Source: Bacteroidaceae bacterium
GTDB taxonomy: Bacteria > Bacteroidota > Bacteroidia > Bacteroidales > Bacteroidaceae
DNA: 64,000 bases
Assembly: GCA_016286165.1 (NCBI GenBank)
Contig: JAEESE010000001.1
Coordinates: 186,001-250,000, forward strand
Direction of reading: 5' to 3'
The notes under the pieces were generated by a model. It did not search any database. It had not been told where the DNA came from and saw only the letters and a program-made list of their open reading frames with translations. Positions 1-64,000 of the stretch are shown here, piece after piece. Position 1 is the first letter of the stretch. Each line of letters begins with the position of its first letter. A program made the position numbers and the translations under genes.

Positions 1-1604
1 AAGAGGCCGACAAGAAAGCCAAGGAGAAGAAGGAGCAGGCCGAAAAGAAGCGCGCCAAGATGAGCGAGGAGCAGAAGAAGAAGGCCGACGAGAAAGAGAA
101 AAAGGAAAAAGAGGAGAAGGACAAGGAGCAGCACAAGGCCGACAGCATCAAGGCGCTGAACCCCGACATGAACCTTCAGGACCTCGACCTCCGCACCGTG
201 CGTCTGACCTTCAACAGCGGCAGCATCGGCGACGCCGTGGTCAGCAAGGACGGCACCAAGCTCTACTACGTGGCCTCCAACTACCCCAACGGCAACGCCC
301 TTTGGGAGCGCGACCTCGACAAAGGCTCCACCACCATCAAGGCACAGGGCGTAGCCTTCACAAGCTTCGACCTTGCCGACGACGACAAGATAGCCTACTA
401 CGCTCAGGGCGGTCGCATCAAGAAACTCGACATCGCCGCCGGCAGAATCAGCGACATCGATTTCGAATGTTTCCACAACGACTACCCCGCTGGCTGGCGC
501 GAGCAGACCTACGAACACATCTGGCATCAGACCCACGAGAAGCTCTACGACCCCGGCATGAACGGCGCCGACTGGGATATGCTGCATAAGCGCTATGCCC
601 GTTTCCTGCCGCATATCGGCAACACTCGCGACTTCGCCGAGATGTGCTCGGAACTGCTTGGCGAGCTCAACGTCTCGCATACCGGCTGCCGTTATCGTCC
701 CAACAGCGGCACAGGCAACACTCTTGCCACGGCCGACCTCGGCGCCTTCCTCGACGACAGCTACACGGGCGACGGACTCCGCATACTGGAACTGCTGCCC
801 GGCACGCCGCTGACGCGCCAGAAAGGTATCGGCGCAGGCTCCGTCATCACACATATCGACGGCCAGAAGATAGAAGCCGGCAAGGACTACTTCCCGCTGC
901 TCGGAGGCAAGGCAGGTCGCTACACGCGCCTCACCGTGAAGAATAGTAAGGGCGAGACCAAGGACTATACCGTACGCCTCGAGAACAGCTACAGCGATGC
1001 CCAATACCGCCGATGGGTGGAGAACAACGAGAAACTCGTCGACAGCCTCTCCAAGGGCAAGCTCGCTTACGTCCACATCAAGGCCATGAACACCGAGAGC
1101 TTCCATGAGCTCTATCGCAAGCTCCTCGCGGAGAAGAACCGCACACGCGACGCCGTCATCGTGGACGTCCGTCACAACGGCGGCGGCTGGCTCCACAACG
1201 ATGTCTGCGAACTGCTCTCAGGCACGGCAGCAGCCACCTATACGCCGCGCGGCCAGTACATCGGCGACGATCCCTACAACCGCTGGACCAAGCCGTCGTG
1301 CATGCTCATCTGCGAGGACGACTACAGCAACGCCCACGGCACACCCTGGCTCTACAAGGAGCTGAGCATCGGCCCCCTCATCGGAGCCCCCGTGCCGGGA
1401 ACCATGACCGCCGTGTGGTGGGAGACCATCGACGACATCGTGTTCGGTATCCCCGAGGTAGGCATGAAGGACCGTCAGGGCCGCTACCTCGAGAATCAGC
1501 AGCTCGAACCCGACCACCTCATCATCAGTCAGCCCGGCGACCTCCTGCATGGTCGCGACCTGCAGTTGGAAAAGGCGGTTGAGCTGATGCTGCAGAAGAA
1601 ATAA
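1..1604 (+). CDS. Tricorn-like S41 family protease, C-terminal part (5' truncated by window)
   Basis: The reading frame is open from the first bases of the window, so the gene starts upstream; the ATG at 60 is internal. The visible start is a very Lys/Glu/Ala-rich, probably helical linker. It is followed by a short beta-propeller-like remnant (SKDGTKLYYVAS), a helical S41 N-terminal region, a PDZ-like segment (about residues 220-310 of the 514-aa ORF; GAGSVITHIDG) and the S41 core (VIVDVRHNGGGW, then YSNAHGTPW and GAPVPGTMTAVWW). This order matches the C-terminal half of Tricorn-type peptidases, which degrade peptides; in Bacteroidetes such proteins are usually exported. The Ser of YSNAH is the candidate nucleophile by position, but I cannot confirm it without an alignment. 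A strong hairpin terminator follows 20 bp after the stop. Confidence 0.85.
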   Translation, partial: EADKKAKEKKEQAEKKRAKMSEEQKKKADEKEKKEKEEKDKEQHKADSIKALNPDMNLQDLDLRTVRLTFNSGSIGDAVVSKDGTKLYYVASNYPNGNALWERDLDKGSTTIKAQGVAFTSFDLADDDKIAYYAQGGRIKKLDIAAGRISDIDFECFHNDYPAGWREQTYEHIWHQTHEKLYDPGMNGADWDMLHKRYARFLPHIGNTRDFAEMCSELLGELNVSHTGCRYRPNSGTGNTLATADLGAFLDDSYTGDGLRILELLPGTPLTRQKGIGAGSVITHIDGQKIEAGKDYFPLLGGKAGRYTRLTVKNSKGETKDYTVRLENSYSDAQYRRWVENNEKLVDSLSKGKLAYVHIKAMNTESFHELYRKLLAEKNRTRDAVIVDVRHNGGGWLHNDVCELLSGTAAATYTPRGQYIGDDPYNRWTKPSCMLICEDDYSNAHGTPWLYKELSIGPLIGAPVPGTMTAVWWETIDDIVFGIPEVGMKDRQGRYLENQQLEPDHLIISQPGDLLHGRDLQLEKAVELMLQKK

Positions 1605-1624
1605 GCTATTCGCAAGCACACAAA

Positions 1625-1660
1625 AAAAGGAGTTAAGGCACACACCTTAGCTCCTTTTCT
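1625..1660 (+). terminator. Rho-independent terminator of the S41 protease gene
   Basis: A 14-bp stem with one G-U pair (AAAAGGAGTTAAGG / CCTTAGCTCCTTTT) encloses a 6-nt loop and lies about 20 bp after the stop codon. The symmetric A and T flanks would allow it to work in both directions. Confidence 0.8.
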
Positions 1661-1673
1661 ATTGCTATATCGC

Positions 1674-1844
1674 CACTCCCCCATCTACTCCCACTTCCAC
1701 TCCCACTTCTACTCCCCCTTCTACTCCCATTTTTACTCCCCCTTCTACTCCCACTTCTACTCCCACTTCTACTCCCACTTCTACTCCCACTTCTACTCCC
1801 ACTTCTACTCCCACTTCCACTCCCACTTCCACTCCCCCTTCCCC
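1674..1844. repeat. 12-bp tandem array (CCCACTTCTACT)
   Basis: About 13-14 copies of a 12-bp unit, with variants containing CCCCC, ATTTTT or TTCC. The 63-aa ORF over it (SHFYSHFYS...) is just the translation of the repeat and is not called as a gene. The array ends in a C-rich tract that runs into a REP-like palindrome (CCCTCCCTAACAGGGGAGGG). Confidence 0.9.
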
Positions 1845-1954
1845 CCTCCCTAACAGGGGAGGGTAGCGAAGGAGCCAGGCGATTGACTAAATGTCAATCG
1901 ACCCTGAGCGGCCGAAGCAGACCTCTTCTGCGGAGGGCGGAAGGGGGGAGGGGC
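1845..1954. repeat. REP-like palindromes after the M15 peptidase gene
   Basis: This holds a CCCTCCCTAACAGGGGAGGG palindrome, a perfect 8-bp stem-loop CGATTGAC-TAAAT-GTCAATCG (1880-1900) and a GAAGCAGA/TCTTCTGC hairpin followed by a G-rich tract. Read on the minus strand, the hairpins lie just downstream of the M15 stop and could act as its 3' end, though there is no T-tract. Related G/C-rich palindromes recur at 2.5, 2.7, 2.8, 50.8, 53.8 and 58.8 kb. Confidence 0.6.
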
Positions 1955-2443
1955 CTAAATCGCCACATGAATCCACCTCGGTGCCCCGTTTCTGTCGGGC
2001 TTCTCGGCGATGAGTTCGGCCAGGGGGAGGTGCATCTCCCTGATCAGCGCCAGCAGACGGCGGTTACCCTCGCGCTGATTCTTCATTCTTGATTCTTCAT
2101 TCTTCATTTGGCTGGCGGGCACGCCGGCCACGATGTCAGCCGCTCTGCCGTAGAGGTGGTAGCTCTTAACGGCGCCTCCAACGGCCCTGTTTAGCTTTGG
2201 ACAACGATAGCCGCTGTTGACGTATATGGGCTGCCCAAAACGCTTCCTCAAAGGTTCGAGCACGTATCGGCAGAGGTTTGTGAGGTTCGCCAGTTGCTGG
2301 CTGTTCACCTCGTTCCTGATGCCCAGCCGCCGTGCCGTAGGGCTTTGAGTAAACTCCACGAGACGAAAGTGGGGCGATAAACGTACCCCTTCCCCGCTGT
2401 CCCTTGTAGGGGGAGAGTTGTAAGACTTGGCGTTTGTATTCAT
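1955..2443 (-). CDS. Peptidase M15-type (D-Ala-D-Ala carboxypeptidase/endolysin-like) protein
   Basis: A 162-aa protein with the zinc-ligand pattern of M15 (VanY/phage endolysin-like) peptidases: His96-X6-Asp103 in SYHLYGRAAD and a C-terminal His159 in WIHVAI. The domain starts at LSPHFRLVEFT and includes the conserved NSGYRCPKLN. Such enzymes cleave peptidoglycan stem peptides; with no signal peptide, release may need lysis or another route. It is the third gene after HU-like and smalltalk on the minus strand. Two segments look like repeat-derived insertions: residues about 9-20, coded by a CCCTTGTAGGGG palindrome, and residues 112-126, coded by an ATTCTTCATTCTTCAT-type repeat. The ATG at 2443 is preceded by AAAGAAAA, but a shorter start cannot be excluded. 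Confidence 0.8.
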   Translation of the reverse strand: MNTNAKSYNSPPTRDSGEGVRLSPHFRLVEFTQSPTARRLGIRNEVNSQQLANLTNLCRYVLEPLRKRFGQPIYVNSGYRCPKLNRAVGGAVKSYHLYGRAADIVAGVPASQMKNEESRMKNQREGNRRLLALIREMHLPLAELIAEKPDRNGAPRWIHVAI

Positions 2444-2587
2444 TCGAATTTTCTTTAATGTTTACTTTAATGATTTGAAATCCCCTCTCTGCGCCAGAGG
2501 GTAACCTCCAGCCCCCTTGAGTGGGAGCAGGGAGGGGGTCTAAGACACAGAGAAGGACAAATAAGAGGATGTCGAATCTAAGTTCGT

Positions 2588-2698
2588 TCATTGGACTATA
2601 TTGGCGGCGTGAGCGCCCAAAGTGGTAAGCAGCGCCGTGATGACGGTCACCACGAACTGCAAGATGGTTTTAATAGTTTTCTTCGTGCTGTCTTTCAT
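2588..2698 (-). CDS. Smalltalk-type small hydrophobic protein (36 aa)
   Basis: Too short for the ORF track. Reading the minus strand from 2698 gives 36 aa beginning MKDSTKKTIKTILQ, then one hydrophobic helix (FVVTVITALLTTLG) and a short tail. From memory, Bacteroidetes carry a family named 'smalltalk protein' of about this length, encoded between an HU-family gene and a peptidoglycan hydrolase gene. Position, length and the KKTIK...VVTVITALLTTLG pattern all match here. The function is unknown; a single-span membrane peptide beside a lysin-like enzyme recalls a holin or pinholin, which is only inference. The flanking REP-like inverted repeat begins 7 bp upstream of the start codon. Confidence 0.8.
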   Translation of the reverse strand: MKDSTKKTIKTILQFVVTVITALLTTLGAHAANIVQ

Positions 2699-2704
2699 AA
2701 CAAT

Positions 2705-2842
2705 GGCCCCTCCCCCGACCCCTCCCCTGTTAGGGAGGGGAGAAGGGAATAGGGCATTCATTTTAATTGATTAATGCATTGTTGACTAAAGCCCCTCTGC
2801 CTCCCTCCCCTCCCTAACAGGGGAGGGGTCGGGGGAGGGGCC
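2705..2842. repeat. Near-perfect ~42-bp inverted repeat of REP-like G/C-rich elements
   Basis: Arm 2705-2747 contains CCCCTCCCCTGTTAGGGAGG and arm 2801-2842 is nearly its reverse complement. Each arm is itself palindromic around TAACAGG/CCTGTTA. The 53-bp spacer is AT-rich. The pair lies between the HU-like gene and the smalltalk gene, so an HU-smalltalk transcript could fold it into a very stable hairpin. Confidence 0.85.
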
Positions 2843-2849
2843 GCTTTCA

Positions 2850-3335
2850 TTAAGGTTCGTCGCCTTCTTCCACTTCCGGCGTCCAGTCGGCCGTGGTCTT
2901 GCCTTCCTTCTCAGCCTTGAGCGCGGCAGCCTGAGCCTTGCGGCTGGAGGTCACTTCGAAGGTAGCCTCGGTGAGGCGCTCCTCGAGGTATGCGCTCGTC
3001 TCGAAGTTCACGTTGAGGCGCTTGATGTTGGCTTCGGTAAACTCGTCCTTCGTCTTGGCGCCAACGCTGCTGATGGTGGTGCGGAAGGTGCCGAGCTTGC
3101 CCAGGTCCACGTTGTTGCCCTCGGTGAGCGCTTCGGAGGCGCACGTGGTCAGGTCCACGATGATGCCGTAGATGGAACCGGCCGAGAACGGCGAGCCGTG
3201 CTTCACGATGTGATCTGCCAGCTCCTCGAGCGACAGGGTGCGCTGGTGCTGCATGCAGGCATAAGCCTTCTTCGCCTCTTCGGGCTTGTTGGGGTTGGGG
3301 CGCATGGCCACAGAATACTTAATACTTTCGTTCAT
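2850..3335 (-). CDS. HU-family (extended, Bacteroidetes-type) DNA-binding protein
   Basis: A 161-aa protein. Residues about 1-125 resemble the HU/IHF fold as it occurs in Bacteroidetes: an N-terminal YSVAMRPNPNKPEEAKKAY strand-helix, helices, LTEGNNVDLGKLGTFRTTI matching the conserved GxxVxLxxLGxF core of HU-like proteins, then a divergent arm region. A charged ~35-aa tail (KAEKEGKTTADWTPEVEEGDEP) extends beyond classical ~90-aa HU. The likely role is DNA binding or bending. It is the first gene of the HU-smalltalk-M15 set. A TAATTTTG promoter box on the minus strand lies about 290 bp upstream, beyond three hairpins, giving a long structured leader. Distinguishing plain HU from related HU-like subfamilies needs an alignment. 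Confidence 0.8.
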   Translation of the reverse strand: MNESIKYSVAMRPNPNKPEEAKKAYACMQHQRTLSLEELADHIVKHGSPFSAGSIYGIIVDLTTCASEALTEGNNVDLGKLGTFRTTISSVGAKTKDEFTEANIKRLNVNFETSAYLEERLTEATFEVTSSRKAQAAALKAEKEGKTTADWTPEVEEGDEP

Positions 3336-3380
3336 AGGGAAATGTGTTTTAATGGTTGTGTTTGTGTTGATTGATTTTGG

Positions 3381-3466
3381 GAAGTTAAAGGAGTTAAAGA
3401 AGTTAAAGAAGTTAAGACGAATGTCTTGGCGCTAGCTTTAATCCTTAATCCTTAATCCTTAATCCC
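3381..3466. repeat. Short tandem repeats (GAAGTTAAA x4; TTAATCC x4)
   Basis: About four 9-bp units of GAAGTTAAA at 3381-3415 and four 7-bp units of TTAATCC at 3438-3465. The same TTAATCC motif recurs between many other genes in the window (for example near 29.9, 31.4, 50.9 and 58.9 kb). Confidence 0.85.
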
Positions 3467-3542
3467 AAGTCTCTCGTAAGAGTTGCCGTTGCCTTGGTTC
3501 GGGGTTGCTTCACCGGGTCGGATATGAGGGCATATATCTCAC

Positions 3543-3608
3543 CGCGGCGTAGCCGCCCTCACCCCTCACCGCGGCTTCAGCCGCTCTCACCGGCACCCTA
3601 TGGTGCCC
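3543..3608 (-). repeat. Three consecutive perfect hairpins in the HU-like gene leader
   Basis: On the minus strand the order is GGCACC-ATAG-GGTGCC, GCGGCT-GA-AGCCGC and GCGGC-TAC-GCCGC, the latter two flanked by repeated GGTGAG. They lie between the putative TAATTTTG promoter (3625-3632) and the HU-like start codon, so they would be transcribed. No coding potential is apparent. Confidence 0.65.
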
Positions 3609-3624
3609 TTGTTGATTGACGCTA

Positions 3625-3632
3625 CAAAATTA
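3625..3632 (-). promoter_or_regulatory. Putative Bacteroidetes promoter -7 box for the HU-like gene
   Basis: TAATTTTG on the minus strand fits the TAnnTTTG consensus and is the best match upstream of the HU-like gene. It would give a ~290-nt leader with three hairpins. I did not find a clean -33 box. Confidence 0.45.
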
Positions 3633-3690
3633 GTAAAAATTCCTGATATCACCAAATTTTTACCAACATTTTTCGCATTTTTTTCGCCTG

Positions 3691-3822
3691 ATTTCGCATT
3701 TATTTTCGACCTGTCGAAAGCGAGGATGCGACGCGTTGGATTGGCACATTCGAAGCGTTGAATTGGCGTATGCGACGGGTTGAATTGGCGTATGCGACGG
3801 GTTGCGTATTGGGCGGTGGCGG
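3691..3822. repeat. 22-bp tandem array in the gap between HU-like and R-M genes
   Basis: Five to six consecutive 22-bp units. The two at 3757-3778 and 3779-3800 are identical (GTTGAATTGGCGTATGCGAC followed by GG). Units at 3713, 3735 and 3801 are diverged but keep the same start (GTYG) and exact 22-bp spacing; the segment at 3691 fits the register more weakly. Confidence 0.85.
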
Positions 3823-3842
3823 ACGGGGTAATATTTCGATTA

Positions 3843-4037
3843 TGACAGATGACAGATGACAGTTTTGTATGAAGGCACTACGCGCGCTGAGATGCTGCAT
3901 GGTGCTAGTATTATTATATTCTATATATATATTTATTAGTATATATAATTAAAATAAGTTAATTCCTATAAGAGAAGATAAGCCTCTCATGGGAGGGGGG
4001 GGGTATGCCAAATAAAACTGTCATCTGTCATCTGTCA
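3843..4037. repeat. Perfect 24-bp inverted repeat of TGACAGA units around an AT-rich core
   Basis: The left arm 3843-3866 (TGACAGATGACAGATGACAG + TTTT) and right arm 4014-4037 are exact reverse complements, each built from direct repeats of GACAGAT. The ~147-bp core has a TATATATATATTTATTAGTATATATA tract-like region and a run of nine G. Part of the same motif recurs just after the DUF3987 gene (TGACAGATGACAGTTT, 11614-11631). Confidence 0.9.
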
Positions 4038-4121
4038 CGAACAAATCGGTTCGTGTGAATAATCTGACATCTTTTTTTCAGGTTTTATTATGAAAAAGAA
4101 TGGCACATCAGAAATAATGAT

Positions 4122-4129
4122 TATCTTTG
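4122..4129 (+). promoter_or_regulatory. Putative promoter -7 box for the R-M/channel operon
   Basis: TATCTTTG 23 bp before the methyltransferase start codon, matching TAnnTTTG. The -33 element is weak. Confidence 0.5.
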
Positions 4130-4152
4130 CGGTCGAAAAAGTATAATACACA

Positions 4153-6930
4153 ATGAAAACTGAGAAACAACAGGCTGCTGCGGCTGCGGCTTTTGCCAAG
4201 CGATGGGCAGGGCGCGGATATGAGCGCGGTGAATCGCAGTCGTTCTGGCTTGATTTGCTGAGCAACGTCTTCGGCGTGGAGACGCCTACCGACGGCTTCA
4301 TCACGTTCGAGGACCATCGCATGGTGGACGCGTCCAACTTCATTGATGCCCGCATCCCCTCCACCCGTGTGCTCATTGAGCAGAAATCGCTGGGCAAGGA
4401 CCTGCGCAAGGGCATCGTGCAGAGCGACGGACAGGTGCTGACGCCCTTCCTGCAGGCACGCCGCTACGTGGTGAGTCTGCCCGTGTCGGAGCATCCGCGA
4501 TGGATCGTGACGTGCAACTTCGCCGAGTTCCTGGTCTACGACATGGAGCGCCCCAACGGCGAGCCCGAGAGCATCCTGCTGGAAAATCTCGAGCGTGAGT
4601 ACTACCGCCTGAAGTTCCTCGTCGACGTTAAGAGCGAACACCTGTCGAAGGAAATGGAGGTGTCGATAAAAGCCGGCCAGATGGTGGGCCTCATCTACGA
4701 CAAGCTGCTCGCGCAATACATCGACCCCACCAACGCCCACTCGCTGAAGAGTCTGAACATCCTGTGCGTGCGCCTCGTGTTCTGCCTCTATTGCGAGGAT
4801 TCAGGCGTTTTCGGGCGCCACGACATGTTTCACGACTACCTCGTTCAGTACAGCCCCGAAGAGACGCGCAACGCCCTCATCCGTCTGTTCCAGGTGCTCA
4901 ACACGCCGCTGGAGGACCGCGATCCCTACATGACAGATGCCCTCGCAGCTTTCCCCTACGTCAGCGGTGGTTTGTTCGAGGAAGAGAACGTGGAGATACC
5001 TCGTTTCACGCCCGAGATATGCACCATACTGCTGCAGAACGCGAGCCTCGACTTCGACTGGAGCGACATCTCGCCCACCATTTTCGGCGCTGTGTTCGAG
5101 AGCACGCTGAACCCCGAGACGCGCCGCTCGGGAGGCATGCACTACACATCGGTGGAGAACATCCACAAGGTCATAGACCCCTTGTTCCTCGACGACCTCA
5201 ACGAGGAACTCAACACAATCCTCGAGGAGGAGAAGGTGCCGCGCCAGCGCGAGAAGAAGCTCACGGCATTCCAGGACAAGCTCGCCTCGCTCACCTTCCT
5301 CGACCCCGCCTGCGGCTCCGGCAACTTCCTGACGGAGACCTACCTCTCACTGCGCCGATTGGAGAACAAAGCGCTTCTCGCCGCCACTCACGGCCAGACG
5401 ATGCTGGGCGACTTCATCGCCGACCCCATCCGCGTGAACATCCGTCAGTTCTACGGTATCGAGATTAACGACTTCGCCGTAGTAGTGGCCAAGACAGCCC
5501 TATGGATATCCGAGGCACAGATGATGCACGAGACGGAGCGAATCATTCAGCGCGACCTCGAGTTCCTGCCGCTGCGCAACTATGCCAATATTCATGAGGC
5601 CAACGCCCTCCGCGTGGATTGGGGAGAGATTGTGCCCAAGGAGAAGCTGAATTATATCATGGGTAATCCGCCGTTTGTGGGGGCTTATTTAATGTCTAAG
5701 GGACAGCATGAAGATCTTATAGAGATTTTCGGCAAGAAGTGGAAAAATATAGGTGAAATGGACTATGTAACAGGTTGGTATAAGAAAGCAAGTGATTTAA
5801 TGAAAGGGTCTAATATAAAGGCTGCACTTGTATCAACCAATAGTATTTGTCAAGGAGAGCAAGTCGCTAATATATGGAAACCATTATTTGGAGATGGCGT
5901 TCGTATCATTTTTGCATATAGAACATTTAGATGGGATAGTGAAGCTTCGATTAAGGCTCATGTGCATTGTATTATCGTAGGTTTCACACATTCTCTTGAT
6001 AAATGTCAGAAGATTATTTATTGCGATTCTAAGATATTTAAGGTAAATAATATTAATGCTTACCTTATGGATTCTCCGGATGTATTTATTGCAAGCAGGA
6101 GCAAGCCATTATATAGTGTACCGCCAATTCGCAAGGGAAATCAACCTACTGATGGCGGTAATCTAGTTATCGAAGCATCTGAATTAGATGATTTTCTCTT
6201 AAAGGAACCCAAAGCGCACAAATTTTTAAAAAGGCTCGTAGGTGCGAAGGAGTTTATTAATAACAAACCTCGTTATTGTCTTTGGCTAAAAGATGCCTCT
6301 CCTTTGGATTTACGTAGTATGCCATTAGTTATAGAAAGAATAAGCAAAGTCAGGGAAATGCGTTTGGCAAGTTCTGACCCAGGGGCAAGGAAAATGGCAG
6401 AAACTCCACATCTTTTTCGGGAAACTAATAATCCAGCCTCATTTATAATTGTGCCGTCTCATTCATCAGAAAACAGAAGGTATATTCCAATGGGGTTTAT
6501 GGGGAGTGATTTTATACCGACAAATGCTGTACTAATCATCCCCGATGCCACCCTCTACCACTTCGGCGTCCTTGAGAGCAATGTTCACATGGCTTGGATG
6601 CGTGCCGTTTGTGGGCGCTTGAAGAGCGACTATCGCTACAGCAAGGACATCGTCTACAACAACTTCCCCTGGCCTACGCCCACCTACGAGCAGAAGGAGC
6701 ATATAGAGCAAACGGCCCAGGCTATCCTCGATGCTCGCGCCCTGTACCCCGACTCTTCGTTGGCAGACCTCTACGATGAGCTGACGATGCCCGTGGAGCT
6801 GCGCAAGGCTCATCAAGACAACGACCGCGCCGTGATGGCCGCCTACGGCTTCGACGTGAAGACGATGACGGAGAGCCAGTGTGTGGCAGAGTTGTTTAAA
6901 CTATACCAAAAACTCACAGACAAAGAATGA
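4153..6930 (+). CDS. MmeI-like (type IIL/IIG) restriction-modification enzyme with fused nuclease, methyltransferase and specificity domains
   Basis: A 925-aa single-chain enzyme expected to methylate adenine and cut DNA. A PD-(D/E)xK-like signature near the N-terminus (Asp65 ... Glu76-Gln-Lys78 in LIEQKS) fits the MmeI nuclease domain. A helical spacer follows, then methyltransferase motif I FLDPACGSGNFL (about residues 383-394), an acidic GIEIND motif and the catalytic N6-adenine motif IV NPPF (505-508). The target-recognition region and C-terminal cap (WPxP-type end NNFPWPTP) complete the MmeI layout. Codons for residues about 496-795 are markedly AT-rich against GC-rich flanks, as in an exchanged specificity domain. 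The stop overlaps the next gene's start by 4 bp. Only a methylome could prove activity. Confidence 0.85.
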   Translation: MKTEKQQAAAAAAFAKRWAGRGYERGESQSFWLDLLSNVFGVETPTDGFITFEDHRMVDASNFIDARIPSTRVLIEQKSLGKDLRKGIVQSDGQVLTPFLQARRYVVSLPVSEHPRWIVTCNFAEFLVYDMERPNGEPESILLENLEREYYRLKFLVDVKSEHLSKEMEVSIKAGQMVGLIYDKLLAQYIDPTNAHSLKSLNILCVRLVFCLYCEDSGVFGRHDMFHDYLVQYSPEETRNALIRLFQVLNTPLEDRDPYMTDALAAFPYVSGGLFEEENVEIPRFTPEICTILLQNASLDFDWSDISPTIFGAVFESTLNPETRRSGGMHYTSVENIHKVIDPLFLDDLNEELNTILEEEKVPRQREKKLTAFQDKLASLTFLDPACGSGNFLTETYLSLRRLENKALLAATHGQTMLGDFIADPIRVNIRQFYGIEINDFAVVVAKTALWISEAQMMHETERIIQRDLEFLPLRNYANIHEANALRVDWGEIVPKEKLNYIMGNPPFVGAYLMSKGQHEDLIEIFGKKWKNIGEMDYVTGWYKKASDLMKGSNIKAALVSTNSICQGEQVANIWKPLFGDGVRIIFAYRTFRWDSEASIKAHVHCIIVGFTHSLDKCQKIIYCDSKIFKVNNINAYLMDSPDVFIASRSKPLYSVPPIRKGNQPTDGGNLVIEASELDDFLLKEPKAHKFLKRLVGAKEFINNKPRYCLWLKDASPLDLRSMPLVIERISKVREMRLASSDPGARKMAETPHLFRETNNPASFIIVPSHSSENRRYIPMGFMGSDFIPTNAVLIIPDATLYHFGVLESNVHMAWMRAVCGRLKSDYRYSKDIVYNNFPWPTPTYEQKEHIEQTAQAILDARALYPDSSLADLYDELTMPVELRKAHQDNDRAVMAAYGFDVKTMTESQCVAELFKLYQKLTDKE

Positions 6931-7700
6931 TGAACGCTTTCAATCCATACTCCCACCGCTTCGAACGCGTGGTAATGGCGGTGATTCTCGTGAACTCCAT
7001 CGTCATCTTCCTCGCTGCATCAGGCTACAAGTGGCCGTGGCTGCTGACGCTGGACATCCTGTGCTCGCTGTTCTTCATCGTGGAAATGGCGCTGAAGATG
7101 CGTCACGACGGTGTACTCGGCTACTGGCGTCGTGGCTGGAACGTGCTCGACGGCACACTGGTGCTGCTGTCGGTGCCCTCGATAATCTTCTTCTTCCTGC
7201 CGCTGACCGACCTGTCGTTCCTGCTCATCCTGCGCCTGCTGCGCGCCTTCCGTTTCTTCCGCGTGATGCATTTCTTCCCGGGTGCTGAGCAGATAGGGCG
7301 CAACTTCCGCAAGGCCCTGCGCGAGAGCATGTCGCTCTTTGCCGGCTACGTGATCATCATCCTGGTCTTCGCCATACTCTCCACCTCGCTGTTCGGACAC
7401 GTGGCACCGCAGTACTTCGGCACGCCGTGGGAATCCATCTACAGCGTGTTCCGCCTCTGCACCATCGAGGGGTGGTACGACATCCCCGACTCTGTCTCCG
7501 CAGCCTACGGCTCGTGGGGCGTGCTGGGCGTTCGCCTCTACTTCGTCCTGCTGCTCATCCTTGGCGGCGTCATCGGCCTCTCCCTCATCAACTCCGTCTT
7601 CGTCGACGCCATGGTGAGCGACAACAACGACGAGGTGCTTCAGCGGATAAAGGAGTTGGAGGAGAAGATAGATAAATTGTTGGAAAAAGATAAAGAATAA
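6927..7700 (+). CDS. Voltage-gated cation channel (NaChBac-like ion transporter)
   Basis: A 257-aa six-helix protein. S1-S3 are followed by an Arg-rich S4 (LRLLRAFRFFRVMHFF, positive residues every third position), then S5, a pore loop and S6. The selectivity-filter segment FRLCTIEGWYDI resembles TxExW filters of bacterial Na+ channels and eukaryotic Ca2+ channel repeats, suggesting a Na+/Ca2+-type pore rather than K+. A C-terminal coiled coil (VLQRIKELEEKIDKLL) would support tetramer assembly, as in known bacterial channels. Its ATG overlaps the R-M stop (ATGA), implying translational coupling. Related 'ion transporter' genes also occur outside R-M loci, so the link may be incidental. Confidence 0.85.
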   Translation: MMNAFNPYSHRFERVVMAVILVNSIVIFLAASGYKWPWLLTLDILCSLFFIVEMALKMRHDGVLGYWRRGWNVLDGTLVLLSVPSIIFFFLPLTDLSFLLILRLLRAFRFFRVMHFFPGAEQIGRNFRKALRESMSLFAGYVIIILVFAILSTSLFGHVAPQYFGTPWESIYSVFRLCTIEGWYDIPDSVSAAYGSWGVLGVRLYFVLLLILGGVIGLSLINSVFVDAMVSDNNDEVLQRIKELEEKIDKLLEKDKE

Positions 7701-7705
7701 AGACT

Positions 7706-8839
7706 ATGGATTATACAAAAATACCTAAAATCATAATATATAGGCCCAAGACAATAGATAAGCTTGCTGAAATGCATCCAATGAATGCTACTATTATCAA
7801 GCGCCTAATGAAATTGGAAACATGGGAGGAAAAGGATCCCGAACGTGTGATAGCTCCTTGCTTAAACACAGCATACTACATTTGTACGATAATGCGAATG
7901 GAAAAAGACGCCACATATCGCTTGCAGTCTTATCGATCAATAGCAAAACAAGGATACATACAGGAAACCAACTGTCATGTGCGAGAGCAGTGTGTAACGC
8001 TGTCGTTGGTTGCGGTATTAATCGAACATAGTACTCCTGTTTGGCGCAATAAGTTGCAAGAAATAGCAGACGAACTTCTTAATTATGCTATAAAACTCAG
8101 GGAAATTAGAGAAGTTGAGAGTATAGAAGGAGTACAGTATACTCAGGTAATCGATTTATTGGGACTTCCAATGTTCATAAAAAAAGGTTTGGACGATTCT
8201 TGGGTACTGCCGGACGAACTGTTTCAGCCACGTATAATTAATGAAAGGGTCCTATTCGACCTAAAATATGACCCCACATTCAAATGGGATAAATTGTTAT
8301 TTCGCTTTGCGGATGAAGAGATTCATGATCTTATAGACGGTCTTGGAAAAACACAACAAGAAAAAGCTACACTCATTCAGTCTATATGGAGTGATTATCT
8401 TGATACATATAAAAAATTGGGAATTCCGCTTCATAATACTTATAAACTATTGAAAGTAATTGCACAAGAATTCTGTCCTGATTGTTTGAAGGATACGGGG
8501 CTTTTTAATAGCCAGGAGAACAATAGAGAAGAATCCTGCTCGGAGATTGCTAAACAGGAAGAGATAATACAAGACCTGCAGAATAAGGCCAAGGGGTTAA
8601 CACGTGAACAAGCACCGCTTTTTGTTCACGCATTGGCTACTTATTTGAAGTTCAACTTCACCAATAAAAAAGCATCTCTTGCTCCCTTAACGAACAAATT
8701 ATTCGGATGGGGGGTGTCGTCAATGGAGAAGCGACTAACCGAAGGGTATTCAACTGCCGATAGAAATTATGTCGCCGACCTCTTCAAAGAATTGAAGCCA
8801 GAGTTTGCTGAACACATAAAAAATTTCGATAAATTGTGA
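7706..8839 (+). CDS. Unknown 377-aa protein, third gene of the R-M/channel operon
   Basis: It starts 5 bp after the channel stop. I do not recognise the family. The protein is mostly helical, without signal peptide or membrane segment. A central part is rich in hydrophobic helices and there is a CPDC pair (EFCPDCLKDTG). The C-terminal ~85 residues (LTREQAPLFVHAL ... NKLFGWGVSSMEKRLTEG ... YVADLFKEL) look like a separate small helical domain. Base composition is clearly more AT-rich than the channel gene and like the swapped block in the R-M gene, suggesting separate acquisition. An accessory or defence role is inferred only from operon position. Confidence 0.7.
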   Translation: MDYTKIPKIIIYRPKTIDKLAEMHPMNATIIKRLMKLETWEEKDPERVIAPCLNTAYYICTIMRMEKDATYRLQSYRSIAKQGYIQETNCHVREQCVTLSLVAVLIEHSTPVWRNKLQEIADELLNYAIKLREIREVESIEGVQYTQVIDLLGLPMFIKKGLDDSWVLPDELFQPRIINERVLFDLKYDPTFKWDKLLFRFADEEIHDLIDGLGKTQQEKATLIQSIWSDYLDTYKKLGIPLHNTYKLLKVIAQEFCPDCLKDTGLFNSQENNREESCSEIAKQEEIIQDLQNKAKGLTREQAPLFVHALATYLKFNFTNKKASLAPLTNKLFGWGVSSMEKRLTEGYSTADRNYVADLFKELKPEFAEHIKNFDKL

Positions 8840-8870
8840 TAGTAAGCAAGTGTTTTATCACATTCGCCGA

Positions 8871-8959
8871 GGTGACCCTAATCGTTATTTGCTGGTGACC
8901 CTAACGTATAATTGAGGTGACCCCAACCTCTACAAAAGGCGACCCTTTCCACGTCTTGT
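8871..8959. repeat. Iteron-like direct repeats GGTGACCC at 22-23 bp spacing
   Basis: GGTGACCC(T/C) starts at 8871, 8894 and 8916, and a variant GGCGACCC at 8938, spaced 23, 22 and 22 bp. Two copies extend to GGTGACCCTAA. The spacing places the motif on one face of the helix. The last copy forms the left arm of the following terminator hairpin. The site lies between the operon end and the DUF3987 promoter. Confidence 0.8.
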
Positions 8960-8979
8960 GAAAGGGTCTCTTTTCTTTT
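8941..8979 (+). terminator. Rho-independent terminator of the R-M/channel/unknown operon
   Basis: A perfect 9-bp stem GACCCTTTC / GAAAGGGTC with a 10-nt loop is followed by TCTTTTCTTTT, about 100 bp after the stop at 8839. Confidence 0.85.
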
Positions 8980-9020
8980 AAGTTCTTGATTTATTGCTTG
9001 ATAGTTAAGGCAATAATGAT

Positions 9021-9028
9021 TACCTTTG
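9021..9028 (+). promoter_or_regulatory. Promoter -7 box (TACCTTTG) for the DUF3987 gene
   Basis: TACCTTTG with a TTG at 8998-9000 (20-nt spacing) is a near-ideal Bacteroidetes promoter. Transcription would start a few bases into or before the hairpin at 9028-9060. Confidence 0.75.
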
Positions 9029-9209
9029 CACCGCGAAGTAAAAGTTAGACTTCGAGGTGCATTTTGTTTTTGTGCCTGTCCGGGAGTAAACCTTTCACAA
9101 GCAAAACGCGTTCTATAGGGAAGCTTACTGAGCACGGTACCCGTCAGTCCCCGAAAACGTCTATAGGGGCTGAAGTGCAAGACATCATTCAAACAAAAAA
9201 AAAGTTTAT
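9029..9209 (+). ncRNA. Structured 5' leader (candidate cis-RNA) of the DUF3987 gene
   Basis: About 180 nt between promoter and start codon. It opens with a long hairpin at the predicted 5' end (GCACC, CGAAGT, loop, ACTTCG, GGTGC; 9028-9060). Further down are two related segments, GTTCTATAGGGAAGC and GTCTATAGGGGCTGAAG, with a CCCC/GGGG pairing possibility in the second. No ORF is apparent in it. It could be a regulatory leader or an element-encoded RNA; I do not recognise a known riboswitch. Confidence 0.45.
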
Positions 9210-11609
9210 ATGACAGTAACTTTTGCAATGAATCCCCGTTCGAAGAATCCATCGACGGGTGAGATCGAGAAGAAGTACAATCGTGGCTATGCCGAGCCGG
9301 CAACGGTGGCACAGGTCATGGAGATGTTGTTCGGAGGCATCGGCGGCGTGAAGAACATCGTGAAAGCCGTACGCGAAGGCCACGAGGAACTGAAGGAAAC
9401 GCTGCCCTTCCTATGCCCCCACTACAGCCAGTTCCGCGGCAACCACCGCGCTCAGGCCGACATCATGCCCGAAGCGTTCACGTTCAAGACTTGCATTGAC
9501 GTTGACGACAAGGACTTGGTGGCTCAGGCCATCGAGAAGGCGCTGAACGTCAACGAGAGTCCGTTCTCGGAATTCCAAGGCCTGGTGGAGTACATTGAAT
9601 ACTCCGCGCGCAAGAAGGTGCACATCTGGATACGTCTGCCCAAGGGCATGACGGTAGAGGAGGCACAGCGTGCTTTCTGCGATGAAATAGGTGTGCCCTA
9701 CGACGAGAGTTGCATCACGCCCGAGCGTTTCATCTACATGACCGGCGACGAGGTCTATCGCTCCGACCATTGGTTGGAACCGCTCTCTGAGGCCGACATC
9801 GCCGACCGACAGGAAGCATTCCGCAGCCGGGGGCTGGACGTTGACGGCAGGAAGCCAAGCACAGGACACCAGGCGGAAACCTTGCCGAAGACCGGTTCAC
9901 AGGCACAAAGCACCGGCACGGCAACAGCCCAGAAAGGTGCTACCGACGTCACTCCCGCCGACAAGCGCACACGCTTCATCTTCGAAGAAATCATGAAGAA
10001 GGAAGGGCTCACCGTTGCCGACCTCAACGAAGAGGGCGGTCGCCATAATGCTGTGAAGATGATTCTTGCCCACGCCACACAACTGTTGAAGGAGGGTGAG
10101 TTCATGGGGGCGTTGAGCGAGCTGATGCCAAGCTGGCATGAAAAGGAGTTTCAACAGCTCGTTAAGGACTTCTACGCCAAGTACTACGACGAGAGTGCCA
10201 AGCTGACTGAGTTCCAAAAGGATGTGTTCCGCAAGAGCCGTAAGCTTAATGTCCAACAGGATGAGGAGAATGTTCATCAGACTGCCGCTCCTGTCTATGG
10301 CGATACAGCGTCCCTTTCCGAGATCTATGCCTCTGCACAGCCGCCTCTGCTGCCCGAGAAGAAACCAGCATTGGTTAAGGCTGTGACGTCGCAGACACCG
10401 AAGGAAATGGTTCCGACGGTAGCACAGGGAATGTTTCCTGCATTGGGCGTCTATCCTCGTGACCTACGTTTCATGTACACCGACAACCTGTACCGTGAGC
10501 TGCGCATCAACTGCCTTACCATAGGCGGAACGGGCAGCGGCAAGGACACCAGTTTGAAGCAACCGTTGAAGCACATCACGGCTCCTATGGTGGAACGCGA
10601 CACGGTGAACCGCCAACGCCTGAAGGAGTACAACGAGCAGTACAACAGCACGAAAGCGAGTAATGACAAGCCCAAGCGGCCTGCAGACCTCATCATCCAA
10701 AAGGTTGGTTCCGACCTCACTCCAGCACGCTTGGCACAACTGATGGACGACTCACAGGGCGCTTTCCTCTACACGCATCTGCATGAGTTCGAGCAGTGGT
10801 ATGGCATCGAAGGCCTCCGCGGACAGACCTGCACGTTCAAGAACCTGAAGCTGGCCGACGATGAGGACAATCCCTTCGGACAGGAACGAGCCAGCGCGCA
10901 GAGTGTCAACTATATGGGACCTCTTGGCTTGAACTGGAACGCCAGCACTACGCCGAATAAGATTCAAAGCATGTTCCGTTACGTGATGGTTGACGGCCCT
11001 TTGAGCCGCGTATGTCTGGCCACGACTCCCGACGTAGGCCTGGCAGCTCCCATGCCCCGCTACGGACGTTATGACGAACGCTATGACAAGGCGCTGCAGC
11101 CTTACATCGAGAACTTGCAGAAGGCCACTGGCGACATCACCTGCCATCCTGCTTTGCGACTCGCAGAAAAGCTTAAGGCGGAGTGCGATCAGTACACGAT
11201 AAAAACACAGGACGAGGTGTTTGACAACCTCAGCCATCGTGCACTCGTCCACGCCTTCCGCAAAGCCTGTCTGCTCTATGCCGCCAACGGCATGAAGTGG
11301 GAGAAGTCCATCGAGGGTTTCTGTCGCTGGAGCCTCCACTACGACCTGTGGCTGAAGCTTCACTTCTTTGCCGACATGATTCGCAAGGCCGATGAACAAA
11401 TGCAGACCTCCAAACGAGGCCCACGTAACCTGCTCGAGCAGATTAAAACCAACGAGGATGGTGTGTTCACCTACCTCGAAGCCGTCAACGTCCGTCAGAA
11501 GAACGGCAAGGACGAGGCTGGCACCCGCAACATGCTGAGCCAATGGAAATCACGAGGCTACATCGAAGACCTCGGCGATGGCAAGTACAGGAAACTCAAA
11601 GCGTCGTGA
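9210..11609 (+). CDS. VirE N-terminal (BT4734-like) / DUF3987 P-loop protein, primase-helicase-like
   Basis: A 799-aa protein of the type common in Bacteroidales accessory loci. Residues about 1-215 match the BT4734/VirE-N-like part, with a primase-like acidic pattern (TCIDVDDKDL) and VHIWIRLPKGMTVEEA...PERFIYMTGDEVYR. A linker follows, then a helical segment (about 250-340) and an ATPase-like domain with Walker A GGTGSGKDTS (about residue 435) and LYTHLHEFEQWYG. A C-terminal winged-helix-like end (EDGVFTYLEAV...MLSQWKSRGYIEDL) closes it. The family's role is unproven; relatives sit with HU-like and smalltalk genes and in mobile elements, suggesting replication or DNA transactions of an element. 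Upstream lie iteron-like repeats and a structured leader; immediately downstream is TGACAGATGACAG. Confidence 0.75.
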   Translation: MTVTFAMNPRSKNPSTGEIEKKYNRGYAEPATVAQVMEMLFGGIGGVKNIVKAVREGHEELKETLPFLCPHYSQFRGNHRAQADIMPEAFTFKTCIDVDDKDLVAQAIEKALNVNESPFSEFQGLVEYIEYSARKKVHIWIRLPKGMTVEEAQRAFCDEIGVPYDESCITPERFIYMTGDEVYRSDHWLEPLSEADIADRQEAFRSRGLDVDGRKPSTGHQAETLPKTGSQAQSTGTATAQKGATDVTPADKRTRFIFEEIMKKEGLTVADLNEEGGRHNAVKMILAHATQLLKEGEFMGALSELMPSWHEKEFQQLVKDFYAKYYDESAKLTEFQKDVFRKSRKLNVQQDEENVHQTAAPVYGDTASLSEIYASAQPPLLPEKKPALVKAVTSQTPKEMVPTVAQGMFPALGVYPRDLRFMYTDNLYRELRINCLTIGGTGSGKDTSLKQPLKHITAPMVERDTVNRQRLKEYNEQYNSTKASNDKPKRPADLIIQKVGSDLTPARLAQLMDDSQGAFLYTHLHEFEQWYGIEGLRGQTCTFKNLKLADDEDNPFGQERASAQSVNYMGPLGLNWNASTTPNKIQSMFRYVMVDGPLSRVCLATTPDVGLAAPMPRYGRYDERYDKALQPYIENLQKATGDITCHPALRLAEKLKAECDQYTIKTQDEVFDNLSHRALVHAFRKACLLYAANGMKWEKSIEGFCRWSLHYDLWLKLHFFADMIRKADEQMQTSKRGPRNLLEQIKTNEDGVFTYLEAVNVRQKNGKDEAGTRNMLSQWKSRGYIEDLGDGKYRKLKAS

Positions 11610-11986
11610 CAAATGACAGATGACAGTTTCGATGTGAACAGCCACAAATGGTACTACACGAGTCCAAGCACCCAATAACGAGAAGGTTGTCATCGTGAAG
11701 GTTGGGGAGAGGACTGTGAAGGTGGCAAAGTAGTAAAGTCACTTGTAGACAGGAATAATTCGCATTCGTTAGAAGTGTCGGCAGAACTGGATACTTTCTG
11801 ACAATAGGCAACAACCAACCAAATCCGCCGGGCACATCTTCACCTGATGTCTCCGGCGGACTGCATTCTGTTAATTGCTATCGTCGGTTTCCGCAGACCT
11901 GCGAATAAAGGGGATTTCTTTTGGCGGTTCGGAAAAAAATGTGTAATTTTGTGCCATCAATAGGAACATTTTAATCATTTACTGTT
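11610..11986. other. Intergenic gap after the DUF3987 gene
   Basis: 377 bp with no convincing gene. It begins with a TGACAAATGACAGATGACAG motif (the same unit as the 3.8-4.0 kb inverted repeat). At 11825-11859 there is a hairpin CCGCCGG...ACATC-TTCACC-TGATGT...CCGGCGG without a T-tract. A 21-codon ATG ORF at 11613 looks fortuitous. The promoter of the next gene closes the gap. Confidence 0.6.
11944..11951 (+). promoter_or_regulatory. Promoter -7 box (TAATTTTG) for the tandem hydrolase gene
   Basis: TAATTTTG with TTG at 11921-11923 (20-nt spacing), 35 bp before the start codon. Confidence 0.7.
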
Positions 11987-13777
11987 ATGAAACGGAACCG
12001 TTTATTCTTCTTTATTCTATCTTCATTCTTCGCTCTGTTCGGCGTCGGCTCAGCTTATGCACAGCCTGCAGGCGGTTTCGGCGGATGGCAAAGGCCGCAG
12101 GTTAATCTTCAGACTTCGCAGCAATGGAAGGATGTGAACTATGCCGGCGACGATCAGGCGTTCCACACCTGCGATATCTATCTGCCTAAGCAGGAACGGG
12201 CGAGCTACCCCGTGGTGATTCATATCTACGGCAGCGCATGGTTCAGCAACAACAGCAAGGGTGCTGCCGACCTGGGCACCATCGTCAACGCGTTGCTGAA
12301 TGCCGGCTACGCCGTGGTGTGCCCCAACCACCGCTCGAGCATGGACGCCAAATGGCCTGCCCAGATTCACGACATCAAGGCGGTAATCCGTTTTGTGCGG
12401 GGTGAGGCCGCTAAGTATAAGTTCGACCCGTCGTTCGTCGCCACCAGCGGCTTCTCGTCGGGCGGTCACCTATCGTCGATGGCTGCCGTGACCAGCGGCA
12501 CGAAGACAACTAAGGTGGGCTCGGTGGACATCGACCTCGAAGGTTCATTAGGTAATTTCACTAACCAGAGCAGCAGGGTGAATGCCGCCTGCGACTGGAG
12601 CGGACCTATCGACCTGACGGCAATGGACTGCGGCGAGCACATGACGATGGGCGAGAACAGCCCCGAGGATGTGCTGCTGAACTCCAAGCTTGCCGACGAG
12701 CCCGACAAATACCGCAGCCTGAGTGCCACAAGCTATATCGATGCCAACGACCCGCCCGTGATCATCTTCCACGGCGAGAAGGATAACGTGGTGCCGTGCT
12801 GTCAGGGCAAGGCGTTCTTCGAGCAGCTGAAGGCTGCCGGCGTGAAGACGGAAGCTACCTTCGTGCCCGAGGGCGGTCATGGCATGGGAATGTATGGCGA
12901 CGAGAACCTCCAGAAGATGGTTAGCTTCCTTGATGCTGCACGCATGGGCAGAAGCCGCGTGCTGGAGGATGGCGGCACGGGGGCTTACAAGGCTATCATG
13001 AAGGAGGACAGCTCGCTGCCCGAGCATACCATCTTGGTGCCGCAGGACCTCACGCCGTTCTCGCAGAAGAAGCCGCTGCCCGTGCTGGTATGGGGCAACG
13101 GGGCGTGTGCCAACTCGCCGTTCGAGCATGTTAATTTCCTCAACGAGATAGCGTCGCACGGATATATCGTGCTGGCCACGGGCTTTATTCCGATGAACGA
13201 TGAGTGGTACCGCGGTCCTATGTCGCGCTCGGAGCAACAGATAGAGTCTATTGACTGGATAATAGCCCAGAACGCCAATCCCGCTTCGCCTTACTATCAG
13301 AAGATTGACGTGAAGAATATTTGTGTGGCAGGCATGTCGTGCGGCGGATTGCAGTCGCTCTACAACTGCGCCGACCCGCGTATCAAGACGTTGATGATCT
13401 GCAACAGCGGACTCTTCAACCGCGATAATGCCAATACCGCCGTAGGCGGAATGCCGATGCCTCCCAAGGAGAAGCTCAACGAGATTCACACGCCTATCAT
13501 CTATATCCTTGGCGGCGAAAAGGACATAGCCTACGGCAACGGCATGGATGATTTCCATCGCATCAACCATGTGCCGGCATGCGCAGCCAACTTCCCCGTA
13601 GGCCACGGCGGCACATATCGTCAGCCTCATGGCGGCGAGTTCACGGTAGTGGCCCTGGCTTGGCTCGACTGGCAACTGAAGGGCGACAAGCAGGCTGCCA
13701 AAATGTTCAAGGGCAAGGATTGCCTGCTGTCGAAGCGTCAGGGGTGGACGATTGAGAAGAACGGGAAGATGAAGTGA
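11987..13777 (+). CDS. Secreted two-domain alpha/beta hydrolase
   Basis: 596 aa with a clear signal peptide (MKRNRLFFFILSSFFALFGVGSAYAQ). There are two alpha/beta-hydrolase domains in tandem. Domain 1 (about 45-315) has the nucleophile elbow GFSSG (Ser157), acid HGEKDNVV and GGHGMG as the His. Domain 2 (about 335-580) has GMSCGG (Ser451), LGGEKDIAYG and GHGGTY. Domain 1 resembles carbohydrate-esterase/lipase-like enzymes; domain 2 resembles chlorophyllase/PAF-acetylhydrolase-like folds with an extended GNGACANSP segment. The likely role is ester hydrolysis in the periplasm or outside the cell, perhaps deacylating dietary or host glycans. The exact substrate cannot be read from sequence. The AGCS symporter gene follows 6 bp later, so they may be cotranscribed. 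Confidence 0.8.
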   Translation: MKRNRLFFFILSSFFALFGVGSAYAQPAGGFGGWQRPQVNLQTSQQWKDVNYAGDDQAFHTCDIYLPKQERASYPVVIHIYGSAWFSNNSKGAADLGTIVNALLNAGYAVVCPNHRSSMDAKWPAQIHDIKAVIRFVRGEAAKYKFDPSFVATSGFSSGGHLSSMAAVTSGTKTTKVGSVDIDLEGSLGNFTNQSSRVNAACDWSGPIDLTAMDCGEHMTMGENSPEDVLLNSKLADEPDKYRSLSATSYIDANDPPVIIFHGEKDNVVPCCQGKAFFEQLKAAGVKTEATFVPEGGHGMGMYGDENLQKMVSFLDAARMGRSRVLEDGGTGAYKAIMKEDSSLPEHTILVPQDLTPFSQKKPLPVLVWGNGACANSPFEHVNFLNEIASHGYIVLATGFIPMNDEWYRGPMSRSEQQIESIDWIIAQNANPASPYYQKIDVKNICVAGMSCGGLQSLYNCADPRIKTLMICNSGLFNRDNANTAVGGMPMPPKEKLNEIHTPIIYILGGEKDIAYGNGMDDFHRINHVPACAANFPVGHGGTYRQPHGGEFTVVALAWLDWQLKGDKQAAKMFKGKDCLLSKRQGWTIEKNGKMK

Positions 13778-13783
13778 GCCCCA

Positions 13784-15382
13784 ATGATGGAATTATTGAC
13801 TCAGGTGAGCGACGCCCTATGGGCTTATGTGCTGATAGGTGTGCTCTTGGGCTGCGGAATATGGTTCACGTGGCGCACTCGTTTTGTGCAGTTTCGCATG
13901 CTGGGCGAGATGGTGCGTTTGCTTGCCGACAGCAGCGTGGCCAAGGAACGCCAGCATAAACATATCTCCAGCTTTCAGGCCTTTGCCGTTTCTGTGGCCA
14001 CACGCGTAGGCACCGGCAACCTGGCAGGCGTAGCCACAGCTATTGCCGTGGGCGGTCCGGGTGCCGTGTTCTGGATGTGGATGATAGCGCTCATCGGAGC
14101 AGCCACGGCGTTTGTGGAATCGACGCTCGGTCAGCTGTTCAAGCAGCCGCATGCCGACTCGTTCATCGGCGGCCCGGCATATTATATCCGTCGCGGCTTG
14201 CATTCGCGTTGGATGTCGGTTTTGTTTGCCGTGCTGCTGACCGTCACCTTCGGACTGTCGTACAATTCCATTCAGAGCAACACCATCTGCAGCGCCATGA
14301 ACGAGGCCTTCGGATGGTCGCCGCTGAGTGTGGGCATAGCGTTGACGCTGCTCTCGCTCGTCATCATATTCGGCGGCATTCAACGTATAGCACGAGTGAG
14401 CTCCGTGCTCGTGCCCATCATGGCCATCGGCTATTTCGTGCTGGCGATAGTGGTGGTGGCGATGAACGTGGAGCATATTCCATACGTGCTGAAGGTAATC
14501 GTGAAGGACGCCTTCGGCTTTGAACAGGTGGCAGGAGGCGGTCTCGGCGCCACGATGCTGATGGGCATCAAACGCGGCCTGTTCTCAAACGAGGCAGGCG
14601 AGGGTAGTGCGCCTAATGTGGCGGCCACGGCGGCGGTGTCGCATCCGGTCAAACAGGGCTTGATACAGGCATTGGGCGTGTTCACCGACACCTTGCTGGT
14701 GTGCTCGTGCACGGCGTTCATCATTCTGCTGAGCGGGCTCTACACAACGCCCGAGCTCAACGGCATAGCCCTCACGCAGGCTTCCTTGCAGCAAGAGGTG
14801 GGCTCTTGGGGACCATTCTTTATAGCCCTGGCCATCCTCCTCTTCGCCTTCTCAAGCATAATAGGCAATTACTACTACGGCGAAGCCAATGTCCGTTTCC
14901 TGATATTGCACTCTAAACTCGCGAAAGATAACCATTCTTCTAATATAGAAGAGGAGAAAGGTTGTTCATATCTTTCTGAAGCGGAGCAAGTTCCTACTTC
15001 TCACCCCGAAGCGGAGCAAGTTCCTACTTCTCACCCCGAAGCGGAGCAAGTTCCTACTTCTCACCCCGAAGCGGAGCAAGTTCCTAAGTGGAAGAGGCAC
15101 ATGAATGCCCCAACGCTCATTCAGGCTGTTTATCGCCTTTTCTCGGGAGGTGTGTTTGTGATGCTCGGAGCCGTGGCTTCCCTCGATTTCGTGTGGAGCT
15201 TAGGCGACCTTTGCATGGCGCTGCTCACGGGCTGCAACCTCATAGCCATCATTGCCCTCGGCCACTATGCCTTCCGCCTCCTCGATGATTATCGCAGTCA
15301 GAAGCGGCGAGGCATTCAAGAACCCGTCTTCGACCCGCATTTGCTGCCTGAGATTGAGGATGAGCTGGTAGGGTGGAAGTAG
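13784..15382 (+). CDS. Alanine/glycine:cation symporter family (AGCS) transporter
   Basis: 532 aa, multi-spanning inner-membrane protein of the AGCS type, importing alanine or glycine with Na+ or H+. Signatures include TRVGTGNLAGVATAIAVGGPGAVFWMW near the N-terminus, GLSYNSIQSNTIC, and GLFSNEAGEGSAPNVAATA, the family's characteristic loop. Between late helices the loop contains an in-frame 30-bp direct repeat coding three copies of EAEQVPTSHP plus a partial copy (14978-15086), absent from typical family members as far as I recall. It sits between IGNYYYGEANVRFL and the final two helices, so probably in a tolerant loop. A strong terminator follows at 15442. Confidence 0.88.
   Translation: MMELLTQVSDALWAYVLIGVLLGCGIWFTWRTRFVQFRMLGEMVRLLADSSVAKERQHKHISSFQAFAVSVATRVGTGNLAGVATAIAVGGPGAVFWMWMIALIGAATAFVESTLGQLFKQPHADSFIGGPAYYIRRGLHSRWMSVLFAVLLTVTFGLSYNSIQSNTICSAMNEAFGWSPLSVGIALTLLSLVIIFGGIQRIARVSSVLVPIMAIGYFVLAIVVVAMNVEHIPYVLKVIVKDAFGFEQVAGGGLGATMLMGIKRGLFSNEAGEGSAPNVAATAAVSHPVKQGLIQALGVFTDTLLVCSCTAFIILLSGLYTTPELNGIALTQASLQQEVGSWGPFFIALAILLFAFSSIIGNYYYGEANVRFLILHSKLAKDNHSSNIEEEKGCSYLSEAEQVPTSHPEAEQVPTSHPEAEQVPTSHPEAEQVPKWKRHMNAPTLIQAVYRLFSGGVFVMLGAVASLDFVWSLGDLCMALLTGCNLIAIIALGHYAFRLLDDYRSQKRRGIQEPVFDPHLLPEIEDELVGWK
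14978..15086 (+). repeat. 30-bp in-frame tandem repeat inside the AGCS gene
   Basis: Three exact 30-bp copies (starting GAAGCGGAGCAAGTTCC) plus 19 bp of a fourth. The 30-bp unit is a multiple of three, so copy-number change would keep the frame. The core GAAGCGGAGCA also occurs in the intergenic repeat near 58840. Confidence 0.95.
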
Positions 15383-15441
15383 TGATTATTCACGGTAGAG
15401 CAGGACTTAGTGTTATGAAAACCGAGGAACAGAATAAAAGC

Positions 15442-15493
15442 AAATGATATAGAAGTTGGCACAAAGCCCCGCTATATCATTTCCTTTTTTTTT
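15442..15493 (+). terminator. Terminator of the hydrolase-AGCS unit
   Basis: An 11-bp stem AAATGATATAG / CTATATCATTT with a 19-nt loop, followed by CC and nine T, 60 bp after the AGCS stop. Confidence 0.85.
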
Positions 15494-15532
15494 ACAAAAT
15501 AATGAATAATAGAACAAGCTGTCTGAACGAAA

Positions 15533-15560
15533 AAGTGGACTCCTCTGTAGGAATCCACTT
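15533..15560 (-). terminator. Second hairpin downstream of tRNA-Glu (minus strand)
   Basis: AAGTGGATTCCT...AGGAGTCCACTT followed on the minus strand by TTTTT. It may back up the first terminator at 15598. Confidence 0.6.
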
Positions 15561-15597
15561 ATATAGCGAAGAAGGATGTAACGAAGAAGGATATTAC

Positions 15598-15629
15598 GAA
15601 AAAGGGAACCTCTTTCGAGATTCCCCTTT
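15598..15629 (-). terminator. Terminator of tRNA-Glu
   Basis: On the minus strand AAAGGGGAATC-TCGAAAGA-GGTTCCCTTTTTC, a stem with T-tract starting two bases after the tRNA 3' end. Confidence 0.75.
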
Positions 15630-15630
15630 G

Positions 15631-15702
15631 TAGCGCCTACGGGAATCGAACCCGTGTTCCATGCGTGAGAGGCATGTGTCCTAGCCGCTAGACGAAAGCG
15701 CC
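15631..15702 (-). tRNA. tRNA-Glu (anticodon CTC)
   Basis: 72 nt with acceptor GGCGCTT/AGGCGCT, D-arm containing CTAGCGGCTAG, anticodon stem CATGC/GCATG with loop CTCTCAC (anticodon CTC, reading GAG) and T-arm ACGGG-TTCGATT-CCCGT. CCA is not encoded. It has its own promoter at 15786-15793 and terminator at 15598-15629. Confidence 0.92.
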
Positions 15703-15785
15703 AGAAGATTGCTTTTTGTTGAAAAGAAAGCAGTCGAAAACGTGCTGAAAAGCGGTTCTGAGCAGCTCTTTTTCTCAAATGCGGT

Positions 15786-15793
15786 GCAAAGGT
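15786..15793 (-). promoter_or_regulatory. Promoter -7 box (TACCTTTG) for tRNA-Glu
   Basis: TACCTTTG on the minus strand with TTTG (15815-15818) at the expected distance. Its -33 element falls inside the back-to-back promoter of the fdtA-like gene. Confidence 0.75.
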
Positions 15794-15837
15794 AGATGTT
15801 TTTTTTCATTCCCACAAACTTTTTCCGAAAAAAAATA

Positions 15838-15845
15838 TATCTTTG
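15838..15845 (+). promoter_or_regulatory. Promoter -7 box (TATCTTTG) for the fdtA-like gene
   Basis: TATCTTTG 21 bp before the start codon at 15867. It is divergent from and partly overlaps the tRNA-Glu promoter region. Confidence 0.7.
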
Positions 15846-15866
15846 CGGCAAATTAGTAATTAGTTT

Positions 15867-16295
15867 ATGAACGAAGAACTGTTTCCGAAAGGTGTAGAGG
15901 TGGTGGAACTGCCTCATTATGTTGACTCAAGAGGGGCGTTGAGCGTGGCGGATGGTTTCGACTCTCTGCCTTTCGATGTGAAGCGCCTGTTTTGGATTAC
16001 CGACGTGCCTTGCGATGCTTCGCGCGGCGGCCATGCCCATTGGAGCTGTCATGAGTTGGTGTTTGCTGTGGCCGGTAGCTTTGAGATAACTATCGACGAC
16101 GGTGATGTGAGCAGGGTGTTTCAGGTTGAAGACCCACACAAAGGCATCGTAGTACCAGCCGGAACATGGTGCGAGCTTAATAACTTCGCCCCGGGTACGG
16201 TGTGTCTGGTACTGGCTTCAGAGGCCTATGCCCCCGACGGTTATGTCAACGACAAAACAGAGTGGAGGAAGAAAATAGCAACAATGAAAGATTGA
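15867..16295 (+). CDS. FdtA/QdtA-type cupin, dTDP-4-keto-6-deoxyhexose 3,4-ketoisomerase-like
   Basis: 142 aa, single cupin domain. The segment DASRGGHAHWSCHELVFAVAGSFEI holds the conserved RGxHAH residues of sugar 3,4-ketoisomerases (FdtA, QdtA, TylM3-like), and LNNFAPGTVCLVLASEAY matches the C-terminal half. The family turns a dTDP-4-keto-6-deoxyhexose into its 3-keto isomer for transamination. The next gene, 4 bp downstream, contains the matching aminotransferase domain. Together they suggest production of a dTDP-3-amino-3,6-dideoxyhexose for a surface glycan. Whether the product is Fuc3N-like or Qui3N-like cannot be told here. Confidence 0.85.
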   Translation: MNEELFPKGVEVVELPHYVDSRGALSVADGFDSLPFDVKRLFWITDVPCDASRGGHAHWSCHELVFAVAGSFEITIDDGDVSRVFQVEDPHKGIVVPAGTWCELNNFAPGTVCLVLASEAYAPDGYVNDKTEWRKKIATMKD

Positions 16296-16299
16296 TATT

Positions 16300-18414
16300 A
16301 TGAACATCGTACCTTATACTAATCAGCTGAAGGACGAGTGGGACTCTTTCGTGCGACTCTCCAAGAACGGAACATTCCTGTTTGAACGCGGTTTCATGGA
16401 TTATCATTCCGACCGCTTCGACGACTGTTCGCTGATGATCTACGAAGACAACAGTCTGCTGGCGTTACTGCCAGCCAACTGGGATGAGGCATCGCGTACG
16501 GTGTACACGCATCAGGGACTTACCTACGGCGGTTTGGTGTACACGACCGATGCCACGGAGATGCAGGTGATACGCTGCCTTCAAGGGGCTCTGCTATGGT
16601 ATCTGGATTTCCTGAACGCAGCGAACTTCGTGTATAAACCTGTGCCTTACATTTACACCGATTCACCATCGCAGGAGGATCTGTATGCTTTGTTCAGGGC
16701 CGGGGCCAGACTGCATTCGCGCGGAGTGAGCAGCGTGGTGGATATCAACAACCCTTTGCGTATGCGTAAGCTACGTTTGCGTGGTGCCAAGAAGGCCATC
16801 GACAACGGCCTCTACATAGACAGGATGACCGACGGCGACTGGGCAACGCTGGAGGACTATTGGCGTTTGCTGACAGCTGTGCTTGAAGAACATCATCAGG
16901 TGAAGCCAGTACATACTGTAGAGGAGATGAAGTTGCTGATGACTCGTTTCCCGTTGAATATCAAGCTCTTTCTGGTACGTTGTGAACGTGAGATAGTGGC
17001 TGGATGCCTTGTCTTTATCACAAAGAGAGTGGCTCATATCCAGTATATCGCCTCGGGTGACAAGGGAAGGGAGAAGGGCGCCTTGGACTTGCTGTTCCGT
17101 CATCTCATCAACGAGCGTTTCAAGTCGATGGCTTATGTAGATTTCGGAATCTCAACAGAATTCGGCGGCCAGGTGCTGAACGAGGGCCTTATCTTCCAAA
17201 AGGAAGGTTTTGGCGGACGGGCAGTTTGCTACGACAGCTACGAGCTTGAGATTGACCGCTCGGTGGTGGAGCAGATGGCACCCCTGGATGAGGTGATAGA
17301 TCAGACTATAAAATTTCTCGACCTCAAGAAGATAAACGCAAGTTTTGAGCCGTTGCTGTCGGACGAGATAACGCGCGTGGTGCACAGCGGCTGGTATCTG
17401 CAGGGCAATGCCGTGAAGCGCTTCGAGACTGCCTTTGCCGAGTACATCGGTGTTCGACATTGCGTGCTCTGTGGTAATGGAATGGAGGCTCTAACCTTGA
17501 TTTTCAGGGCGCTGAAGCAGCTTCATCATTGGGATGACGATGCCGAGGTGATAGTGCCGGCAAATACGTTCATAGCTACTATTCTCGCTGTGAAAGAGGC
17601 TGGTTTGAAGCCCGTGCTGTGTGAGCCTTCGTTGTCAGACTACCTTATTGATGTTGATGCTTTGCCAGGGTGTGTGAGTGAACATACTGTTGCCGTGGTG
17701 CCCGTGCATTTGTATGGGCGTGTGTGCAGGATGACGGAGATAAACGCATTTGCCGAAGCTCATAACTTGCTTGTCGTGGAGGATGCAGCGCAGGCACATG
17801 GCGCCATGATGGGCGAGTTGAAGGCCGGTCATTTAGGCGTAGCTGCCGGCTTTAGTTTTTATCCTGCCAAGAATCTTGGTGCTCTGGGTGATTCCGGTTG
17901 TGTGACGACCGATGATGATGCACTTGCCAACTTAGTGCGTATGATGGGCAACTACGGCTCTTCGCAGAAATATCATCATGAGGTGCCTGGCATGAATTCG
18001 CGTACCGATGAGATTCAGGCTGCAGCACTATGGGTGAAGCTGCCGCGGCTGGATGCCGACAACGAACGTCGCCACTGGATAGCTGAAGCTTATGACGCAC
18101 ACATCGATAATCCGTTGATAACGAAACCGTTGCTCGGTGATGATAAGCGTGCTAACGTGTTCTATGTATATCCTATCCGCACAAGCTACCGTGAGCAGCT
18201 GATAAAATGGTTGCGTGAGCACCATATAGAAACGGTAATACATTATCCCGTGGCTCCGCACAAACAACCTGCCTTGCAAGAGTTCGCGGAGATGAAGCTG
18301 CCTGTGACGGAACAGATTCACAATGAGATACTTAGTCTGCCTATATCCCCGCTTCTGACGGAAAAGGAGGTGGCGCGTGTTATAGCCGCTGTGAACCAGT
18401 TTAATCCGAGTTGA
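16300..18414 (+). CDS. Fusion: GNAT/FemAB-like acyltransferase + DegT/DnrJ/EryC1 (FdtB-like) aminotransferase
   Basis: 704 aa in two parts. Residues about 1-325 are a GNAT/FemAB-like transferase (GTFLFERGFMDYHSDRFDDCSL; later VAGCLVFITKRVAHIQYIASG and LLFRHLINERF). Residues about 335-704 are a complete sugar 3-aminotransferase starting FLDLKKIN, with GNGMEALTLI, VPVHLYGR, VVEDAAQAHGA, the PLP-lysine motif SFYPAKNLGALGDSG and the PGMNSRTDEIQAA stretch. With the upstream FdtA-like gene it would transaminate the 3-keto sugar; the N-terminal domain may then acylate the new amine, replacing a separate FdtC-type enzyme. The ORF is continuous with no frameshift. Its end overlaps the convergent glycosyltransferase gene by 14 bp. 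Confidence 0.85.
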   Translation: MNIVPYTNQLKDEWDSFVRLSKNGTFLFERGFMDYHSDRFDDCSLMIYEDNSLLALLPANWDEASRTVYTHQGLTYGGLVYTTDATEMQVIRCLQGALLWYLDFLNAANFVYKPVPYIYTDSPSQEDLYALFRAGARLHSRGVSSVVDINNPLRMRKLRLRGAKKAIDNGLYIDRMTDGDWATLEDYWRLLTAVLEEHHQVKPVHTVEEMKLLMTRFPLNIKLFLVRCEREIVAGCLVFITKRVAHIQYIASGDKGREKGALDLLFRHLINERFKSMAYVDFGISTEFGGQVLNEGLIFQKEGFGGRAVCYDSYELEIDRSVVEQMAPLDEVIDQTIKFLDLKKINASFEPLLSDEITRVVHSGWYLQGNAVKRFETAFAEYIGVRHCVLCGNGMEALTLIFRALKQLHHWDDDAEVIVPANTFIATILAVKEAGLKPVLCEPSLSDYLIDVDALPGCVSEHTVAVVPVHLYGRVCRMTEINAFAEAHNLLVVEDAAQAHGAMMGELKAGHLGVAAGFSFYPAKNLGALGDSGCVTTDDDALANLVRMMGNYGSSQKYHHEVPGMNSRTDEIQAAALWVKLPRLDADNERRHWIAEAYDAHIDNPLITKPLLGDDKRANVFYVYPIRTSYREQLIKWLREHHIETVIHYPVAPHKQPALQEFAEMKLPVTEQIHNEILSLPISPLLTEKEVARVIAAVNQFNPS

Positions 18415-19366
18415 GAAATAGCTTAAGGAGGCGCAAACCGGGCTTCGTGTTTGCCAAAGTGGCAAAGGCGAGGTATTTACATCCGTAGGCTTTCTTGTAC
18501 GGCAGCGGATATAAGCCTTGTTGTGTGAGCCACAGACGTTCTTCGGCGGCTATAGTGTGCCAGGGAAGTTCGCGGCAAATCCTGATGATATAATCTACGG
18601 TGAGGAAGGTGCGTTTGCGCTGTAGTCCTCGCTTGTCGCGATTGTCGCTATTGTCGGCAATCATACGGCTTATCTCTTTGAGCATGAGGCGATGGTGCAG
18701 GCGCAGTTGTTCCTTGTGCCGGGCATCGTCTGTGTGGACGGTTGATGTCTGACGCTGGCAGTAAGCGTAAACGGTATAGTCTGTTTGCACCACTGACGCT
18801 GCAGCATGATGGAGCTTGACGGTAAAGGCACAATCCTCGAGGAAAACGTTTTCTGGAAACGTGATATTATTCTCTGTCGCCAATAGCCGACGGAAGAGGT
18901 AGCACACGGGCGAATCAGGCAGGTGGTGAAGACGCATGAATTCATCACCGCTGAAGGGATGGCTTATGTGGTCCGTAATGGCCGGGGTATTGTGGATGGT
19001 GATACCGCTTATAAGGAAACGGACGATATCACTATGGCTGCTGAGAGCGATGTCAAGGACGCGTGGCAAGGAGTGGGGTAGCAGGTAGTCGTCGGCATCG
19101 AGGAATAGTATGTATTCACCCTGTGCCTGCTGAAGACCGTAGTTGCGTGCTGCTCCCTGACGTGCATGCGGGCGACAATAGAGGCGTATGTTTGCGCGGT
19201 GGAACTCTTGCACTACAGCCATGGGTGGCGTGTCGGAACCATCGTCGACGACAATGATTTCCCACTCGAAACGGGTTTCGAGAAACTGATCTGCGGCACT
19301 CGCTATGGCTCGTTGGAGCATCGCCGGTTCGAGGTTGTAGTGCGGTATGATGATTGAAATGTCCAC
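18401..19366 (-). CDS. Glycosyltransferase family 2 protein
   Basis: 321 aa, GT-A fold. The N-terminus DISIIIPHYNLEP, nucleotide-binding VVDDGSDTPP, GAARNYGLQQAQGEYILFLDADDY (DxD-like) and the ENVFLEDCAFTVKLHHAA acidic motif are standard GT2 elements. It adds a sugar from a nucleotide donor to a growing surface glycan on the cytoplasmic side of the membrane. The start codon is GTG (19366); no earlier ATG fits. It is the last gene of a compact minus-strand cluster of four glycosyltransferases, separated by 26 bp from the previous one. Confidence 0.88.
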   Translation of the reverse strand: MDISIIIPHYNLEPAMLQRAIASAADQFLETRFEWEIIVVDDGSDTPPMAVVQEFHRANIRLYCRPHARQGAARNYGLQQAQGEYILFLDADDYLLPHSLPRVLDIALSSHSDIVRFLISGITIHNTPAITDHISHPFSGDEFMRLHHLPDSPVCYLFRRLLATENNITFPENVFLEDCAFTVKLHHAAASVVQTDYTVYAYCQRQTSTVHTDDARHKEQLRLHHRLMLKEISRMIADNSDNRDKRGLQRKRTFLTVDYIIRICRELPWHTIAAEERLWLTQQGLYPLPYKKAYGCKYLAFATLANTKPGLRLLKLFLNSD

Positions 19367-19392
19367 AGTATGTATATGGTGGTTTTGACGCG

Positions 19393-20376
19393 TTAACGGA
19401 ATAGCCTTAAGTAGCGATTGACATTAAGGATGGCGAGCAACGTGGCTTTGGCTTTAGCTTTTGCTGATAACGTTAAAGTGCAGATATCTAATAATTTGGG
19501 CTTATGGTGCTCAATAATTACTTTAAGACCTTGGTAACGATTGCTATCCAAAGACAGGCGCTCGTGGCGGGATGCCCTGAGGCAGTCAATGAGCACATTT
19601 GATGCCGATATGGTGAAGAGGCACCAGTCGTGGTGGCTGATGTCGCTATGCTGCTCTGCCGCTGTGCCGATACGTTCGAGTGCCGAGACCTGTGAATCGA
19701 GGTCTTTCCATTTAGCTTGCACGGTGATTGATTCGTTGCGCCAACGGTATAGGTAATTGGCTGTGGGGTGTGCGAGGAAGGCTATGGCCTGGCAGTGGTT
19801 GAGCACATCGGTGATGATATGCAGATCCTCGAAGGTGACACCAACGGGGAAACGGACTTCCTTGAAGAGATGGCGGCGGTACACTTTCAACTGTGAATAG
19901 GCGCGCAGATAGCCCTGATGGTGAAACCATGCAGTAAAGACTTGGTCGCGCCCCTGCACGAGGTCTGTGGTGGTAGGTGCGTGACGCACGGCATCTGCTG
20001 TGTTGAAACGTGCCATCAATGGTAGTTCTACTAGGTCCAGGTCGGGACAGCTGTCGAACAGCGAGAGAGCTGCTTCGAAATAGTCGGGTGACACCAGGTC
20101 GTCGCTATCGACAAATGCGATGAACTGTCCGGTGGCAATGTCGAGGCCGGCGTTTCGCGCAGCGCTCAGTCCTTGGTTGGATTGATGAATAACCCTGATT
20201 CGATTGTCTTGCCCGGCATATTCATCGCATAGGGCAGGGCAATTGTCGGGTGAGCCGTCGTCGACCAATATCACTTCCAGGTTGGTGTATGTCTGCGATA
20301 ATACGCTGTCCACACATTCGTGCAGATAGTGTTCAACGCGATAGACGGGTATTATGACGGACAGCAGAGGCTTCAT
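19393..20376 (-). CDS. Glycosyltransferase family 2 protein
   Basis: 327 aa. GT2 hallmarks: LLSVIIPVYRVEHYLHECVDSVLSQTY, VILVDDGSPDNCPALCDEYA, GLSAARNAGLDIATGQFIAFVDSDD and a downstream PVGVTFEDLHIITDVL catalytic-base motif. It begins 2 bp after the stop of the preceding GT2 gene, indicating close cotranslation. Acceptor and linkage are not predictable from sequence. Confidence 0.9.
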   Translation of the reverse strand: MKPLLSVIIPVYRVEHYLHECVDSVLSQTYTNLEVILVDDGSPDNCPALCDEYAGQDNRIRVIHQSNQGLSAARNAGLDIATGQFIAFVDSDDLVSPDYFEAALSLFDSCPDLDLVELPLMARFNTADAVRHAPTTTDLVQGRDQVFTAWFHHQGYLRAYSQLKVYRRHLFKEVRFPVGVTFEDLHIITDVLNHCQAIAFLAHPTANYLYRWRNESITVQAKWKDLDSQVSALERIGTAAEQHSDISHHDWCLFTISASNVLIDCLRASRHERLSLDSNRYQGLKVIIEHHKPKLLDICTLTLSAKAKAKATLLAILNVNRYLRLFR

Positions 20377-20378
20377 AA

Positions 20379-21296
20379 TCAGGCTTTTCTAGATTTGTTT
20401 ATAGCAGAGCAAAACTGACGAAGGCGAAGTGAGGGCAGAGCCAGGAAGGCTCGTTGCAATGGTGAGAAGGTGATGCCTTGTGTCTGCATATCATGGAGCA
20501 ACGATTTGTAGAATGCGCTTTGCTTCCATGTTTTGCTCGGTTGTGCTACGGCTATGTCGAAGAGGTTTGTGATGCGATCAGACAACGTGTCGGCGATGTA
20601 TTGTTCGTGCAGTTGGCATGGTATGGCCTGCATACGCAACTTGTTGAACGCTTCAGCATATTCGGCAGTCCATTTGAATGATGCCGAGATGTGCTCTGCA
20701 CCTTTGTCGTAGACGTTGTCGTAGAGCACGTGGACAGGCTTTTGTGTGGCAAACACCATTCGCAGCCAGAAGATATAATCCTCGCCTACACGAATATCCG
20801 TAGGAAGGTCGAAGGCGTCGGCAGGTAAGGACGCTTTGCGGAACAGGCTTCCCCAGGGAACACCTATGCGTCCATCGCCGCGCACCGCCATATGGCGGAA
20901 GTCGTTGATGGGGATTTGTGTGCGATGCTCATGGCTGAGCGAAGTGCCATGGCCGAAAACGATGTCGGTATCGTCGGTGGCAGCAGCACTAAGCTTCGCG
21001 AGAGCTGATGAGGGCAGGCGGTCGTCAGCATCAACGAAAGCTATCCATTGTCCTATGGCTTCCTTGAGACCTTTCGCCCTGGCAGCTGCCGGACCTTGGT
21101 TTGTCTGGCGGAACAACCTTACCCGAGCATCACCCTCTGCGATGTCCTGACAAATGTTATGGCTGTTGTCCTGACTGCCATCGTCGACAATCACTATCTC
21201 GATGTCCGCAACTGTCTGCTGCAAAACGCTGTTGACACATGCCTTAATGGTGTCCTCAGCATTAAACATCGGTATGATTACGGATATATCAGTCAT
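20379..21296 (-). CDS. Glycosyltransferase family 2 protein
   Basis: 305 aa. It carries ISVIIPMFNAEDTIKACVNSVLQQTV, IVDDGSQDNSHNIC, GPAAARAKGLKEAIGQWIAFVDADD and DIRVGEDYIFWLRMV. It is the second in a run of four glycosyltransferases (one GT4-like, three GT2) and probably builds one repeat unit or outer-core oligosaccharide with them. Confidence 0.9.
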   Translation of the reverse strand: MTDISVIIPMFNAEDTIKACVNSVLQQTVADIEIVIVDDGSQDNSHNICQDIAEGDARVRLFRQTNQGPAAARAKGLKEAIGQWIAFVDADDRLPSSALAKLSAAATDDTDIVFGHGTSLSHEHRTQIPINDFRHMAVRGDGRIGVPWGSLFRKASLPADAFDLPTDIRVGEDYIFWLRMVFATQKPVHVLYDNVYDKGAEHISASFKWTAEYAEAFNKLRMQAIPCQLHEQYIADTLSDRITNLFDIAVAQPSKTWKQSAFYKSLLHDMQTQGITFSPLQRAFLALPSLRLRQFCSAINKSRKA

Positions 21297-21319
21297 GACA
21301 GGTCGTTGTTATGCGGGGT

Positions 21320-22453
21320 TTAGAGGCTTGAATACAACTGGAGGTATTGCTTGGCAACGCTTATGTGGTCGTGGTGCAGGCGAACGTATTCTTTGCTGTC
21401 GCGCTGAAGTTGCAGGATGTTCTCCTTGCCCGAGAGCAGGCGTTCGGCTATCTGTGTATAGACGTCATCCTCGTAGGGCTGGACGTTGATAATAGGCCGC
21501 AAGCGGTGCTCGCCGATGAACTCGTACTGCTCCTCTTCGCCTCCTCCTACCACAATGAGCCCCTTGGCCATTGCCATGAGAGCATTCATAGCGGGCGTAT
21601 AGCTATATAGCTGGTCGAGCAGAACGTGGCTGTTGCTCATTAGATGCTGATACTCGGCATAAGGCACATTCTCTGCTTTTGTAATATCCATGACCTCATT
21701 GCCGAAATCGTGCTGCAAGCGTTGTAGTGCACGCAGCATGATGTCTGTTCCCTTGTACTCAGAGCGTGTTTTCTGGATTCCGATGAAGAAATGGATAGGG
21801 GAGCGACTATCGGATGTCAACGTGGAGGCCGGAGTCACGGTGCCAATGTCAATAGGCAATGGAATGAAATGTGTCTTGTCGGGGAAATGAGGGCGATAGC
21901 ACAGGTCGTATTCATACAATGCTGTGACAATGGCATCGGCATCATCGGCGATACGACGGTTCAGCACTCCCTTGGGGCCTTGCACCCATTCTGCGTTCCA
22001 TTGGGCGATGTCTTCGGAATGACGAAGTGTGGAGCCGATATTGAAATCGGAGTAACGGAACGTGGTGCAATCAGAACAGCCTTGAACCCAGTAGTAGTCC
22101 ATACCGAAAGCTCCCATCACCACACGATGGTTATGACGACGCAGGAAACGGTATAAAGGCCATAGGCGTTCGGCCTTCAGGTCGAGGAATACGGGATTGA
22201 TGAGTTGAACTATGTCGTAGCCCCTGAACTGCGGCCATGTAAGAGCTATGTTGCCGAGGAAGCGTATGCTGCCACCGAGACGTTTTATGCGCGATGAGCT
22301 GTCAAGGTTATGGCGCTGCAGATCGATGTCACGCGGGTAGCCCTTCCAATAATCGCCATTGGAAGCCACCGTGACCTCGTGACCCAGAGCGCGTAGGCCC
22401 TCGGCCAGCGTCCAGTGAACATTGCTGTATTCTCCTAATAGCAGGATTCGCAT
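21320..22453 (-). CDS. Glycosyltransferase, GT4-like (GT-B fold)
   Basis: 377 aa. The N-terminus MRILLLGEYSNVHWTLAEGLRALGHEV is typical of GT-B retaining transferases. The C-terminal donor domain includes HFFIGIQKTRSEYKGTDIMLRAL and the acidic region SYTPAMNALMAMAKGLIVVGGGEEEQYEF, which resembles the EPFGxxxxEAMA region of GT4. It lies 7 bp after the glycoside-hydrolase gene and 23 bp before the first GT2, so the set is probably one transcript. Confidence 0.82.
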   Translation of the reverse strand: MRILLLGEYSNVHWTLAEGLRALGHEVTVASNGDYWKGYPRDIDLQRHNLDSSSRIKRLGGSIRFLGNIALTWPQFRGYDIVQLINPVFLDLKAERLWPLYRFLRRHNHRVVMGAFGMDYYWVQGCSDCTTFRYSDFNIGSTLRHSEDIAQWNAEWVQGPKGVLNRRIADDADAIVTALYEYDLCYRPHFPDKTHFIPLPIDIGTVTPASTLTSDSRSPIHFFIGIQKTRSEYKGTDIMLRALQRLQHDFGNEVMDITKAENVPYAEYQHLMSNSHVLLDQLYSYTPAMNALMAMAKGLIVVGGGEEEQYEFIGEHRLRPIINVQPYEDDVYTQIAERLLSGKENILQLQRDSKEYVRLHHDHISVAKQYLQLYSSL

Positions 22454-22460
22454 TGCCGGC

Positions 22461-25400
22461 TTACTTGACCAGGACCTTTTTATTGTTGATAATGTAAATG
22501 CCTGGCTTCAATATGGTTTGAGGTATAGCTCTGCCCGTGAGGTCGAAGACCTTGTGGGCTACGTGGTTATCATTGTGTGGTGTTTGGGCCTCAATACATT
22601 CTATAGACGTGAGTTCCTCGGGAATGTCGGTCAGCGTAAGCATGAAGTGGTCGGCGCTCCACCAGGCAGTAGCCTCGGCACTCATCTCCAGCGAAATCGT
22701 CAGCGTCTCACCATGTTGCACCTGCACGGGTGAAGTAGTCACCCGCCGCCAGCCCTGATGGAACTCATCGTCGGCCGTTGATGTGGCGTTTTGGCCAGTG
22801 AAACTGGCTGTGCCACTGCTTGTGGCTGTCTTTGCCACAAGTTTCATGTTGGCTGTAGACTGTCCACGCAGTATGGCGCTGAAGGTGTAAGTGCCTTCGG
22901 GCAGACCGCTGATGTCCTGCGTCATTGATGATGTGAAAGCCCCGCTCTTCCATATATTCCAATAAGAGTTGGTGGCCAGCGTGTCGTAGGCCTCGGCATC
23001 TGTCTTGATATCGATATTCTTTGTCGTCCAGCCATACGATGACTTGCGGTTGCAGTCAGGGTTGACGATGAAACGAGTGGCATCGCGAGGTGTGGCTACT
23101 GGCTCGCTGCCAGCAGAGGGCATCAAGGCGTAGAGTTTGATGTCGGATGCCTTGGCATGCTGCTGTTGATCTATGGCGTCGAGCGAACTGATGCGGCGAA
23201 GCATGAAGTTGTCGGCTCCGGCCCAACGGGCATTCATGGTACCGAGGTTCTTCACACCTACGCGAAGCTTGCCACCTTCCACAACGATATTGTCAATAGT
23301 GATTGTCGGAGCCTGACTGATATCGGTAGCATCTGAAGCCAATGGGTAGTCCTCGGTGACTGGAGCAAAATAGAGCTGATTGGCAGTGAGGGCGTACAAA
23401 CCGACTGTGCCGTTGACTGTAGCTCCTGAGACGTTGTCGGTAGTGTTGAAGATGTTGGCTGTAAGTGCATAGACACCATCCTCGAGGTCTGTGATATCCT
23501 GGTAGTAATCAAAGTTGATGGCGGCGGCTGAGGCATCCCATACTTCGAAATATGTATCACCTGTCGCTTTCGTGTATCCGTTTGACGCATCGCGGTTGAG
23601 TGTCCAGCCTTCAACGCTATTCTTCGATGACGTCTCAACAGACGGATTCACTATATATCCGAAATCCTGAGCCGAACTATAGACTGTTTTGCCGAGCAGG
23701 GTAGTCACGGCAACGCGGAACCGGTCTGTTTCGAGGTCTATGCCCTGAGATTCTATATTCTTTATTTCTATGGTAGCATTGTCGAAGCGATATCGGTCTT
23801 CCACGCTATAGAACGTCTCCCATTCACCATCAGCTTTCATACGTTGGATGACAAGTGTCGCAGTCATGTCGGTGTTTGGGTTGTCGATAGTAAAGGTCAG
23901 TTTACCATCGGTGCCCTGATTCACCGAGAGAGACGGCTGCTTTGCCGAAGGGGCCCACCAGTTGGGCACTTTCTGCACGGCAGCATTATATGCAAACGTG
24001 GAATGAGAGTCGCGGTAAACCTGTCCTGCGGGTGTGAGGCTGCCATCGTCCCAGTTGATCATGGCGCGATACCAAGTGTCCCAGTTGTAGATAGCATAAC
24101 GTTCGACGAAGCTGCAGGTGTCGAGCATCTCTACGATGGACTGAATGTTCTTGCGAACCTCCTCGTATTGGTTGCTGTTGATATCGGCGGTCCATGATGC
24201 ACCGTAGTTCCACTCGGTAATCCATATGGGACGTTTGGTGCTGTCGTAGATGCTCTTCAAACGGTTGTACCAAGCAGATGCGCCGTTGGCTTCGTTGGGT
24301 CCCCAATAGGCGTGGAATGCAACGAAATCGCAGCGGTAGGCCATGTCATCAACGTGTCCGATATATTCTGTAAGCCAGCTGGCATCGGTAGGTGAGGGCG
24401 ACCCTATGCGAGCTCCCGACGGCAGGAAATCCGGCGTTTTGGTACAGGCAGTCCAAGCATTAATGGCTCCACCGCAGTCGCAGCTGTTGTGCTGTTCGCT
24501 GTGCTCGGGCTCATTCATACTAAGTGCGGCAGTGCTTGAATAGCCATTGACTGTTGACATCGAGGGCCAGTAGATATGCTGGCGTATAGGTATGTATTCC
24601 AAATCGGACGTAGAATGGCGGTCGGCACTCCATGTATAGAACCATGTGGCTCCTACCTTGCGGCACTCCGTTTCGTTGGCGCTCTGACCGGTTGTGCTGC
24701 ACCAACCTTTCTTCGATACGTACTGCCATTCTTTGACATACACCGAGCTGATACGGCGGTCGAGAGCTTGTGGTAGTTCGTTGATAATAATGTCTGAATG
24801 ATCGGCTACGTATACGCGGCTGTAGCCTCCGCCCTTGGTATCAGTTGCCAAAGTGGCCATATAGCCGCGGTGAAGGATAAAACTACGAACTGTGTTGTTC
24901 TTCTGAGCTAACGTAGTGTAGGAACCTACGTTCTCGTATGTGCGTGTGCCTTCGCAGTTCTGTTCGCTAAAGAGTTCCAACGGGTGTAAGGCAGTGGTGC
25001 GTACGCGTGTTGGAATTACTGCAGCTCCGTTGAGGTAGATAGCGACGCGACAGTTGGTGCCTTCAGCAGCCTTTGCCGTGCCTATGCGTATACGGCTGAG
25101 ATAGGTGCTTATTACCTCGCTAGGTTTCACGTTGTCAAAGATGAGCCATGTTTGCAGACTGCTCAGAGTCACTGTGGCATTACTGGCAATAGCCTGTTTA
25201 GATGCCGCGATATGAATATCCACGTCCTCGTCGCTCTCAACCTTGGCATCGTAGACCTGGTAATAGTCTATCTCCTGCCGGCCTATCTCATTAATATATT
25301 TCTCGCCCGCGTACGCGCGACGTGAGGCTGTAAGGTCGCCCACAGCAGGAATTACCGAGAACTCGGCATGCGAACCACGATTCTTGTCGTAGTAGGGGGT

Positions 25401-25838
25401 CACATAGTCAGAACCACTATGACCACCGTCAACGCCGACTCTGCGGTTGGTGTTCTTCTTGTTTACGATGCCCACCTTCAGGCCCTCGGCAATGCGCCAC
25501 TTAAATCTGGTGTCGTTTGATTTTGAAGACGCGAACACCACGCTCCAACTGTTCTCGGAGCTTGCGGCCAGATAACGTCCGCTGCTCTTTTGGCGCAGTA
25601 GCATATAGCCTGTCTCGTCAGATGCCTCGGCAACAAACAAGTAGCTCTCTTCTGCATTTGTCTTGTAGGCGGACAATGCAGGGGTTTTGCCGTCGGCTGT
25701 CTCGCCTAACAGTTTATCGTAAATGTTCAACCATATGAAATACTCTTGACCATCGGTCAGTGCTGCGGCACACACTCTCGTAGTTTTAGAAAGTGATAAC
25801 ACCAAAGCAAGCAAAACAAAAAATCTAAAGGTTTTCAT
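22461..25838 (-). CDS. Large secreted glycoside hydrolase (Glyco_hydro_cc / GH128-like) with C-terminal sorting-like tail
   Basis: 1125 aa with signal peptide (MKTFRFFVLLALVLSLSKTTRVCAA). The N-terminal ~170 residues are a beta-rich, possibly RICIN-like region. A central (beta/alpha)-type catalytic core follows (about 385-620) with SMNEPEHS and PIWITEWNYG, which fit the acid/base and nucleophile Glu of the Glyco_hydro_cc/GH128 group (beta-1,3-glucan-active in known members). After that come carbohydrate-binding-like beta domains and an end FDLTGRAIPQTILKPGIYIINNKKVLVK, typical of a type IX secretion sorting domain. It sits in the same minus-strand run as the glycosyltransferases and the porin. 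Substrate assignment is tentative. Confidence 0.75.
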   Translation of the reverse strand: MKTFRFFVLLALVLSLSKTTRVCAAALTDGQEYFIWLNIYDKLLGETADGKTPALSAYKTNAEESYLFVAEASDETGYMLLRQKSSGRYLAASSENSWSVVFASSKSNDTRFKWRIAEGLKVGIVNKKNTNRRVGVDGGHSGSDYVTPYYDKNRGSHAEFSVIPAVGDLTASRRAYAGEKYINEIGRQEIDYYQVYDAKVESDEDVDIHIAASKQAIASNATVTLSSLQTWLIFDNVKPSEVISTYLSRIRIGTAKAAEGTNCRVAIYLNGAAVIPTRVRTTALHPLELFSEQNCEGTRTYENVGSYTTLAQKNNTVRSFILHRGYMATLATDTKGGGYSRVYVADHSDIIINELPQALDRRISSVYVKEWQYVSKKGWCSTTGQSANETECRKVGATWFYTWSADRHSTSDLEYIPIRQHIYWPSMSTVNGYSSTAALSMNEPEHSEQHNSCDCGGAINAWTACTKTPDFLPSGARIGSPSPTDASWLTEYIGHVDDMAYRCDFVAFHAYWGPNEANGASAWYNRLKSIYDSTKRPIWITEWNYGASWTADINSNQYEEVRKNIQSIVEMLDTCSFVERYAIYNWDTWYRAMINWDDGSLTPAGQVYRDSHSTFAYNAAVQKVPNWWAPSAKQPSLSVNQGTDGKLTFTIDNPNTDMTATLVIQRMKADGEWETFYSVEDRYRFDNATIEIKNIESQGIDLETDRFRVAVTTLLGKTVYSSAQDFGYIVNPSVETSSKNSVEGWTLNRDASNGYTKATGDTYFEVWDASAAAINFDYYQDITDLEDGVYALTANIFNTTDNVSGATVNGTVGLYALTANQLYFAPVTEDYPLASDATDISQAPTITIDNIVVEGGKLRVGVKNLGTMNARWAGADNFMLRRISSLDAIDQQQHAKASDIKLYALMPSAGSEPVATPRDATRFIVNPDCNRKSSYGWTTKNIDIKTDAEAYDTLATNSYWNIWKSGAFTSSMTQDISGLPEGTYTFSAILRGQSTANMKLVAKTATSSGTASFTGQNATSTADDEFHQGWRRVTTSPVQVQHGETLTISLEMSAEATAWWSADHFMLTLTDIPEELTSIECIEAQTPHNDNHVAHKVFDLTGRAIPQTILKPGIYIINNKKVLVK

Positions 25839-25847
25839 ATTATTTTT

Positions 25848-28214
25848 TTAATCATAGAAGTTCCATGATATGCCAAAGTGTATACCCGACGGGTCGATGG
25901 GGTAGTGCGGAGCCCAAAACGCATTCTTAGAGCCGCCGGCAAAGCGCTCATATTTGATGTATCCGCGCACACGTTTGATGGCGAAGTTGGCATAAGCGTG
26001 CATTATTGGGAATCCTCCAATCTTTACCCTTTCCTGTGCTGCGTCCTGAATGGCAAACTGATTTACCAGAGGCTCATAGTCAGGGGCGTAGTACTTTGTC
26101 CAGAAACGCATGTCAGCACCCACCTCTACAGTGAGCACCTTGGCCAATACAAACTTCAAGTATGGGTTGGTATATATGTACAACATAGGCAGCGGCAGCA
26201 CGTCCTGTGCTGATGACTGTTGCCATGTGACGCTGTTTTCCCAGTGGAACCATCCCAGATGCAGATCCTGATTGATGGATGCGCTAAGCACTTGTATGCT
26301 TCCGCTCTGCTGACCCACAGACACCCCCCGTGCGTATGGCAGTGATGAGCCTGACTCCTCCTGCAAAGGGGTGAGGTTCATGCGAAGATACCTGTAACCT
26401 GAGATGTTCTCTACGCCGAAACGCAGACGTGTCCAGGTGCGGTCGAGCGACAGCACGCCCTCTATCTTCGTGCGCGTTTCCTTGTCGAAGCTATTGTCCC
26501 ACCAAGTGGTGCTGCTATGGAAATGGTCGAAGTAGAAAGGTGCCTTGGTGGCAGTGAAATAGCCACGGGCTTCCAACCGCACGGTGTCCTTGCCTAAACG
26601 GAAATTCAAGTCGGCAGAACCATTTACCGCAACATCACCGGCATCGGGGCCAATCACCCATAGTTCAGCGCCAGCATGATAGTGTAAGGTATGTCCCAGT
26701 GCCTTGCGTATCTCACCGCCTACCGATACGTGGTTCTCAACGTAGTGTTGCCAAACGCTCGTGGTGTCGGTCGTGCCAATACTATCAGGCAATGCATAAT
26801 TCCTGTATTCGTGTGCCGCAAAGAGCGTAATGCCTGCCTTAGCCCATTTGTTGAAGCCCTCGCGCAATGCCACGCCCAAAGTGTTCTTGATACTCATGCC
26901 GCGCGTCTCGTCCTTGAACGAGTCATATCTGCTGCGATAATAAGGGTCGTGGTCAAGGTAGCCCGTAGGCATATTGCTGCGGTTGTACAGGGCATGCGTG
27001 AGACGACGTACGTGCAAAGTATGAATAAAACTGGTGACGGGCACAAATTCACGGGGCGGTATCTGCTCGCTGCTCCACACCTGTCGCAATGAATCCAACG
27101 TCAGGCCATAGCGCACCGAGTCGTTCTTTAGCACAACCAACTGTGAATCACGTATGGCGCGCAACGAATCCCTTGTTGCTAAATACCTTTCACGGGCAGC
27201 TTCTGCCGAATCCGCGTCGATATCGTCCTTGTCCTTGCTGTGCTCGTCGGCTTTGGCTGGAGCCTCCAATGTTATCGGCATCCATCGTTTCAACAACTCC
27301 TCGTCGTTCGGCACCTGAGGCTTCAGTGAGTCTGGGACTTCTATCTCGTGGTATTTACCCAGGTTGTAGCGGTGAGTGAGGTAATAGGTTTGGTGGTCAT
27401 TCCTATTGTAAAGCGATGAAAACACTGTAGGGATATCCCTACTGCCGACGCGACGTATAAAACTCTGAGGGTCGTTGATGTAATTGTCATCGGTGATGCC
27501 TCCGTTCTCAGACATCTTCATGTGTTCCCACGAACCCATGGCATGCATCTCATAACGCTCGCCGAGGTGATAGCCGAACACCGTACCGCCGAACTGAGAG
27601 TTGGCCTGGTTGTTGTAGTAACCGCGGCCATACAAATAATCTATCTTAAAGCCAAGAGCTGTCAGCTTATTCACATTTGTGGCAAAATAAGCGCGGAAAC
27701 GGTCCTGACCGTTCTGACGTGTACCGCTTTTGTGATACTGAAGGTTGGTGAGAGGACTCTTAGTGTTGGTAAACAGTAGGTTGCCGGGTCTGGTGTGGAA
27801 ATAATCGTAGGGCTGAATAAACATCAGGTTGTCCACTTCAGGACGATCAAGGAAATTCACTGCATAACGCGGCGAGCCCAGGTTGCCCAATATCATGTAG
27901 CCTCCGGCCATGCCGTCGGTGCCATTGTAGTTCTGGAAGCCGTGGGGTAGGGTGTCATTGTATTCCTCGCGCATCATAGTGCCTAAGCGCTCGTCGATGC
28001 GCCACTGGTAAAACTCCGTAGGCACGCTCTTCTCCACCTTCGAGGTGTCGCGCCCCCATGTGCCGCCGGATTTGCCAGCGCTACGGGTGCCAGAAGTGTT
28101 GCCTAAGCTTGAGCCAAGACCACCTAAACCTCCCATGCCGCCTTGGTCGAAAGGCATCTGGCCATACATGCTGATGCCGCACATCAGGCAGCATGCCAAC
28201 ACATACAGACGCAT
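25848..28214 (-). CDS. Bacteroidetes 'putative porin' outer-membrane beta-barrel protein
   Basis: 788 aa from the ATG at 28214, which gives a good signal peptide (MRLYVLACCLMCGISMYG); the track's 28271 start is a TTG and less likely. After a Gly-rich linker the sequence TEFYQWRIDERLGTMMREEYNDTLPHGFQNYN and the long alternating polar/aromatic strands fit the large Bacteroidetes porin-like barrel family. The chain ends in an aromatic residue cluster (HFGISWNFYD), usual for outer-membrane barrels. The gene lies 9 bp upstream of the glycoside hydrolase gene. What passes through it is unknown. Confidence 0.75.
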   Translation of the reverse strand: MRLYVLACCLMCGISMYGQMPFDQGGMGGLGGLGSSLGNTSGTRSAGKSGGTWGRDTSKVEKSVPTEFYQWRIDERLGTMMREEYNDTLPHGFQNYNGTDGMAGGYMILGNLGSPRYAVNFLDRPEVDNLMFIQPYDYFHTRPGNLLFTNTKSPLTNLQYHKSGTRQNGQDRFRAYFATNVNKLTALGFKIDYLYGRGYYNNQANSQFGGTVFGYHLGERYEMHAMGSWEHMKMSENGGITDDNYINDPQSFIRRVGSRDIPTVFSSLYNRNDHQTYYLTHRYNLGKYHEIEVPDSLKPQVPNDEELLKRWMPITLEAPAKADEHSKDKDDIDADSAEAARERYLATRDSLRAIRDSQLVVLKNDSVRYGLTLDSLRQVWSSEQIPPREFVPVTSFIHTLHVRRLTHALYNRSNMPTGYLDHDPYYRSRYDSFKDETRGMSIKNTLGVALREGFNKWAKAGITLFAAHEYRNYALPDSIGTTDTTSVWQHYVENHVSVGGEIRKALGHTLHYHAGAELWVIGPDAGDVAVNGSADLNFRLGKDTVRLEARGYFTATKAPFYFDHFHSSTTWWDNSFDKETRTKIEGVLSLDRTWTRLRFGVENISGYRYLRMNLTPLQEESGSSLPYARGVSVGQQSGSIQVLSASINQDLHLGWFHWENSVTWQQSSAQDVLPLPMLYIYTNPYLKFVLAKVLTVEVGADMRFWTKYYAPDYEPLVNQFAIQDAAQERVKIGGFPIMHAYANFAIKRVRGYIKYERFAGGSKNAFWAPHYPIDPSGIHFGISWNFYD

Positions 28215-28301
28215 AGCTGCGAGCCGACCCGCAGAAACAAAAGTGAAGATCCTTGAGAAGTGTTTGTCCAAAGCTGAGTAGGTAAGCTGATGCTCCGAAG
28301 T

Positions 28302-28844
28302 TTATTGTTTAGATATGATTTCCATGCCCTTGCGCAGAGCCTCCTCATTGGCAGGTATCAAGTGGTGGTGACGCTCGGGCAGTGTTTTGCGCAGAGCTTT
28401 CAACACATCATCGATGTCTACGATAGGCACCACTTTAAGCAGCGCACCTAGTACTATCATATTGAAACCTTTCGGGTTGCCCATTTCAGCAGCAGCGTCC
28501 ATGGCATTGATTTCGTAGATGTCGATGTCGGTGCGCTTGGGCGGTTCGGATATACCGTAGGCATCGTAGATAAGGCGTCCGCCCGGTTTCACTGAGTTCT
28601 GGAACTTCTCTAGCGACGGTTGGTTGAGGATGATGGCAGTGTCGTAGCTGCTCACAATAGGCGACGAGATGCGCTCATCAGAGATGATCACGGTGACGTT
28701 GGCCGTGCCGCCACGTTGTTCGGGACCATATGCAGGCATCCAAGATACCTCCTTGTTCTCCATCAACGCGCTGTAGGCCAATATCTTACCCATCGACAAT
28801 ACGCCTTGTCCGCCAAAACCTGATATAATTATTTCTTCTGTCAT
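28302..28844 (-). CDS. korC: 2-oxoacid:ferredoxin oxidoreductase, gamma subunit
   Basis: 180 aa, pyruvate/2-oxoacid ferredoxin oxidoreductase gamma domain: IIISGFGGQGVLSMGKILAYSAL, SWMPAYGPEQRGGTANVTVIIS and a conserved PKGFNMIVLGALLK. It forms the catalytic complex with the alpha, beta and delta subunits encoded just upstream, oxidising a 2-oxoacid to acyl-CoA plus CO2 with reduced ferredoxin, or the reverse. Whether it prefers 2-oxoglutarate (Kor) or branched-chain 2-oxoacids (Vor) is not clear from sequence. Confidence 0.88.
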   Translation of the reverse strand: MTEEIIISGFGGQGVLSMGKILAYSALMENKEVSWMPAYGPEQRGGTANVTVIISDERISSPIVSSYDTAIILNQPSLEKFQNSVKPGGRLIYDAYGISEPPKRTDIDIYEINAMDAAAEMGNPKGFNMIVLGALLKVVPIVDIDDVLKALRKTLPERHHHLIPANEEALRKGMEIISKQ

Positions 28845-28876
28845 GACTGTTTGCTTTAATCCTTAAACCATAAACC

Positions 28877-29632
28877 TTAAACCGTTTTCAGGTCGCCCAC
28901 GTGGTAGAAGTCGAACATATGTTCCTCCATCCACTTGTTGGCCTCCACTGGAGTCTTCTTCCAGCCCGACGAGCAGGTGGAAACAATCTCCACTAACGAT
29001 GAGCCGCGGTGGTTCATCGAGTTCTCGAAAGCCTGACGTATGGCGCGCTTAGCCTTGCGTATGGCGGCCACTGAGTGTACGCTCTGACGAGTGACATAAC
29101 AAGTGCCCTCAAGTTGTGCGGCTATCTCGGTAATCTTCAAGGGGTAGCCGTGAAGGTCGGCCTGTCGACCGTAAGGACATGTCGATGTCTTCATGCCCAT
29201 GAGGGTGGTGGGAGCCATCTGGCCGCCCGTCATTCCGTAGATAGCGTTGTTGATGAAGATGATGGCGATGTTCTCGCCGCGGTTCAGTGCGTGGATTGTC
29301 TCGGCCGTGCCTATGCATGCCAAGTCGCCGTCGCCCTGATAAGTGAATACTAGGCGGTCCGGCCATAGACGCTTGATGGCCGTGGCAATGGCTGGTGCAC
29401 GTCCGTGGGCTGCCTCCTGCCAGTCGATATCGATATATTTGTATGCGAACACAGCGCACCCTACAGGTGATACGCCCACAGCCTTGTTTTCCATGCCCAT
29501 CTCCTCAATCACCTCGGCGATGAGTTTGTGTACTACGCCATGCGAGCAGCCTGGGCAATAGTGCATATCTGTATCGTTCAGCAGCGCAGGCTTTTGATAA
29601 ACGATATTCTCGGGTTGTTTGATGTTATCCAT
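28877..29632 (-). CDS. korB: 2-oxoacid:ferredoxin oxidoreductase, beta (TPP-binding) subunit
   Basis: 251 aa from the ATG at 29632; the track begins at a GTG 11 codons earlier. The thiamine-diphosphate subunit is recognised by MHYCPGCSHGVVHKLIAEV, AIATAIKRLWPDRLVFTYQGDGDLACIG (GDG ... N motif) and NIAIIFINNAIYGMTGGQMAPTTL. The CPGC and GDGD stretches are diagnostic. It partners with the alpha subunit (29940-31031), from which it is separated by a 57-aa membrane-protein gene. Confidence 0.9.
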   Translation of the reverse strand: MDNIKQPENIVYQKPALLNDTDMHYCPGCSHGVVHKLIAEVIEEMGMENKAVGVSPVGCAVFAYKYIDIDWQEAAHGRAPAIATAIKRLWPDRLVFTYQGDGDLACIGTAETIHALNRGENIAIIFINNAIYGMTGGQMAPTTLMGMKTSTCPYGRQADLHGYPLKITEIAAQLEGTCYVTRQSVHSVAAIRKAKRAIRQAFENSMNHRGSSLVEIVSTCSSGWKKTPVEANKWMEEHMFDFYHVGDLKTV

Positions 29633-29692
29633 ATCTTTTGTTTTCCTTATCTTACTTACCTTCACATTGAAGACCTAACGAACCTTGATGCT

Positions 29693-29866
29693 TCAGAACA
29701 TGAATCGGATGAAGAATTCGACAATTTTCACTACCAAGGCCACGCCGATAATGCTAAGACCTATAACATGGTGTGCAGGCACGGCGAAATAAACTATCAC
29801 ACCAACCAATGCCAGCAGCATAAAAATAGTGTTCAGTGCATTGCGCACTCCTTCTCTGTTCTGCAT
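29693..29866 (-). CDS. Small two-helix membrane protein inside the kor operon (57 aa)
   Basis: Below the ORF-track cutoff. Translating the minus strand from ATG 29866 gives 57 aa: a charged start (MQNREGVRNAL), a first hydrophobic helix (TIFMLLALVGVIVYFAV), a short AHH turn and a second helix (IIGVALVVKIVEFFIRFMF). It lies between the alpha and beta genes in the same direction. The function is unknown; it might anchor or tune the oxidoreductase at the membrane, which is inference from position only. Confidence 0.65.
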   Translation of the reverse strand: MQNREGVRNALNTIFMLLALVGVIVYFAVPAHHVIGLSIIGVALVVKIVEFFIRFMF

Positions 29867-29939
29867 ATCTTTATTCGTTTAACGTTTAGCGTCGTTTAGG
29901 CTTTAATCCTTAATCTTTAATCCTATTCCTAATTTAATG

Positions 29940-31031
29940 TTAAATCTTAAAGTCTTTCTTCAGTACATCGATTAACTCATTTGGTGTAGGCACTATGCCG
30001 CCCATCTTGCCATAATGAGTTACGGGTATGCGTCCGTTTACAGCCAGGCGCACATCCTCGACCATCTGGCCCGCATTTATCTCGAATGTCAGGATTCCCT
30101 TCACTTGGGAGCAGAGCTCTATGATGCGATCAGTTGGGAAGGGCCACAAAGTGATGGGGCGCAACAGGCCTACCTTGATACCCTCCTTGCGGAGGTCGCT
30201 GATAGCTTTCTGGGCTATGCGTGCTGCAGAACCGAAAGCCACGATGAGATATTCGGCATCCTCGGTTTGGAGCTCTTCATATCGCACCTCATTGGCACGA
30301 ATGATGCTGTATTTCTCCTGCAGGTGCAGGTTGTGCTTCTCCATAGCTTCGGGGCGAAGCTCCAGAGATGTGATGATGTTGACGGGGCGGTCGGGCGTAT
30401 GACCTGTTGTGGCCCACGGGCACTCCCTCAGCACCTCTTCCTCAGTGCGACGGGGTTTGAAGGGCGGCAACACCACCTTCTCCATCACCTGGCCAACGAC
30501 ACCGTCGGACAGAATCATGGCAGGAGTACGGTATTTAAACGCCAGTTCGAAGGCCAGATCAACGAAATCGGCCATCTCCTGCACCGAGGAGGGAGCCAAA
30601 ACAATCACGTTGTAGTCGCCATTGCCACCACCGCGTGTTGCTTGGAAATAGTCACCCTGTGATGGTTGGATAGTGCCCAGACCAGGGCCGCCACGCTGTA
30701 CGTTAACGATAAGTCCTGGAATCTCGGCACCGGCCATATAAGTGATGCCTTCCTGCATCAGTGCCACGCCAGGGCTTGACGACGACGTCATTACCCTCTT
30801 GCCGGCAGCGCCTCCTCCGTATATCATGTTAATACTTGCCACTTCGCTCTCTGCTTGCAGCACCACCATGCCCGTTGTCTCCCAGGGCTTTTGCACAGCT
30901 AAGGTCTCAAGGATCTCGCTCTGTGGTGTGATAGGGTAGCCGAAGTAGCCGTCGCAACCACAGCGGATGGCAGCATGCGCTATCGCCTCGTTGCCCTTCA
31001 TTAGCACTATCTCATTTCCTGAATCCTTCAT
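29940..31031 (-). CDS. korA: 2-oxoacid:ferredoxin oxidoreductase, alpha subunit (VorB/KorA-like)
   Basis: 363 aa. The start IVLMKGNEAIAHAAIRCGCDGYFGYPITPQSEILE and SSSSPGVALMQEGITYMAGAEIPGLIVNVQRGGPGLGT are characteristic of the alpha/pyrimidine-binding subunit. The sequence resembles proteins commonly named VorB (3-methyl-2-oxobutanoate dehydrogenase subunit) in Bacteroidetes. Its gene follows the ferredoxin-like delta subunit by about 50 bp. Confidence 0.9.
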   Translation of the reverse strand: MKDSGNEIVLMKGNEAIAHAAIRCGCDGYFGYPITPQSEILETLAVQKPWETTGMVVLQAESEVASINMIYGGGAAGKRVMTSSSSPGVALMQEGITYMAGAEIPGLIVNVQRGGPGLGTIQPSQGDYFQATRGGGNGDYNVIVLAPSSVQEMADFVDLAFELAFKYRTPAMILSDGVVGQVMEKVVLPPFKPRRTEEEVLRECPWATTGHTPDRPVNIITSLELRPEAMEKHNLHLQEKYSIIRANEVRYEELQTEDAEYLIVAFGSAARIAQKAISDLRKEGIKVGLLRPITLWPFPTDRIIELCSQVKGILTFEINAGQMVEDVRLAVNGRIPVTHYGKMGGIVPTPNELIDVLKKDFKI

Positions 31032-31084
31032 TTCAATCTTTTGTGTTATTTAGCAATCAGCCTTAATCTATAAATATGTAATCC

Positions 31085-31312
31085 TTATTCTTTAACCCTG
31101 TACACGGTTATACAGCCGTCGGGACAAACGATGGCGCAAGAAGTGCAGCCGGTGCATTTCTCAGCATCTGTTTGCTCTACATATGGATATCCGCGGCGAT
31201 TCACTGCACGTGGGGCTAACCTTATCAGATCGAAGGGGCAGGCTTCCACGCAGAGCTCGCAGCCTTTGCATCGCTCGGTATTAACTGTTATTTCACCTTT
31301 CATTTTTGCCAT
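31085..31312 (-). CDS. korD: 4Fe-4S ferredoxin-like delta subunit of the 2-oxoacid oxidoreductase
   Basis: 75 aa with two CxxCxxCxxxC clusters (CKGCELCVEACP and CTGCTSCAIVCP), i.e. two [4Fe-4S] centres that pass electrons from the TPP site to ferredoxin. It is the first enzyme gene of the operon after the small TPR protein. Confidence 0.9.
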   Translation of the reverse strand: MAKMKGEITVNTERCKGCELCVEACPFDLIRLAPRAVNRRGYPYVEQTDAEKCTGCTSCAIVCPDGCITVYRVKE

Positions 31313-31419
31313 AATATTCAGTAGAAGGCTAAAATTAAATTAATGTATTTTGTTATATCCCTAATCTTTAATCTTTTAATCCTTAATGATTTCTCTTTTT
31401 CTCTAATCCTTAATCCATC

Positions 31420-31626
31420 CTAAGGATTATAATAGTCCTTGCAATAGAATTCCATGATTTCGGCCAACATCTGTCGTGCCGCAACCGCAGGTGATTGCGG
31501 GTCAAGCCTTGCTGCTTCATCGTAGGCGTTCATAGCCTCCGACCATAATTGTTGCCGTCGTAGCGCATTACCCTTCTCATAGAGGGCTGCCGCCTCGTCC
31601 TTGGCCGACTTATCTTCTGTATTCAT
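31420..31626 (-). CDS. Small TPR protein at the head of the kor operon
   Basis: 68 aa with one recognisable tetratricopeptide repeat (AAALYEKGNALRRQQLWSEAMNAYDEAARLDPQSP) and a short C-terminal helix. It probably works in protein-protein contact. It sits just downstream of the putative promoter TACTTTTG (31632-31639) and about 110 bp before the ferredoxin-like gene, so it likely opens the kor transcript. The role is unknown. Confidence 0.7.
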   Translation of the reverse strand: MNTEDKSAKDEAAALYEKGNALRRQQLWSEAMNAYDEAARLDPQSPAVAARQMLAEIMEFYCKDYYNP

Positions 31627-31631
31627 TGGGG

Positions 31632-31639
31632 CAAAAGTA
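31632..31639 (-). promoter_or_regulatory. Putative promoter -7 box for the TPR-kor operon
   Basis: TACTTTTG on the minus strand directly before the TPR gene. It is so close to the ATG at 31626 that the transcript would be almost leaderless. Confidence 0.45.
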
Positions 31640-31803
31640 CAACAATTTCCTCAATTAACCCCCACGTCGGCTTAAACTTTAATGTTTTTAGACCTCTTTT
31701 TAATATAAATCAATACCAAAACTGGGCAAAACAAACAAAAAGGTCGGGATTTGTTGTGCAATCAATCTTTCCTCCAGAGCTAAGATTTGAAAAAGAACCA
31801 TAG

Positions 31804-31880
31804 GGAATGTTGAAGAAAACAACATTCCGTTTAGAGCCTGCAAAGCAGGTGGTGAGGTGTTAAAGCGCAGACGAGCTTTG
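31804..31880. repeat. Three consecutive hairpins between the LOG gene and the kor operon
   Basis: GGAATGTTG-AAGAAAA-CAACATTCC (31804-31828), CCTGC-AAA-GCAGG (31837-31849) and AAAGC-GCAGAC-GAGCTTT (about 31862-31880). They recall the three-hairpin set at 3543-3608. The first could end minus-strand kor readthrough only if transcription came from elsewhere; it is upstream, not downstream, of that operon. Nothing else is seen in 31640-31911. Confidence 0.6.
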
Positions 31881-31911
31881 AAAGATTGAGAATAGATGGC
31901 AACGTGCGAAG

Positions 31912-32874
31912 TTATCGTTTCTCACGTTCTCTGCGGAAACTCATGAGTTGGCTGATAACCTCTTCGGGGTCATCGGTAATGGAGAGTATGAGGTTCTTGT
32001 ACATTCCAGCGTGGGTTAGTTCCTTCAGCAGAGGGAAAATTGGAATCTGCTCTGTCCAGAAGTCTTTGCCGAAGAATATCATGGGGCTTGAAAAACCGAA
32101 TGAGAGGTAATGGTTTTGCACGGCATCCTGGAATATTTCCTGCATAGTACCCGCGCTGCCAGGCGTGTAGATGATGCCGCCATAGGCGATGGTGAGGATG
32201 GTGTCCTCGCGAATGCTATTTTCGAAGAATTTGGCGATATGCGTGGCAAACGGTGTTGAAGGTTCGTGACCATAAAGCCAAGTGGGTATGCCCAGGCTGA
32301 TGTAGCGGCTTTGCGGATACTGCTTCATGACATGGAATGCCGATGAAAGCCACCCTTTATCGTTAAACGTGGGTGAAGAGCTAAGCATGGCGAGGGCATC
32401 GTCGAGGTCGGCTCCATTGCGGCCTGCCATCCATGCTCCGAGATGAGTAGCCTCCATCGCCCCAGGGCCGCCACCGCTGAGCATGTAGAACCCAAGTTCT
32501 GTGAGACGCTTGCTCATGTGGGCGATAAGACGGAACATAGTATCAGTGCGTTTCAGGGCATGACCTCCCATTATGCCTATGTACCGATTTGGTTCGTAGC
32601 GACGAAGGAATGTCTTGAGTCCCGTGTGGATACCATTGTCGTGCAATGAACGTGCAAGCGATTCTTCTACGGAATCTGTTGTCTTGCCTGTGGCTAAGAA
32701 GTGATTGTAGACACAGCTATCATAGCATTGGGCGAAACTCTCGTCGTTGTCGGGGTCGTAGCCCTCGTAAAGCTCGGCCGCAGAATAGAGCTGATGACGA
32801 GTGACATCGTAGGGCACCGCCTGAAGATGTTCTACGATGCCTGCTAATTTAACGTGGTCGGGGTGTGAGAGCAT
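31912..32874 (-). CDS. LOG-family (lysine-decarboxylase-like) nucleotide-processing protein
   Basis: 320 aa, Rossmann-like LOG/TIGR00730 domain in the second half: FYMLSGGGPGAMEATHLGAWMAGR and the signature IIYTPGSAGTMQEIFQDAVQNHY, a variant of PGGxGTxxE. LOG enzymes release free cytokinin-type bases or related products from nucleoside monophosphates; most bacterial members have other or unknown nucleotide substrates. The ~115-residue N-terminal extension is not part of the minimal domain. The gene lies 37 bp downstream of ftsK on the same strand. Confidence 0.8.
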   Translation of the reverse strand: MLSHPDHVKLAGIVEHLQAVPYDVTRHQLYSAAELYEGYDPDNDESFAQCYDSCVYNHFLATGKTTDSVEESLARSLHDNGIHTGLKTFLRRYEPNRYIGIMGGHALKRTDTMFRLIAHMSKRLTELGFYMLSGGGPGAMEATHLGAWMAGRNGADLDDALAMLSSSPTFNDKGWLSSAFHVMKQYPQSRYISLGIPTWLYGHEPSTPFATHIAKFFENSIREDTILTIAYGGIIYTPGSAGTMQEIFQDAVQNHYLSFGFSSPMIFFGKDFWTEQIPIFPLLKELTHAGMYKNLILSITDDPEEVISQLMSFRREREKR

Positions 32875-32911
32875 GCGAAATGGCAGTCAGGGTTAGATAG
32901 AATAGAGTGTG

Positions 32912-35476
32912 TTACAGATTGTTGAGCAGTTGGTCCAGTGTGTTCTCGTCCTGAATGAGCACTTCGCGAGGCTTGGAGCCTTGTGAGGTACCTACGATGC
33001 CAGCTTTCTCAAGTTGATCCATGAGTCGTCCGGCGCGGTTGAAACCGATGGAGAATTTGCGCTGAATCATCGATGTGGACCCTTGCTGCGTCTGTACGAT
33101 GAGGCGTGCGACCTCTGCAAACATAGGATCGAGGTGGTCCATGTCCACATCGTTGGTGGTGCCGGCATCCTCCATTGGCGGACGCGGCAGGGCGAACGGA
33201 TGGTTGTAGCTCTGCTGACAGGCTATGAACGAGGCAATACGCTCAACCTCGGGCGTATCAACGAAGGCGCACTGGAGACGAACAGGTTCGGAGCCGGCCA
33301 AGAAGAGCATATCACCCTTACCTATGAGTTGATTGGCACCTGGGCGGTCGAGGATAGTGCGTGAGTCAATCATTGAACTTACCTTGAAGGCCATACGTGC
33401 GGGGAAGTTGGCTTTGATGGTACCTGTGATGATGTTTGTTGTGGGGCGCTGAGTAGCGATAATCATATGCATGCCCACGGCGCGTGCCAACTGTGCTATG
33501 CGGGCAATGGGCAACTCTATCTCCTTACCGGCGGTCATGATGAGGTCGCCGAACTCGTCGATGATAACAACGATATAAGGCAGGAACTTATGTCCGTTGT
33601 TCGGGTTTAGCTGGCGCGCCTTGAACTTCTCGTTGTATTCCTTAATATTACGTGCGTGTGCGCGCTTGAGAAGGTCGTAGCGCGAGTCCATTTCCACGCA
33701 GAGGCTCTTCAATGTGTTGATTACCTTCTGCACGTCGGTGATAATGGGTTCTTCCTCGTCGTCGTCCTCGATCTGAGCAAGGAAATGGTTGACTATAGGC
33801 GTGTAGATGGGGAATTCAACTTTCTTAGGATCCACCATCACGAGCTTAAGCTCTGCCGGGTGTTTCTTGTAAAGCAACGAAGTGACGATGGCATTCAGGC
33901 CTACGGATTTACCTTGACCAGTGGCACCGGCCACGAGGAGGTGAGGCATCTTGGTGAGGTCGGCCATGAACACCTCATTGGTAATGGTCTTGCCGAGAGC
34001 CATTGGCAGTTCCATGGTCGTTTCCTGGAACTTACGGCTGTTGAGGATGCTCTCCATCGACACTATCTGTGGCTTGGCGTTAGGAACTTCGATGCCGATG
34101 GTTCCCTTTCCAGGTATGGGCGCTATGATACGTATGCCGAGTGCTGAGAGCGACAGGGCTATATCATCCTCGAGGTTGCGGATGCGCGAGATACGGACAC
34201 CGGGAGCCGGCGTTATCTCATAGAGGGTGATGGTTGGGCCGACCGTGGCCTTGATGCTTGATATCTCTACGCCGAATGTACGAAGGACATAGACGATCTG
34301 GTCCTTGTTGCGCGTCTGCTCCTCCATGTCGATGCTGGCAAGCGGGTCTATGTCGTAGTGCTTCAAGAGATCAAGAGTGGGGTAGCGGTAGTTCTCGAGG
34401 TCGAGCTTCGGGTCGTAGGGCTCGAGAGCAGCCTCGCGCTCCTCATCTGCCACTTCTTCCACCACGGGTGCATTGATGCCGAGTTCTATGTCCGACTTGG
34501 GTATAGCTGGTTCATCGCCCTTTGCGGCTTGAATCCATACTTCGTCTGAGGCTCCGACAACATCGCCTGGCTCTGCTGCAGTGGGTGTGAATTCAATTGT
34601 ATTACCTTCATCGGCCACACGAGCCACAGGGATACTTTCGTCGACGGGAGGTGTCACAATTGTTGCGGGAACTACGGCTTCGGGTTTGTCGTCAATGGGT
34701 TGTTCTGTCTCGGCTACCGTGGCTTCGGCTGTAGGCTTATGGAACAAGCCTACAATACGGCTGAGCACCGGATAACGCTCTGCCAGTTCTCGTGCAAACT
34801 GTTGCGGATGCAGTAAGCGTTTGATGATACGAACCGTTTCGGCGCTTAAGTAACAGAGGTATGCCAGCAATGCCAGAATGATGACAATGAAAGCGCCTGG
34901 TTTGCCGCCGAACTGTTCGAGAATATCCACCACGTGCTTGCCATGGTAGCCGCCTGGTGATATATAGTTGATGTTAGGGTTATTGGCAAAGGTTGACGTG
35001 AGAAAGAAGGCCGCAGCAATGCTTACCCAACATAAAAGAATCGCACAGTTGAGAAACCATTTCCAGAGCCGGACATAGTAGGCGCCCGTAAGTTTCAGTG
35101 CTGCAGCAAAGAGAAAGACGGGTATGAAGAATGCTCCGAGGCCGAAGTTACTCGTAATCCAATATTTGCTCCACCAAGCTCCGATGTAGCCTGCCCAGTT
35201 ATGCGCATCGCGATATAAATTGCTTTGCAGCACTTTTTGATCCTCACCGCCAGTCATAAGATGCGACACGAAGCTGAGCAACGTGAAGGCTGCCACGGCC
35301 AATAGCACCACGCCAAAGGCCATGCTTATAGCTTCGCCTCGGCTCAGGCGCTCGTCGTCATCGCCTTGAATGGCTGAAGCGAGATGGAAACCGCCTTTGT
35401 CAGTGGCCACGCTTTTCTTAGAGGCACGCTTAGGCGAACGCTTCTTCGGCGTCTTTTTTGTGTTTTGCTTGTCCAT
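32912..35476 (-). CDS. ftsK: DNA translocase FtsK/SpoIIIE
   Basis: 854 aa from the ATG at 35476. The track's longer start is a TTG that lies over the promoter and is rejected. Order: Lys/Arg-rich start, about four membrane helices (residues about 45-225), a charged linker, then the RecA-like motor with Walker A GATGQGKSVGLNAI and Walker B VVIIDEFGDLIM, and a C-terminal gamma winged helix (LIVQTQQGSTSMIQRKFSIGFNRAGRLMDQLEKAGIVG) that would read KOPS-like sites. It pumps DNA at the septum and helps chromosome-dimer resolution. The 3' end is followed by the LOG gene. Confidence 0.93.
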   Translation of the reverse strand: MDKQNTKKTPKKRSPKRASKKSVATDKGGFHLASAIQGDDDERLSRGEAISMAFGVVLLAVAAFTLLSFVSHLMTGGEDQKVLQSNLYRDAHNWAGYIGAWWSKYWITSNFGLGAFFIPVFLFAAALKLTGAYYVRLWKWFLNCAILLCWVSIAAAFFLTSTFANNPNINYISPGGYHGKHVVDILEQFGGKPGAFIVIILALLAYLCYLSAETVRIIKRLLHPQQFARELAERYPVLSRIVGLFHKPTAEATVAETEQPIDDKPEAVVPATIVTPPVDESIPVARVADEGNTIEFTPTAAEPGDVVGASDEVWIQAAKGDEPAIPKSDIELGINAPVVEEVADEEREAALEPYDPKLDLENYRYPTLDLLKHYDIDPLASIDMEEQTRNKDQIVYVLRTFGVEISSIKATVGPTITLYEITPAPGVRISRIRNLEDDIALSLSALGIRIIAPIPGKGTIGIEVPNAKPQIVSMESILNSRKFQETTMELPMALGKTITNEVFMADLTKMPHLLVAGATGQGKSVGLNAIVTSLLYKKHPAELKLVMVDPKKVEFPIYTPIVNHFLAQIEDDDEEEPIITDVQKVINTLKSLCVEMDSRYDLLKRAHARNIKEYNEKFKARQLNPNNGHKFLPYIVVIIDEFGDLIMTAGKEIELPIARIAQLARAVGMHMIIATQRPTTNIITGTIKANFPARMAFKVSSMIDSRTILDRPGANQLIGKGDMLFLAGSEPVRLQCAFVDTPEVERIASFIACQQSYNHPFALPRPPMEDAGTTNDVDMDHLDPMFAEVARLIVQTQQGSTSMIQRKFSIGFNRAGRLMDQLEKAGIVGTSQGSKPREVLIQDENTLDQLLNNL

Positions 35477-35504
35477 AAATGCTTTTCTATTCCTTATTTC
35501 GCTG

Positions 35505-35512
35505 CAAAAATA
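35505..35512 (-). promoter_or_regulatory. Promoter -7 box for ftsK
   Basis: TATTTTTG on the minus strand with TTG-like element 20 nt upstream (35533-35535 region). It places the transcription start between the TTG and ATG candidates and so supports the ATG at 35476. Confidence 0.65.
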
Positions 35513-35565
35513 AGTATTTTTGATAACTTTTCGCAACTTTGTTCGCTTTTTTTTTCAAAAACCAT

Positions 35566-35573
35566 TAATTTTG
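35566..35573 (+). promoter_or_regulatory. Promoter -7 box for the 3'-5' exonuclease gene
   Basis: TAATTTTG 31 bp before the GTG start at 35605, divergent from the ftsK promoter. Confidence 0.6.
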
Positions 35574-35604
35574 CACGACTTGAAGCACGAAAAAGCTGTT
35601 TATA

Positions 35605-36240
35605 GTGAAGATTTTAGTTGACAAATACGATAAAAAGGCCATTCCCGGCTTGCCCGTCGACCGTTTCGAAGGGCGCATCGTCGTCATTCAGAGCGAAGGA
35701 GAGGCACGAAGGGCCGTGGACTACCTATTGCGTTTTCCTCGTGTAGGCATTGATACTGAAACGCGCCCTAATTTCAAGCCGGGTCCTATGCACCCGGTGG
35801 CGTTGTTGCAGGTGTCTACACCAGACAAATGTTTCCTATTCCGTTTGAACCAAATCGGCCTGCCCGACTGCATAGTCCGACTATTCACTGACGAAGGAAC
35901 TCAGAAGATTGGCCTGTCGCTCCAGGATGATTGGTCTCAGTTGCGTAAGCGTAAAGATTTTCAGCCTGTTAACTATGTTGAGTTGCAGGACTACGTTAAG
36001 CCGATAGGAATTATCGATATGAGCCTTCAGAAGCTTTATGCCAACTTCTTCGGCAAGAAGATTTCCAAGAACCAAAGGCTCTCTAACTGGGAAGCAGACG
36101 TCCTCTCGGAGGCTCAAAAGGTCTATGCTGCCACTGATGCCTGGGCGTGCCTACGCTTGTATGCCGAGATTACCGAATTGCTGTCAACTCGTAATTACGA
36201 ATTAAAACGAACAATAACCGATGCAGACACTGTATCTTAA
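35605..36240 (+). CDS. 3'-5' exonuclease domain protein (RNase D / WRN-like)
   Basis: 211 aa with the DEDDy exonuclease pattern: VGIDTETRP (motif I), LSLQDDWSQLRKR (motif II region) and YAATDAWACLRLY (motif III with Tyr). It lacks HRDC domains, so it is a stand-alone exonuclease acting on RNA or DNA ends. The start is GTG (35605); no in-frame ATG keeps motif I intact upstream. It overlaps the following rlmI start by 20 bp, so the two are likely coexpressed. Confidence 0.85.
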   Translation: MKILVDKYDKKAIPGLPVDRFEGRIVVIQSEGEARRAVDYLLRFPRVGIDTETRPNFKPGPMHPVALLQVSTPDKCFLFRLNQIGLPDCIVRLFTDEGTQKIGLSLQDDWSQLRKRKDFQPVNYVELQDYVKPIGIIDMSLQKLYANFFGKKISKNQRLSNWEADVLSEAQKVYAATDAWACLRLYAEITELLSTRNYELKRTITDADTVS

Positions 36241-37402
36241 ACGCGGCAAGGACGAGTCGCTACGACGCTTCCACCCTTGGATTTTCTCGGGAGCCGTGCA
36301 TCATATCGACGGTCAGCCCGCCGAAGGCGACCTCGTGCGTGTGGTAACCGCTGAAGGCGAATTCATAGCTATTGGCCATTGGCAGATAGGTTCCATAGCC
36401 GTGCGAGTGCTTACGTTTGCCGATGAACCTATCGATGCAGGCTTCTGGCTGCGACGTCTGGCCTGTGCACTTGATGTACGTGTGGCAATGGGCATAGCCG
36501 GTCGCGAAGATAATACAACCTTCCGCCTCGTGCATGGCGAGGGTGACAATCTGCCAGGCTTGGTCGTTGACGTTTATGGCCGTACGGCTGTAGTTCAGGC
36601 TCACAGCGTCGGCATGCACGTCTGCCGGCATGAGATAGCAGCAGCCTTGCAGCAATTGGATGGTTTACAGCTTGATAACATCTTTTATAAAAGCGAGACG
36701 ACACTGCCTTTCAAGGCCGACCTCGGTCAGGAGAACGGCTTCCTTGCCGGCGGCGACTTCGATGATGTAGCCATAGAGAACGGCCTCCGTTTCCATATCG
36801 ACTGGCTTCGAGGTCAGAAGACCGGCTTCTTCGTTGACCAACGCGACAACCGCGCTTTGGTCGAGCAGTATGCCCATGGTCGCTCGGTGCTGAATATGTT
36901 CTGCTACACTGGCGGTTTTTCGGTCTATGCCATGCGCGGTGGAGCAGAGAAAGTGCATTCCGTGGACAGTTCTGCCAAGGCCATAGATTTGGTGAACGCC
37001 AACGTAGAACTGAACTTCCCTGGTGACTCGCGCCATGAAGCCTTTGCCGAAGACGCTTTCAAGTTCCTGCAACAGATGGAAGATGATGCCTATGACCTCA
37101 TCATCCTTGACCCGCCAGCTTTTGCAAAGCATAAGGATGCGCTGCGCAATGCCCTCAAAGGCTACACGCGTCTCAATCTTCGTGCCTTTGAGAAGATACG
37201 CCCGGGCGGCATCCTCTTCACCTTTTCGTGCTCGCAGGCTGTGTCGAAGGATCAGTTCCGCACGGCGGTGTTTACAGCCGCTGCGCTGAGTGGTCGCCGC
37301 GTTCGCATACTGCATCAGTTGCACCAACCTGCCGACCATCCCATCAACATCTATCACCCAGAAGGTGAATATCTTAAAGGTTTAGTCCTTTACGTAGAGT
37401 AG
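36221..37402 (+). CDS. rlmI: 23S rRNA (cytosine) methyltransferase RlmI-like
   Basis: 393 aa with an N-terminal PUA domain (LKRGKDESLRRFHPWIFSGAVHHIDG), a central ferredoxin-like region and a Rossmann methyltransferase. Motif FCYTGGFSVYAMRGGAEKVHSVDSS binds AdoMet. LDPPAFAKHKDAL and TFSCSQAV (catalytic Cys) fit m5C methyltransferases of the RlmI/RlmO group, which modify 23S rRNA. The start overlaps the exonuclease gene. Confidence 0.88.
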   Translation: MQTLYLKRGKDESLRRFHPWIFSGAVHHIDGQPAEGDLVRVVTAEGEFIAIGHWQIGSIAVRVLTFADEPIDAGFWLRRLACALDVRVAMGIAGREDNTTFRLVHGEGDNLPGLVVDVYGRTAVVQAHSVGMHVCRHEIAAALQQLDGLQLDNIFYKSETTLPFKADLGQENGFLAGGDFDDVAIENGLRFHIDWLRGQKTGFFVDQRDNRALVEQYAHGRSVLNMFCYTGGFSVYAMRGGAEKVHSVDSSAKAIDLVNANVELNFPGDSRHEAFAEDAFKFLQQMEDDAYDLIILDPPAFAKHKDALRNALKGYTRLNLRAFEKIRPGGILFTFSCSQAVSKDQFRTAVFTAAALSGRRVRILHQLHQPADHPINIYHPEGEYLKGLVLYVE

Positions 37403-37521
37403 AAGGTTGTTTTATCGTTAAAAACTATCAAATATTTATATGTAAACCAGGCCTTAGGTTAAAGTTGTTTAACAAAACTGCGATTTTACTTACATTTATT
37501 TGCATTGTTTTGTAAGATAAC

Positions 37522-37600
37522 TACCTTTGCAACGTGTTTTTCATGGTATTAGATTTAAGGTTAATGGAAGGAGGGTTGTCGTGAGACAACCCCCTTTTTT
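37522..37600 (+). ncRNA. Candidate small RNA with its own promoter and terminator
   Basis: TACCTTTG at 37522-37529 with TTTG 19 nt upstream (37499-37502) is a strong promoter. A short non-coding stretch with CATGGTATTAGATTTAAGG follows, ending in a textbook terminator (GGGTTGTC-GTGA-GACAACCC then CCTTTTTT, 37573-37600). The product would be about 65-70 nt. The only ATG-started frames are trivial. It sits between rlmI and the pepP leader array and may be a free sRNA or an attenuated leader. Confidence 0.6.
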
Positions 37601-37615
37601 GTTTGATACCTAAGA

Positions 37616-37813
37616 CTTTCTGAGCAGACTACTATGTCTAACAGAACAGATTAGAATGTCTAACAGAACAGACTGCTATGTCTGATAAGACAGACTAATA
37701 ATACTAACGAAACATACTATCAAGGCTAACTAATCTGATTACTAATACTAACGAAACATACAACTTATGCTAACTAAACATAAAACTAATACTAACTAAA
37801 CAGAATACAATGA
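37616..37813 (+). repeat. Nine exact 22-bp units directly upstream of pepP
   Basis: Units start at 37616, 37638, 37660, 37682, 37704, 37726, 37748, 37770 and 37792. Most begin CTAAC and contain AACA(G/T)A; copies diverge but spacing never changes. The last unit includes the ATG of pepP (37810). The array occupies the entire region between the sRNA terminator and the start codon. Confidence 0.9.
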
Positions 37814-39207
37814 ATACTATCAAGAAAGAAAGCTACCTGCGGCGCCGAGCTAAGCTTAGGGCTGATATGGGCAGCGGCCTGCTTCTTTTCCTCGGGAACT
37901 CGGAGGTTGGCATGAACTATGCAGATAATACATATCGTTTTCGTCAGGACTCTTCGTTCCTCTATTTCTTCGGGCTCGACGATGCTGGCCTGGCAGCTGT
38001 CATAGATATCGATGAAGACCGCGAGATCGTGTTCGGCAACGAGCTGACAATCGACGATATCGTTTGGACCGGCACTATGCCCACGCTGCACGAGCGGGCT
38101 GTATCTTATGGTATCACGGACACGAGGTCGATGAGCGAACTGAAGGGATACCTCGACAATGCCCGCCGCAAGGGACAGCCTATTCATTTCCTGCCTCCGT
38201 ATCGTGGTGACCATCAGATATGGTTGTGGGAACTGTTAGGTCTGAACCCCAAGGAGCAGGCAGTACAGGTCTCAACCCGTCTGGTGAAGGCTATCGTCAG
38301 TCAGCGTATCTACAAGGACGAGGAGGAAATAGCCATCATAGAGGAGAGTGTGGACATCAGCACCCGCATGCACCTGGCAGCTTATCGTAAAGTGCGCCCC
38401 GGCGTTCACGAAGCAGAGGTGGCTGCTGCTGTGGAAGAAGTGGCTTGCCGGGGAGGCAACACTCTGGCTTTCCCCACTATAGCCACGGTACAAGGTCAGG
38501 TGTTGCACAACCATGGCTTCATCCATGAGCTGCGCGAGGGCGACATCTTCCTGCTTGATGCAGGCGCTGAAACGCGCATGCACTATGCCGGCGACCTCTC
38601 GTCGTCAATGCCTGTTGGAAGGCGTTTCACCGAACGTCAGGAGACAATCTACACGATTCATCTCGAGAGTTTCCGTGCTGCAGTAGAGACATTGCGGCCT
38701 GGCGTCCCGTTCCGCGATGCTCATCTGGCAGCAGCCACTAAGATTTGCGAGGGAATGAAGGCGCTCGGACTGATGCAGGGCGACCCAGTAGAGGCCGCTC
38801 ACATCGGCGCCTACGCCCTGTTCTTCCCTTGCGGATTAGGTCATATGATGGGCCTTGATGTACACAACATGGAAAATCTCGGCGAGGAATACGTAGGCTA
38901 TGAGGACGGACAAGTGAAGTCCAAGCAGTTTGGTTTCAAGTCGTTGCGTTTGGCCCGACCGCTTGAACCAGGCTTCGTGTTCACCGTAGAGCCCGGCATT
39001 TACTTCATTCCCGAACTCATCGACAAGTGGGAAGCCGAGCATCAGTTTACCGATTTCATTCGTTACGACCGCCTCGGACCTTGGCGCGATTTCACCGGTC
39101 TGCGCAACGAACTCGACTATGTCATCACAGCCGATGGTGTGCGACAGCTCGGCACCATACCCAAGCCGATGACTCTTGAAGAGGTTTATGCTGCCAAGGA
39201 AGGGTAG
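37810..39207 (+). CDS. pepP: Xaa-Pro aminopeptidase (aminopeptidase P, M24B)
   Basis: 465 aa with an AMP_N domain first (KKESYLRRRAKLRADMGSGLLLFLGNSEVGMNYADNTYRFRQDSSFLYFFG) and the pita-bread metallopeptidase after about 170. Ligand motifs include FLLDAGAETRMHYAGDLSSS (two Asp), GLGHMMGLDVHNME (His), GFVFTVEPGIYF (Glu) and FTGLRNELDYVIT (Glu). It removes N-terminal residues preceding proline in the cytoplasm. Its translation start lies in the last unit of a 22-bp repeat array and no standard promoter or strong RBS is visible within the array. Confidence 0.93.
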   Translation: MNTIKKESYLRRRAKLRADMGSGLLLFLGNSEVGMNYADNTYRFRQDSSFLYFFGLDDAGLAAVIDIDEDREIVFGNELTIDDIVWTGTMPTLHERAVSYGITDTRSMSELKGYLDNARRKGQPIHFLPPYRGDHQIWLWELLGLNPKEQAVQVSTRLVKAIVSQRIYKDEEEIAIIEESVDISTRMHLAAYRKVRPGVHEAEVAAAVEEVACRGGNTLAFPTIATVQGQVLHNHGFIHELREGDIFLLDAGAETRMHYAGDLSSSMPVGRRFTERQETIYTIHLESFRAAVETLRPGVPFRDAHLAAATKICEGMKALGLMQGDPVEAAHIGAYALFFPCGLGHMMGLDVHNMENLGEEYVGYEDGQVKSKQFGFKSLRLARPLEPGFVFTVEPGIYFIPELIDKWEAEHQFTDFIRYDRLGPWRDFTGLRNELDYVITADGVRQLGTIPKPMTLEEVYAAKEG

Positions 39208-39287
39208 TGCCAGCGCATAGTTTTACCTGCAGAACTATCAGGCCTTAATACGCTCTGTTGAAAGGCTGATAAGCACATTAAATAAAT

Positions 39288-39319
39288 AAAGGGTTGTGCC
39301 AATTGTGGTACAACCCTTT
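39288..39319. terminator. Bidirectional terminator between pepP and the rubrerythrin gene
   Basis: A 10-bp stem AAAGGGTTGT / ACAACCCTTT extended by GCC/GGT around AATTGT lies between convergent genes, with T-rich flanks on either strand. Confidence 0.8.
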
Positions 39320-39341
39320 ATTCTTTGGAAATCAGCGGATA

Positions 39342-39890
39342 TTATCCGAAGTAGCGCTTGAAGAGGCCTTCGAAGCCCTTGCCGTGGCGAGCTTCGTCCT
39401 TTGCCATCTCATGCACGGTGTCGTGGATAGCGTCAAGGTCGAGAGCCTTAGCCTTCTTGGCAATCTCCATCTTACCTGCGCAGGCACCAGCTTCGGCTTC
39501 CATGCGCTTCTTGAGGTTTGTCTTGGTGTCCCAAACACATTCGCCAATCAGCTCGGCGAAACGGCTGGCGTGGTCAGCCTCTTCGAAAGCATAACGCTTG
39601 AAAGCTTCAGCGATTTCGGGATAGCCCTCGCGGTCGGCCTGGCGGCTCATGGCCAAATACATACCTACCTCGGTGCATTCGCCTTCGAAGTTGGACTTCA
39701 GGCCTTCCCATATTTCGGGATCACAACCCTTGGCAACGCCGATCTCATGTTCGGTTACGAACTGCAGATCACCGTCCTCTTTCAACTCTTTGAACTTGCT
39801 TCCAGGAACTTTGCACTGCGGGCAGCGTTCAGGGGGTTCGGGACCTTCGTAGATGTATCCGCAAACTGTGCATACAAATTTCTTTGTCAT
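39342..39890 (-). CDS. Reverse rubrerythrin (N-terminal rubredoxin + ferritin-like diiron domain)
   Basis: 182 aa. The rubredoxin-type FeCys4 site comes first ([10 protein letters not shown] ... [11 protein letters not shown]), then the diiron helices with [32 protein letters not shown], and the final [14 protein letters not shown]. This is the reverse of classical rubrerythrin, and such proteins serve as NADH-linked peroxidases in anaerobes. It likely protects against peroxide. It has its own promoter (TACCTTTG, 39944-39951) back-to-back with nadE. Confidence 0.9.
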
Positions 39891-39943
39891 AGTAGTAATT
39901 AGTTATGGGTTAAAGATGTTTATTCATTTGCCTTTAGGCAGGG

Positions 39944-39951
39944 CAAAGGTA
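39944..39951 (-). promoter_or_regulatory. Promoter -7 box for the reverse rubrerythrin gene
   Basis: TACCTTTG on the minus strand with CAAA (=TTTG) 19 nt upstream at 39971-39974. Confidence 0.7.
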
Positions 39952-40024
39952 TGATAAAAAGAAGTCAAAGCAAAACTTTTTATGTTTTTTTTAAGAAAAA
40001 TGTGCTGATATCAACGATTATCAC

Positions 40025-40032
40025 TATCTTTG
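40025..40032 (+). promoter_or_regulatory. Promoter -7 box for nadE
   Basis: TATCTTTG 27 bp before the ATG at 40059. Because it lies inside the longer ORF, it argues against the upstream start at 39951. Confidence 0.65.
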
Positions 40033-40058
40033 TCGGCGAAACACTAAGCCAAAAGGAA

Positions 40059-41993
40059 ATGAACTACGGATTTGTAAAGATGGCCGCTGCCGTACCGGAG
40101 GTGCGCGTGGCCGACCCAAAGTTTAACGTTCAAGCTATAGAAAACCTTGTCCTGCAGGCCGAAGGCCGCGGCGTGGAAGTGATCTGTTTCCCAGAGTTGT
40201 CGCTCACTGGTTACAGTTGTGGCGACCTGTTTTGCCAGCAGTTGTTGTTGGACGAGGCGGAGATGTCGCTGATTCACCTTATGAATATCTCGCGTTCGCT
40301 GGACATCATCTCAATAGTAGGTCTGCCCGTACCGTACAAAGGCGCTATATACAACTGTGCCGCCGTGCTGCAGAAAGGCAAGATCCTGGGCCTTGTGCCT
40401 AAGACGTACTTGCCCAATTACCGCGAGTTCTACGAGGGACGATGGTTTGCAAGCGCAACGCAGTTGAGCAGCGAGGCAGAGGTGTGGATGTGCGGCCAAT
40501 TGGTGAAGCTCTCTTCACGTCTGCTTTTCCGCACACCGACGTGCACATTCGGCGTTGAGCTCTGCGAGGATCTCTGGGCCCCATTACCGCCTTCAACCAA
40601 TATGGCTCTGGGCGGAGCAGAGATTATCTTCAACCTCAGTGCCGACAATGATGCGGTGGGCAAGCGTGCTTACCTCACACAAATGCTGAAACAGCAGAGC
40701 TCACGCACTAAATGCGGATATGTCTATAGCGCTGCGGGCTTCGGTGAGAGCACTCAGGACACCGTGTACAGTGGCAAGGCGTTCATCCTCGAGAGCGGCA
40801 AGATCCTTGCCCAGGCGCGTCCGCACTCCCTGAAACCGCAGATTATTGAAAGCGAGATAGATGTAGAGCGAATCAGGACAGACAGGCGTATCAATACAAC
40901 CTTCACCTCGAATGCCGCCTATGCCGCACGCTATGGCATGCAACGATACAATGTCATTGACACGGCTCTAATCGGTCAGCATCCCTTCGAAATCACACGA
41001 ACATTTGATGCCTCGCCTTTCGTTCCCACCGGCACCGACCTTGATGAACGTTGTCAGGAAATCTTCGCTATACAGGCCGAAGGACTTGCCAAACGCCTGA
41101 CGCACACATGTACATCAACTGTCGTTCTGGGCATCTCGGGCGGTCTGGATTCTACGTTGGCCCTGTTGGTTGCCGTCAAAGCCTTCGATATTTTGAAGCT
41201 GGACCGCCGTGGTATAGTAGGTGTTACTATGCCCGGTTTCGGCACTACCGACCGCACTTACAATAATGCCGTTGACTTGATGCACGCTTTGGGCATCACC
41301 ATGCAGGAGATAAATATCAGCAAGGCTGTGATGCAGCATTTTGACGACATCGACCATGACCCGCGTGTGCAGGACGTTACCTATGAGAATGCTCAGGCGC
41401 GCGAGCGTACTCAGATCTTGATGGATTTGGCCAATCAGCTCGAAGGTATGGTCATCGGTACCGGCGACCTTTCGGAACTGGCTCTTGGATGGTGCACTTA
41501 CAACGGCGACCATATGGCCATGTACGGCGTGAATGCAGGCGTGCCCAAGACTCTTGTGCGTCATCTCGTGAGATGGGTGGCCGAGCAGGAGGAAGATGCA
41601 GCGTCGAAGATACTGTTGGATATCGTTGACACACCAATCAGTCCCGAGCTCATCCCTGCCGACGAGAATGGGGAGATCCGTCAGAAGACCGAGGATCTTG
41701 TTGGGCCATACGAGCTCCACGACTTCTTCCTCTATTACGTTATGCGCTGGGGCTTCCGTCCTACAAAGATTTATTTCCTTGCCACGAAAGCTTTCGAAGG
41801 CCGTTACAATGGCGACACGATAAAGAAATGGCTCACAACCTTCTATCGCCGTTTCTTCTCGCAGCAGTTCAAACGGTCATGCATGCCCGACGGTCCCAAG
41901 GTCGGTTCCGTAAGCCTCTCGCCACGTGGCGATTGGCGCATGCCAAGCGATGCCAGCCGCGAAGCTTGGCTGGCAGAGTGTGAAGCGCTGTAG
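40059..41993 (+). CDS. nadE: Glutamine-dependent NAD+ synthetase
   Basis: 644 aa from the ATG at 40059, preceded by AAAAGGA; the track's longer start covers the promoter. The N-terminal nitrilase-type glutaminase has its triad in CFPELSLTGYSCGD (Glu), VPKTYLPNYREFYEGRWF (Lys) and FGVELCEDLWAP (Cys). The C-terminal synthetase domain has the PP-loop LGISGGLDSTLALLVA and QARERTQILMDLANQ. It converts deamido-NAD+ to NAD+ using glutamine-derived ammonia, in the cytoplasm. A 22-bp repeat array starts 43 bp after its stop. Confidence 0.93.
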   Translation: MNYGFVKMAAAVPEVRVADPKFNVQAIENLVLQAEGRGVEVICFPELSLTGYSCGDLFCQQLLLDEAEMSLIHLMNISRSLDIISIVGLPVPYKGAIYNCAAVLQKGKILGLVPKTYLPNYREFYEGRWFASATQLSSEAEVWMCGQLVKLSSRLLFRTPTCTFGVELCEDLWAPLPPSTNMALGGAEIIFNLSADNDAVGKRAYLTQMLKQQSSRTKCGYVYSAAGFGESTQDTVYSGKAFILESGKILAQARPHSLKPQIIESEIDVERIRTDRRINTTFTSNAAYAARYGMQRYNVIDTALIGQHPFEITRTFDASPFVPTGTDLDERCQEIFAIQAEGLAKRLTHTCTSTVVLGISGGLDSTLALLVAVKAFDILKLDRRGIVGVTMPGFGTTDRTYNNAVDLMHALGITMQEINISKAVMQHFDDIDHDPRVQDVTYENAQARERTQILMDLANQLEGMVIGTGDLSELALGWCTYNGDHMAMYGVNAGVPKTLVRHLVRWVAEQEEDAASKILLDIVDTPISPELIPADENGEIRQKTEDLVGPYELHDFFLYYVMRWGFRPTKIYFLATKAFEGRYNGDTIKKWLTTFYRRFFSQQFKRSCMPDGPKVGSVSLSPRGDWRMPSDASREAWLAECEAL

Positions 41994-42035
41994 CGTTTAG
42001 AGTTTTAATTGTTTGATACTGATAAAACAAAAAAC

Positions 42036-42167
42036 ACGTCCGGACGTACAAGTTATTACGTCCGGACGTGTTGCTTTGTATGACCGTACGTGATGCTTTG
42101 TATGACCGTACGTGATGCTTTGTATGACCGTACGTGATGCTTTGTATGACCGTACGTGTTGAAGCTA
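42036..42167. repeat. Six 22-bp units with palindromic cores between convergent nadE and msrC
   Basis: Units begin at 42036, 42058, 42080, 42102, 42124 and 42146. The first two contain the palindrome ACGTCCGGACGT; the next four contain ACCGTACGTG with CGTACG. Three consecutive units are identical (ATGACCGTACGTGATGCTTT + GT). Confidence 0.95.
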
Positions 42168-42193
42168 TAGTCTCGTCAACAAAAACGTTTGCT

Positions 42194-42685
42194 TTAGTCA
42201 ATAACCGTTTCCATCGCGGCAACGATGGCTTGGAGGCCTTGGCTGTCCTCCTCGTCGAAGGCACCAAGGCTGTCGCTGTCTATGTCCAGAACGGCAATCA
42301 CGGCGCCAGACTTGTCGTGAACGGGAAGGACTATCTCCGAGCGTGACGCAGAGCTGCAGGCTATGTGACCTGGGAACGCGTCCACGTCGGGAACTACTAT
42401 TGTCTCACCTTTTGCCCAACAGGTGCCGCAAACGCCACGGCCAAGACGGATACGAGTGCAGGCTGCAGAGCCTTGGAAAGGGCCCAAATGCAACCACTCC
42501 TTGTCATGGACGAGGTAGAATCCTACCCAGAAGAAGCCGAAAGCCTCGCGCAGCACGGCTGATGTATTGGCCATAGTGCTGATGAGGTCAGTTTCACCTT
42601 CTATGTAATATTTGTAATCATCGAGCAGGGCTGCATAACGCTCGCTCTTGCTCAGCTTTCCCGGATAAACAAATGTTGGCTCCAT
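42194..42685 (-). CDS. msrC: Free methionine-(R)-sulfoxide reductase (GAF domain, fRMsr)
   Basis: 163 aa, one GAF domain. The three conserved cysteines of fRMsr are present in ACTRIRLGRGVCGTCWAKG and GHIACSSASRSEIVLPV, and FFWVGFYLV and VLDIDSDSLGAFDEED also match. It reduces free Met-R-sulfoxide, an oxidative-stress repair role. It follows the C69 dipeptidase gene after a 22-bp repeat array that fills the intergenic space, so it may be on the same transcript or have a promoter in the array. Confidence 0.87.
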   Translation of the reverse strand: MEPTFVYPGKLSKSERYAALLDDYKYYIEGETDLISTMANTSAVLREAFGFFWVGFYLVHDKEWLHLGPFQGSAACTRIRLGRGVCGTCWAKGETIVVPDVDAFPGHIACSSASRSEIVLPVHDKSGAVIAVLDIDSDSLGAFDEEDSQGLQAIVAAMETVID

Positions 42686-42693
42686 TTATTTAG

Positions 42694-42935
42694 TTGACAA
42701 GTTGAATGTTTAACGTTGACCGTTCGTGTTGCTTTGTTTGACCGCACGTGTTGCACTATATGACCGTACTTGTAGGGTGGATCACCAAAGGTGGGACACC
42801 TCATAAGCCCGTACTTGTGAATTACTAAGTAGGCCTAAAGCGGCTATAAAGTAGGGATAAAGCGGTTATAAAGTAGGGATAAAGCGGCTATTAAGTAGGG
42901 ATAAAGCGGCTACTTATCGGGACTGAATAGCCATT
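42694..42935. repeat. Eleven-unit 22-bp lattice with changing sequence family
   Basis: Register starts every 22 bp from 42694 to 42914. Units 42716-42781 belong to a TTGACCGTTCGTGTTGC-like family (as at 42.1 kb). Units 42826-42913 belong to a different family (AAAGTAGGGATAAAGCGGYT + AT). The units between are diverged but in register. The lattice runs from just upstream of msrC to the stop codon of the C69 gene. Confidence 0.9.
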
Positions 42936-44580
42936 ACTTCGTGGGTGCTAAATAGCGGTCGCCTGTTGCATCAACGATAGCCTTACGGTAGCGCTCGGGA
43001 TAGCCTGTGCGAATGAGGGGCACGTGGTCGCCACCGGCAGTCTTCTTGAACTTGCCGTCGGCTTCGGGCTTGATGGCCATATCGTTGTACTTGACAATGA
43101 CGCGCTCGAAGAGCTGACGCCAGCGGTCCATCATAAGGCCGGCGGCACGGCAGCCGTAGTCGGTAAGATGGCGCTTGGCTTCGGCTTCATCCATGGCAAG
43201 AGCTTCGGCCTCAATCTTAGTCTGGACCGACTCGAATTCGGCATCGAGCTGGTCGCGCACGGTCTGAAGTTCGGGGAAGAGCTGGCTGTAGCGCGGATAG
43301 ATGAAATTTGAGAGTGCGTTGGCGAGCCAGTAAGCACTCTTGGTAGTGAAGGTAAACGGGTCTGCGGTCTTCTCGGCGAAAGGCTCGGGACAAACGGTAG
43401 TGCAGCAGTAGACGGGTGCGTAGGCCACCATGTTTGCATCGTCGAAGCCGGCCCATTGCACGCCGCCTATATGATTAGGCAGCCATGAGCGGAGTTGTGC
43501 CAGATAAGTGACGGCTGTCTGCTGAGTGGAGATAGGGCGCTCGTTGTAGTAGCGCTTGCCGTCGACCTCAAAGTAAAGAGGAGTAGGGCGGTAGGGCGCT
43601 TCCCATGGGCCCATGCCAATATCGGATGTCATGTCCAGAGGAGTGCCTTCGAAATGGTCGCGCATGGCTTGCTTGAGCTGGTTCAGCGTCACAGGCTGGT
43701 CGGGACGAATGCACCAAGGCAGTTCCTCGGTTCCCTCTTCGATGCCTTGGATATAAGGAATATATTTCTCCATGCCTTTGGCGCAGCGGTTGAAGAAACT
43801 CCAGACGCGGGCATCGCAGATGCGGCGGGCTCCGAAGTCATTGGGGGCGTAGGCGTCGCGGAACGAGAAGTCCTGGTCTTTGCCCGTGAAATACCCTTTC
43901 TCGCGGGCAAAGGAGATGACGTCCTTGGAGTAGAGGCAGTTCTTCTTGTCCTTGAGCGGGAAGGTGGTGATGCGCGATTGGTTGGCGTGGCCTGTGATGC
44001 AATCGTCGGGCAGACGACGGGCCACCCATACGGCACCCTTTCGCCCTGGGCCTTTGCCTATCATCTCGAGAACCCATACCTCGTTGGGGTCGGCAATGGT
44101 AATGCTTTCGCCTTCGGAACGGTAGCCATAGGTGTCAACGAGCTTTGTCCAAACGTCAATGGCCTCGCGGGCAGTCTTGGCACGTTGTAAGGTGACATAC
44201 ATAAGCGAACCGTAGTCGAGCAAGCCTGTTGTGTCAGTGAGTTCCTCGCGGCCGCCGAAGGTAGTCTCCATGATTGAGAGCTGGTGCTCGTTGAGCTGAC
44301 CTATAACATTATATGTGTATTCCACTTCAGGAATCTCGCCGAGGTAGTTGTTCGTCTCGTAGTCGTAAAGAGCTCTCATCTCGCCCTTGGCATGATGTCC
44401 GGCGGGATAGAAGTGGAGATAGCCGTATGAGCCGTAGTCGTCGGCGGAATAAGTTATCATTACCGAGCCGTCGGCCGAGGCGTTCTTGCCTACGATGAGA
44501 TTTGTGCAAGCAGTGGCTTTCGTCGCTGTTAAGGCGAAGAACGCTAAGCACAAGGCGAAAGTTGAAATGAGCTGTTTCAT
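42934..44580 (-). CDS. C69-family dipeptidase (Ntn hydrolase)
   Basis: 548 aa from ATG 44580, which gives a signal peptide (MKQLISTFALCLAFFALTATKATA) followed directly by Cys; the track's longer N-terminus is read from the helicase gene's shadow. Cleavage before CTNLIVGKNASADGSVMITYSADD would expose the Cys nucleophile typical of peptidase C69 (PepD-like). Other family features are YGYLHFYPAGHH and GHANQSRITTF. The likely role is periplasmic hydrolysis of dipeptides. It lies 19 bp downstream of the DEAD-box helicase gene. Confidence 0.88.
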   Translation of the reverse strand: MKQLISTFALCLAFFALTATKATACTNLIVGKNASADGSVMITYSADDYGSYGYLHFYPAGHHAKGEMRALYDYETNNYLGEIPEVEYTYNVIGQLNEHQLSIMETTFGGREELTDTTGLLDYGSLMYVTLQRAKTAREAIDVWTKLVDTYGYRSEGESITIADPNEVWVLEMIGKGPGRKGAVWVARRLPDDCITGHANQSRITTFPLKDKKNCLYSKDVISFAREKGYFTGKDQDFSFRDAYAPNDFGARRICDARVWSFFNRCAKGMEKYIPYIQGIEEGTEELPWCIRPDQPVTLNQLKQAMRDHFEGTPLDMTSDIGMGPWEAPYRPTPLYFEVDGKRYYNERPISTQQTAVTYLAQLRSWLPNHIGGVQWAGFDDANMVAYAPVYCCTTVCPEPFAEKTADPFTFTTKSAYWLANALSNFIYPRYSQLFPELQTVRDQLDAEFESVQTKIEAEALAMDEAEAKRHLTDYGCRAAGLMMDRWRQLFERVIVKYNDMAIKPEADGKFKKTAGGDHVPLIRTGYPERYRKAIVDATGDRYLAPTK

Positions 44581-44599
44581 TGTCGTAGTATGGTTTTGT

Positions 44600-45934
44600 T
44601 TATTGTTTATCCTTATCTCCGTTGCGCGGACGACGGCGGCGTTTGCCTTTTCCTTTGTCCTTGGCAATGGCTTTTGCATCCGTGGCCTGGGGCTTGTTGT
44701 CGTGGTGACCATGCCCGCGTCCTCGTCCATGTCCTCGTCCACGTCCACGGCCTCTGCCATGGCCGCCTTTATCAGCCTTGGCTGTATATTCAGGCGCTTC
44801 GCCGAGTTCTGCGGGCACGGGTTCCTTGGGCACTTCTTTCTCAAGGAAGCGCTCTATCTGACGGAAGAGCGGCTGGTCTTTCTCGCTCACGAGCGTCACG
44901 GCGCGGCCGTCCTTTCCTGCACGGGCCGTTCGTCCGATACGGTGTACGTAATCTTCCTCGTCGTGCGGAACATCGTAGTTTATCACGAGCTGAATATCAT
45001 CAATGTCTATGCCTCGTGCCACGATGTCTGTTGCCACAAGGATATCTATCTGTCCTGTCTTGAAACGGTACATGACATCGTCGCGCTGCTGCTGCATGAG
45101 GTCTGAATGCATGGCCTCTGCATTGTAGCCCTTGCGCTTGAGGGTTATAGCCACGTCCTTGGTGTGAATCTTCTTTCCTACGAAGATTATTACCCGCTCG
45201 GGCTTGCGCTGATGGAACAGGTAGTCGATAATCTTCAGTTTCTGAGGCTCATAGCAGATGTATGCGCTTTGTGCTATGCCTTCGGCCGGTTTATTCAAGG
45301 CTATTTTCACCTCTACGGGATCGGTGAGGATGGTCTTGGCCAGTTCCACAATCTTATCGGGCATAGTGGCAGAGAACATCAGCGTCTGGCGCTGACGTGG
45401 CAGACTCTTCTCAATCTGCATTATATCATCGTAGAAGCCCATGTCCAGCATGCGGTCGGCCTCGTCGAGGATGAAGAAACTCACTTTTGAGAGGTCGACG
45501 TTGCCCAGGGAGAGATGGCTGATGAGGCGTCCCGGAGTGGCTATAATCACATCAGCGCCCAAGGCCAGTGCCCGCTTCTCCTGTTCGTAGCGGATGCCGT
45601 CGTTGCCTCCATAGATACTTACGCTTGAGATGCCGTCGAGGTAGTACGAGAAGCCTTCCATGGCTTGGTCTATCTGTTGGGCCAGTTCGCGTGTCGGGGC
45701 CATTATTACGCAGTTGATGGCATCGCGCGGATAGCCTCCGTCGCGCAGCTTCGAGAGCACGGGCAACAGGTAGGCTGCCGTCTTACCGGTGCCTGTCTGT
45801 GCCACGCCTATGAGGTCGCGGCCCTCGAGCAGTGGCGGAATGGCCTGTTCCTGAATGGGTGTACAATCCACGAAGCGCATATCATAGAGCGCATCCAGGA
45901 TATCATCGTGCAGGTCTAATTCTTCAAATTGCAT
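44600..45934 (-). CDS. DEAD-box RNA helicase (RhlE-like)
   Basis: 444 aa with all core motifs: Q motif (CTPIQEQAIPPLL), I AQTGTGKTAAY, Ia PTRELAQQ, II LDEADRMLDMGF, III FSATMP, V ATDIVARGIDID, VI HRIGRTARAGKDG. A basic C-terminal tail rich in Gly-Arg-Gly-His (HGRGRGRGRGHGRGRGHGHH) ends in KGKGKRRRRPRNGDK, probably binding RNA non-specifically. It remodels RNA or ribosomal particles. It starts 9 bp after the LptF/G permease gene, in the lon-tgt cluster. Confidence 0.92.
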   Translation of the reverse strand: MQFEELDLHDDILDALYDMRFVDCTPIQEQAIPPLLEGRDLIGVAQTGTGKTAAYLLPVLSKLRDGGYPRDAINCVIMAPTRELAQQIDQAMEGFSYYLDGISSVSIYGGNDGIRYEQEKRALALGADVIIATPGRLISHLSLGNVDLSKVSFFILDEADRMLDMGFYDDIMQIEKSLPRQRQTLMFSATMPDKIVELAKTILTDPVEVKIALNKPAEGIAQSAYICYEPQKLKIIDYLFHQRKPERVIIFVGKKIHTKDVAITLKRKGYNAEAMHSDLMQQQRDDVMYRFKTGQIDILVATDIVARGIDIDDIQLVINYDVPHDEEDYVHRIGRTARAGKDGRAVTLVSEKDQPLFRQIERFLEKEVPKEPVPAELGEAPEYTAKADKGGHGRGRGRGRGHGRGRGHGHHDNKPQATDAKAIAKDKGKGKRRRRPRNGDKDKQ

Positions 45935-45943
45935 GTACGTCGT

Positions 45944-47062
45944 TTATCTCTTGGCTCTTTGGAAGAGGAAGATAGCTATTATGGTAAACAGAATATTTGG
46001 CAGCCAGGCTGCGAGCATGGGCGGCCAGTTGCTGTTGATGGCGAAAGTGGAACTTATTGTCTGCATTAAGATATAGGCAGCCGAGAGCGCCAGTCCGAGT
46101 CCGAGCGAGGCTCCCATGCCTCCCTTGCGCTTGCGGAAGGACAGGCAGAGGCCTATGGTAGATAGTATGAAGGCCGCGAACGGATCTGCAAAGCGTTTGT
46201 GGTATTCCATCTCGAACACCGTCACGTTGCCGGCTCCTCGCAGTCGCTGGCGGTCGATGTAGTCGAGCAGTTCGCTGTTGGTGAGCGTCTGTTGCTGGTT
46301 CTTCACTACGAAGAAGTCTTTTGGCTCCATGATGATTACGCTGTCGAGGAAGTGGTGCGTGGTTATACGCTCGCGCAGGCCGCTCAATGTACGAATCTTC
46401 ACGTCGAACATCTTCCAGTGGAACCGCTCGTCGGCAAGCGAGTCATACTGAATTCGTTGAGCCGTGAGATGGCTTACGAGGCTCTTGTTCTGAAATTTAT
46501 CAAGCGAGAAGCGGTAGCCGCTCTTGTTGCGGATATCGAAGAAATCGATGTAGGCGATGACGCCCGTGTCCACTTGCAACTGAATATGCTCGGCCACTTC
46601 TACGCGCTTCTTGCTCTTGTATTTCATCTCGAATTCCACGCGCTTGACCGACCCACGAGGTATGACTTCGGAGCCAAGATAAAAGCTCAAAGCAGCGATG
46701 AACACCGAACTGACCATATACGGCCGCCATAGTCGGTGAATACTCATTCCCGTGCTCATCATGGCTATTATCTCGGAATTCTCGGCCAGTTTGCTGGTGA
46801 AGAAGATGACGGCGATGAACACAAATAACGCCGAGAAGAGGTTGGAGTAGAAAGGAACGAAATTCAAGTAGTACTTAATCAAAGCCATTGTGGGAGCGTG
46901 GTTCTGGGTAAGACGCTCCGAGTGTTCCGAGAAGTCGAACACTACGGCAATGGTGATGATGAGAACTATTGAGAAGAAATACGTGCCAAGGAACTTGACG
47001 ATAATATATCTGTCAAGACGCGAAAACAAGGCTTGCCGTATATTCCTTAGAAATTGCTTCAT
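45944..47062 (-). CDS. LptF/LptG-family LPS export permease
   Basis: 372 aa from ATG 47062, whose ATGA overlaps the tgt stop; the track's longer start lies inside tgt. The layout is the YjgP/YjgQ one: helices after RYIIVKFLGTYFFSIVLIITIAVVFDFSE, further helices to about 130, a ~170-residue periplasmic beta-jellyroll, then three C-terminal helices (FADPFAAFILSTIGLCLSFRKRKGG). With LptB and the other LptF/G it pulls LPS from the inner membrane. Choosing between LptF and LptG needs a tree; the KRKGG turn and MA(S)LG are LptG-like. Confidence 0.88.
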   Translation of the reverse strand: MKQFLRNIRQALFSRLDRYIIVKFLGTYFFSIVLIITIAVVFDFSEHSERLTQNHAPTMALIKYYLNFVPFYSNLFSALFVFIAVIFFTSKLAENSEIIAMMSTGMSIHRLWRPYMVSSVFIAALSFYLGSEVIPRGSVKRVEFEMKYKSKKRVEVAEHIQLQVDTGVIAYIDFFDIRNKSGYRFSLDKFQNKSLVSHLTAQRIQYDSLADERFHWKMFDVKIRTLSGLRERITTHHFLDSVIIMEPKDFFVVKNQQQTLTNSELLDYIDRQRLRGAGNVTVFEMEYHKRFADPFAAFILSTIGLCLSFRKRKGGMGASLGLGLALSAAYILMQTISSTFAINSNWPPMLAAWLPNILFTIIAIFLFQRAKR

Positions 47063-48192
47063 AAGCGTTGTGAGAGGCGGGGAATCATTTGGTCTTTCCA
47101 CGTGCGGAAGTCGCCGGCCAGGATATGCTTGCGGGCTTCGCGCACGAGCCACAGGTAGAAGGCAAGGTTGTGGAGCGAGCCTATCTGCAGCGCCAGCAGT
47201 TCCTGCGACTTATACAAGTGATGCAGGTAAGCACGTGTGTATGTCCGGTCTACGTAGCTTGTGCCGTTGGGGTCTATGGGCGAGAAATCGTCAGCCCATT
47301 TTGCATTGCGCATGTTCAGGGTGCCTTCTGAAGTGAAAAGCATGGCATTGCGGCCGTTGCGGGTAGGCATCACACAGTCGAACATATCTACGCCCAGAGA
47401 TATAGCTTCGAGGATGTTGACAGGCGTGCCCACGCCCATGAGGTAGCGTGGACGGTCCTTGGGCAGGATGCCGTTGACAAGTTCTATCATCTCGTACATC
47501 ACTTCGGCCGGCTCGCCTACGGCCAGTCCGCCAATGGCGTTGCCCTCGGCATTCTTCGAGGCTATGAATTCAGCGCTCTCAGTGCGCAGGTCGCGGTAAG
47601 TGCAGCCCTGGACGATGGGGAAGAGGGCCTGATGATATCCGTACTTAGGCTCGGTCTCATTGAATCGTTTCACGCAGCGGTCCAGCCAGTTATGTGTGAG
47701 CTTAAGGCTCTTCTTGGCATAGTCGTACGGAGCAGTGCCCGGAGGACATTCATCGAAGGCCATCATGATATCAGCACCTATAGAACGTTCGATATCCATC
47801 ACTCTCTCGGGCGAGAAGAAATGCTTGCTGCCGTCGATGTGACTGCGGAACTCACAACCTTCTTCGCGCAGCTTGCGTATGCCTGTGAGCGAAAACACCT
47901 GAAAGCCTCCGCTGTCGGTGAGCATGGGGCGGCTGAAGCCGTTGAACTTGTGCAGACCGCCTGCTGCCTCAAGCGTAGCGGTGCCGGGGCGTAGGTAGAG
48001 GTGATAGGTATTGCCCAGGATTATCTCGGCATTGACGTCGTCATAGAGGTCGCGCAACTGCACGCCCTTGACGCTGCCCACCGTGCCCACGGGCATGAAG
48101 ATGGGAGTATGGATATCGCCGTGGTCGGTGTGGATAGTGCCGGCACGGGCCGAGCTTTGTATGTCAGTCTTTTCTAAATCGAACGTCATCAT
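47059..48192 (-). CDS. tgt: Queuine/preQ1 tRNA-guanine transglycosylase
   Basis: 377 aa. The TIM-barrel enzyme swaps G34 for preQ1 in GUN tRNAs. Signatures: GNTYHLYLRPG, MLTDSGGFQVFSL (catalytic Asp), IVQGCTYRDLRTES, GGLAVGEP and FDCVMPTRNGRNA (second Asp). The usual zinc site CxCxxC before RAYLHHL is absent: the stretch reads SPIDPNGTSYVDRTYTRAYLHHL, with Gly, Ser and Asp at the three Cys positions, while the His in SLHNLAFY remains. The stop of lon overlaps its start and its stop overlaps lptF/G, so the three are translationally linked. Confidence 0.9.
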   Translation of the reverse strand: MMTFDLEKTDIQSSARAGTIHTDHGDIHTPIFMPVGTVGSVKGVQLRDLYDDVNAEIILGNTYHLYLRPGTATLEAAGGLHKFNGFSRPMLTDSGGFQVFSLTGIRKLREEGCEFRSHIDGSKHFFSPERVMDIERSIGADIMMAFDECPPGTAPYDYAKKSLKLTHNWLDRCVKRFNETEPKYGYHQALFPIVQGCTYRDLRTESAEFIASKNAEGNAIGGLAVGEPAEVMYEMIELVNGILPKDRPRYLMGVGTPVNILEAISLGVDMFDCVMPTRNGRNAMLFTSEGTLNMRNAKWADDFSPIDPNGTSYVDRTYTRAYLHHLYKSQELLALQIGSLHNLAFYLWLVREARKHILAGDFRTWKDQMIPRLSQRL

Positions 48193-50636
48193 TCCTTCTT
48201 CTCCTCCTCCAACTTAAACTGAATGGGATGGTCCACCTTCTCCTTCAGCAGCGCCAGTTCAAGCACTTCGAGCACGTTGCTGACATAGTGGAAGGTGAGG
48301 CCCTTGATGTACATCTGGTCGATGACTTCAATGTCCTTGCGGTTGTCGGCGCATAGGATGATGTTTGAGATGCCTGCTCGTTTGGCTGCAAGAATCTTCT
48401 CCTTGATACCGCCCACAGGCAGAACCTTGCCGCGCAGGGTTATCTCGCCTGTCATGGCAATACTGTGACGAACCTTGCGTTGTGTTAAGGCCGAGGCCAG
48501 TGACGTAGCCATGGTGATGCCGGCGCTTGGCCCGTCCTTTGGCACGGCGCCTTCGGGCACATGGATGTGGATATTGTAGTTGTCGAAAATGCGCATGTCC
48601 ACGCCTATATCATCGGCGTGTGCCTTGATGAACTCAAGCGCCAGCATAGCACTTTCCTTCATCACGTCGCCAAGATTGCCTGTCAGCGTCAGCTTCTGTC
48701 CTTTGCCGCGGCTGAGGCTGGTTTCGATGAAGAGAATCTCACCGCCCACGCTGGTCCATGCCAGACCGGTCACTACGCCTGCAAAGCCGTTGCCTTGGTA
48801 TGTGTCACGCAGGTACTTGGGCTTGCCCAACAGTTTCTCTATGTCCTCAGGCTTTACGTCGATAGTGGGGAATTCGTGTGTCCGCTCGAAATTCAGGATA
48901 CTGCGACGATAGAAACGGTCGAGTTCCTTTTCCAAACCACGCACGCCACTCTCGCGGGTATAGTTCTCTATTAGGTAGGTCAGGGCAGCTTTGTTGAACT
49001 TTATAGCCTTGCTCTTGGGGATACCGCAGAGTTCTTTCACGCGTGGAATGAGATGTCGCTTGGCTATGTTCACCTTTTCCTCGGTGATATAGCCGTTGAC
49101 CTCGATGAGCTCCATGCGGTCGAGCAGGGGGCGCGGTATTGTGTTGATATTGTTGGCGGTGGCAATGAACATCACATCCGAGAGGTCCACATCAACCTCA
49201 AGGAAGTTGTCGTGGAACGCCTTGTTCTGCTCGGGGTCGAGCACTTCAAGCAGTGCGCTGGCAGGGTCACCGTTGTGGGTATGCTCGGTTATCTTGTCTA
49301 TCTCATCAAGTACGAAGACGGGGTTTGAGGAGCCTGCCTTGATGAGGCTCTTGACGATACGGCCTGGCATGGCGCCGATATAAGTTCTGCGGTGGCCGCG
49401 AATCTCAGCCTCGTCGTGGAGTCCGCCCAATGAAGCACGGACGTATTTGCGGTTCATGGCATCAGCTATGCTCTTGCACAGCGATGTCTTACCCACGCCC
49501 GGAGGGCCGTAGAGGCAGAGGATGGTGGGACGTGCTTTGTCCTGACTGTAATATCGCACGGCAATATGCTCAAGGATACGCTCCTTAACCTCCTTCATGC
49601 CGTAGTGGTTGCGCTCGAGAATCGCTTCCGACTTCTTAAGGTCGTAGTTGGGCTTAGTCTTGATGTTCCATGGAATCTGCACCAGCGTCTCAAGGTAAGT
49701 CAGCAGCACTTGATAGTCTGGGCTTTGCGGATTCAGACGTTCCAAACGGGCCACCTCTTTTTCGAAGGTGTCCTCCACATTCTCGTCCCAGTCGATGTCG
49801 GCAGCCTTACGGCGCAACTTGGTAGCATCGTCGTGGTAGGATGTGCCGAGCTCCTCTTGTATGTTCTCCAACTGACGCTGCAGGAAATAGTCGCGCTGCT
49901 GCTTGTCTATGTCCACCTGTGTCTTTTGGCGGATATCCGAACGGATTCTTGCAAACTGAATCTCACGCGATATCTCGCGCAGCAGGTCCGTGGCACGTGC
50001 TATGGGGCTCATCTGTGCCAGCAGGCTTATCTTCGTCTTGACGTCGATGGGCATATTTGCACACACGAAGTTCACGAAGAAAGGCATGGTGGAAGCGTTG
50101 TTGATGGCCGGAATCACTTCCTGGCTGAGGTTGTCGCTCAGACGGACATATTCACGCAACTGCTGCAGCAGTGTGTCGCAAAGCAGTTTGTAAGTCTTGT
50201 CCGTCATCTCCTCAAACTGTTCGTGCAAGGGCTCCACGTCGGCGGTGAGGATACCGTCGGCAGCATAAGCTGTTAAGATATGCACGGGCGACAGGCCTTG
50301 TACGATGGCTGTTGTGGTGTCGTCGGGCATCTCAAACAGACGTATCACGCGAGCCACCACACCTACATCGTAGAGATCAGAGCCTTTGGGGTTGTCCACC
50401 TCGGGCGAGTACTGCGAAGCGCATACAATGTATGAGCCTTCCTCGCTGGCGCGGCGGCAGATACGGATGGATCCTACTCGCCCCACGGAGATAGGCAGCA
50501 CGACACCTGGGAACAGCGTGATATCGCGCAGCGGCATCACAGGCAACGTCGTATCGAACGTGGTGTTGTAGATTGCCTTTTCGTCGCCGTCGTATTCAGC
50601 TATGAAAGAGAAGGGATTGTTATTATCGTTTGTCAT
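48189..50636 (-). CDS. lon: ATP-dependent Lon protease
   Basis: 815 aa: N-terminal substrate-binding LAN domain ([23 protein letters not shown]), coiled coil, AAA+ domain with [18 protein letters not shown] and FVLDEIDKI, and the Ser-Lys protease domain ([20 protein letters not shown]; Lys in [14 protein letters not shown]). It degrades misfolded and regulatory proteins in the cytoplasm. It heads the lon-tgt-lptF/G-helicase cluster and overlaps tgt by 4 bp. A TATCTTTG promoter box lies 42 bp upstream. Confidence 0.95.
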
Positions 50637-50677
50637 ATTTTCAATGGTCGGTAATCAGTTTTGCCTAAAAATGCGCG

Positions 50678-50685
50678 CAAAGATA
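50678..50685 (-). promoter_or_regulatory. Promoter -7 box for lon
   Basis: TATCTTTG on the minus strand, 42 bp before the lon ATG. The -33 element is not distinct. No CIRCE-like inverted repeat is seen. Confidence 0.6.
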
Positions 50686-50752
50686 CAAAGAATTTGCGAA
50701 TAACGATTAACAATTCACAATATTTATAGGTACCCGCGCGACTTTTTTCACG

Positions 50753-50788
50753 AAAACACCCCTCTGCCGTGAATAAGACAGAGGGGTG
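50753..50788 (-). terminator. Terminator downstream of the lacZ-type gene
   Basis: A 10-bp perfect stem CACCCCTCTG / CAGAGGGGTG with TTTT on the minus-strand 3' side. It lies 120 bp beyond the GH2 stop; between them are TTAATCC-type repeats and a CTCTCCCGAGAGAG palindrome (50845-50875). Confidence 0.75.
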
Positions 50789-50908
50789 AGAAGACCTTTA
50801 CCATTTCATTCGCCGTTTTCGCTGCTCATTATGGCGAAGCAAAACTCTCTCCCGAGAGAGCGGGGAGAGGCTCTTAAACTATAATCCTTAAACTTTAATC
50901 CCTAAACT

Positions 50909-53848
<2,940 letters not shown>

Positions 53849-53924
53849 TTAATTTGTTGGTATTTAGTTGATTCCTTCTTGGTTGAAATTTTTATTTTCA
53901 CTTTTAACTCCTTAATTTTTAGCT

Positions 53925-54012
53925 CCTTCCATATAAAGTTCACTCTTCTTGGAAGTGACCATTTTCATCCTTCCATATAGAGTCCACTCTTCTTGGAAGT
54001 GACCATTCTCTC
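53925..54012. repeat. Two 44-bp (2 x 22-bp) repeats upstream of lacZ
   Basis: Alternating 22-bp blocks A (CCTTCCATATAAAGTTCACT..) and B (TCTTGGAAGTGACCATTTTC..) occur as A-B-A-B at 53925, 53947, 53969 and 53991, with few differences. Blocks A and B carry complementary CTTCC/GGAAG and TTCACT/AGTGAC pieces, so each A-B pair can form a hairpin. Confidence 0.88.
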
Positions 54013-54039
54013 CATAGGGAGTGCTGTGGGGACAGGGGC

Positions 54040-54996
54040 TCAGAATACTTCCTTCACAATCTGACATACATTGTCGGTCTTGGCCATAGTGTAATAATGT
54101 ATGGCCGGCGCGCCATGAGCCAACAGGTCGCGACTCTGGCGTATAGTCCACTCTACGCCTATCTGGTAGGCATCTTCCTGCGAGCGAGCTTTAGCCAGCA
54201 GACTTACCAATTGCTGAGGAATGTCGATGTGGAAGGAGCGGGGAAGGAGATCTACCTGACGCTGTGCCGAGATAGGCTTGAGCCCTGGTATGATGGGCAC
54301 GGTGATGCCAGCCTGACGAGCCTTTTCCGTAAAACGGAAGAAACTGTCGTTGTCGAAGAACATCTGCGTGACGATGTAATCGGCACCAGCGTCCACTTTC
54401 TCTTTCAGATAGCGGATGTCCACCTCCATGTTTGCCGCCTCGTAGTGCTTCTCAGGATAGGCAGCCACGCCCACACAGAAGTTGGTAGGAGTGCCTTTGC
54501 TCACCGTTGGGTCGAGGTATACACCGCGATTTAGGTTGTTGATGAGCCCCACCAGCTCGTTGCTATGGCTGTAGCCGTCGGGCTCGGGGATGAAATGGCG
54601 CTGTCCCGGCAGCGCATCGCCGCGCAGGGCTACCACATTCTGCACGCCCAGGAAGTGCAAGTCCAGCAGTTCACTCTCTATCTTCGAACGCGAAGCACCG
54701 CCACATATCACGTGTGGCACTATCTCCAGCTCGGGATATCTGCGCATGATGGCCGCCACGATGGCTATGGTGCTCGGGCGCTTGGCCAGCGTCATCTTGG
54801 TGAAAGTGCCGTCGGCATTGGGCACATATTCCACCTCGTCGCGATGGCAGGTGATGTTGATGAACGGCGGGTTGAAAGCCATTAGCGGGTCGAGGCTGTC
54901 GTACAGACGTGCCACGTCGCTGCCTTTGAGCGGCGGCACCAGTTCGAAACTGGCAAAAGGTTTCTCGGCAGAGCGTAGGATCTCTATTACTTTCAT
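54040..54996 (-). CDS. metF: 5,10-methylenetetrahydrofolate reductase
   Basis: 318 aa TIM-barrel flavoenzyme. FASFELVPPLKGSDVARLYDSLDPL (the catalytic Glu region near the start), NITCHRDEVEY, PHVICGGASRSKIESELLDLHFLGVQNVVALRGD and VDAGADYIVTQMFFDNDSFFRF are all characteristic. It makes 5-methyl-THF for the methionine synthase encoded 71 bp upstream, so metH-metF is a functional pair. No cobalamin riboswitch was recognised upstream of the pair. Confidence 0.94.
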   Translation of the reverse strand: MKVIEILRSAEKPFASFELVPPLKGSDVARLYDSLDPLMAFNPPFINITCHRDEVEYVPNADGTFTKMTLAKRPSTIAIVAAIMRRYPELEIVPHVICGGASRSKIESELLDLHFLGVQNVVALRGDALPGQRHFIPEPDGYSHSNELVGLINNLNRGVYLDPTVSKGTPTNFCVGVAAYPEKHYEAANMEVDIRYLKEKVDAGADYIVTQMFFDNDSFFRFTEKARQAGITVPIIPGLKPISAQRQVDLLPRSFHIDIPQQLVSLLAKARSQEDAYQIGVEWTIRQSRDLLAHGAPAIHYYTMAKTDNVCQIVKEVF

Positions 54997-55067
54997 ATCT
55001 TTAAGATGTGTGATTTGGCGTATATTAAGTGCTTAAAGCATTAAATGAAGGAAGTGAGCTTAAAAGC

Positions 55068-58000
55068 TTAGTCCTCAGTGATATATTTTGACAACAACAT
55101 TTTGCCTTCCTCTTCGCTGATGCCACGTCGGTGACAGTAGTCTGCGAGTTGTGCCTTGTCGATTCTTCCCACTGGGAAATAACGCGCTTCAGGGTGCAGG
55201 ATGAAGAGGCCGCAGATGGAAGTGCTGGGCTGAATGGCATAGTGGTCGGTGAGCGTTATGCCCATGAGGCGCTCTGCCTGCAGACGGTCTATGACGATGC
55301 GTTTGAGCGAGTGGTCGGGACAGGTGGCATATCCAAATGCCACACGCAGAATCCTCGTTGCGGCGGCATCCGTGCCTCGCTCGTCTTCAGCCGTGAGAGC
55401 CGTCCTTACCTGTGTCTCAAGCCATTCGGCACTGGCTTCTGCCAATCGTGCACACAGGGCATGTGTCATCAGTCGCGAATGTTCATCGTCGGCTTCGTGT
55501 ACAGGCTTTGCCACTATGGTGAACAGCCCTATGGGCGAGGGTGTTTGTTCGTCTATGAAATCGGCCAGGCATAGGAAACTGCCACGGGCGCTTTGGCTGC
55601 GCAGCATAGGCAGTCGCACGCCGTCACAGAGCACTATGTCGTTGGCTTCGCGTTTGGCAGCCTCGAAACTTACCAGGGCTTGCAGCGTTATGCCTTGTTC
55701 GGCAATGGCTTTCTTGAGGGCAGCCTTGCCCTCGTCCAGCACTCGTTTGGCCTCTGGGTTGACAAGCTGTTGCTGTAGAGATTCGCCTTTGAACCCCCAG
55801 AACAGCAGGAACATCCTCCAGTCCACGAATGGCACCACGCCGCCCTCGTCGTTGTCGAGGGGGATGATGATGTTCTTCGTTGCCTTTTTGATGATATTGG
55901 CCGCTGTCCACCCTTTGGCGGCACAGAAGTGCGGTGCTCGTTTGTTTGCCTCGTCGTAGGTTACGATAGGCTGATGATTCTCTTCATAGGCCTCGCGTAC
56001 ACGCTCCTGATCCGCTTTAATCTGTGCCGTGGCAGCTGCGCTATCCATCTGCAGGCGCTTGGCAACAAGTGCCGTGTGCGAGGCATCGCCCCCGTGCACT
56101 ACAAGTCCTTTGTAGAGGGGTGCTAGCTTAACGGCCGTGTGAACTGCCGAAGTGGTGGCGCCGCCCACTATGATAGGCACCTGCAATCCTTCGCGCTCAA
56201 AGAGCAGGCACAGCTTCTCCATCTCCTTGAGCGACGGCGTTATCAGTCCGCTCACGCCTACGAACAAAGGCTTATGCTCGCGCGTGGCTTCAAATATTGT
56301 CTCTGCCGCCACCATCACGCCCAGGTCAACCACTTCGAAGCCGTTGCATGCCAGCACTATGGCCACGATGTTCTTGCCTATGTCGTGAACGTCGCCGTTG
56401 GCGGTAGCAAGCACCACTTTTGGCCGTGTGGTCGTATTGCCCTCGCTGTCAGCATCGATATATGGCTGCAGCAGCGCCACCGCCTCTTTCATCACTTGTG
56501 CGGCTTTCACTATCTGCGGCAGGAACATCTTGCCTTCGGCAAAGCGTGCTCCTACGTCTTCCATAGCCCGCATCAGCGGTCCTTCTATCACGGCTATTGC
56601 CTGGCCGTATTTCTCCATGGCCTCGGGAATATCGTCGGCCAGGTGCTCGCTGTTGCCGTTGGCAAGGGCGTAGGCCAGCCGCTGGTCAATGGGCGTTTCC
56701 TGCCTTGTAGCAGCGGGCTTGCTGCCTTGGTCGCTCTGGGCCGTCGGCGCGTTCTTGTCAGCCATGTAGTCTGCGGCCACCTTCAGCAGTCGCTCCGTGG
56801 CGCCGTCGTCGGTGTTGAGCACCACATCTTCCACGGCTTTCAGCAGTTGCGGTTCTATATTGTCGTAGACCTGCAACATCGTGGGATTCACGATGGCCAT
56901 GTCTAAACCGGCACGTATGGCATGATACAGGAATACCGAGTGCATGGCTTCGCGCACTGTGTTGTTGCCGCGGAAGCTGAACGACAGGTTGCTCACACCG
57001 CCGCTCGTCTTGGCCTGCGGCAGGTGCTGCTTTATCCATTCCACGGCGCGTATGAAATCTATGCCGTAGGCCTGATGCTCGTGTAGCCCGGTGCCTACCG
57101 ACAGAATGTTCACGTCGATGATGATGTCCTGTGGCGGTATGCCTATGCCGGTGAGCAGCCTATAGGCACGCTCGGCAATGGCTATCTTGCGCTCGTAGGT
57201 TGTGGCCTGTCCTTCCTCGTCGAAAGCCATCACTACCACGGCTGCGCCCAGTCGTCGCAGCTCGCGGGCCTTGTTCAGGAAATCCTCCTCGCCATTCTTC
57301 AGGCTTATGGAATTCACGATGCTTTTGCCCTGCGCGTTCTTAAGTCCTGCAAGGATAGTGTTCCAGTCCGACGAGTCGATCATCAGCGCTGCACGTGCCA
57401 CGGCGGGGTCGGAGTTTATATGTCGGCAAAATGTAGCCATAGCGTCTGCGCTGTCGAGCATCGGGGCGTCCATATTGATGTCTATGACCGCTGCGCCGCC
57501 CTCTATCTGGTGTCGTGCCACGGCCAGTGCCTCCGTATGCTGTCCCTCGGCTATCAGCCTTGCGAATTTCCTCGAGCCTGCCACATTGGTGCGCTCGCCT
57601 ATATTCGTGAAGTTCTGTGTGCGGCGGTCTATGAGTAGCGGCTCCAGCCCCGATAGCCACAGACGGTCGTCAGCCTGAGGCAGCACTCGCGGTTTCACGC
57701 CTTCCAGCGCCTCGCGTATACATTTAATGTGTCGCTCGTCAGTTCCGCAGCAGCCGCCCGCCATGTTCAGCAATCCGTCCTCCGCCATCTCGCGCAGGTG
57801 GCTGGCGGTGTAGTTGGGCAACTCGTCGTACTCGCCCATTTCGTTGGGCAAGCCTGCGTTGGGGTACAGCGACAGACGCACGGGTATATTGGCCGCCAGC
57901 TGCTCCACGAAAGGTCTTAGGTCGGCAACGCCGAACGAGCAGTTCAGTCCGAAACTGAGCAGGGCAGGGTAGTGGGCTATGCTGTGGTAGAATGCCATCA

Positions 58001-58637
58001 GCGTCTGCCCTGTCAGCGTGCGGCCGCTGCGGTCGTTCACGGTGGCTGACACCATCACGGGTATCGCTCTGCCGAGCCGCTCGCCCAACCGTTCTATGGC
58101 ATAAAGTGCCGCTTTGGCGTTGAGGGCATCGTAGCACGTTTCCAGCAGCAGAACATCCGCACCGCCTTCCAGCAATGCCTCGGCCTGTTCGCTGTAGGCT
58201 GCCGCCATCTGGTCAAACGTAACGGCGGTCTCGGCAGGTGCCAGGGTCAACGACTTGGCGGTAGGCCCTATTGAACCAGCCACCCATACCTGTCGACTCT
58301 GCCTGTCGGCCACGCGCCGTGCTATGCGTGCACCCTCCAGCGCCATATCGCGTGCCGCCTCTTCGCAGGCATAGCCGTGCTGGCTGATGCGGTTTGCCGA
58401 GAAGGTGTTGGTGGTGATGATGTCTGCGCCGGCTTCTACATACAGGCTGTGCACCTGTTCCACCACTTCGGGGGCTGTGAGGCATAGCACGTCATTGTTG
58501 CCGGTGAGCGACACGGGCCAGTCAGCGAAGCGCCCGCGGTGAAAGCTTTCCGCTCCCACGCCCAGAGCCTGCAGGCGTGTGCCCATGGCTCCGTCGAGGA
58601 TTAGTATCCGCTGTTGTAATGCTTGCTCAATACTCAT
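55068..58637 (-). CDS. metH: Cobalamin-dependent methionine synthase
   Basis: 1189 aa, full-length four-module enzyme. Homocysteine domain first (LDGAMGTRLQALG; zinc ligands in LLLETCYD and MAGGCCGTDERHI), pterin-binding barrel (FTNIGERTNVAGSRKFARLI, VDINMDAPMLDS), cap and B12 domain (LATANGDVHDIGKNIVAIVLACNGFEVVDLGVMV with DxHxxG His near residue 750; VGVSGLITPSLKEM), and the AdoMet reactivation domain ending in PEARYFPVGRIDKAQLADYCHRRG. It transfers methyl from 5-methyl-THF to homocysteine. A promoter box lies 28 bp upstream. Confidence 0.96.
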   Translation of the reverse strand: MSIEQALQQRILILDGAMGTRLQALGVGAESFHRGRFADWPVSLTGNNDVLCLTAPEVVEQVHSLYVEAGADIITTNTFSANRISQHGYACEEAARDMALEGARIARRVADRQSRQVWVAGSIGPTAKSLTLAPAETAVTFDQMAAAYSEQAEALLEGGADVLLLETCYDALNAKAALYAIERLGERLGRAIPVMVSATVNDRSGRTLTGQTLMAFYHSIAHYPALLSFGLNCSFGVADLRPFVEQLAANIPVRLSLYPNAGLPNEMGEYDELPNYTASHLREMAEDGLLNMAGGCCGTDERHIKCIREALEGVKPRVLPQADDRLWLSGLEPLLIDRRTQNFTNIGERTNVAGSRKFARLIAEGQHTEALAVARHQIEGGAAVIDINMDAPMLDSADAMATFCRHINSDPAVARAALMIDSSDWNTILAGLKNAQGKSIVNSISLKNGEEDFLNKARELRRLGAAVVVMAFDEEGQATTYERKIAIAERAYRLLTGIGIPPQDIIIDVNILSVGTGLHEHQAYGIDFIRAVEWIKQHLPQAKTSGGVSNLSFSFRGNNTVREAMHSVFLYHAIRAGLDMAIVNPTMLQVYDNIEPQLLKAVEDVVLNTDDGATERLLKVAADYMADKNAPTAQSDQGSKPAATRQETPIDQRLAYALANGNSEHLADDIPEAMEKYGQAIAVIEGPLMRAMEDVGARFAEGKMFLPQIVKAAQVMKEAVALLQPYIDADSEGNTTTRPKVVLATANGDVHDIGKNIVAIVLACNGFEVVDLGVMVAAETIFEATREHKPLFVGVSGLITPSLKEMEKLCLLFEREGLQVPIIVGGATTSAVHTAVKLAPLYKGLVVHGGDASHTALVAKRLQMDSAAATAQIKADQERVREAYEENHQPIVTYDEANKRAPHFCAAKGWTAANIIKKATKNIIIPLDNDEGGVVPFVDWRMFLLFWGFKGESLQQQLVNPEAKRVLDEGKAALKKAIAEQGITLQALVSFEAAKREANDIVLCDGVRLPMLRSQSARGSFLCLADFIDEQTPSPIGLFTIVAKPVHEADDEHSRLMTHALCARLAEASAEWLETQVRTALTAEDERGTDAAATRILRVAFGYATCPDHSLKRIVIDRLQAERLMGITLTDHYAIQPSTSICGLFILHPEARYFPVGRIDKAQLADYCHRRGISEEEGKMLLSKYITED

Positions 58638-58665
58638 TCGGATCTTCGTGTTTCTATTTGCCGTG

Positions 58666-58673
58666 CAAAGGTA
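58666..58673 (-). promoter_or_regulatory. Promoter -7 box for metH-metF
   Basis: TACCTTTG on the minus strand 28 bp before the metH ATG. The leader is too short to hold a cobalamin riboswitch. Confidence 0.65.
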
Positions 58674-58751
58674 GTAAAAAGATTAGAGATTATAGGTTAA
58701 GGAATAAACTTTTTTTCATCCACCCCCTTTTTTTCGATAAAACGTTGACTT

Positions 58752-58913
58752 TAATGGCCTCTCTCCCCGCTCAACCTTGACCTTGACGGCCTCTCTCCCC
58801 GCTCTCCCCCAAAGGGAGAGGGCCTCGCTTCGCTCGAAGAAGCGGAGCAGCGCCGAACGGACATTGACCTTGACCTTAACCTTAACCTTGACCTTAACCT
58901 TAATCCTTAATCC
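58752..58913. repeat. Hexamer-like CCTTAA/CCTTGA array and REP-like palindromes
   Basis: Two copies of CTCTCTCCCCGCTC flank ACCTTGACCTTGACGG; then AAAGGGAGAGGGCCTCGCTTCGCTCGAAGAAGCGGAGCAGCGCC, with nested palindromes GCTTCG/CGAAG; then about nine TTGACC/TTAACC hexamers leading into TTAATCC units. No gene is seen here. Confidence 0.8.
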
Positions 58914-60782
58914 CTAATCACTAAATAATCTAAACCTAAACCTCCTATTCGGCGCAGTGTCGCCCGTGGTGCTTATCGATATGATATCATCCGGGTCGGA
59001 CGGGTTGTCAGCCCATTTGAAATCCAACGTAAATGCACCTCTCTTCAGCCCCAGCGCCTTGCGCGGAACCGTCATGGTGAGGCTGTTGCCCGCTATCACA
59101 CGCTCTACAGACGTCACCGCCTGCCACTGACCCTTGGCGTCGCTGCTGCGGTACAATATCCCATTCTTCACCATGAAATCGAAGCCCAAACCGTTGCCCC
59201 TTCGCGCTGTAGCTGCCGCTGCTGTCGTAGCCGGGTGCGTGTCCATGTAAAGCAGCATCCAGTTCCTATCCGTGCAGGGCGTCAGCGCATCTGCAGTCAC
59301 CGCTTCAAACACAATATACTTACGCGTAACCTTCACCCTGCACTCTACGATGTCATTGCGCCCAGAGGAGTCGGTGTAGTGCAGTCCGCCGTAGCCGTTG
59401 TGGTCGCGGTGCATCACGTCGCCCTGCGTGTCATGGTAACTCACCACTGCGTTTCTGCCGCGCGCCACCTGTTGTGGCCTGACACCCTTGTAGCGCCTTA
59501 TGTTCTGCACCAGCTGCATATAGTAGTTGTCCGTGTAGCCGCCGCGCATAGGCTGTATGGTGCGATTGAACTCTGCGTTATACTGATCCACGAAGTAGAA
59601 TGGGTTCTTGCGCCCGAGGAAAGTGGTGGGACCAGGCACCGTTTCACTGCCCGGGGCGAGGCCTGATCGGTACTTCCCCGCCGTCCATTCGTTCCAGTCG
59701 TTCACGTAGATGAAGTCAGGGTCTACGGCAAGTGCCTCGTCCCAGCGGTCCTGGAAGTAAATGCCGTAGCCCTCGGGATGAGCCACCGTGCGCCCCAGCC
59801 ATGGCACGTAGGCCGAGTCGGGCATGTCCCACTGGTTCAACACCGGCTCCTTTGTCTCGCGTCGCCAGCTCTTGCCCGTGATGCTTATCGGGTGCTGCGC
59901 AGGCGTCACAGCCATCTCCTCCAGTCGCCCTTTGTGGCGTGATGCCAGGTCTTTGGGTGTCATTTCTGCCACGCGCGCGTCGTTCATCTCATAGCCGAAG
60001 CTCCAGTTGTCTTCGGTTCCGACGTAGCGATGCCCGCCCCATTCGTAGTAACCCCACCACATATTCCTCAGCGTGAAGAACTCCTGCACCTCCTGCGGAT
60101 AGCGGCCTGCCTCGTAGCCGCTGCCATTGGCGTCGTGGTCGGGCTCGGCGTTGTAGAGCAGCAGCGGCTTGCCGTCCCACATAAACCAGAAGTCCCGCGC
60201 CACCTCTTTCTTATATATCCGTTCGTAGAGGTCCGTCACCACGCTCACCACGGCTCCGTTGAACGCCCAGAAGCAGAACTGCGGCACGCTGTTGCCCAGC
60301 GCCCTCATCTTGGCCATCTCGTCAAACAGCACCGCCCACTCGTCCCAGTAGCGCACCGCATTCGTCACGTCGAGGATTAGCACGTCTACGCCGGCGTCAG
60401 CCAGCATCGACAGGTCGCGACGTATGAGCCAGCGGTCCTGACTGAGGAAATAGCCCGCCTCCGGCTCGCCCCAGTGCAGGCTCCACTCCTTCCAAGCCGG
60501 GTGGTAGGCGTCGAGGCGTGCCTCAGGGGCCTCCTGCAGCGTGCGTGTCACATCGCCCCCATAAGGCGCATTCAGTCCGTACTTGCCCTCATCATGCCAG
60601 GTGATGTAGAAGATACCCACCGTGCGCTGCTTGTCCGTCCGTAATGGTGCCTCCTCGGCGGTCGGCATCACCCGGCCGAGGGCGTCTGTTGCCACCCACG
60701 TGTCAGGCATGATGTCCGTCACTTGAGCGTTTGTTGCAAGCGTGCAGATTATTAAGGTCAGCAATAAACTAATTCTTTTCAT
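58914..60782 (-). CDS. Secreted glycoside-hydrolase-like protein (GH99/GH71-like barrel + C-terminal beta domain)
   Basis: 622 aa with signal peptide (MKRISLLLTLIICTLATNAQ). Residues about 50-410 look like a (beta/alpha)8 enzyme: TVGIFYITWHDEGKYG, DLSMLADAGVDVLILDVTN, FCFWAFNGAVV, a late FIYVNDWNEWTAGKY resembling the NEW(N/T)E-type end of GH99/GH71-like families, and EYEWGGHRY-like stretches. The last ~140 residues form a beta-sandwich similar to carbohydrate-binding modules. It probably acts on a host or plant glycan outside the cytoplasm, but the family placement is tentative. It has its own promoter at 60908. Confidence 0.65.
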   Translation of the reverse strand: MKRISLLLTLIICTLATNAQVTDIMPDTWVATDALGRVMPTAEEAPLRTDKQRTVGIFYITWHDEGKYGLNAPYGGDVTRTLQEAPEARLDAYHPAWKEWSLHWGEPEAGYFLSQDRWLIRRDLSMLADAGVDVLILDVTNAVRYWDEWAVLFDEMAKMRALGNSVPQFCFWAFNGAVVSVVTDLYERIYKKEVARDFWFMWDGKPLLLYNAEPDHDANGSGYEAGRYPQEVQEFFTLRNMWWGYYEWGGHRYVGTEDNWSFGYEMNDARVAEMTPKDLASRHKGRLEEMAVTPAQHPISITGKSWRRETKEPVLNQWDMPDSAYVPWLGRTVAHPEGYGIYFQDRWDEALAVDPDFIYVNDWNEWTAGKYRSGLAPGSETVPGPTTFLGRKNPFYFVDQYNAEFNRTIQPMRGGYTDNYYMQLVQNIRRYKGVRPQQVARGRNAVVSYHDTQGDVMHRDHNGYGGLHYTDSSGRNDIVECRVKVTRKYIVFEAVTADALTPCTDRNWMLLYMDTHPATTAAAATARRGNGLGFDFMVKNGILYRSSDAKGQWQAVTSVERVIAGNSLTMTVPRKALGLKRGAFTLDFKWADNPSDPDDIISISTTGDTAPNRRFRFRLFSD

Positions 60783-60907
60783 TCTCTTATGCCCTTTTAT
60801 CTTTTCTTTTTCTCTTTTATGTTACTATTCTCATCTATTCTCCCGTCACTTTTCTCTAACAGCCTTCTTCTCTTTTCCCCACATATTTTCTTCTTCCTTT
60901 TCGTGTG

Positions 60908-60915
60908 CAAAGTTA
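60908..60915 (-). promoter_or_regulatory. Promoter -7 box for the GH-like gene
   Basis: TAACTTTG on the minus strand with CAA (=TTG) 20 nt upstream at 60936-60938, giving a ~120-nt pyrimidine-rich/A-rich leader. Confidence 0.65.
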
Positions 60916-60979
60916 CAAAAAAATATCCAAATCTCCAATTTTTTTCGTGTTAAAAACAACATTGTTTTAGGTAAAAAAT

Positions 60980-61083
60980 ATGAGATGGTACAAAACCCTA
61001 AAATAAGTCCCGTGGGAAAAGGGACAACAAAAGCAGAAAGCATACAACCTGATCAGAGAGATAAGTCAACAGAATCAGTATAA
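60980..61083 (+). pseudogene. Possible remnant of an HU-like gene N-terminus
   Basis: Two short overlapping frames, one starting MRWYKTL and one reading VQNPKISPVGKGTTKAES, together resemble the beginning of Bacteroidetes HU-like proteins (a YKVxQNP...GKxTTK pattern) if a frameshift is assumed. No continuation of the HU core follows. The match is weak and by eye only. It is followed by an inverted GGTCATTA array comparable to the TGACAGA array beside the intact HU-like gene. Confidence 0.2.
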
Positions 61084-61169
61084 TAAACAGTAATTAACAA
61101 AACGGCAACAAATCAAGGCTCAAAAGGAGTCAACACTATACAGGGAAAGACAAACCTCGTGTGGTCAAG

Positions 61170-61310
61170 AGTGGTCATTAAGGTCATTAGGTCATTAAGG
61201 TCATTAAGGATTTTGGATGCGGTCATCAGCTCACTATAATATATAGTGCCGTTCTTGACCAGTGTGAGAACGTTAATGACCTAATGACCTTAATGACCAT
61301 AATGACCACT
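61170..61310. repeat. Inverted arrays of GGTCATTA units around an AT palindrome
   Basis: The left arm 61170-61209 has four units of GGTCATTA(A); the right arm 61273-61310 has the same units in inverse orientation (TAATGACC). In the centre is the palindrome CACTATA-ATA-TATAGTG (61232-61248). It has the same design as the 3843-4037 element but a different sequence. Confidence 0.9.
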
Positions 61311-61431
61311 CCGGCTCCCTCATTGCAGCATTGAACAGCAGCAAGTGTGTCTCATTGAAGTCATCGAAAAAAAATGCACACGCGCCTGATTTTTTAACAC
61401 TAAAAATTCGTTTACCGCAATGTTGATGTTG

Positions 61432-61439
61432 TATCTTTG
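61432..61439 (+). promoter_or_regulatory. Orphan promoter-like box before a hairpin and the hexamer array
   Basis: TATCTTTG is followed within 15 bp by a stem-loop GAAGTGGCAG...CTGCCGCTTC (61454-61483). No convincing coding gene follows; the 97-aa ORF from 61437 is mostly translation of the hexamer array. Confidence 0.35.
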
Positions 61440-61565
61440 CAGCGGAAAAGAGGAAGTGGCAGAATGTCGACACTGCCGCTTCTAACGGCCATATCTGCAA
61501 GGACTTTAGCGCTGAAGTCCAAGCAGCACGGCGGGCTGGCGCCGCCCGTCGCGAATGGCTGTGGA

Positions 61566-61672
61566 TTGACCTTAACCTTAACCTTAACCTTGACCTTAAC
61601 CTTGACCTTAACCTTAACCTTGACCTTAACCTTAACCTTGACCTTAACCTTAACCTTGACCTTAACTTTAAC
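61566..61672. repeat. Telomere-like hexamer array (CCTTAA / CCTTGA)
   Basis: About 17-18 hexamers, mostly AACCTT with interspersed GACCTT, often as G-A-A alternation giving 12- or 18-bp super-repeats. The ORFs LTLTLTL and VKVKVKV across it are artefacts. Confidence 0.95.
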
Positions 61673-62017
61673 CAATCTCCACGCCCTAAAAACAATGAGC
61701 CCTCTACACTTAAGTGGGTTAGGGGATTAATGATTAATGATTAAAGATTGACCTTGAAGGTCTCTTTCCCCTATCTGTCCTCAGCCCTAGATAGTGACTT
61801 TGAAGAACGTCCTTTACATGCGAAACTATGGTCATTAATATCGACAACAAAGAAGTACATTAAATTCTGCATCGCTACGTTGAAGGATTGCAACAGCGAC
61901 CTTTCTCTGTGACGAATAAGGGTGAGAAGAAGGTGGTTTTCGCCTCCTTTCCCGATGAAAAAGCAGAATATTTTTCATTTTTTCCGATTTTTGTTTGGCA
62001 GTATCGAAGAAAAGGCA
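61673..62017. other. Gene-free stretch before the tRNA-Ser unit
   Basis: About 345 bp. It contains AATGATT repeats (61729-61748) and otherwise unremarkable sequence leading to the tRNA promoter. The 159-aa minus-strand ORF over it also spans the tRNA-Ser and SRP RNA genes and is not believable. Confidence 0.6.
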
Positions 62018-62025
62018 TACCTTTG
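62018..62025 (+). promoter_or_regulatory. Promoter -7 box for tRNA-Ser / SRP RNA / tRNA-Thr
   Basis: TACCTTTG with TTTG at 61994-61997 (20-nt spacing), about 30 bp before tRNA-Ser. Confidence 0.8.
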
Positions 62026-62054
62026 CAGCCGCAAAACTCAGAAAGCCTACAAGA

Positions 62055-62142
62055 GGAGAGATGCTCGAGTGGCTGAAGAGGCACGCCTGGAAAGCGTGTA
62101 ACCGGCAAAACTGGTTCCCGGGTTCGAATCCCGGTCTCTCCG
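62055..62142 (+). tRNA. tRNA-Ser (anticodon GGA)
   Basis: 88 nt with acceptor GGAGAGA/TCTCTCC, anticodon stem CACGC/GCGTG around CTGGAAA (anticodon GGA, reads TCC/TCT), a long variable arm (class II) and T-arm CCGGG-TTCGAAT-CCCGG. CCA is not encoded. Confidence 0.95.
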
Positions 62143-62149
62143 CTTGAAA

Positions 62150-62286
62150 GGGTGCACAGAGTGATGCGCTATCGTACAGTTGACACGGGAAAGTCCTGTA
62201 CGGCCAGCTCCCTTCGAATCCCCCAGGGCTTGACCGCAGCAAGGGTAGTTGGTTGTAGCGGCGCGATGCAGATCGCTTTCCCACCC
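62150..62286 (+). ncRNA. ffs: Signal recognition particle RNA (Bacteroidetes type)
   Basis: The stretch between two tRNAs folds as an SRP RNA: ends GGGTG/CACCC pair, and the apical hairpin has CCAGCTCCCTT ... AAGGGTAGTTGG arms enclosing CCAGGGCTTGACCGCAGCAAG, which I take to be the conserved Ffh-binding loop with CAGCA. It lies 7 nt after tRNA-Ser and abuts tRNA-Thr, so RNase P cutting of tRNA-Thr would also release the SRP RNA 3' end. The 5' boundary is approximate; assignment rests on structure and remembered Bacteroidetes sequences, not on a covariance-model search. Confidence 0.75.
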
Positions 62287-62360
62287 GCCTCTTTAGCTCA
62301 GTTGGCCAGAGCACGTGATTTGTAATCTCGGGGTCGTTGGTTCGAATCCGACAAGAGGCT
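62287..62360 (+). tRNA. tRNA-Thr (anticodon TGT)
   Basis: 74 nt with acceptor GCCTCTT/AAGAGGC, D-arm GCTCAGTTGGCCAGAGC, anticodon loop TTTGTAA (TGT, reads ACA) and T-arm GTTGG-TTCGAAT-CCGAC. CCA is not encoded. The anticodon stem CGTGA/TCTCG contains one T-T mismatch. Confidence 0.93.
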
Positions 62361-62371
62361 CACCCGAATGA

Positions 62372-62407
62372 AACCGCAGGTTCTACACAAGAACTTGCGG
62401 TTTTTTT
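62372..62407 (+). terminator. Terminator of the tRNA-Ser/SRP/tRNA-Thr unit
   Basis: A 13-bp stem AACCGCAGGTTCT / AGAACTTGCGGTT followed by a T-tract, 11 bp after tRNA-Thr. Confidence 0.9.
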
Positions 62408-62504
62408 GTTTGGCGGGTGTGCCAATTTTGCCTCTAATGACGAAAAATGCGTTATTTTTTCTATTTCTGATTAGATATTTTTGTCGGAATACAAAATAAA
62501 GTAT

Positions 62505-62512
62505 TAAATTTG
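62505..62512 (+). promoter_or_regulatory. Promoter -7 box for the oxidoreductase gene
   Basis: TAAATTTG with TTG at 62481-62483, giving a ~70-nt A-rich leader. Confidence 0.65.
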
Positions 62513-62584
62513 TGGCGTCTTTTGAAGAATTATCATCATTTTACCAACAAACTAACATAAATCACAAAGAATAACACCTTACAC

Positions 62585-63667
62585 ATGATGAACATAAAAG
62601 TCGGAATAATAGGCTTCGGCCGAATGGGACGATACTATCTAAAGGAGTTTCAGAGCAACCCATACTACGAAGTCGCCTACGTTTGCGATATCGACGAGGA
62701 ATGCAGAGCACTGGCCCGCAAGATGGCTCCCGAGGCGAAGATTGTTGCCGATGAACAGCAGATCTTTGAGGACCCGCAAGTGCAGGTGGTGGCGCTCTGC
62801 GCCATGGCCGACTCTCGCCCCGAGCAGATACGCAAGGCGGTAGCGGCGGGCAAGCATATCATAGCCGAGAAACCTCTTGCCGACACGATAGAGCGCGAGT
62901 GGGAGATGGTGGAGCTGGTGGAGAATGCTCCCGTGCAAAGCACGGTGAACATGTATCTGCAGAACGCGTGGTACCACCATGAGATGCGCAACGCCATTGA
63001 CCGCGGCGAGCTAGGCGAATTGGCCATAATGCGCATCTGCCACATGACGCCCGGACTGGCGCCTGGCGAAGGGCACGAGGCCGAGGGACCGTCGTTCCAC
63101 GACTGCGGTATGCACTATGTGAACCTTGCGCGCTGGTATGCGCGTAGTGAATATAAGACGTGGCATGCCCAAGGCATGCGCATGTGGGCTTGGAAGGACC
63201 CGTGGTGGCTCCAGGTGCACGGCACGTTCGACAACGGCATCGTCTACGATATCACCCAGGGCTTCGTCTACGGCCAGTTGTCGAAGGAACAGACGCATAA
63301 CTCATACGTGGAGCTCATCGGCACGAAGGGCTTCTGCCGCATGACGCACGACTTCAAGACGGCGGTAGTGGATATCCACGGCGTGACGGAAACGCAGCAT
63401 ATCGAGCGACCCTTCGGCGGCAAGAACATCGACCGCCTGATAGAAGAGATGGCATCGAGCATAAAGACGGGGGTGCGCGACAGGCACATGCCGTCGTTCC
63501 GTGACTCTGCCATAGCCTCGCAAAACGCTTGGAACATGCTCGAGGACGCACGCCAGCACGACCTGCCGGCGATAGGCACTCACGAGGAGCTCGAGGAGAT
63601 ATGGGAGTATCGCCGCAACCTGAAGGACGGCTACGGACTGCTGCCGAGGAATAATAAGAATGTTTGA
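62585..63667 (+). CDS. Gfo/Idh/MocA family oxidoreductase
   Basis: 360 aa. The N-terminal Rossmann fold MNIKVGIIGFGRMGRYYLKEF and the AEKPLADTIEREWEMVE motif with the conserved EKP lysine mark an NAD(P)-dependent sugar or inositol dehydrogenase. The C-terminal alpha/beta domain includes GPSFHDCGMHYVNLARWYA, where the D(C)GxH part supplies the catalytic His. No signal peptide, so cytoplasmic. It is followed by a second member of the family (63878), this one exported, suggesting a sugar or cyclitol degradation locus. Either ATG 62585 or 62588 may start it. Confidence 0.9.
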   Translation: MMNIKVGIIGFGRMGRYYLKEFQSNPYYEVAYVCDIDEECRALARKMAPEAKIVADEQQIFEDPQVQVVALCAMADSRPEQIRKAVAAGKHIIAEKPLADTIEREWEMVELVENAPVQSTVNMYLQNAWYHHEMRNAIDRGELGELAIMRICHMTPGLAPGEGHEAEGPSFHDCGMHYVNLARWYARSEYKTWHAQGMRMWAWKDPWWLQVHGTFDNGIVYDITQGFVYGQLSKEQTHNSYVELIGTKGFCRMTHDFKTAVVDIHGVTETQHIERPFGGKNIDRLIEEMASSIKTGVRDRHMPSFRDSAIASQNAWNMLEDARQHDLPAIGTHEELEEIWEYRRNLKDGYGLLPRNNKNV

Positions 63668-63808
63668 TAGTTGACAGTTGATAGTTGACAGTTGATAGTT
63701 GACAGTTGATAGTTGACAGTTGACGGTTGATAGTTGATAGTTGATAGTTGACAGTTGACGGTTGAAACCTGAAACTTGAAACCTGAAACTTGAAACCTGA
63801 AACCTGAA
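63664..63808. repeat. TTGACAG/TTGATAG and AACCTGAAACTTG tandem arrays
   Basis: About fourteen 7-bp units alternate TTGATAG and TTGACAG (a 14-bp super-repeat), followed by five ~7-bp AACCTGA/AACTTGA units. They fill the space between two oxidoreductase genes. Confidence 0.93.
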
Positions 63809-63877
63809 TAATAAAGACTTACTAACCAACACTTTATAAATTAACACTAACACTAAACTTTAAACACAGAACAAACC

Positions 63878-64000
63878 ATGGCTGACGTTTCAAGAAGAGA
63901 CTTTCTCAAGCGTGGCTCTGCTGCGCTCGCGGGCATGATTGTTGCCCCGACCATCGTTCCTAACACTGTACTCGGCGCTGCCAAGAAGCCCGGACGCAAG
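63878..64000 (+). CDS. Exported Gfo/Idh/MocA-type oxidoreductase, N-terminal fragment (cut by window end)
   Basis: Only 41 codons are visible. They hold a twin-arginine signal (SRRDFLKRGSAALAGMIVAPTIVP, SRRxFLK motif) as found on periplasmic Gfo/Idh/MocA enzymes that carry NAD(P) out through Tat. The downstream sequence (NTVLGAAKKPGRK) is compatible but too short for proof of family. The neighbour upstream is a cytoplasmic member of the same family. Confidence 0.65.
   Translation, partial: MADVSRRDFLKRGSAALAGMIVAPTIVPNTVLGAAKKPGRK

Follow-up and report, generated by a model that had tools for sequence, protein, structure and literature searches.

Genes and repeats at the locus

The region at positions 42694–42935 of the window (the whole 64-kb stretch of DNA analysed, from a rumen bacterium) is the gap between two genes of the minus strand, one for a GAF-domain protein (42194..42685; Pfam PF13185/PF01590), probably fRMsr-like, and the other for a peptidase of family C69 (42934..44844; Pfam). 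The NAD synthase gene nadE (39951..41993, plus strand; PF02540/PF00795) is convergent with the GAF gene, which adjoins the arrays on both of its sides. The initial annotation had described the gap as eleven consecutive 22-bp units in which the sequence family changes and the register does not. Successive 22-mers counted from 42694 agree at 9, 17, 12, 5, 6, 7, 18, 21, 20, 9 and 7 of 22 positions, the null for lag-22 comparison in the window being 5.6 ± 2.3 matches of 22, and the three middle steps (5, 6 and 7 matches) are at chance level.

What was found instead is two separate arrays. Array A (42716..42773; TRF; direct-repeat family D1/D3) consists of three 22-bp units (TTGACCGTTCGTGTTGCTTTGT and following) with lag-22 identities of 17 and 12 of 22, and array B (42826..42913; TRF periods 22 and 11) of four units (AAAGTAGGGATAAAGCGGCTAT) with identities of 18, 21 and 20 of 22. 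Array B is non-palindromic and homogeneous over the whole unit, with an 11-bp sub-period visible in half-offset matches of 13–14 of 22. Between the arrays lie module H, a hairpin-forming 27-bp quasi-palindrome that is not a 22-bp unit (GGGTGGATCACCAAAGGTGGGACACCT, 42775..42801), and an isolated A-like unit (42805..42818; 13/22 match at 42805), which is displaced by 1 bp from the lattice of array A, the copies of CCGTACTTGT being 45 and not 44 apart. A literal eleven-unit lattice is ruled out by the chance-level middle steps and by this displaced unit. Two unrelated abutting 22-bp arrays can always be cut on one grid, and since families A and B are unrelated, the constancy of the register is not assessable at this locus.

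Module H is possibly a separate small element. It was matched in nine rows at eight places genome-wide, with none in the control, and the quasi-palindrome AGGTGGATCACC(ACG)GGTGGGACACCT occurs, besides 42775–42801 of the window, at C12:30786, C12:74919, C12:121810, C14:109823, C25:44650, C31:29915 and C36:48286 of the same assembly. Its copies adjoin other 22-bp arrays at several places (L018, L019, L020), and complementary arms flank some of them; a sequence resembling module H also abuts the array in the relative L105. In the relatives L103–L105, just a few bases separate the C69 and GAF genes, which makes the 249-bp array region a lineage-specific gain and rules out an array kept at the orthologous locus. 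The arrays of L039 lie downstream of a GAF gene, between convergent genes.

Other arrays in the window

The initial annotation had listed arrays of the same period at 3.7, 8.9, 37.6, 42.0 and 53.9 kb, and the first four were recovered. In the convergent nadE/GAF intergenic region, the array at 42033..42165 (also delimited as 42050–42170; TRF; RNA fold z = −7.7) opens with an inverted-repeat pair of palindromic units (42033–42072), followed by near-identical 22-bp units; its inverted repeat I2 has 16-bp arms with 100% complementarity, and the stretch 42078–42159 is made of whole-unit tandem duplications, as is array B. Two 22-bp arrays (CAGACTAYTATGTCTAACAGAA; CTAACTAAACATAAAACTAATA) abut at 37610..37818 (TRF), the CTAACTAAACATAAAACTAATA array having a higher-order period of 44 bp. 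The array at 3722..3816 (ATGCGACGCGTTGAAT) has a dyad core (p = 0.015), and that at 8893..8946 (GAGGTGACCCTAACGTATAATT; TRF) is weak and short, with a 22/23-bp period. The remaining site, 53924–54007, is a single 44-bp duplication (95% match) with dissimilar 22-bp halves and inverted CTTCCA/TGGAAG arms. Family A does have a sequence link to the other arrays: its units are degenerate members of a GAMCGKTC palindrome family that is dispersed in the genome.

Seven bases before the double array at 37.6 kb, positions 37534–37603 match the Rfam family FopS (family of paralogous sRNAs, RF04319). Elsewhere in the window, a 12-bp unit (ACTCCCACTTCT) is repeated 14 times in a long low-complexity array (1675–1841).

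The 22-bp period in the genome and across taxa

The genome-wide excess at lag 22, for which the initial annotation had called as a check, was observed. The 442 kb sampled from this genome (the window and 20 further stretches, four of which had been picked for holding a hit) contained 24 arrays at lag 22, compared with 2, 0, 0, 1 and 0 at lags 19, 20, 23, 25 and 26; lags 44 and 66 follow 22. Markov-3 random sequence gave zero arrays at any lag, which rules out a compositional or shuffle artefact. Shorter periods (6–9 bp and their multiples) are also present in the sample: heptamer and octamer arrays are plentiful beside the 22-bp ones (lags 7, 8, 9 and multiples; for example, window 63664–63765 and 50873–50929).

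The frequency of lag-22 arrays per Mb, estimated from samples of genomes in which several stretches had been chosen near hits, and from MAG assemblies, which collapse repeats, was 45 in the sampled stretches of this genome, 73 in the same genus, 32 in other rumen Bacteroidaceae, 25 in Phocaeicola/Bacteroides (an array of Phocaeicola coprophilus, L143, is built on CGACACGTTCGTGACG) and 34 in Paraprevotella (2 arrays). Outside the family it fell to 2 for Cytophagales and 6 for the order's other families, and neighbouring lags gave 0–2.5 arrays per Mb in every group sampled. In 387 kb from 20 other Bacteroidaceae genera, 12 arrays were found at lag 22, coming from 6 of the 20 stretches, with none at lags 19 and 23, two at lag 20 and one at lag 25. 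Among the groups sampled, the lag-22 excess is thus confined to Bacteroidaceae. To this extent the proposed genome-wide pitch stands, as a sharp lag-22 peak in that family, with hundreds of sites whose spacings are exact multiples of 22.

Anatomy and genomic position of the arrays

Many arrays are rows of dyad-symmetric sites of about 14 bp separated by 8-bp spacers. A dyad-symmetric core was detected by column permutation in 30 of the 76 Bacteroidaceae arrays at p ≤ 0.05 (3.8 expected) and in 17 of 76 at p ≤ 0.01; about 60% of the arrays, array B included, have no significant dyad. In the dyad arrays, the core is more conserved than the spacer (0.86 vs 0.66), the corresponding values for the other arrays being 0.81 vs 0.78 (p = 1e−5). 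The statement that only the spacing is conserved therefore overlooked the main regularity, a two-fold-symmetric core present in many units.

The arrays are intergenic, often just past gene ends. None of the 76 lies inside a called gene, though about 85% of the sequence is coding, and 25 of 70 lie between convergent genes, a class with 17% of the intergenic bases; the gene calls come from our own simple, crude caller, and the divergent class (notably seven arrays of L072) may hide missed genes.

Lineage-specific palindromes

The palindrome sequence differs by lineage, each species examined having its own. In the whole of the present genome, GAMCGKTC-N{2,32}-GAMCGKTC occurs as 54 pairs, compared with 0 for the backwards control, and among the pairs listed a single one has a step of 21, every other being spaced by exactly 22. 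This genome contains several different palindrome families, and one protein alone would not account for them. In the relative G016, GAACCATGGTTC occurs as nine pairs with a distance of 22 or 44 and with 10-bp spacers that are unrelated to one another; no such pairs occur in 19 other genomes. In G024, the motif CGCAN(CACG/CGTG)NTGCG is spaced at 22/44/66 with one exception at 36, and 0 of 48 sites lie in genes.

The clearest case is G012, where AATGGTTAACCATT has 632 sites at ≤3 mismatches vs 100 in the control. At ≤2 mismatches there are 142 sites, 3 of them inside genes, and pair distances are only 22/44/66 (73/47/21), a count made in 420 kb of sampled DNA with many stretches picked for hits. 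Exact AAWGGTTAACCWTT occurs at 192 sites in G012, 189 in the sister genome G023 and 0–1 in each of 78 other congeneric genomes. A motif-blind count of identical palindromic 8-mers, a test which the G024 motif escapes, has peaks at 22/44/66 in G012, G023 and G016, weaker ones in the present genome and none in Cytophagales or the other families.

Most G012 elements have four slots of 14 bp + 8 bp, all in frame, filled in the orders C-C-C-C, A-C-C-a, A-B-B-a, B-B-B-B, A-C-a-a and others. A lattice in which the sequence family changes in register, as had been claimed for 42694–42935, thus does exist in this relative. The G012 spacers are patterned around a G/C centre, so that symmetry centres recur every ~11 bp. 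G012 and G023 are 90–95% identical, and at 17 orthologous loci the register is gap-free in most cases, even where element identity is 71–72%. The length difference at one locus is exactly 66 bp (three units), and G023 also has a few spacings shifted by 1 bp (43, 45, 65, 67).

Recognition at the level of DNA or RNA

The strongest competitor of a DNA-level explanation is that the arrays are multi-hairpin bidirectional intrinsic terminators, for which the RNA matters and 22 nt is the length of a single hairpin in the tandem row, gene conversion keeping the units alike. It agrees with the position at gene 3′ ends and the over-representation between convergent genes, and the A-run/palindrome/T-run arrangement found there is that of bidirectional intrinsic terminators. 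The U-run expected on the transcript exit side of such a hairpin was found in G012 as a statistical tendency, T-runs outside the elements being richer on the side that transcription reaches (3.64 vs 2.27 T in 6 nt, p = 4e−4). The palindromic elements also fold strongly as RNA (z between −8.7 and −3.7), whereas the folds of arrays A and B are no better than those of shuffles (z of +1.3 and −0.03).

Self-complementarity, however, is not maintained at the variable slot positions. Positions 3/12 of the G012 slots are AA in 49 cases, TT in 33, TA in 37 and AT in 13 (50 slots paired and 82 AA or TT), and positions 5/10 of G024 are complementary in 13 of 48 slots vs 17.4 expected if independent. No clear covariation between slots was seen. 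A conserved RNA hairpin was rejected on these grounds, stem complementarity not being kept by compensating changes in either genome, and a known RNA family was rejected because an Rfam search over the arrays gave no described family. Moreover, one hairpin of any sequence suffices for intrinsic termination, with no need of an exact 22-bp step, and some G012 elements lie between divergent genes, the two examined there having no T-runs. We consider this explanation possible but rather doubtful. The unkept complementarity, together with a pitch that is exact and spacers that are random in G016, favours the view that a protein of two-fold symmetry recognises the DNA duplex; other 22-bp palindrome sets do fold well as RNA, so that DNA-level recognition is not proved.

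Relation to mobile elements and neutral repeats

The arrays could alternatively be a miniature mobile element of MITE or REP/RAYT type, with a body of four 22-bp palindromes spread by a transposase. The lineage-restricted burst in the sister pair G012/G023 is of the kind that such spread would leave, some G012 elements (not all) carry terminal AAAACATCTAC ... GTAGATGTTTT inverted repeats, and one locus in G023 lacks the element together with some flank. Visual inspection of that single empty site revealed no target duplication, however, and the free mixing of families among slots of one frame, like the occurrence of unrelated sequences with the same pitch in different lineages, argues against it.

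The class with which such an origin would be compared, the repetitive extragenic palindromes (REP/BIME elements) with their RAYT transposases (Di Nocera et al. 2013, PMC3733652), is the nearest described kind, being extragenic, palindromic and species-specific. REP/BIME elements are likewise short and present in many copies, often past gene ends, and their proposed roles in termination and DNA topology are similar to those considered here. They differ from the present arrays in that the latter have a strict 22-bp lattice, four slots in the clearest genome and families mixed in frame. The Y1 (RAYT) transposase PF01797 had no match in the present genome, G012, G024 or G005, while G003 gave a single match slightly above the cut-off and the one match in G016 fell short of it; its absence from this genome and from G012 led us to reject a REP/RAYT origin. 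A GTAG/CGTC end tag common to the motifs of this genome, G012, G016 and G024 was not found, GTAG occurring only in the A-type end slot of G012. As neither the transposase nor a common end tag was found, the arrays are not filed as REP/BIME members and only resemble them in position and copy number. Taken together, spread as a mobile element seems to us unlikely.

Neutral minisatellites, arising because the polymerase for mechanistic reasons slips preferentially by 22 bp and serving no selected function, would suit the whole-unit duplications of array B and 42078–42159 and the 66-bp difference between the sisters, but they are disfavoured and improbable, since slippage does not give identical cores with random spacers (G016) or dyad symmetry, the lineage-wide motifs stand at ~190 exact sites with no arrays inside genes, and the neighbouring periods of 19, 20, 23, 25 and 26 bp are nearly absent.

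A protein lattice as the preferred reading

The interpretation that we prefer, and to which we would give an even chance, is that the arrays are REP/BIME-like extragenic elements forming a phased lattice of operator-like sites, probably protein-bound and partly co-opted as bidirectional terminators. They would constitute an extragenic repeat system of Bacteroidaceae, with short rows past gene ends that number four slots in the clearest genome and 2–7 elsewhere. A putative symmetric DNA-binding protein would line up its dimers next to one another along a single face of the helix, at intervals of two turns. Such a lattice would account for the fixed 22-bp step, the symmetry of site and spacer, the near absence of 21- and 23-bp steps and the tolerance of random spacers. 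Of the two mechanisms offered by the initial annotation, nothing points to a templating enzyme, and a DNA-binding protein with a 22-bp pitch is suggested by these features.

Outward T-runs occur in many elements, which may double as bidirectional intrinsic terminators, as a secondary use. Slippage or unequal exchange between slots would alter the length by whole steps of 22 bp, like the 66-bp difference between the sisters, and local amplification could yield whole-unit arrays such as B beside lattice-type arrays such as A, and thereby abutting families; the non-palindromic arrays would then be lattice units that were locally duplicated or have decayed. The pitch would outlast the sequence, hence the unrelated arrays with a common period. 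The copying of one motif across a genome needs some spreading or homogenising process beyond the protein-lattice account. In a broader and more tentative version, a putative polymer-forming symmetric protein of fast-changing specificity would mark gene ends along the whole chromosome in Bacteroidaceae, the lineages re-writing the motif and keeping positions and pitch.

Comparison with other repeat systems and significance

The iterons of plasmid R6K are 22 bp long. Iterons and cooperative operators of the BldC type resemble the present arrays in that their protein sites repeat in phase on a single face of the DNA, with a 22-bp step in one case, but they are origin- or operator-specific, whereas the arrays lie past the ends of many chromosomal genes, their motif is specific to the lineage and their binder is only putative. 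The feature of such operator and iteron arrays, in which symmetric or direct sites keep phase and pitch while the spacers vary more freely, was found here as well. Direct repeats have been described for BldC (PMC5859096).

The nearest case in Bacteroidales is the BrickBuilt MITE of Porphyromonas gingivalis, a 23-bp minisatellite of one sequence with a leader and a tail, known from one species (PMC4596501). It is likewise an intergenic array in a Bacteroidales genome with about two helical turns per unit, but the present arrays have a 22-bp period, many sequences, symmetric units and no common leader or tail. A literature search with most subscription journals outside its coverage gave no report of a 22-bp lattice in Bacteroidaceae or of 22-bp intergenic repeats in Bacteroidetes, and the arrays look like a family of repeated elements not yet described, in which geometry is kept while sequence changes.

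From species to species the layout of a 14-bp symmetric site and an 8-bp spacer, 22 bp in all, is retained and the sequence is replaced genome-wide, which raises the question of what recognises the pitch and by what means considerably more than a hundred sites can be altered in concert. The lattice may account for the way in which genes are punctuated in uncultured Bacteroidaceae of gut and rumen, and its motifs supply lineage-specific sequence tags.

Dense clusters of arrays were also encountered. About ten different 22-bp arrays lie within 4 kb of L072 (G005:C86; 13683–15098 and 17203–17597), partly inside a 2-kb stretch without called genes. In L251, a stretch from another genus (g25), six 22-bp arrays built on AAGCGGCAGCACTT and TTCCGGAA occupy 13 kb (6498–19431) and follow the same 14 + 8 plan.
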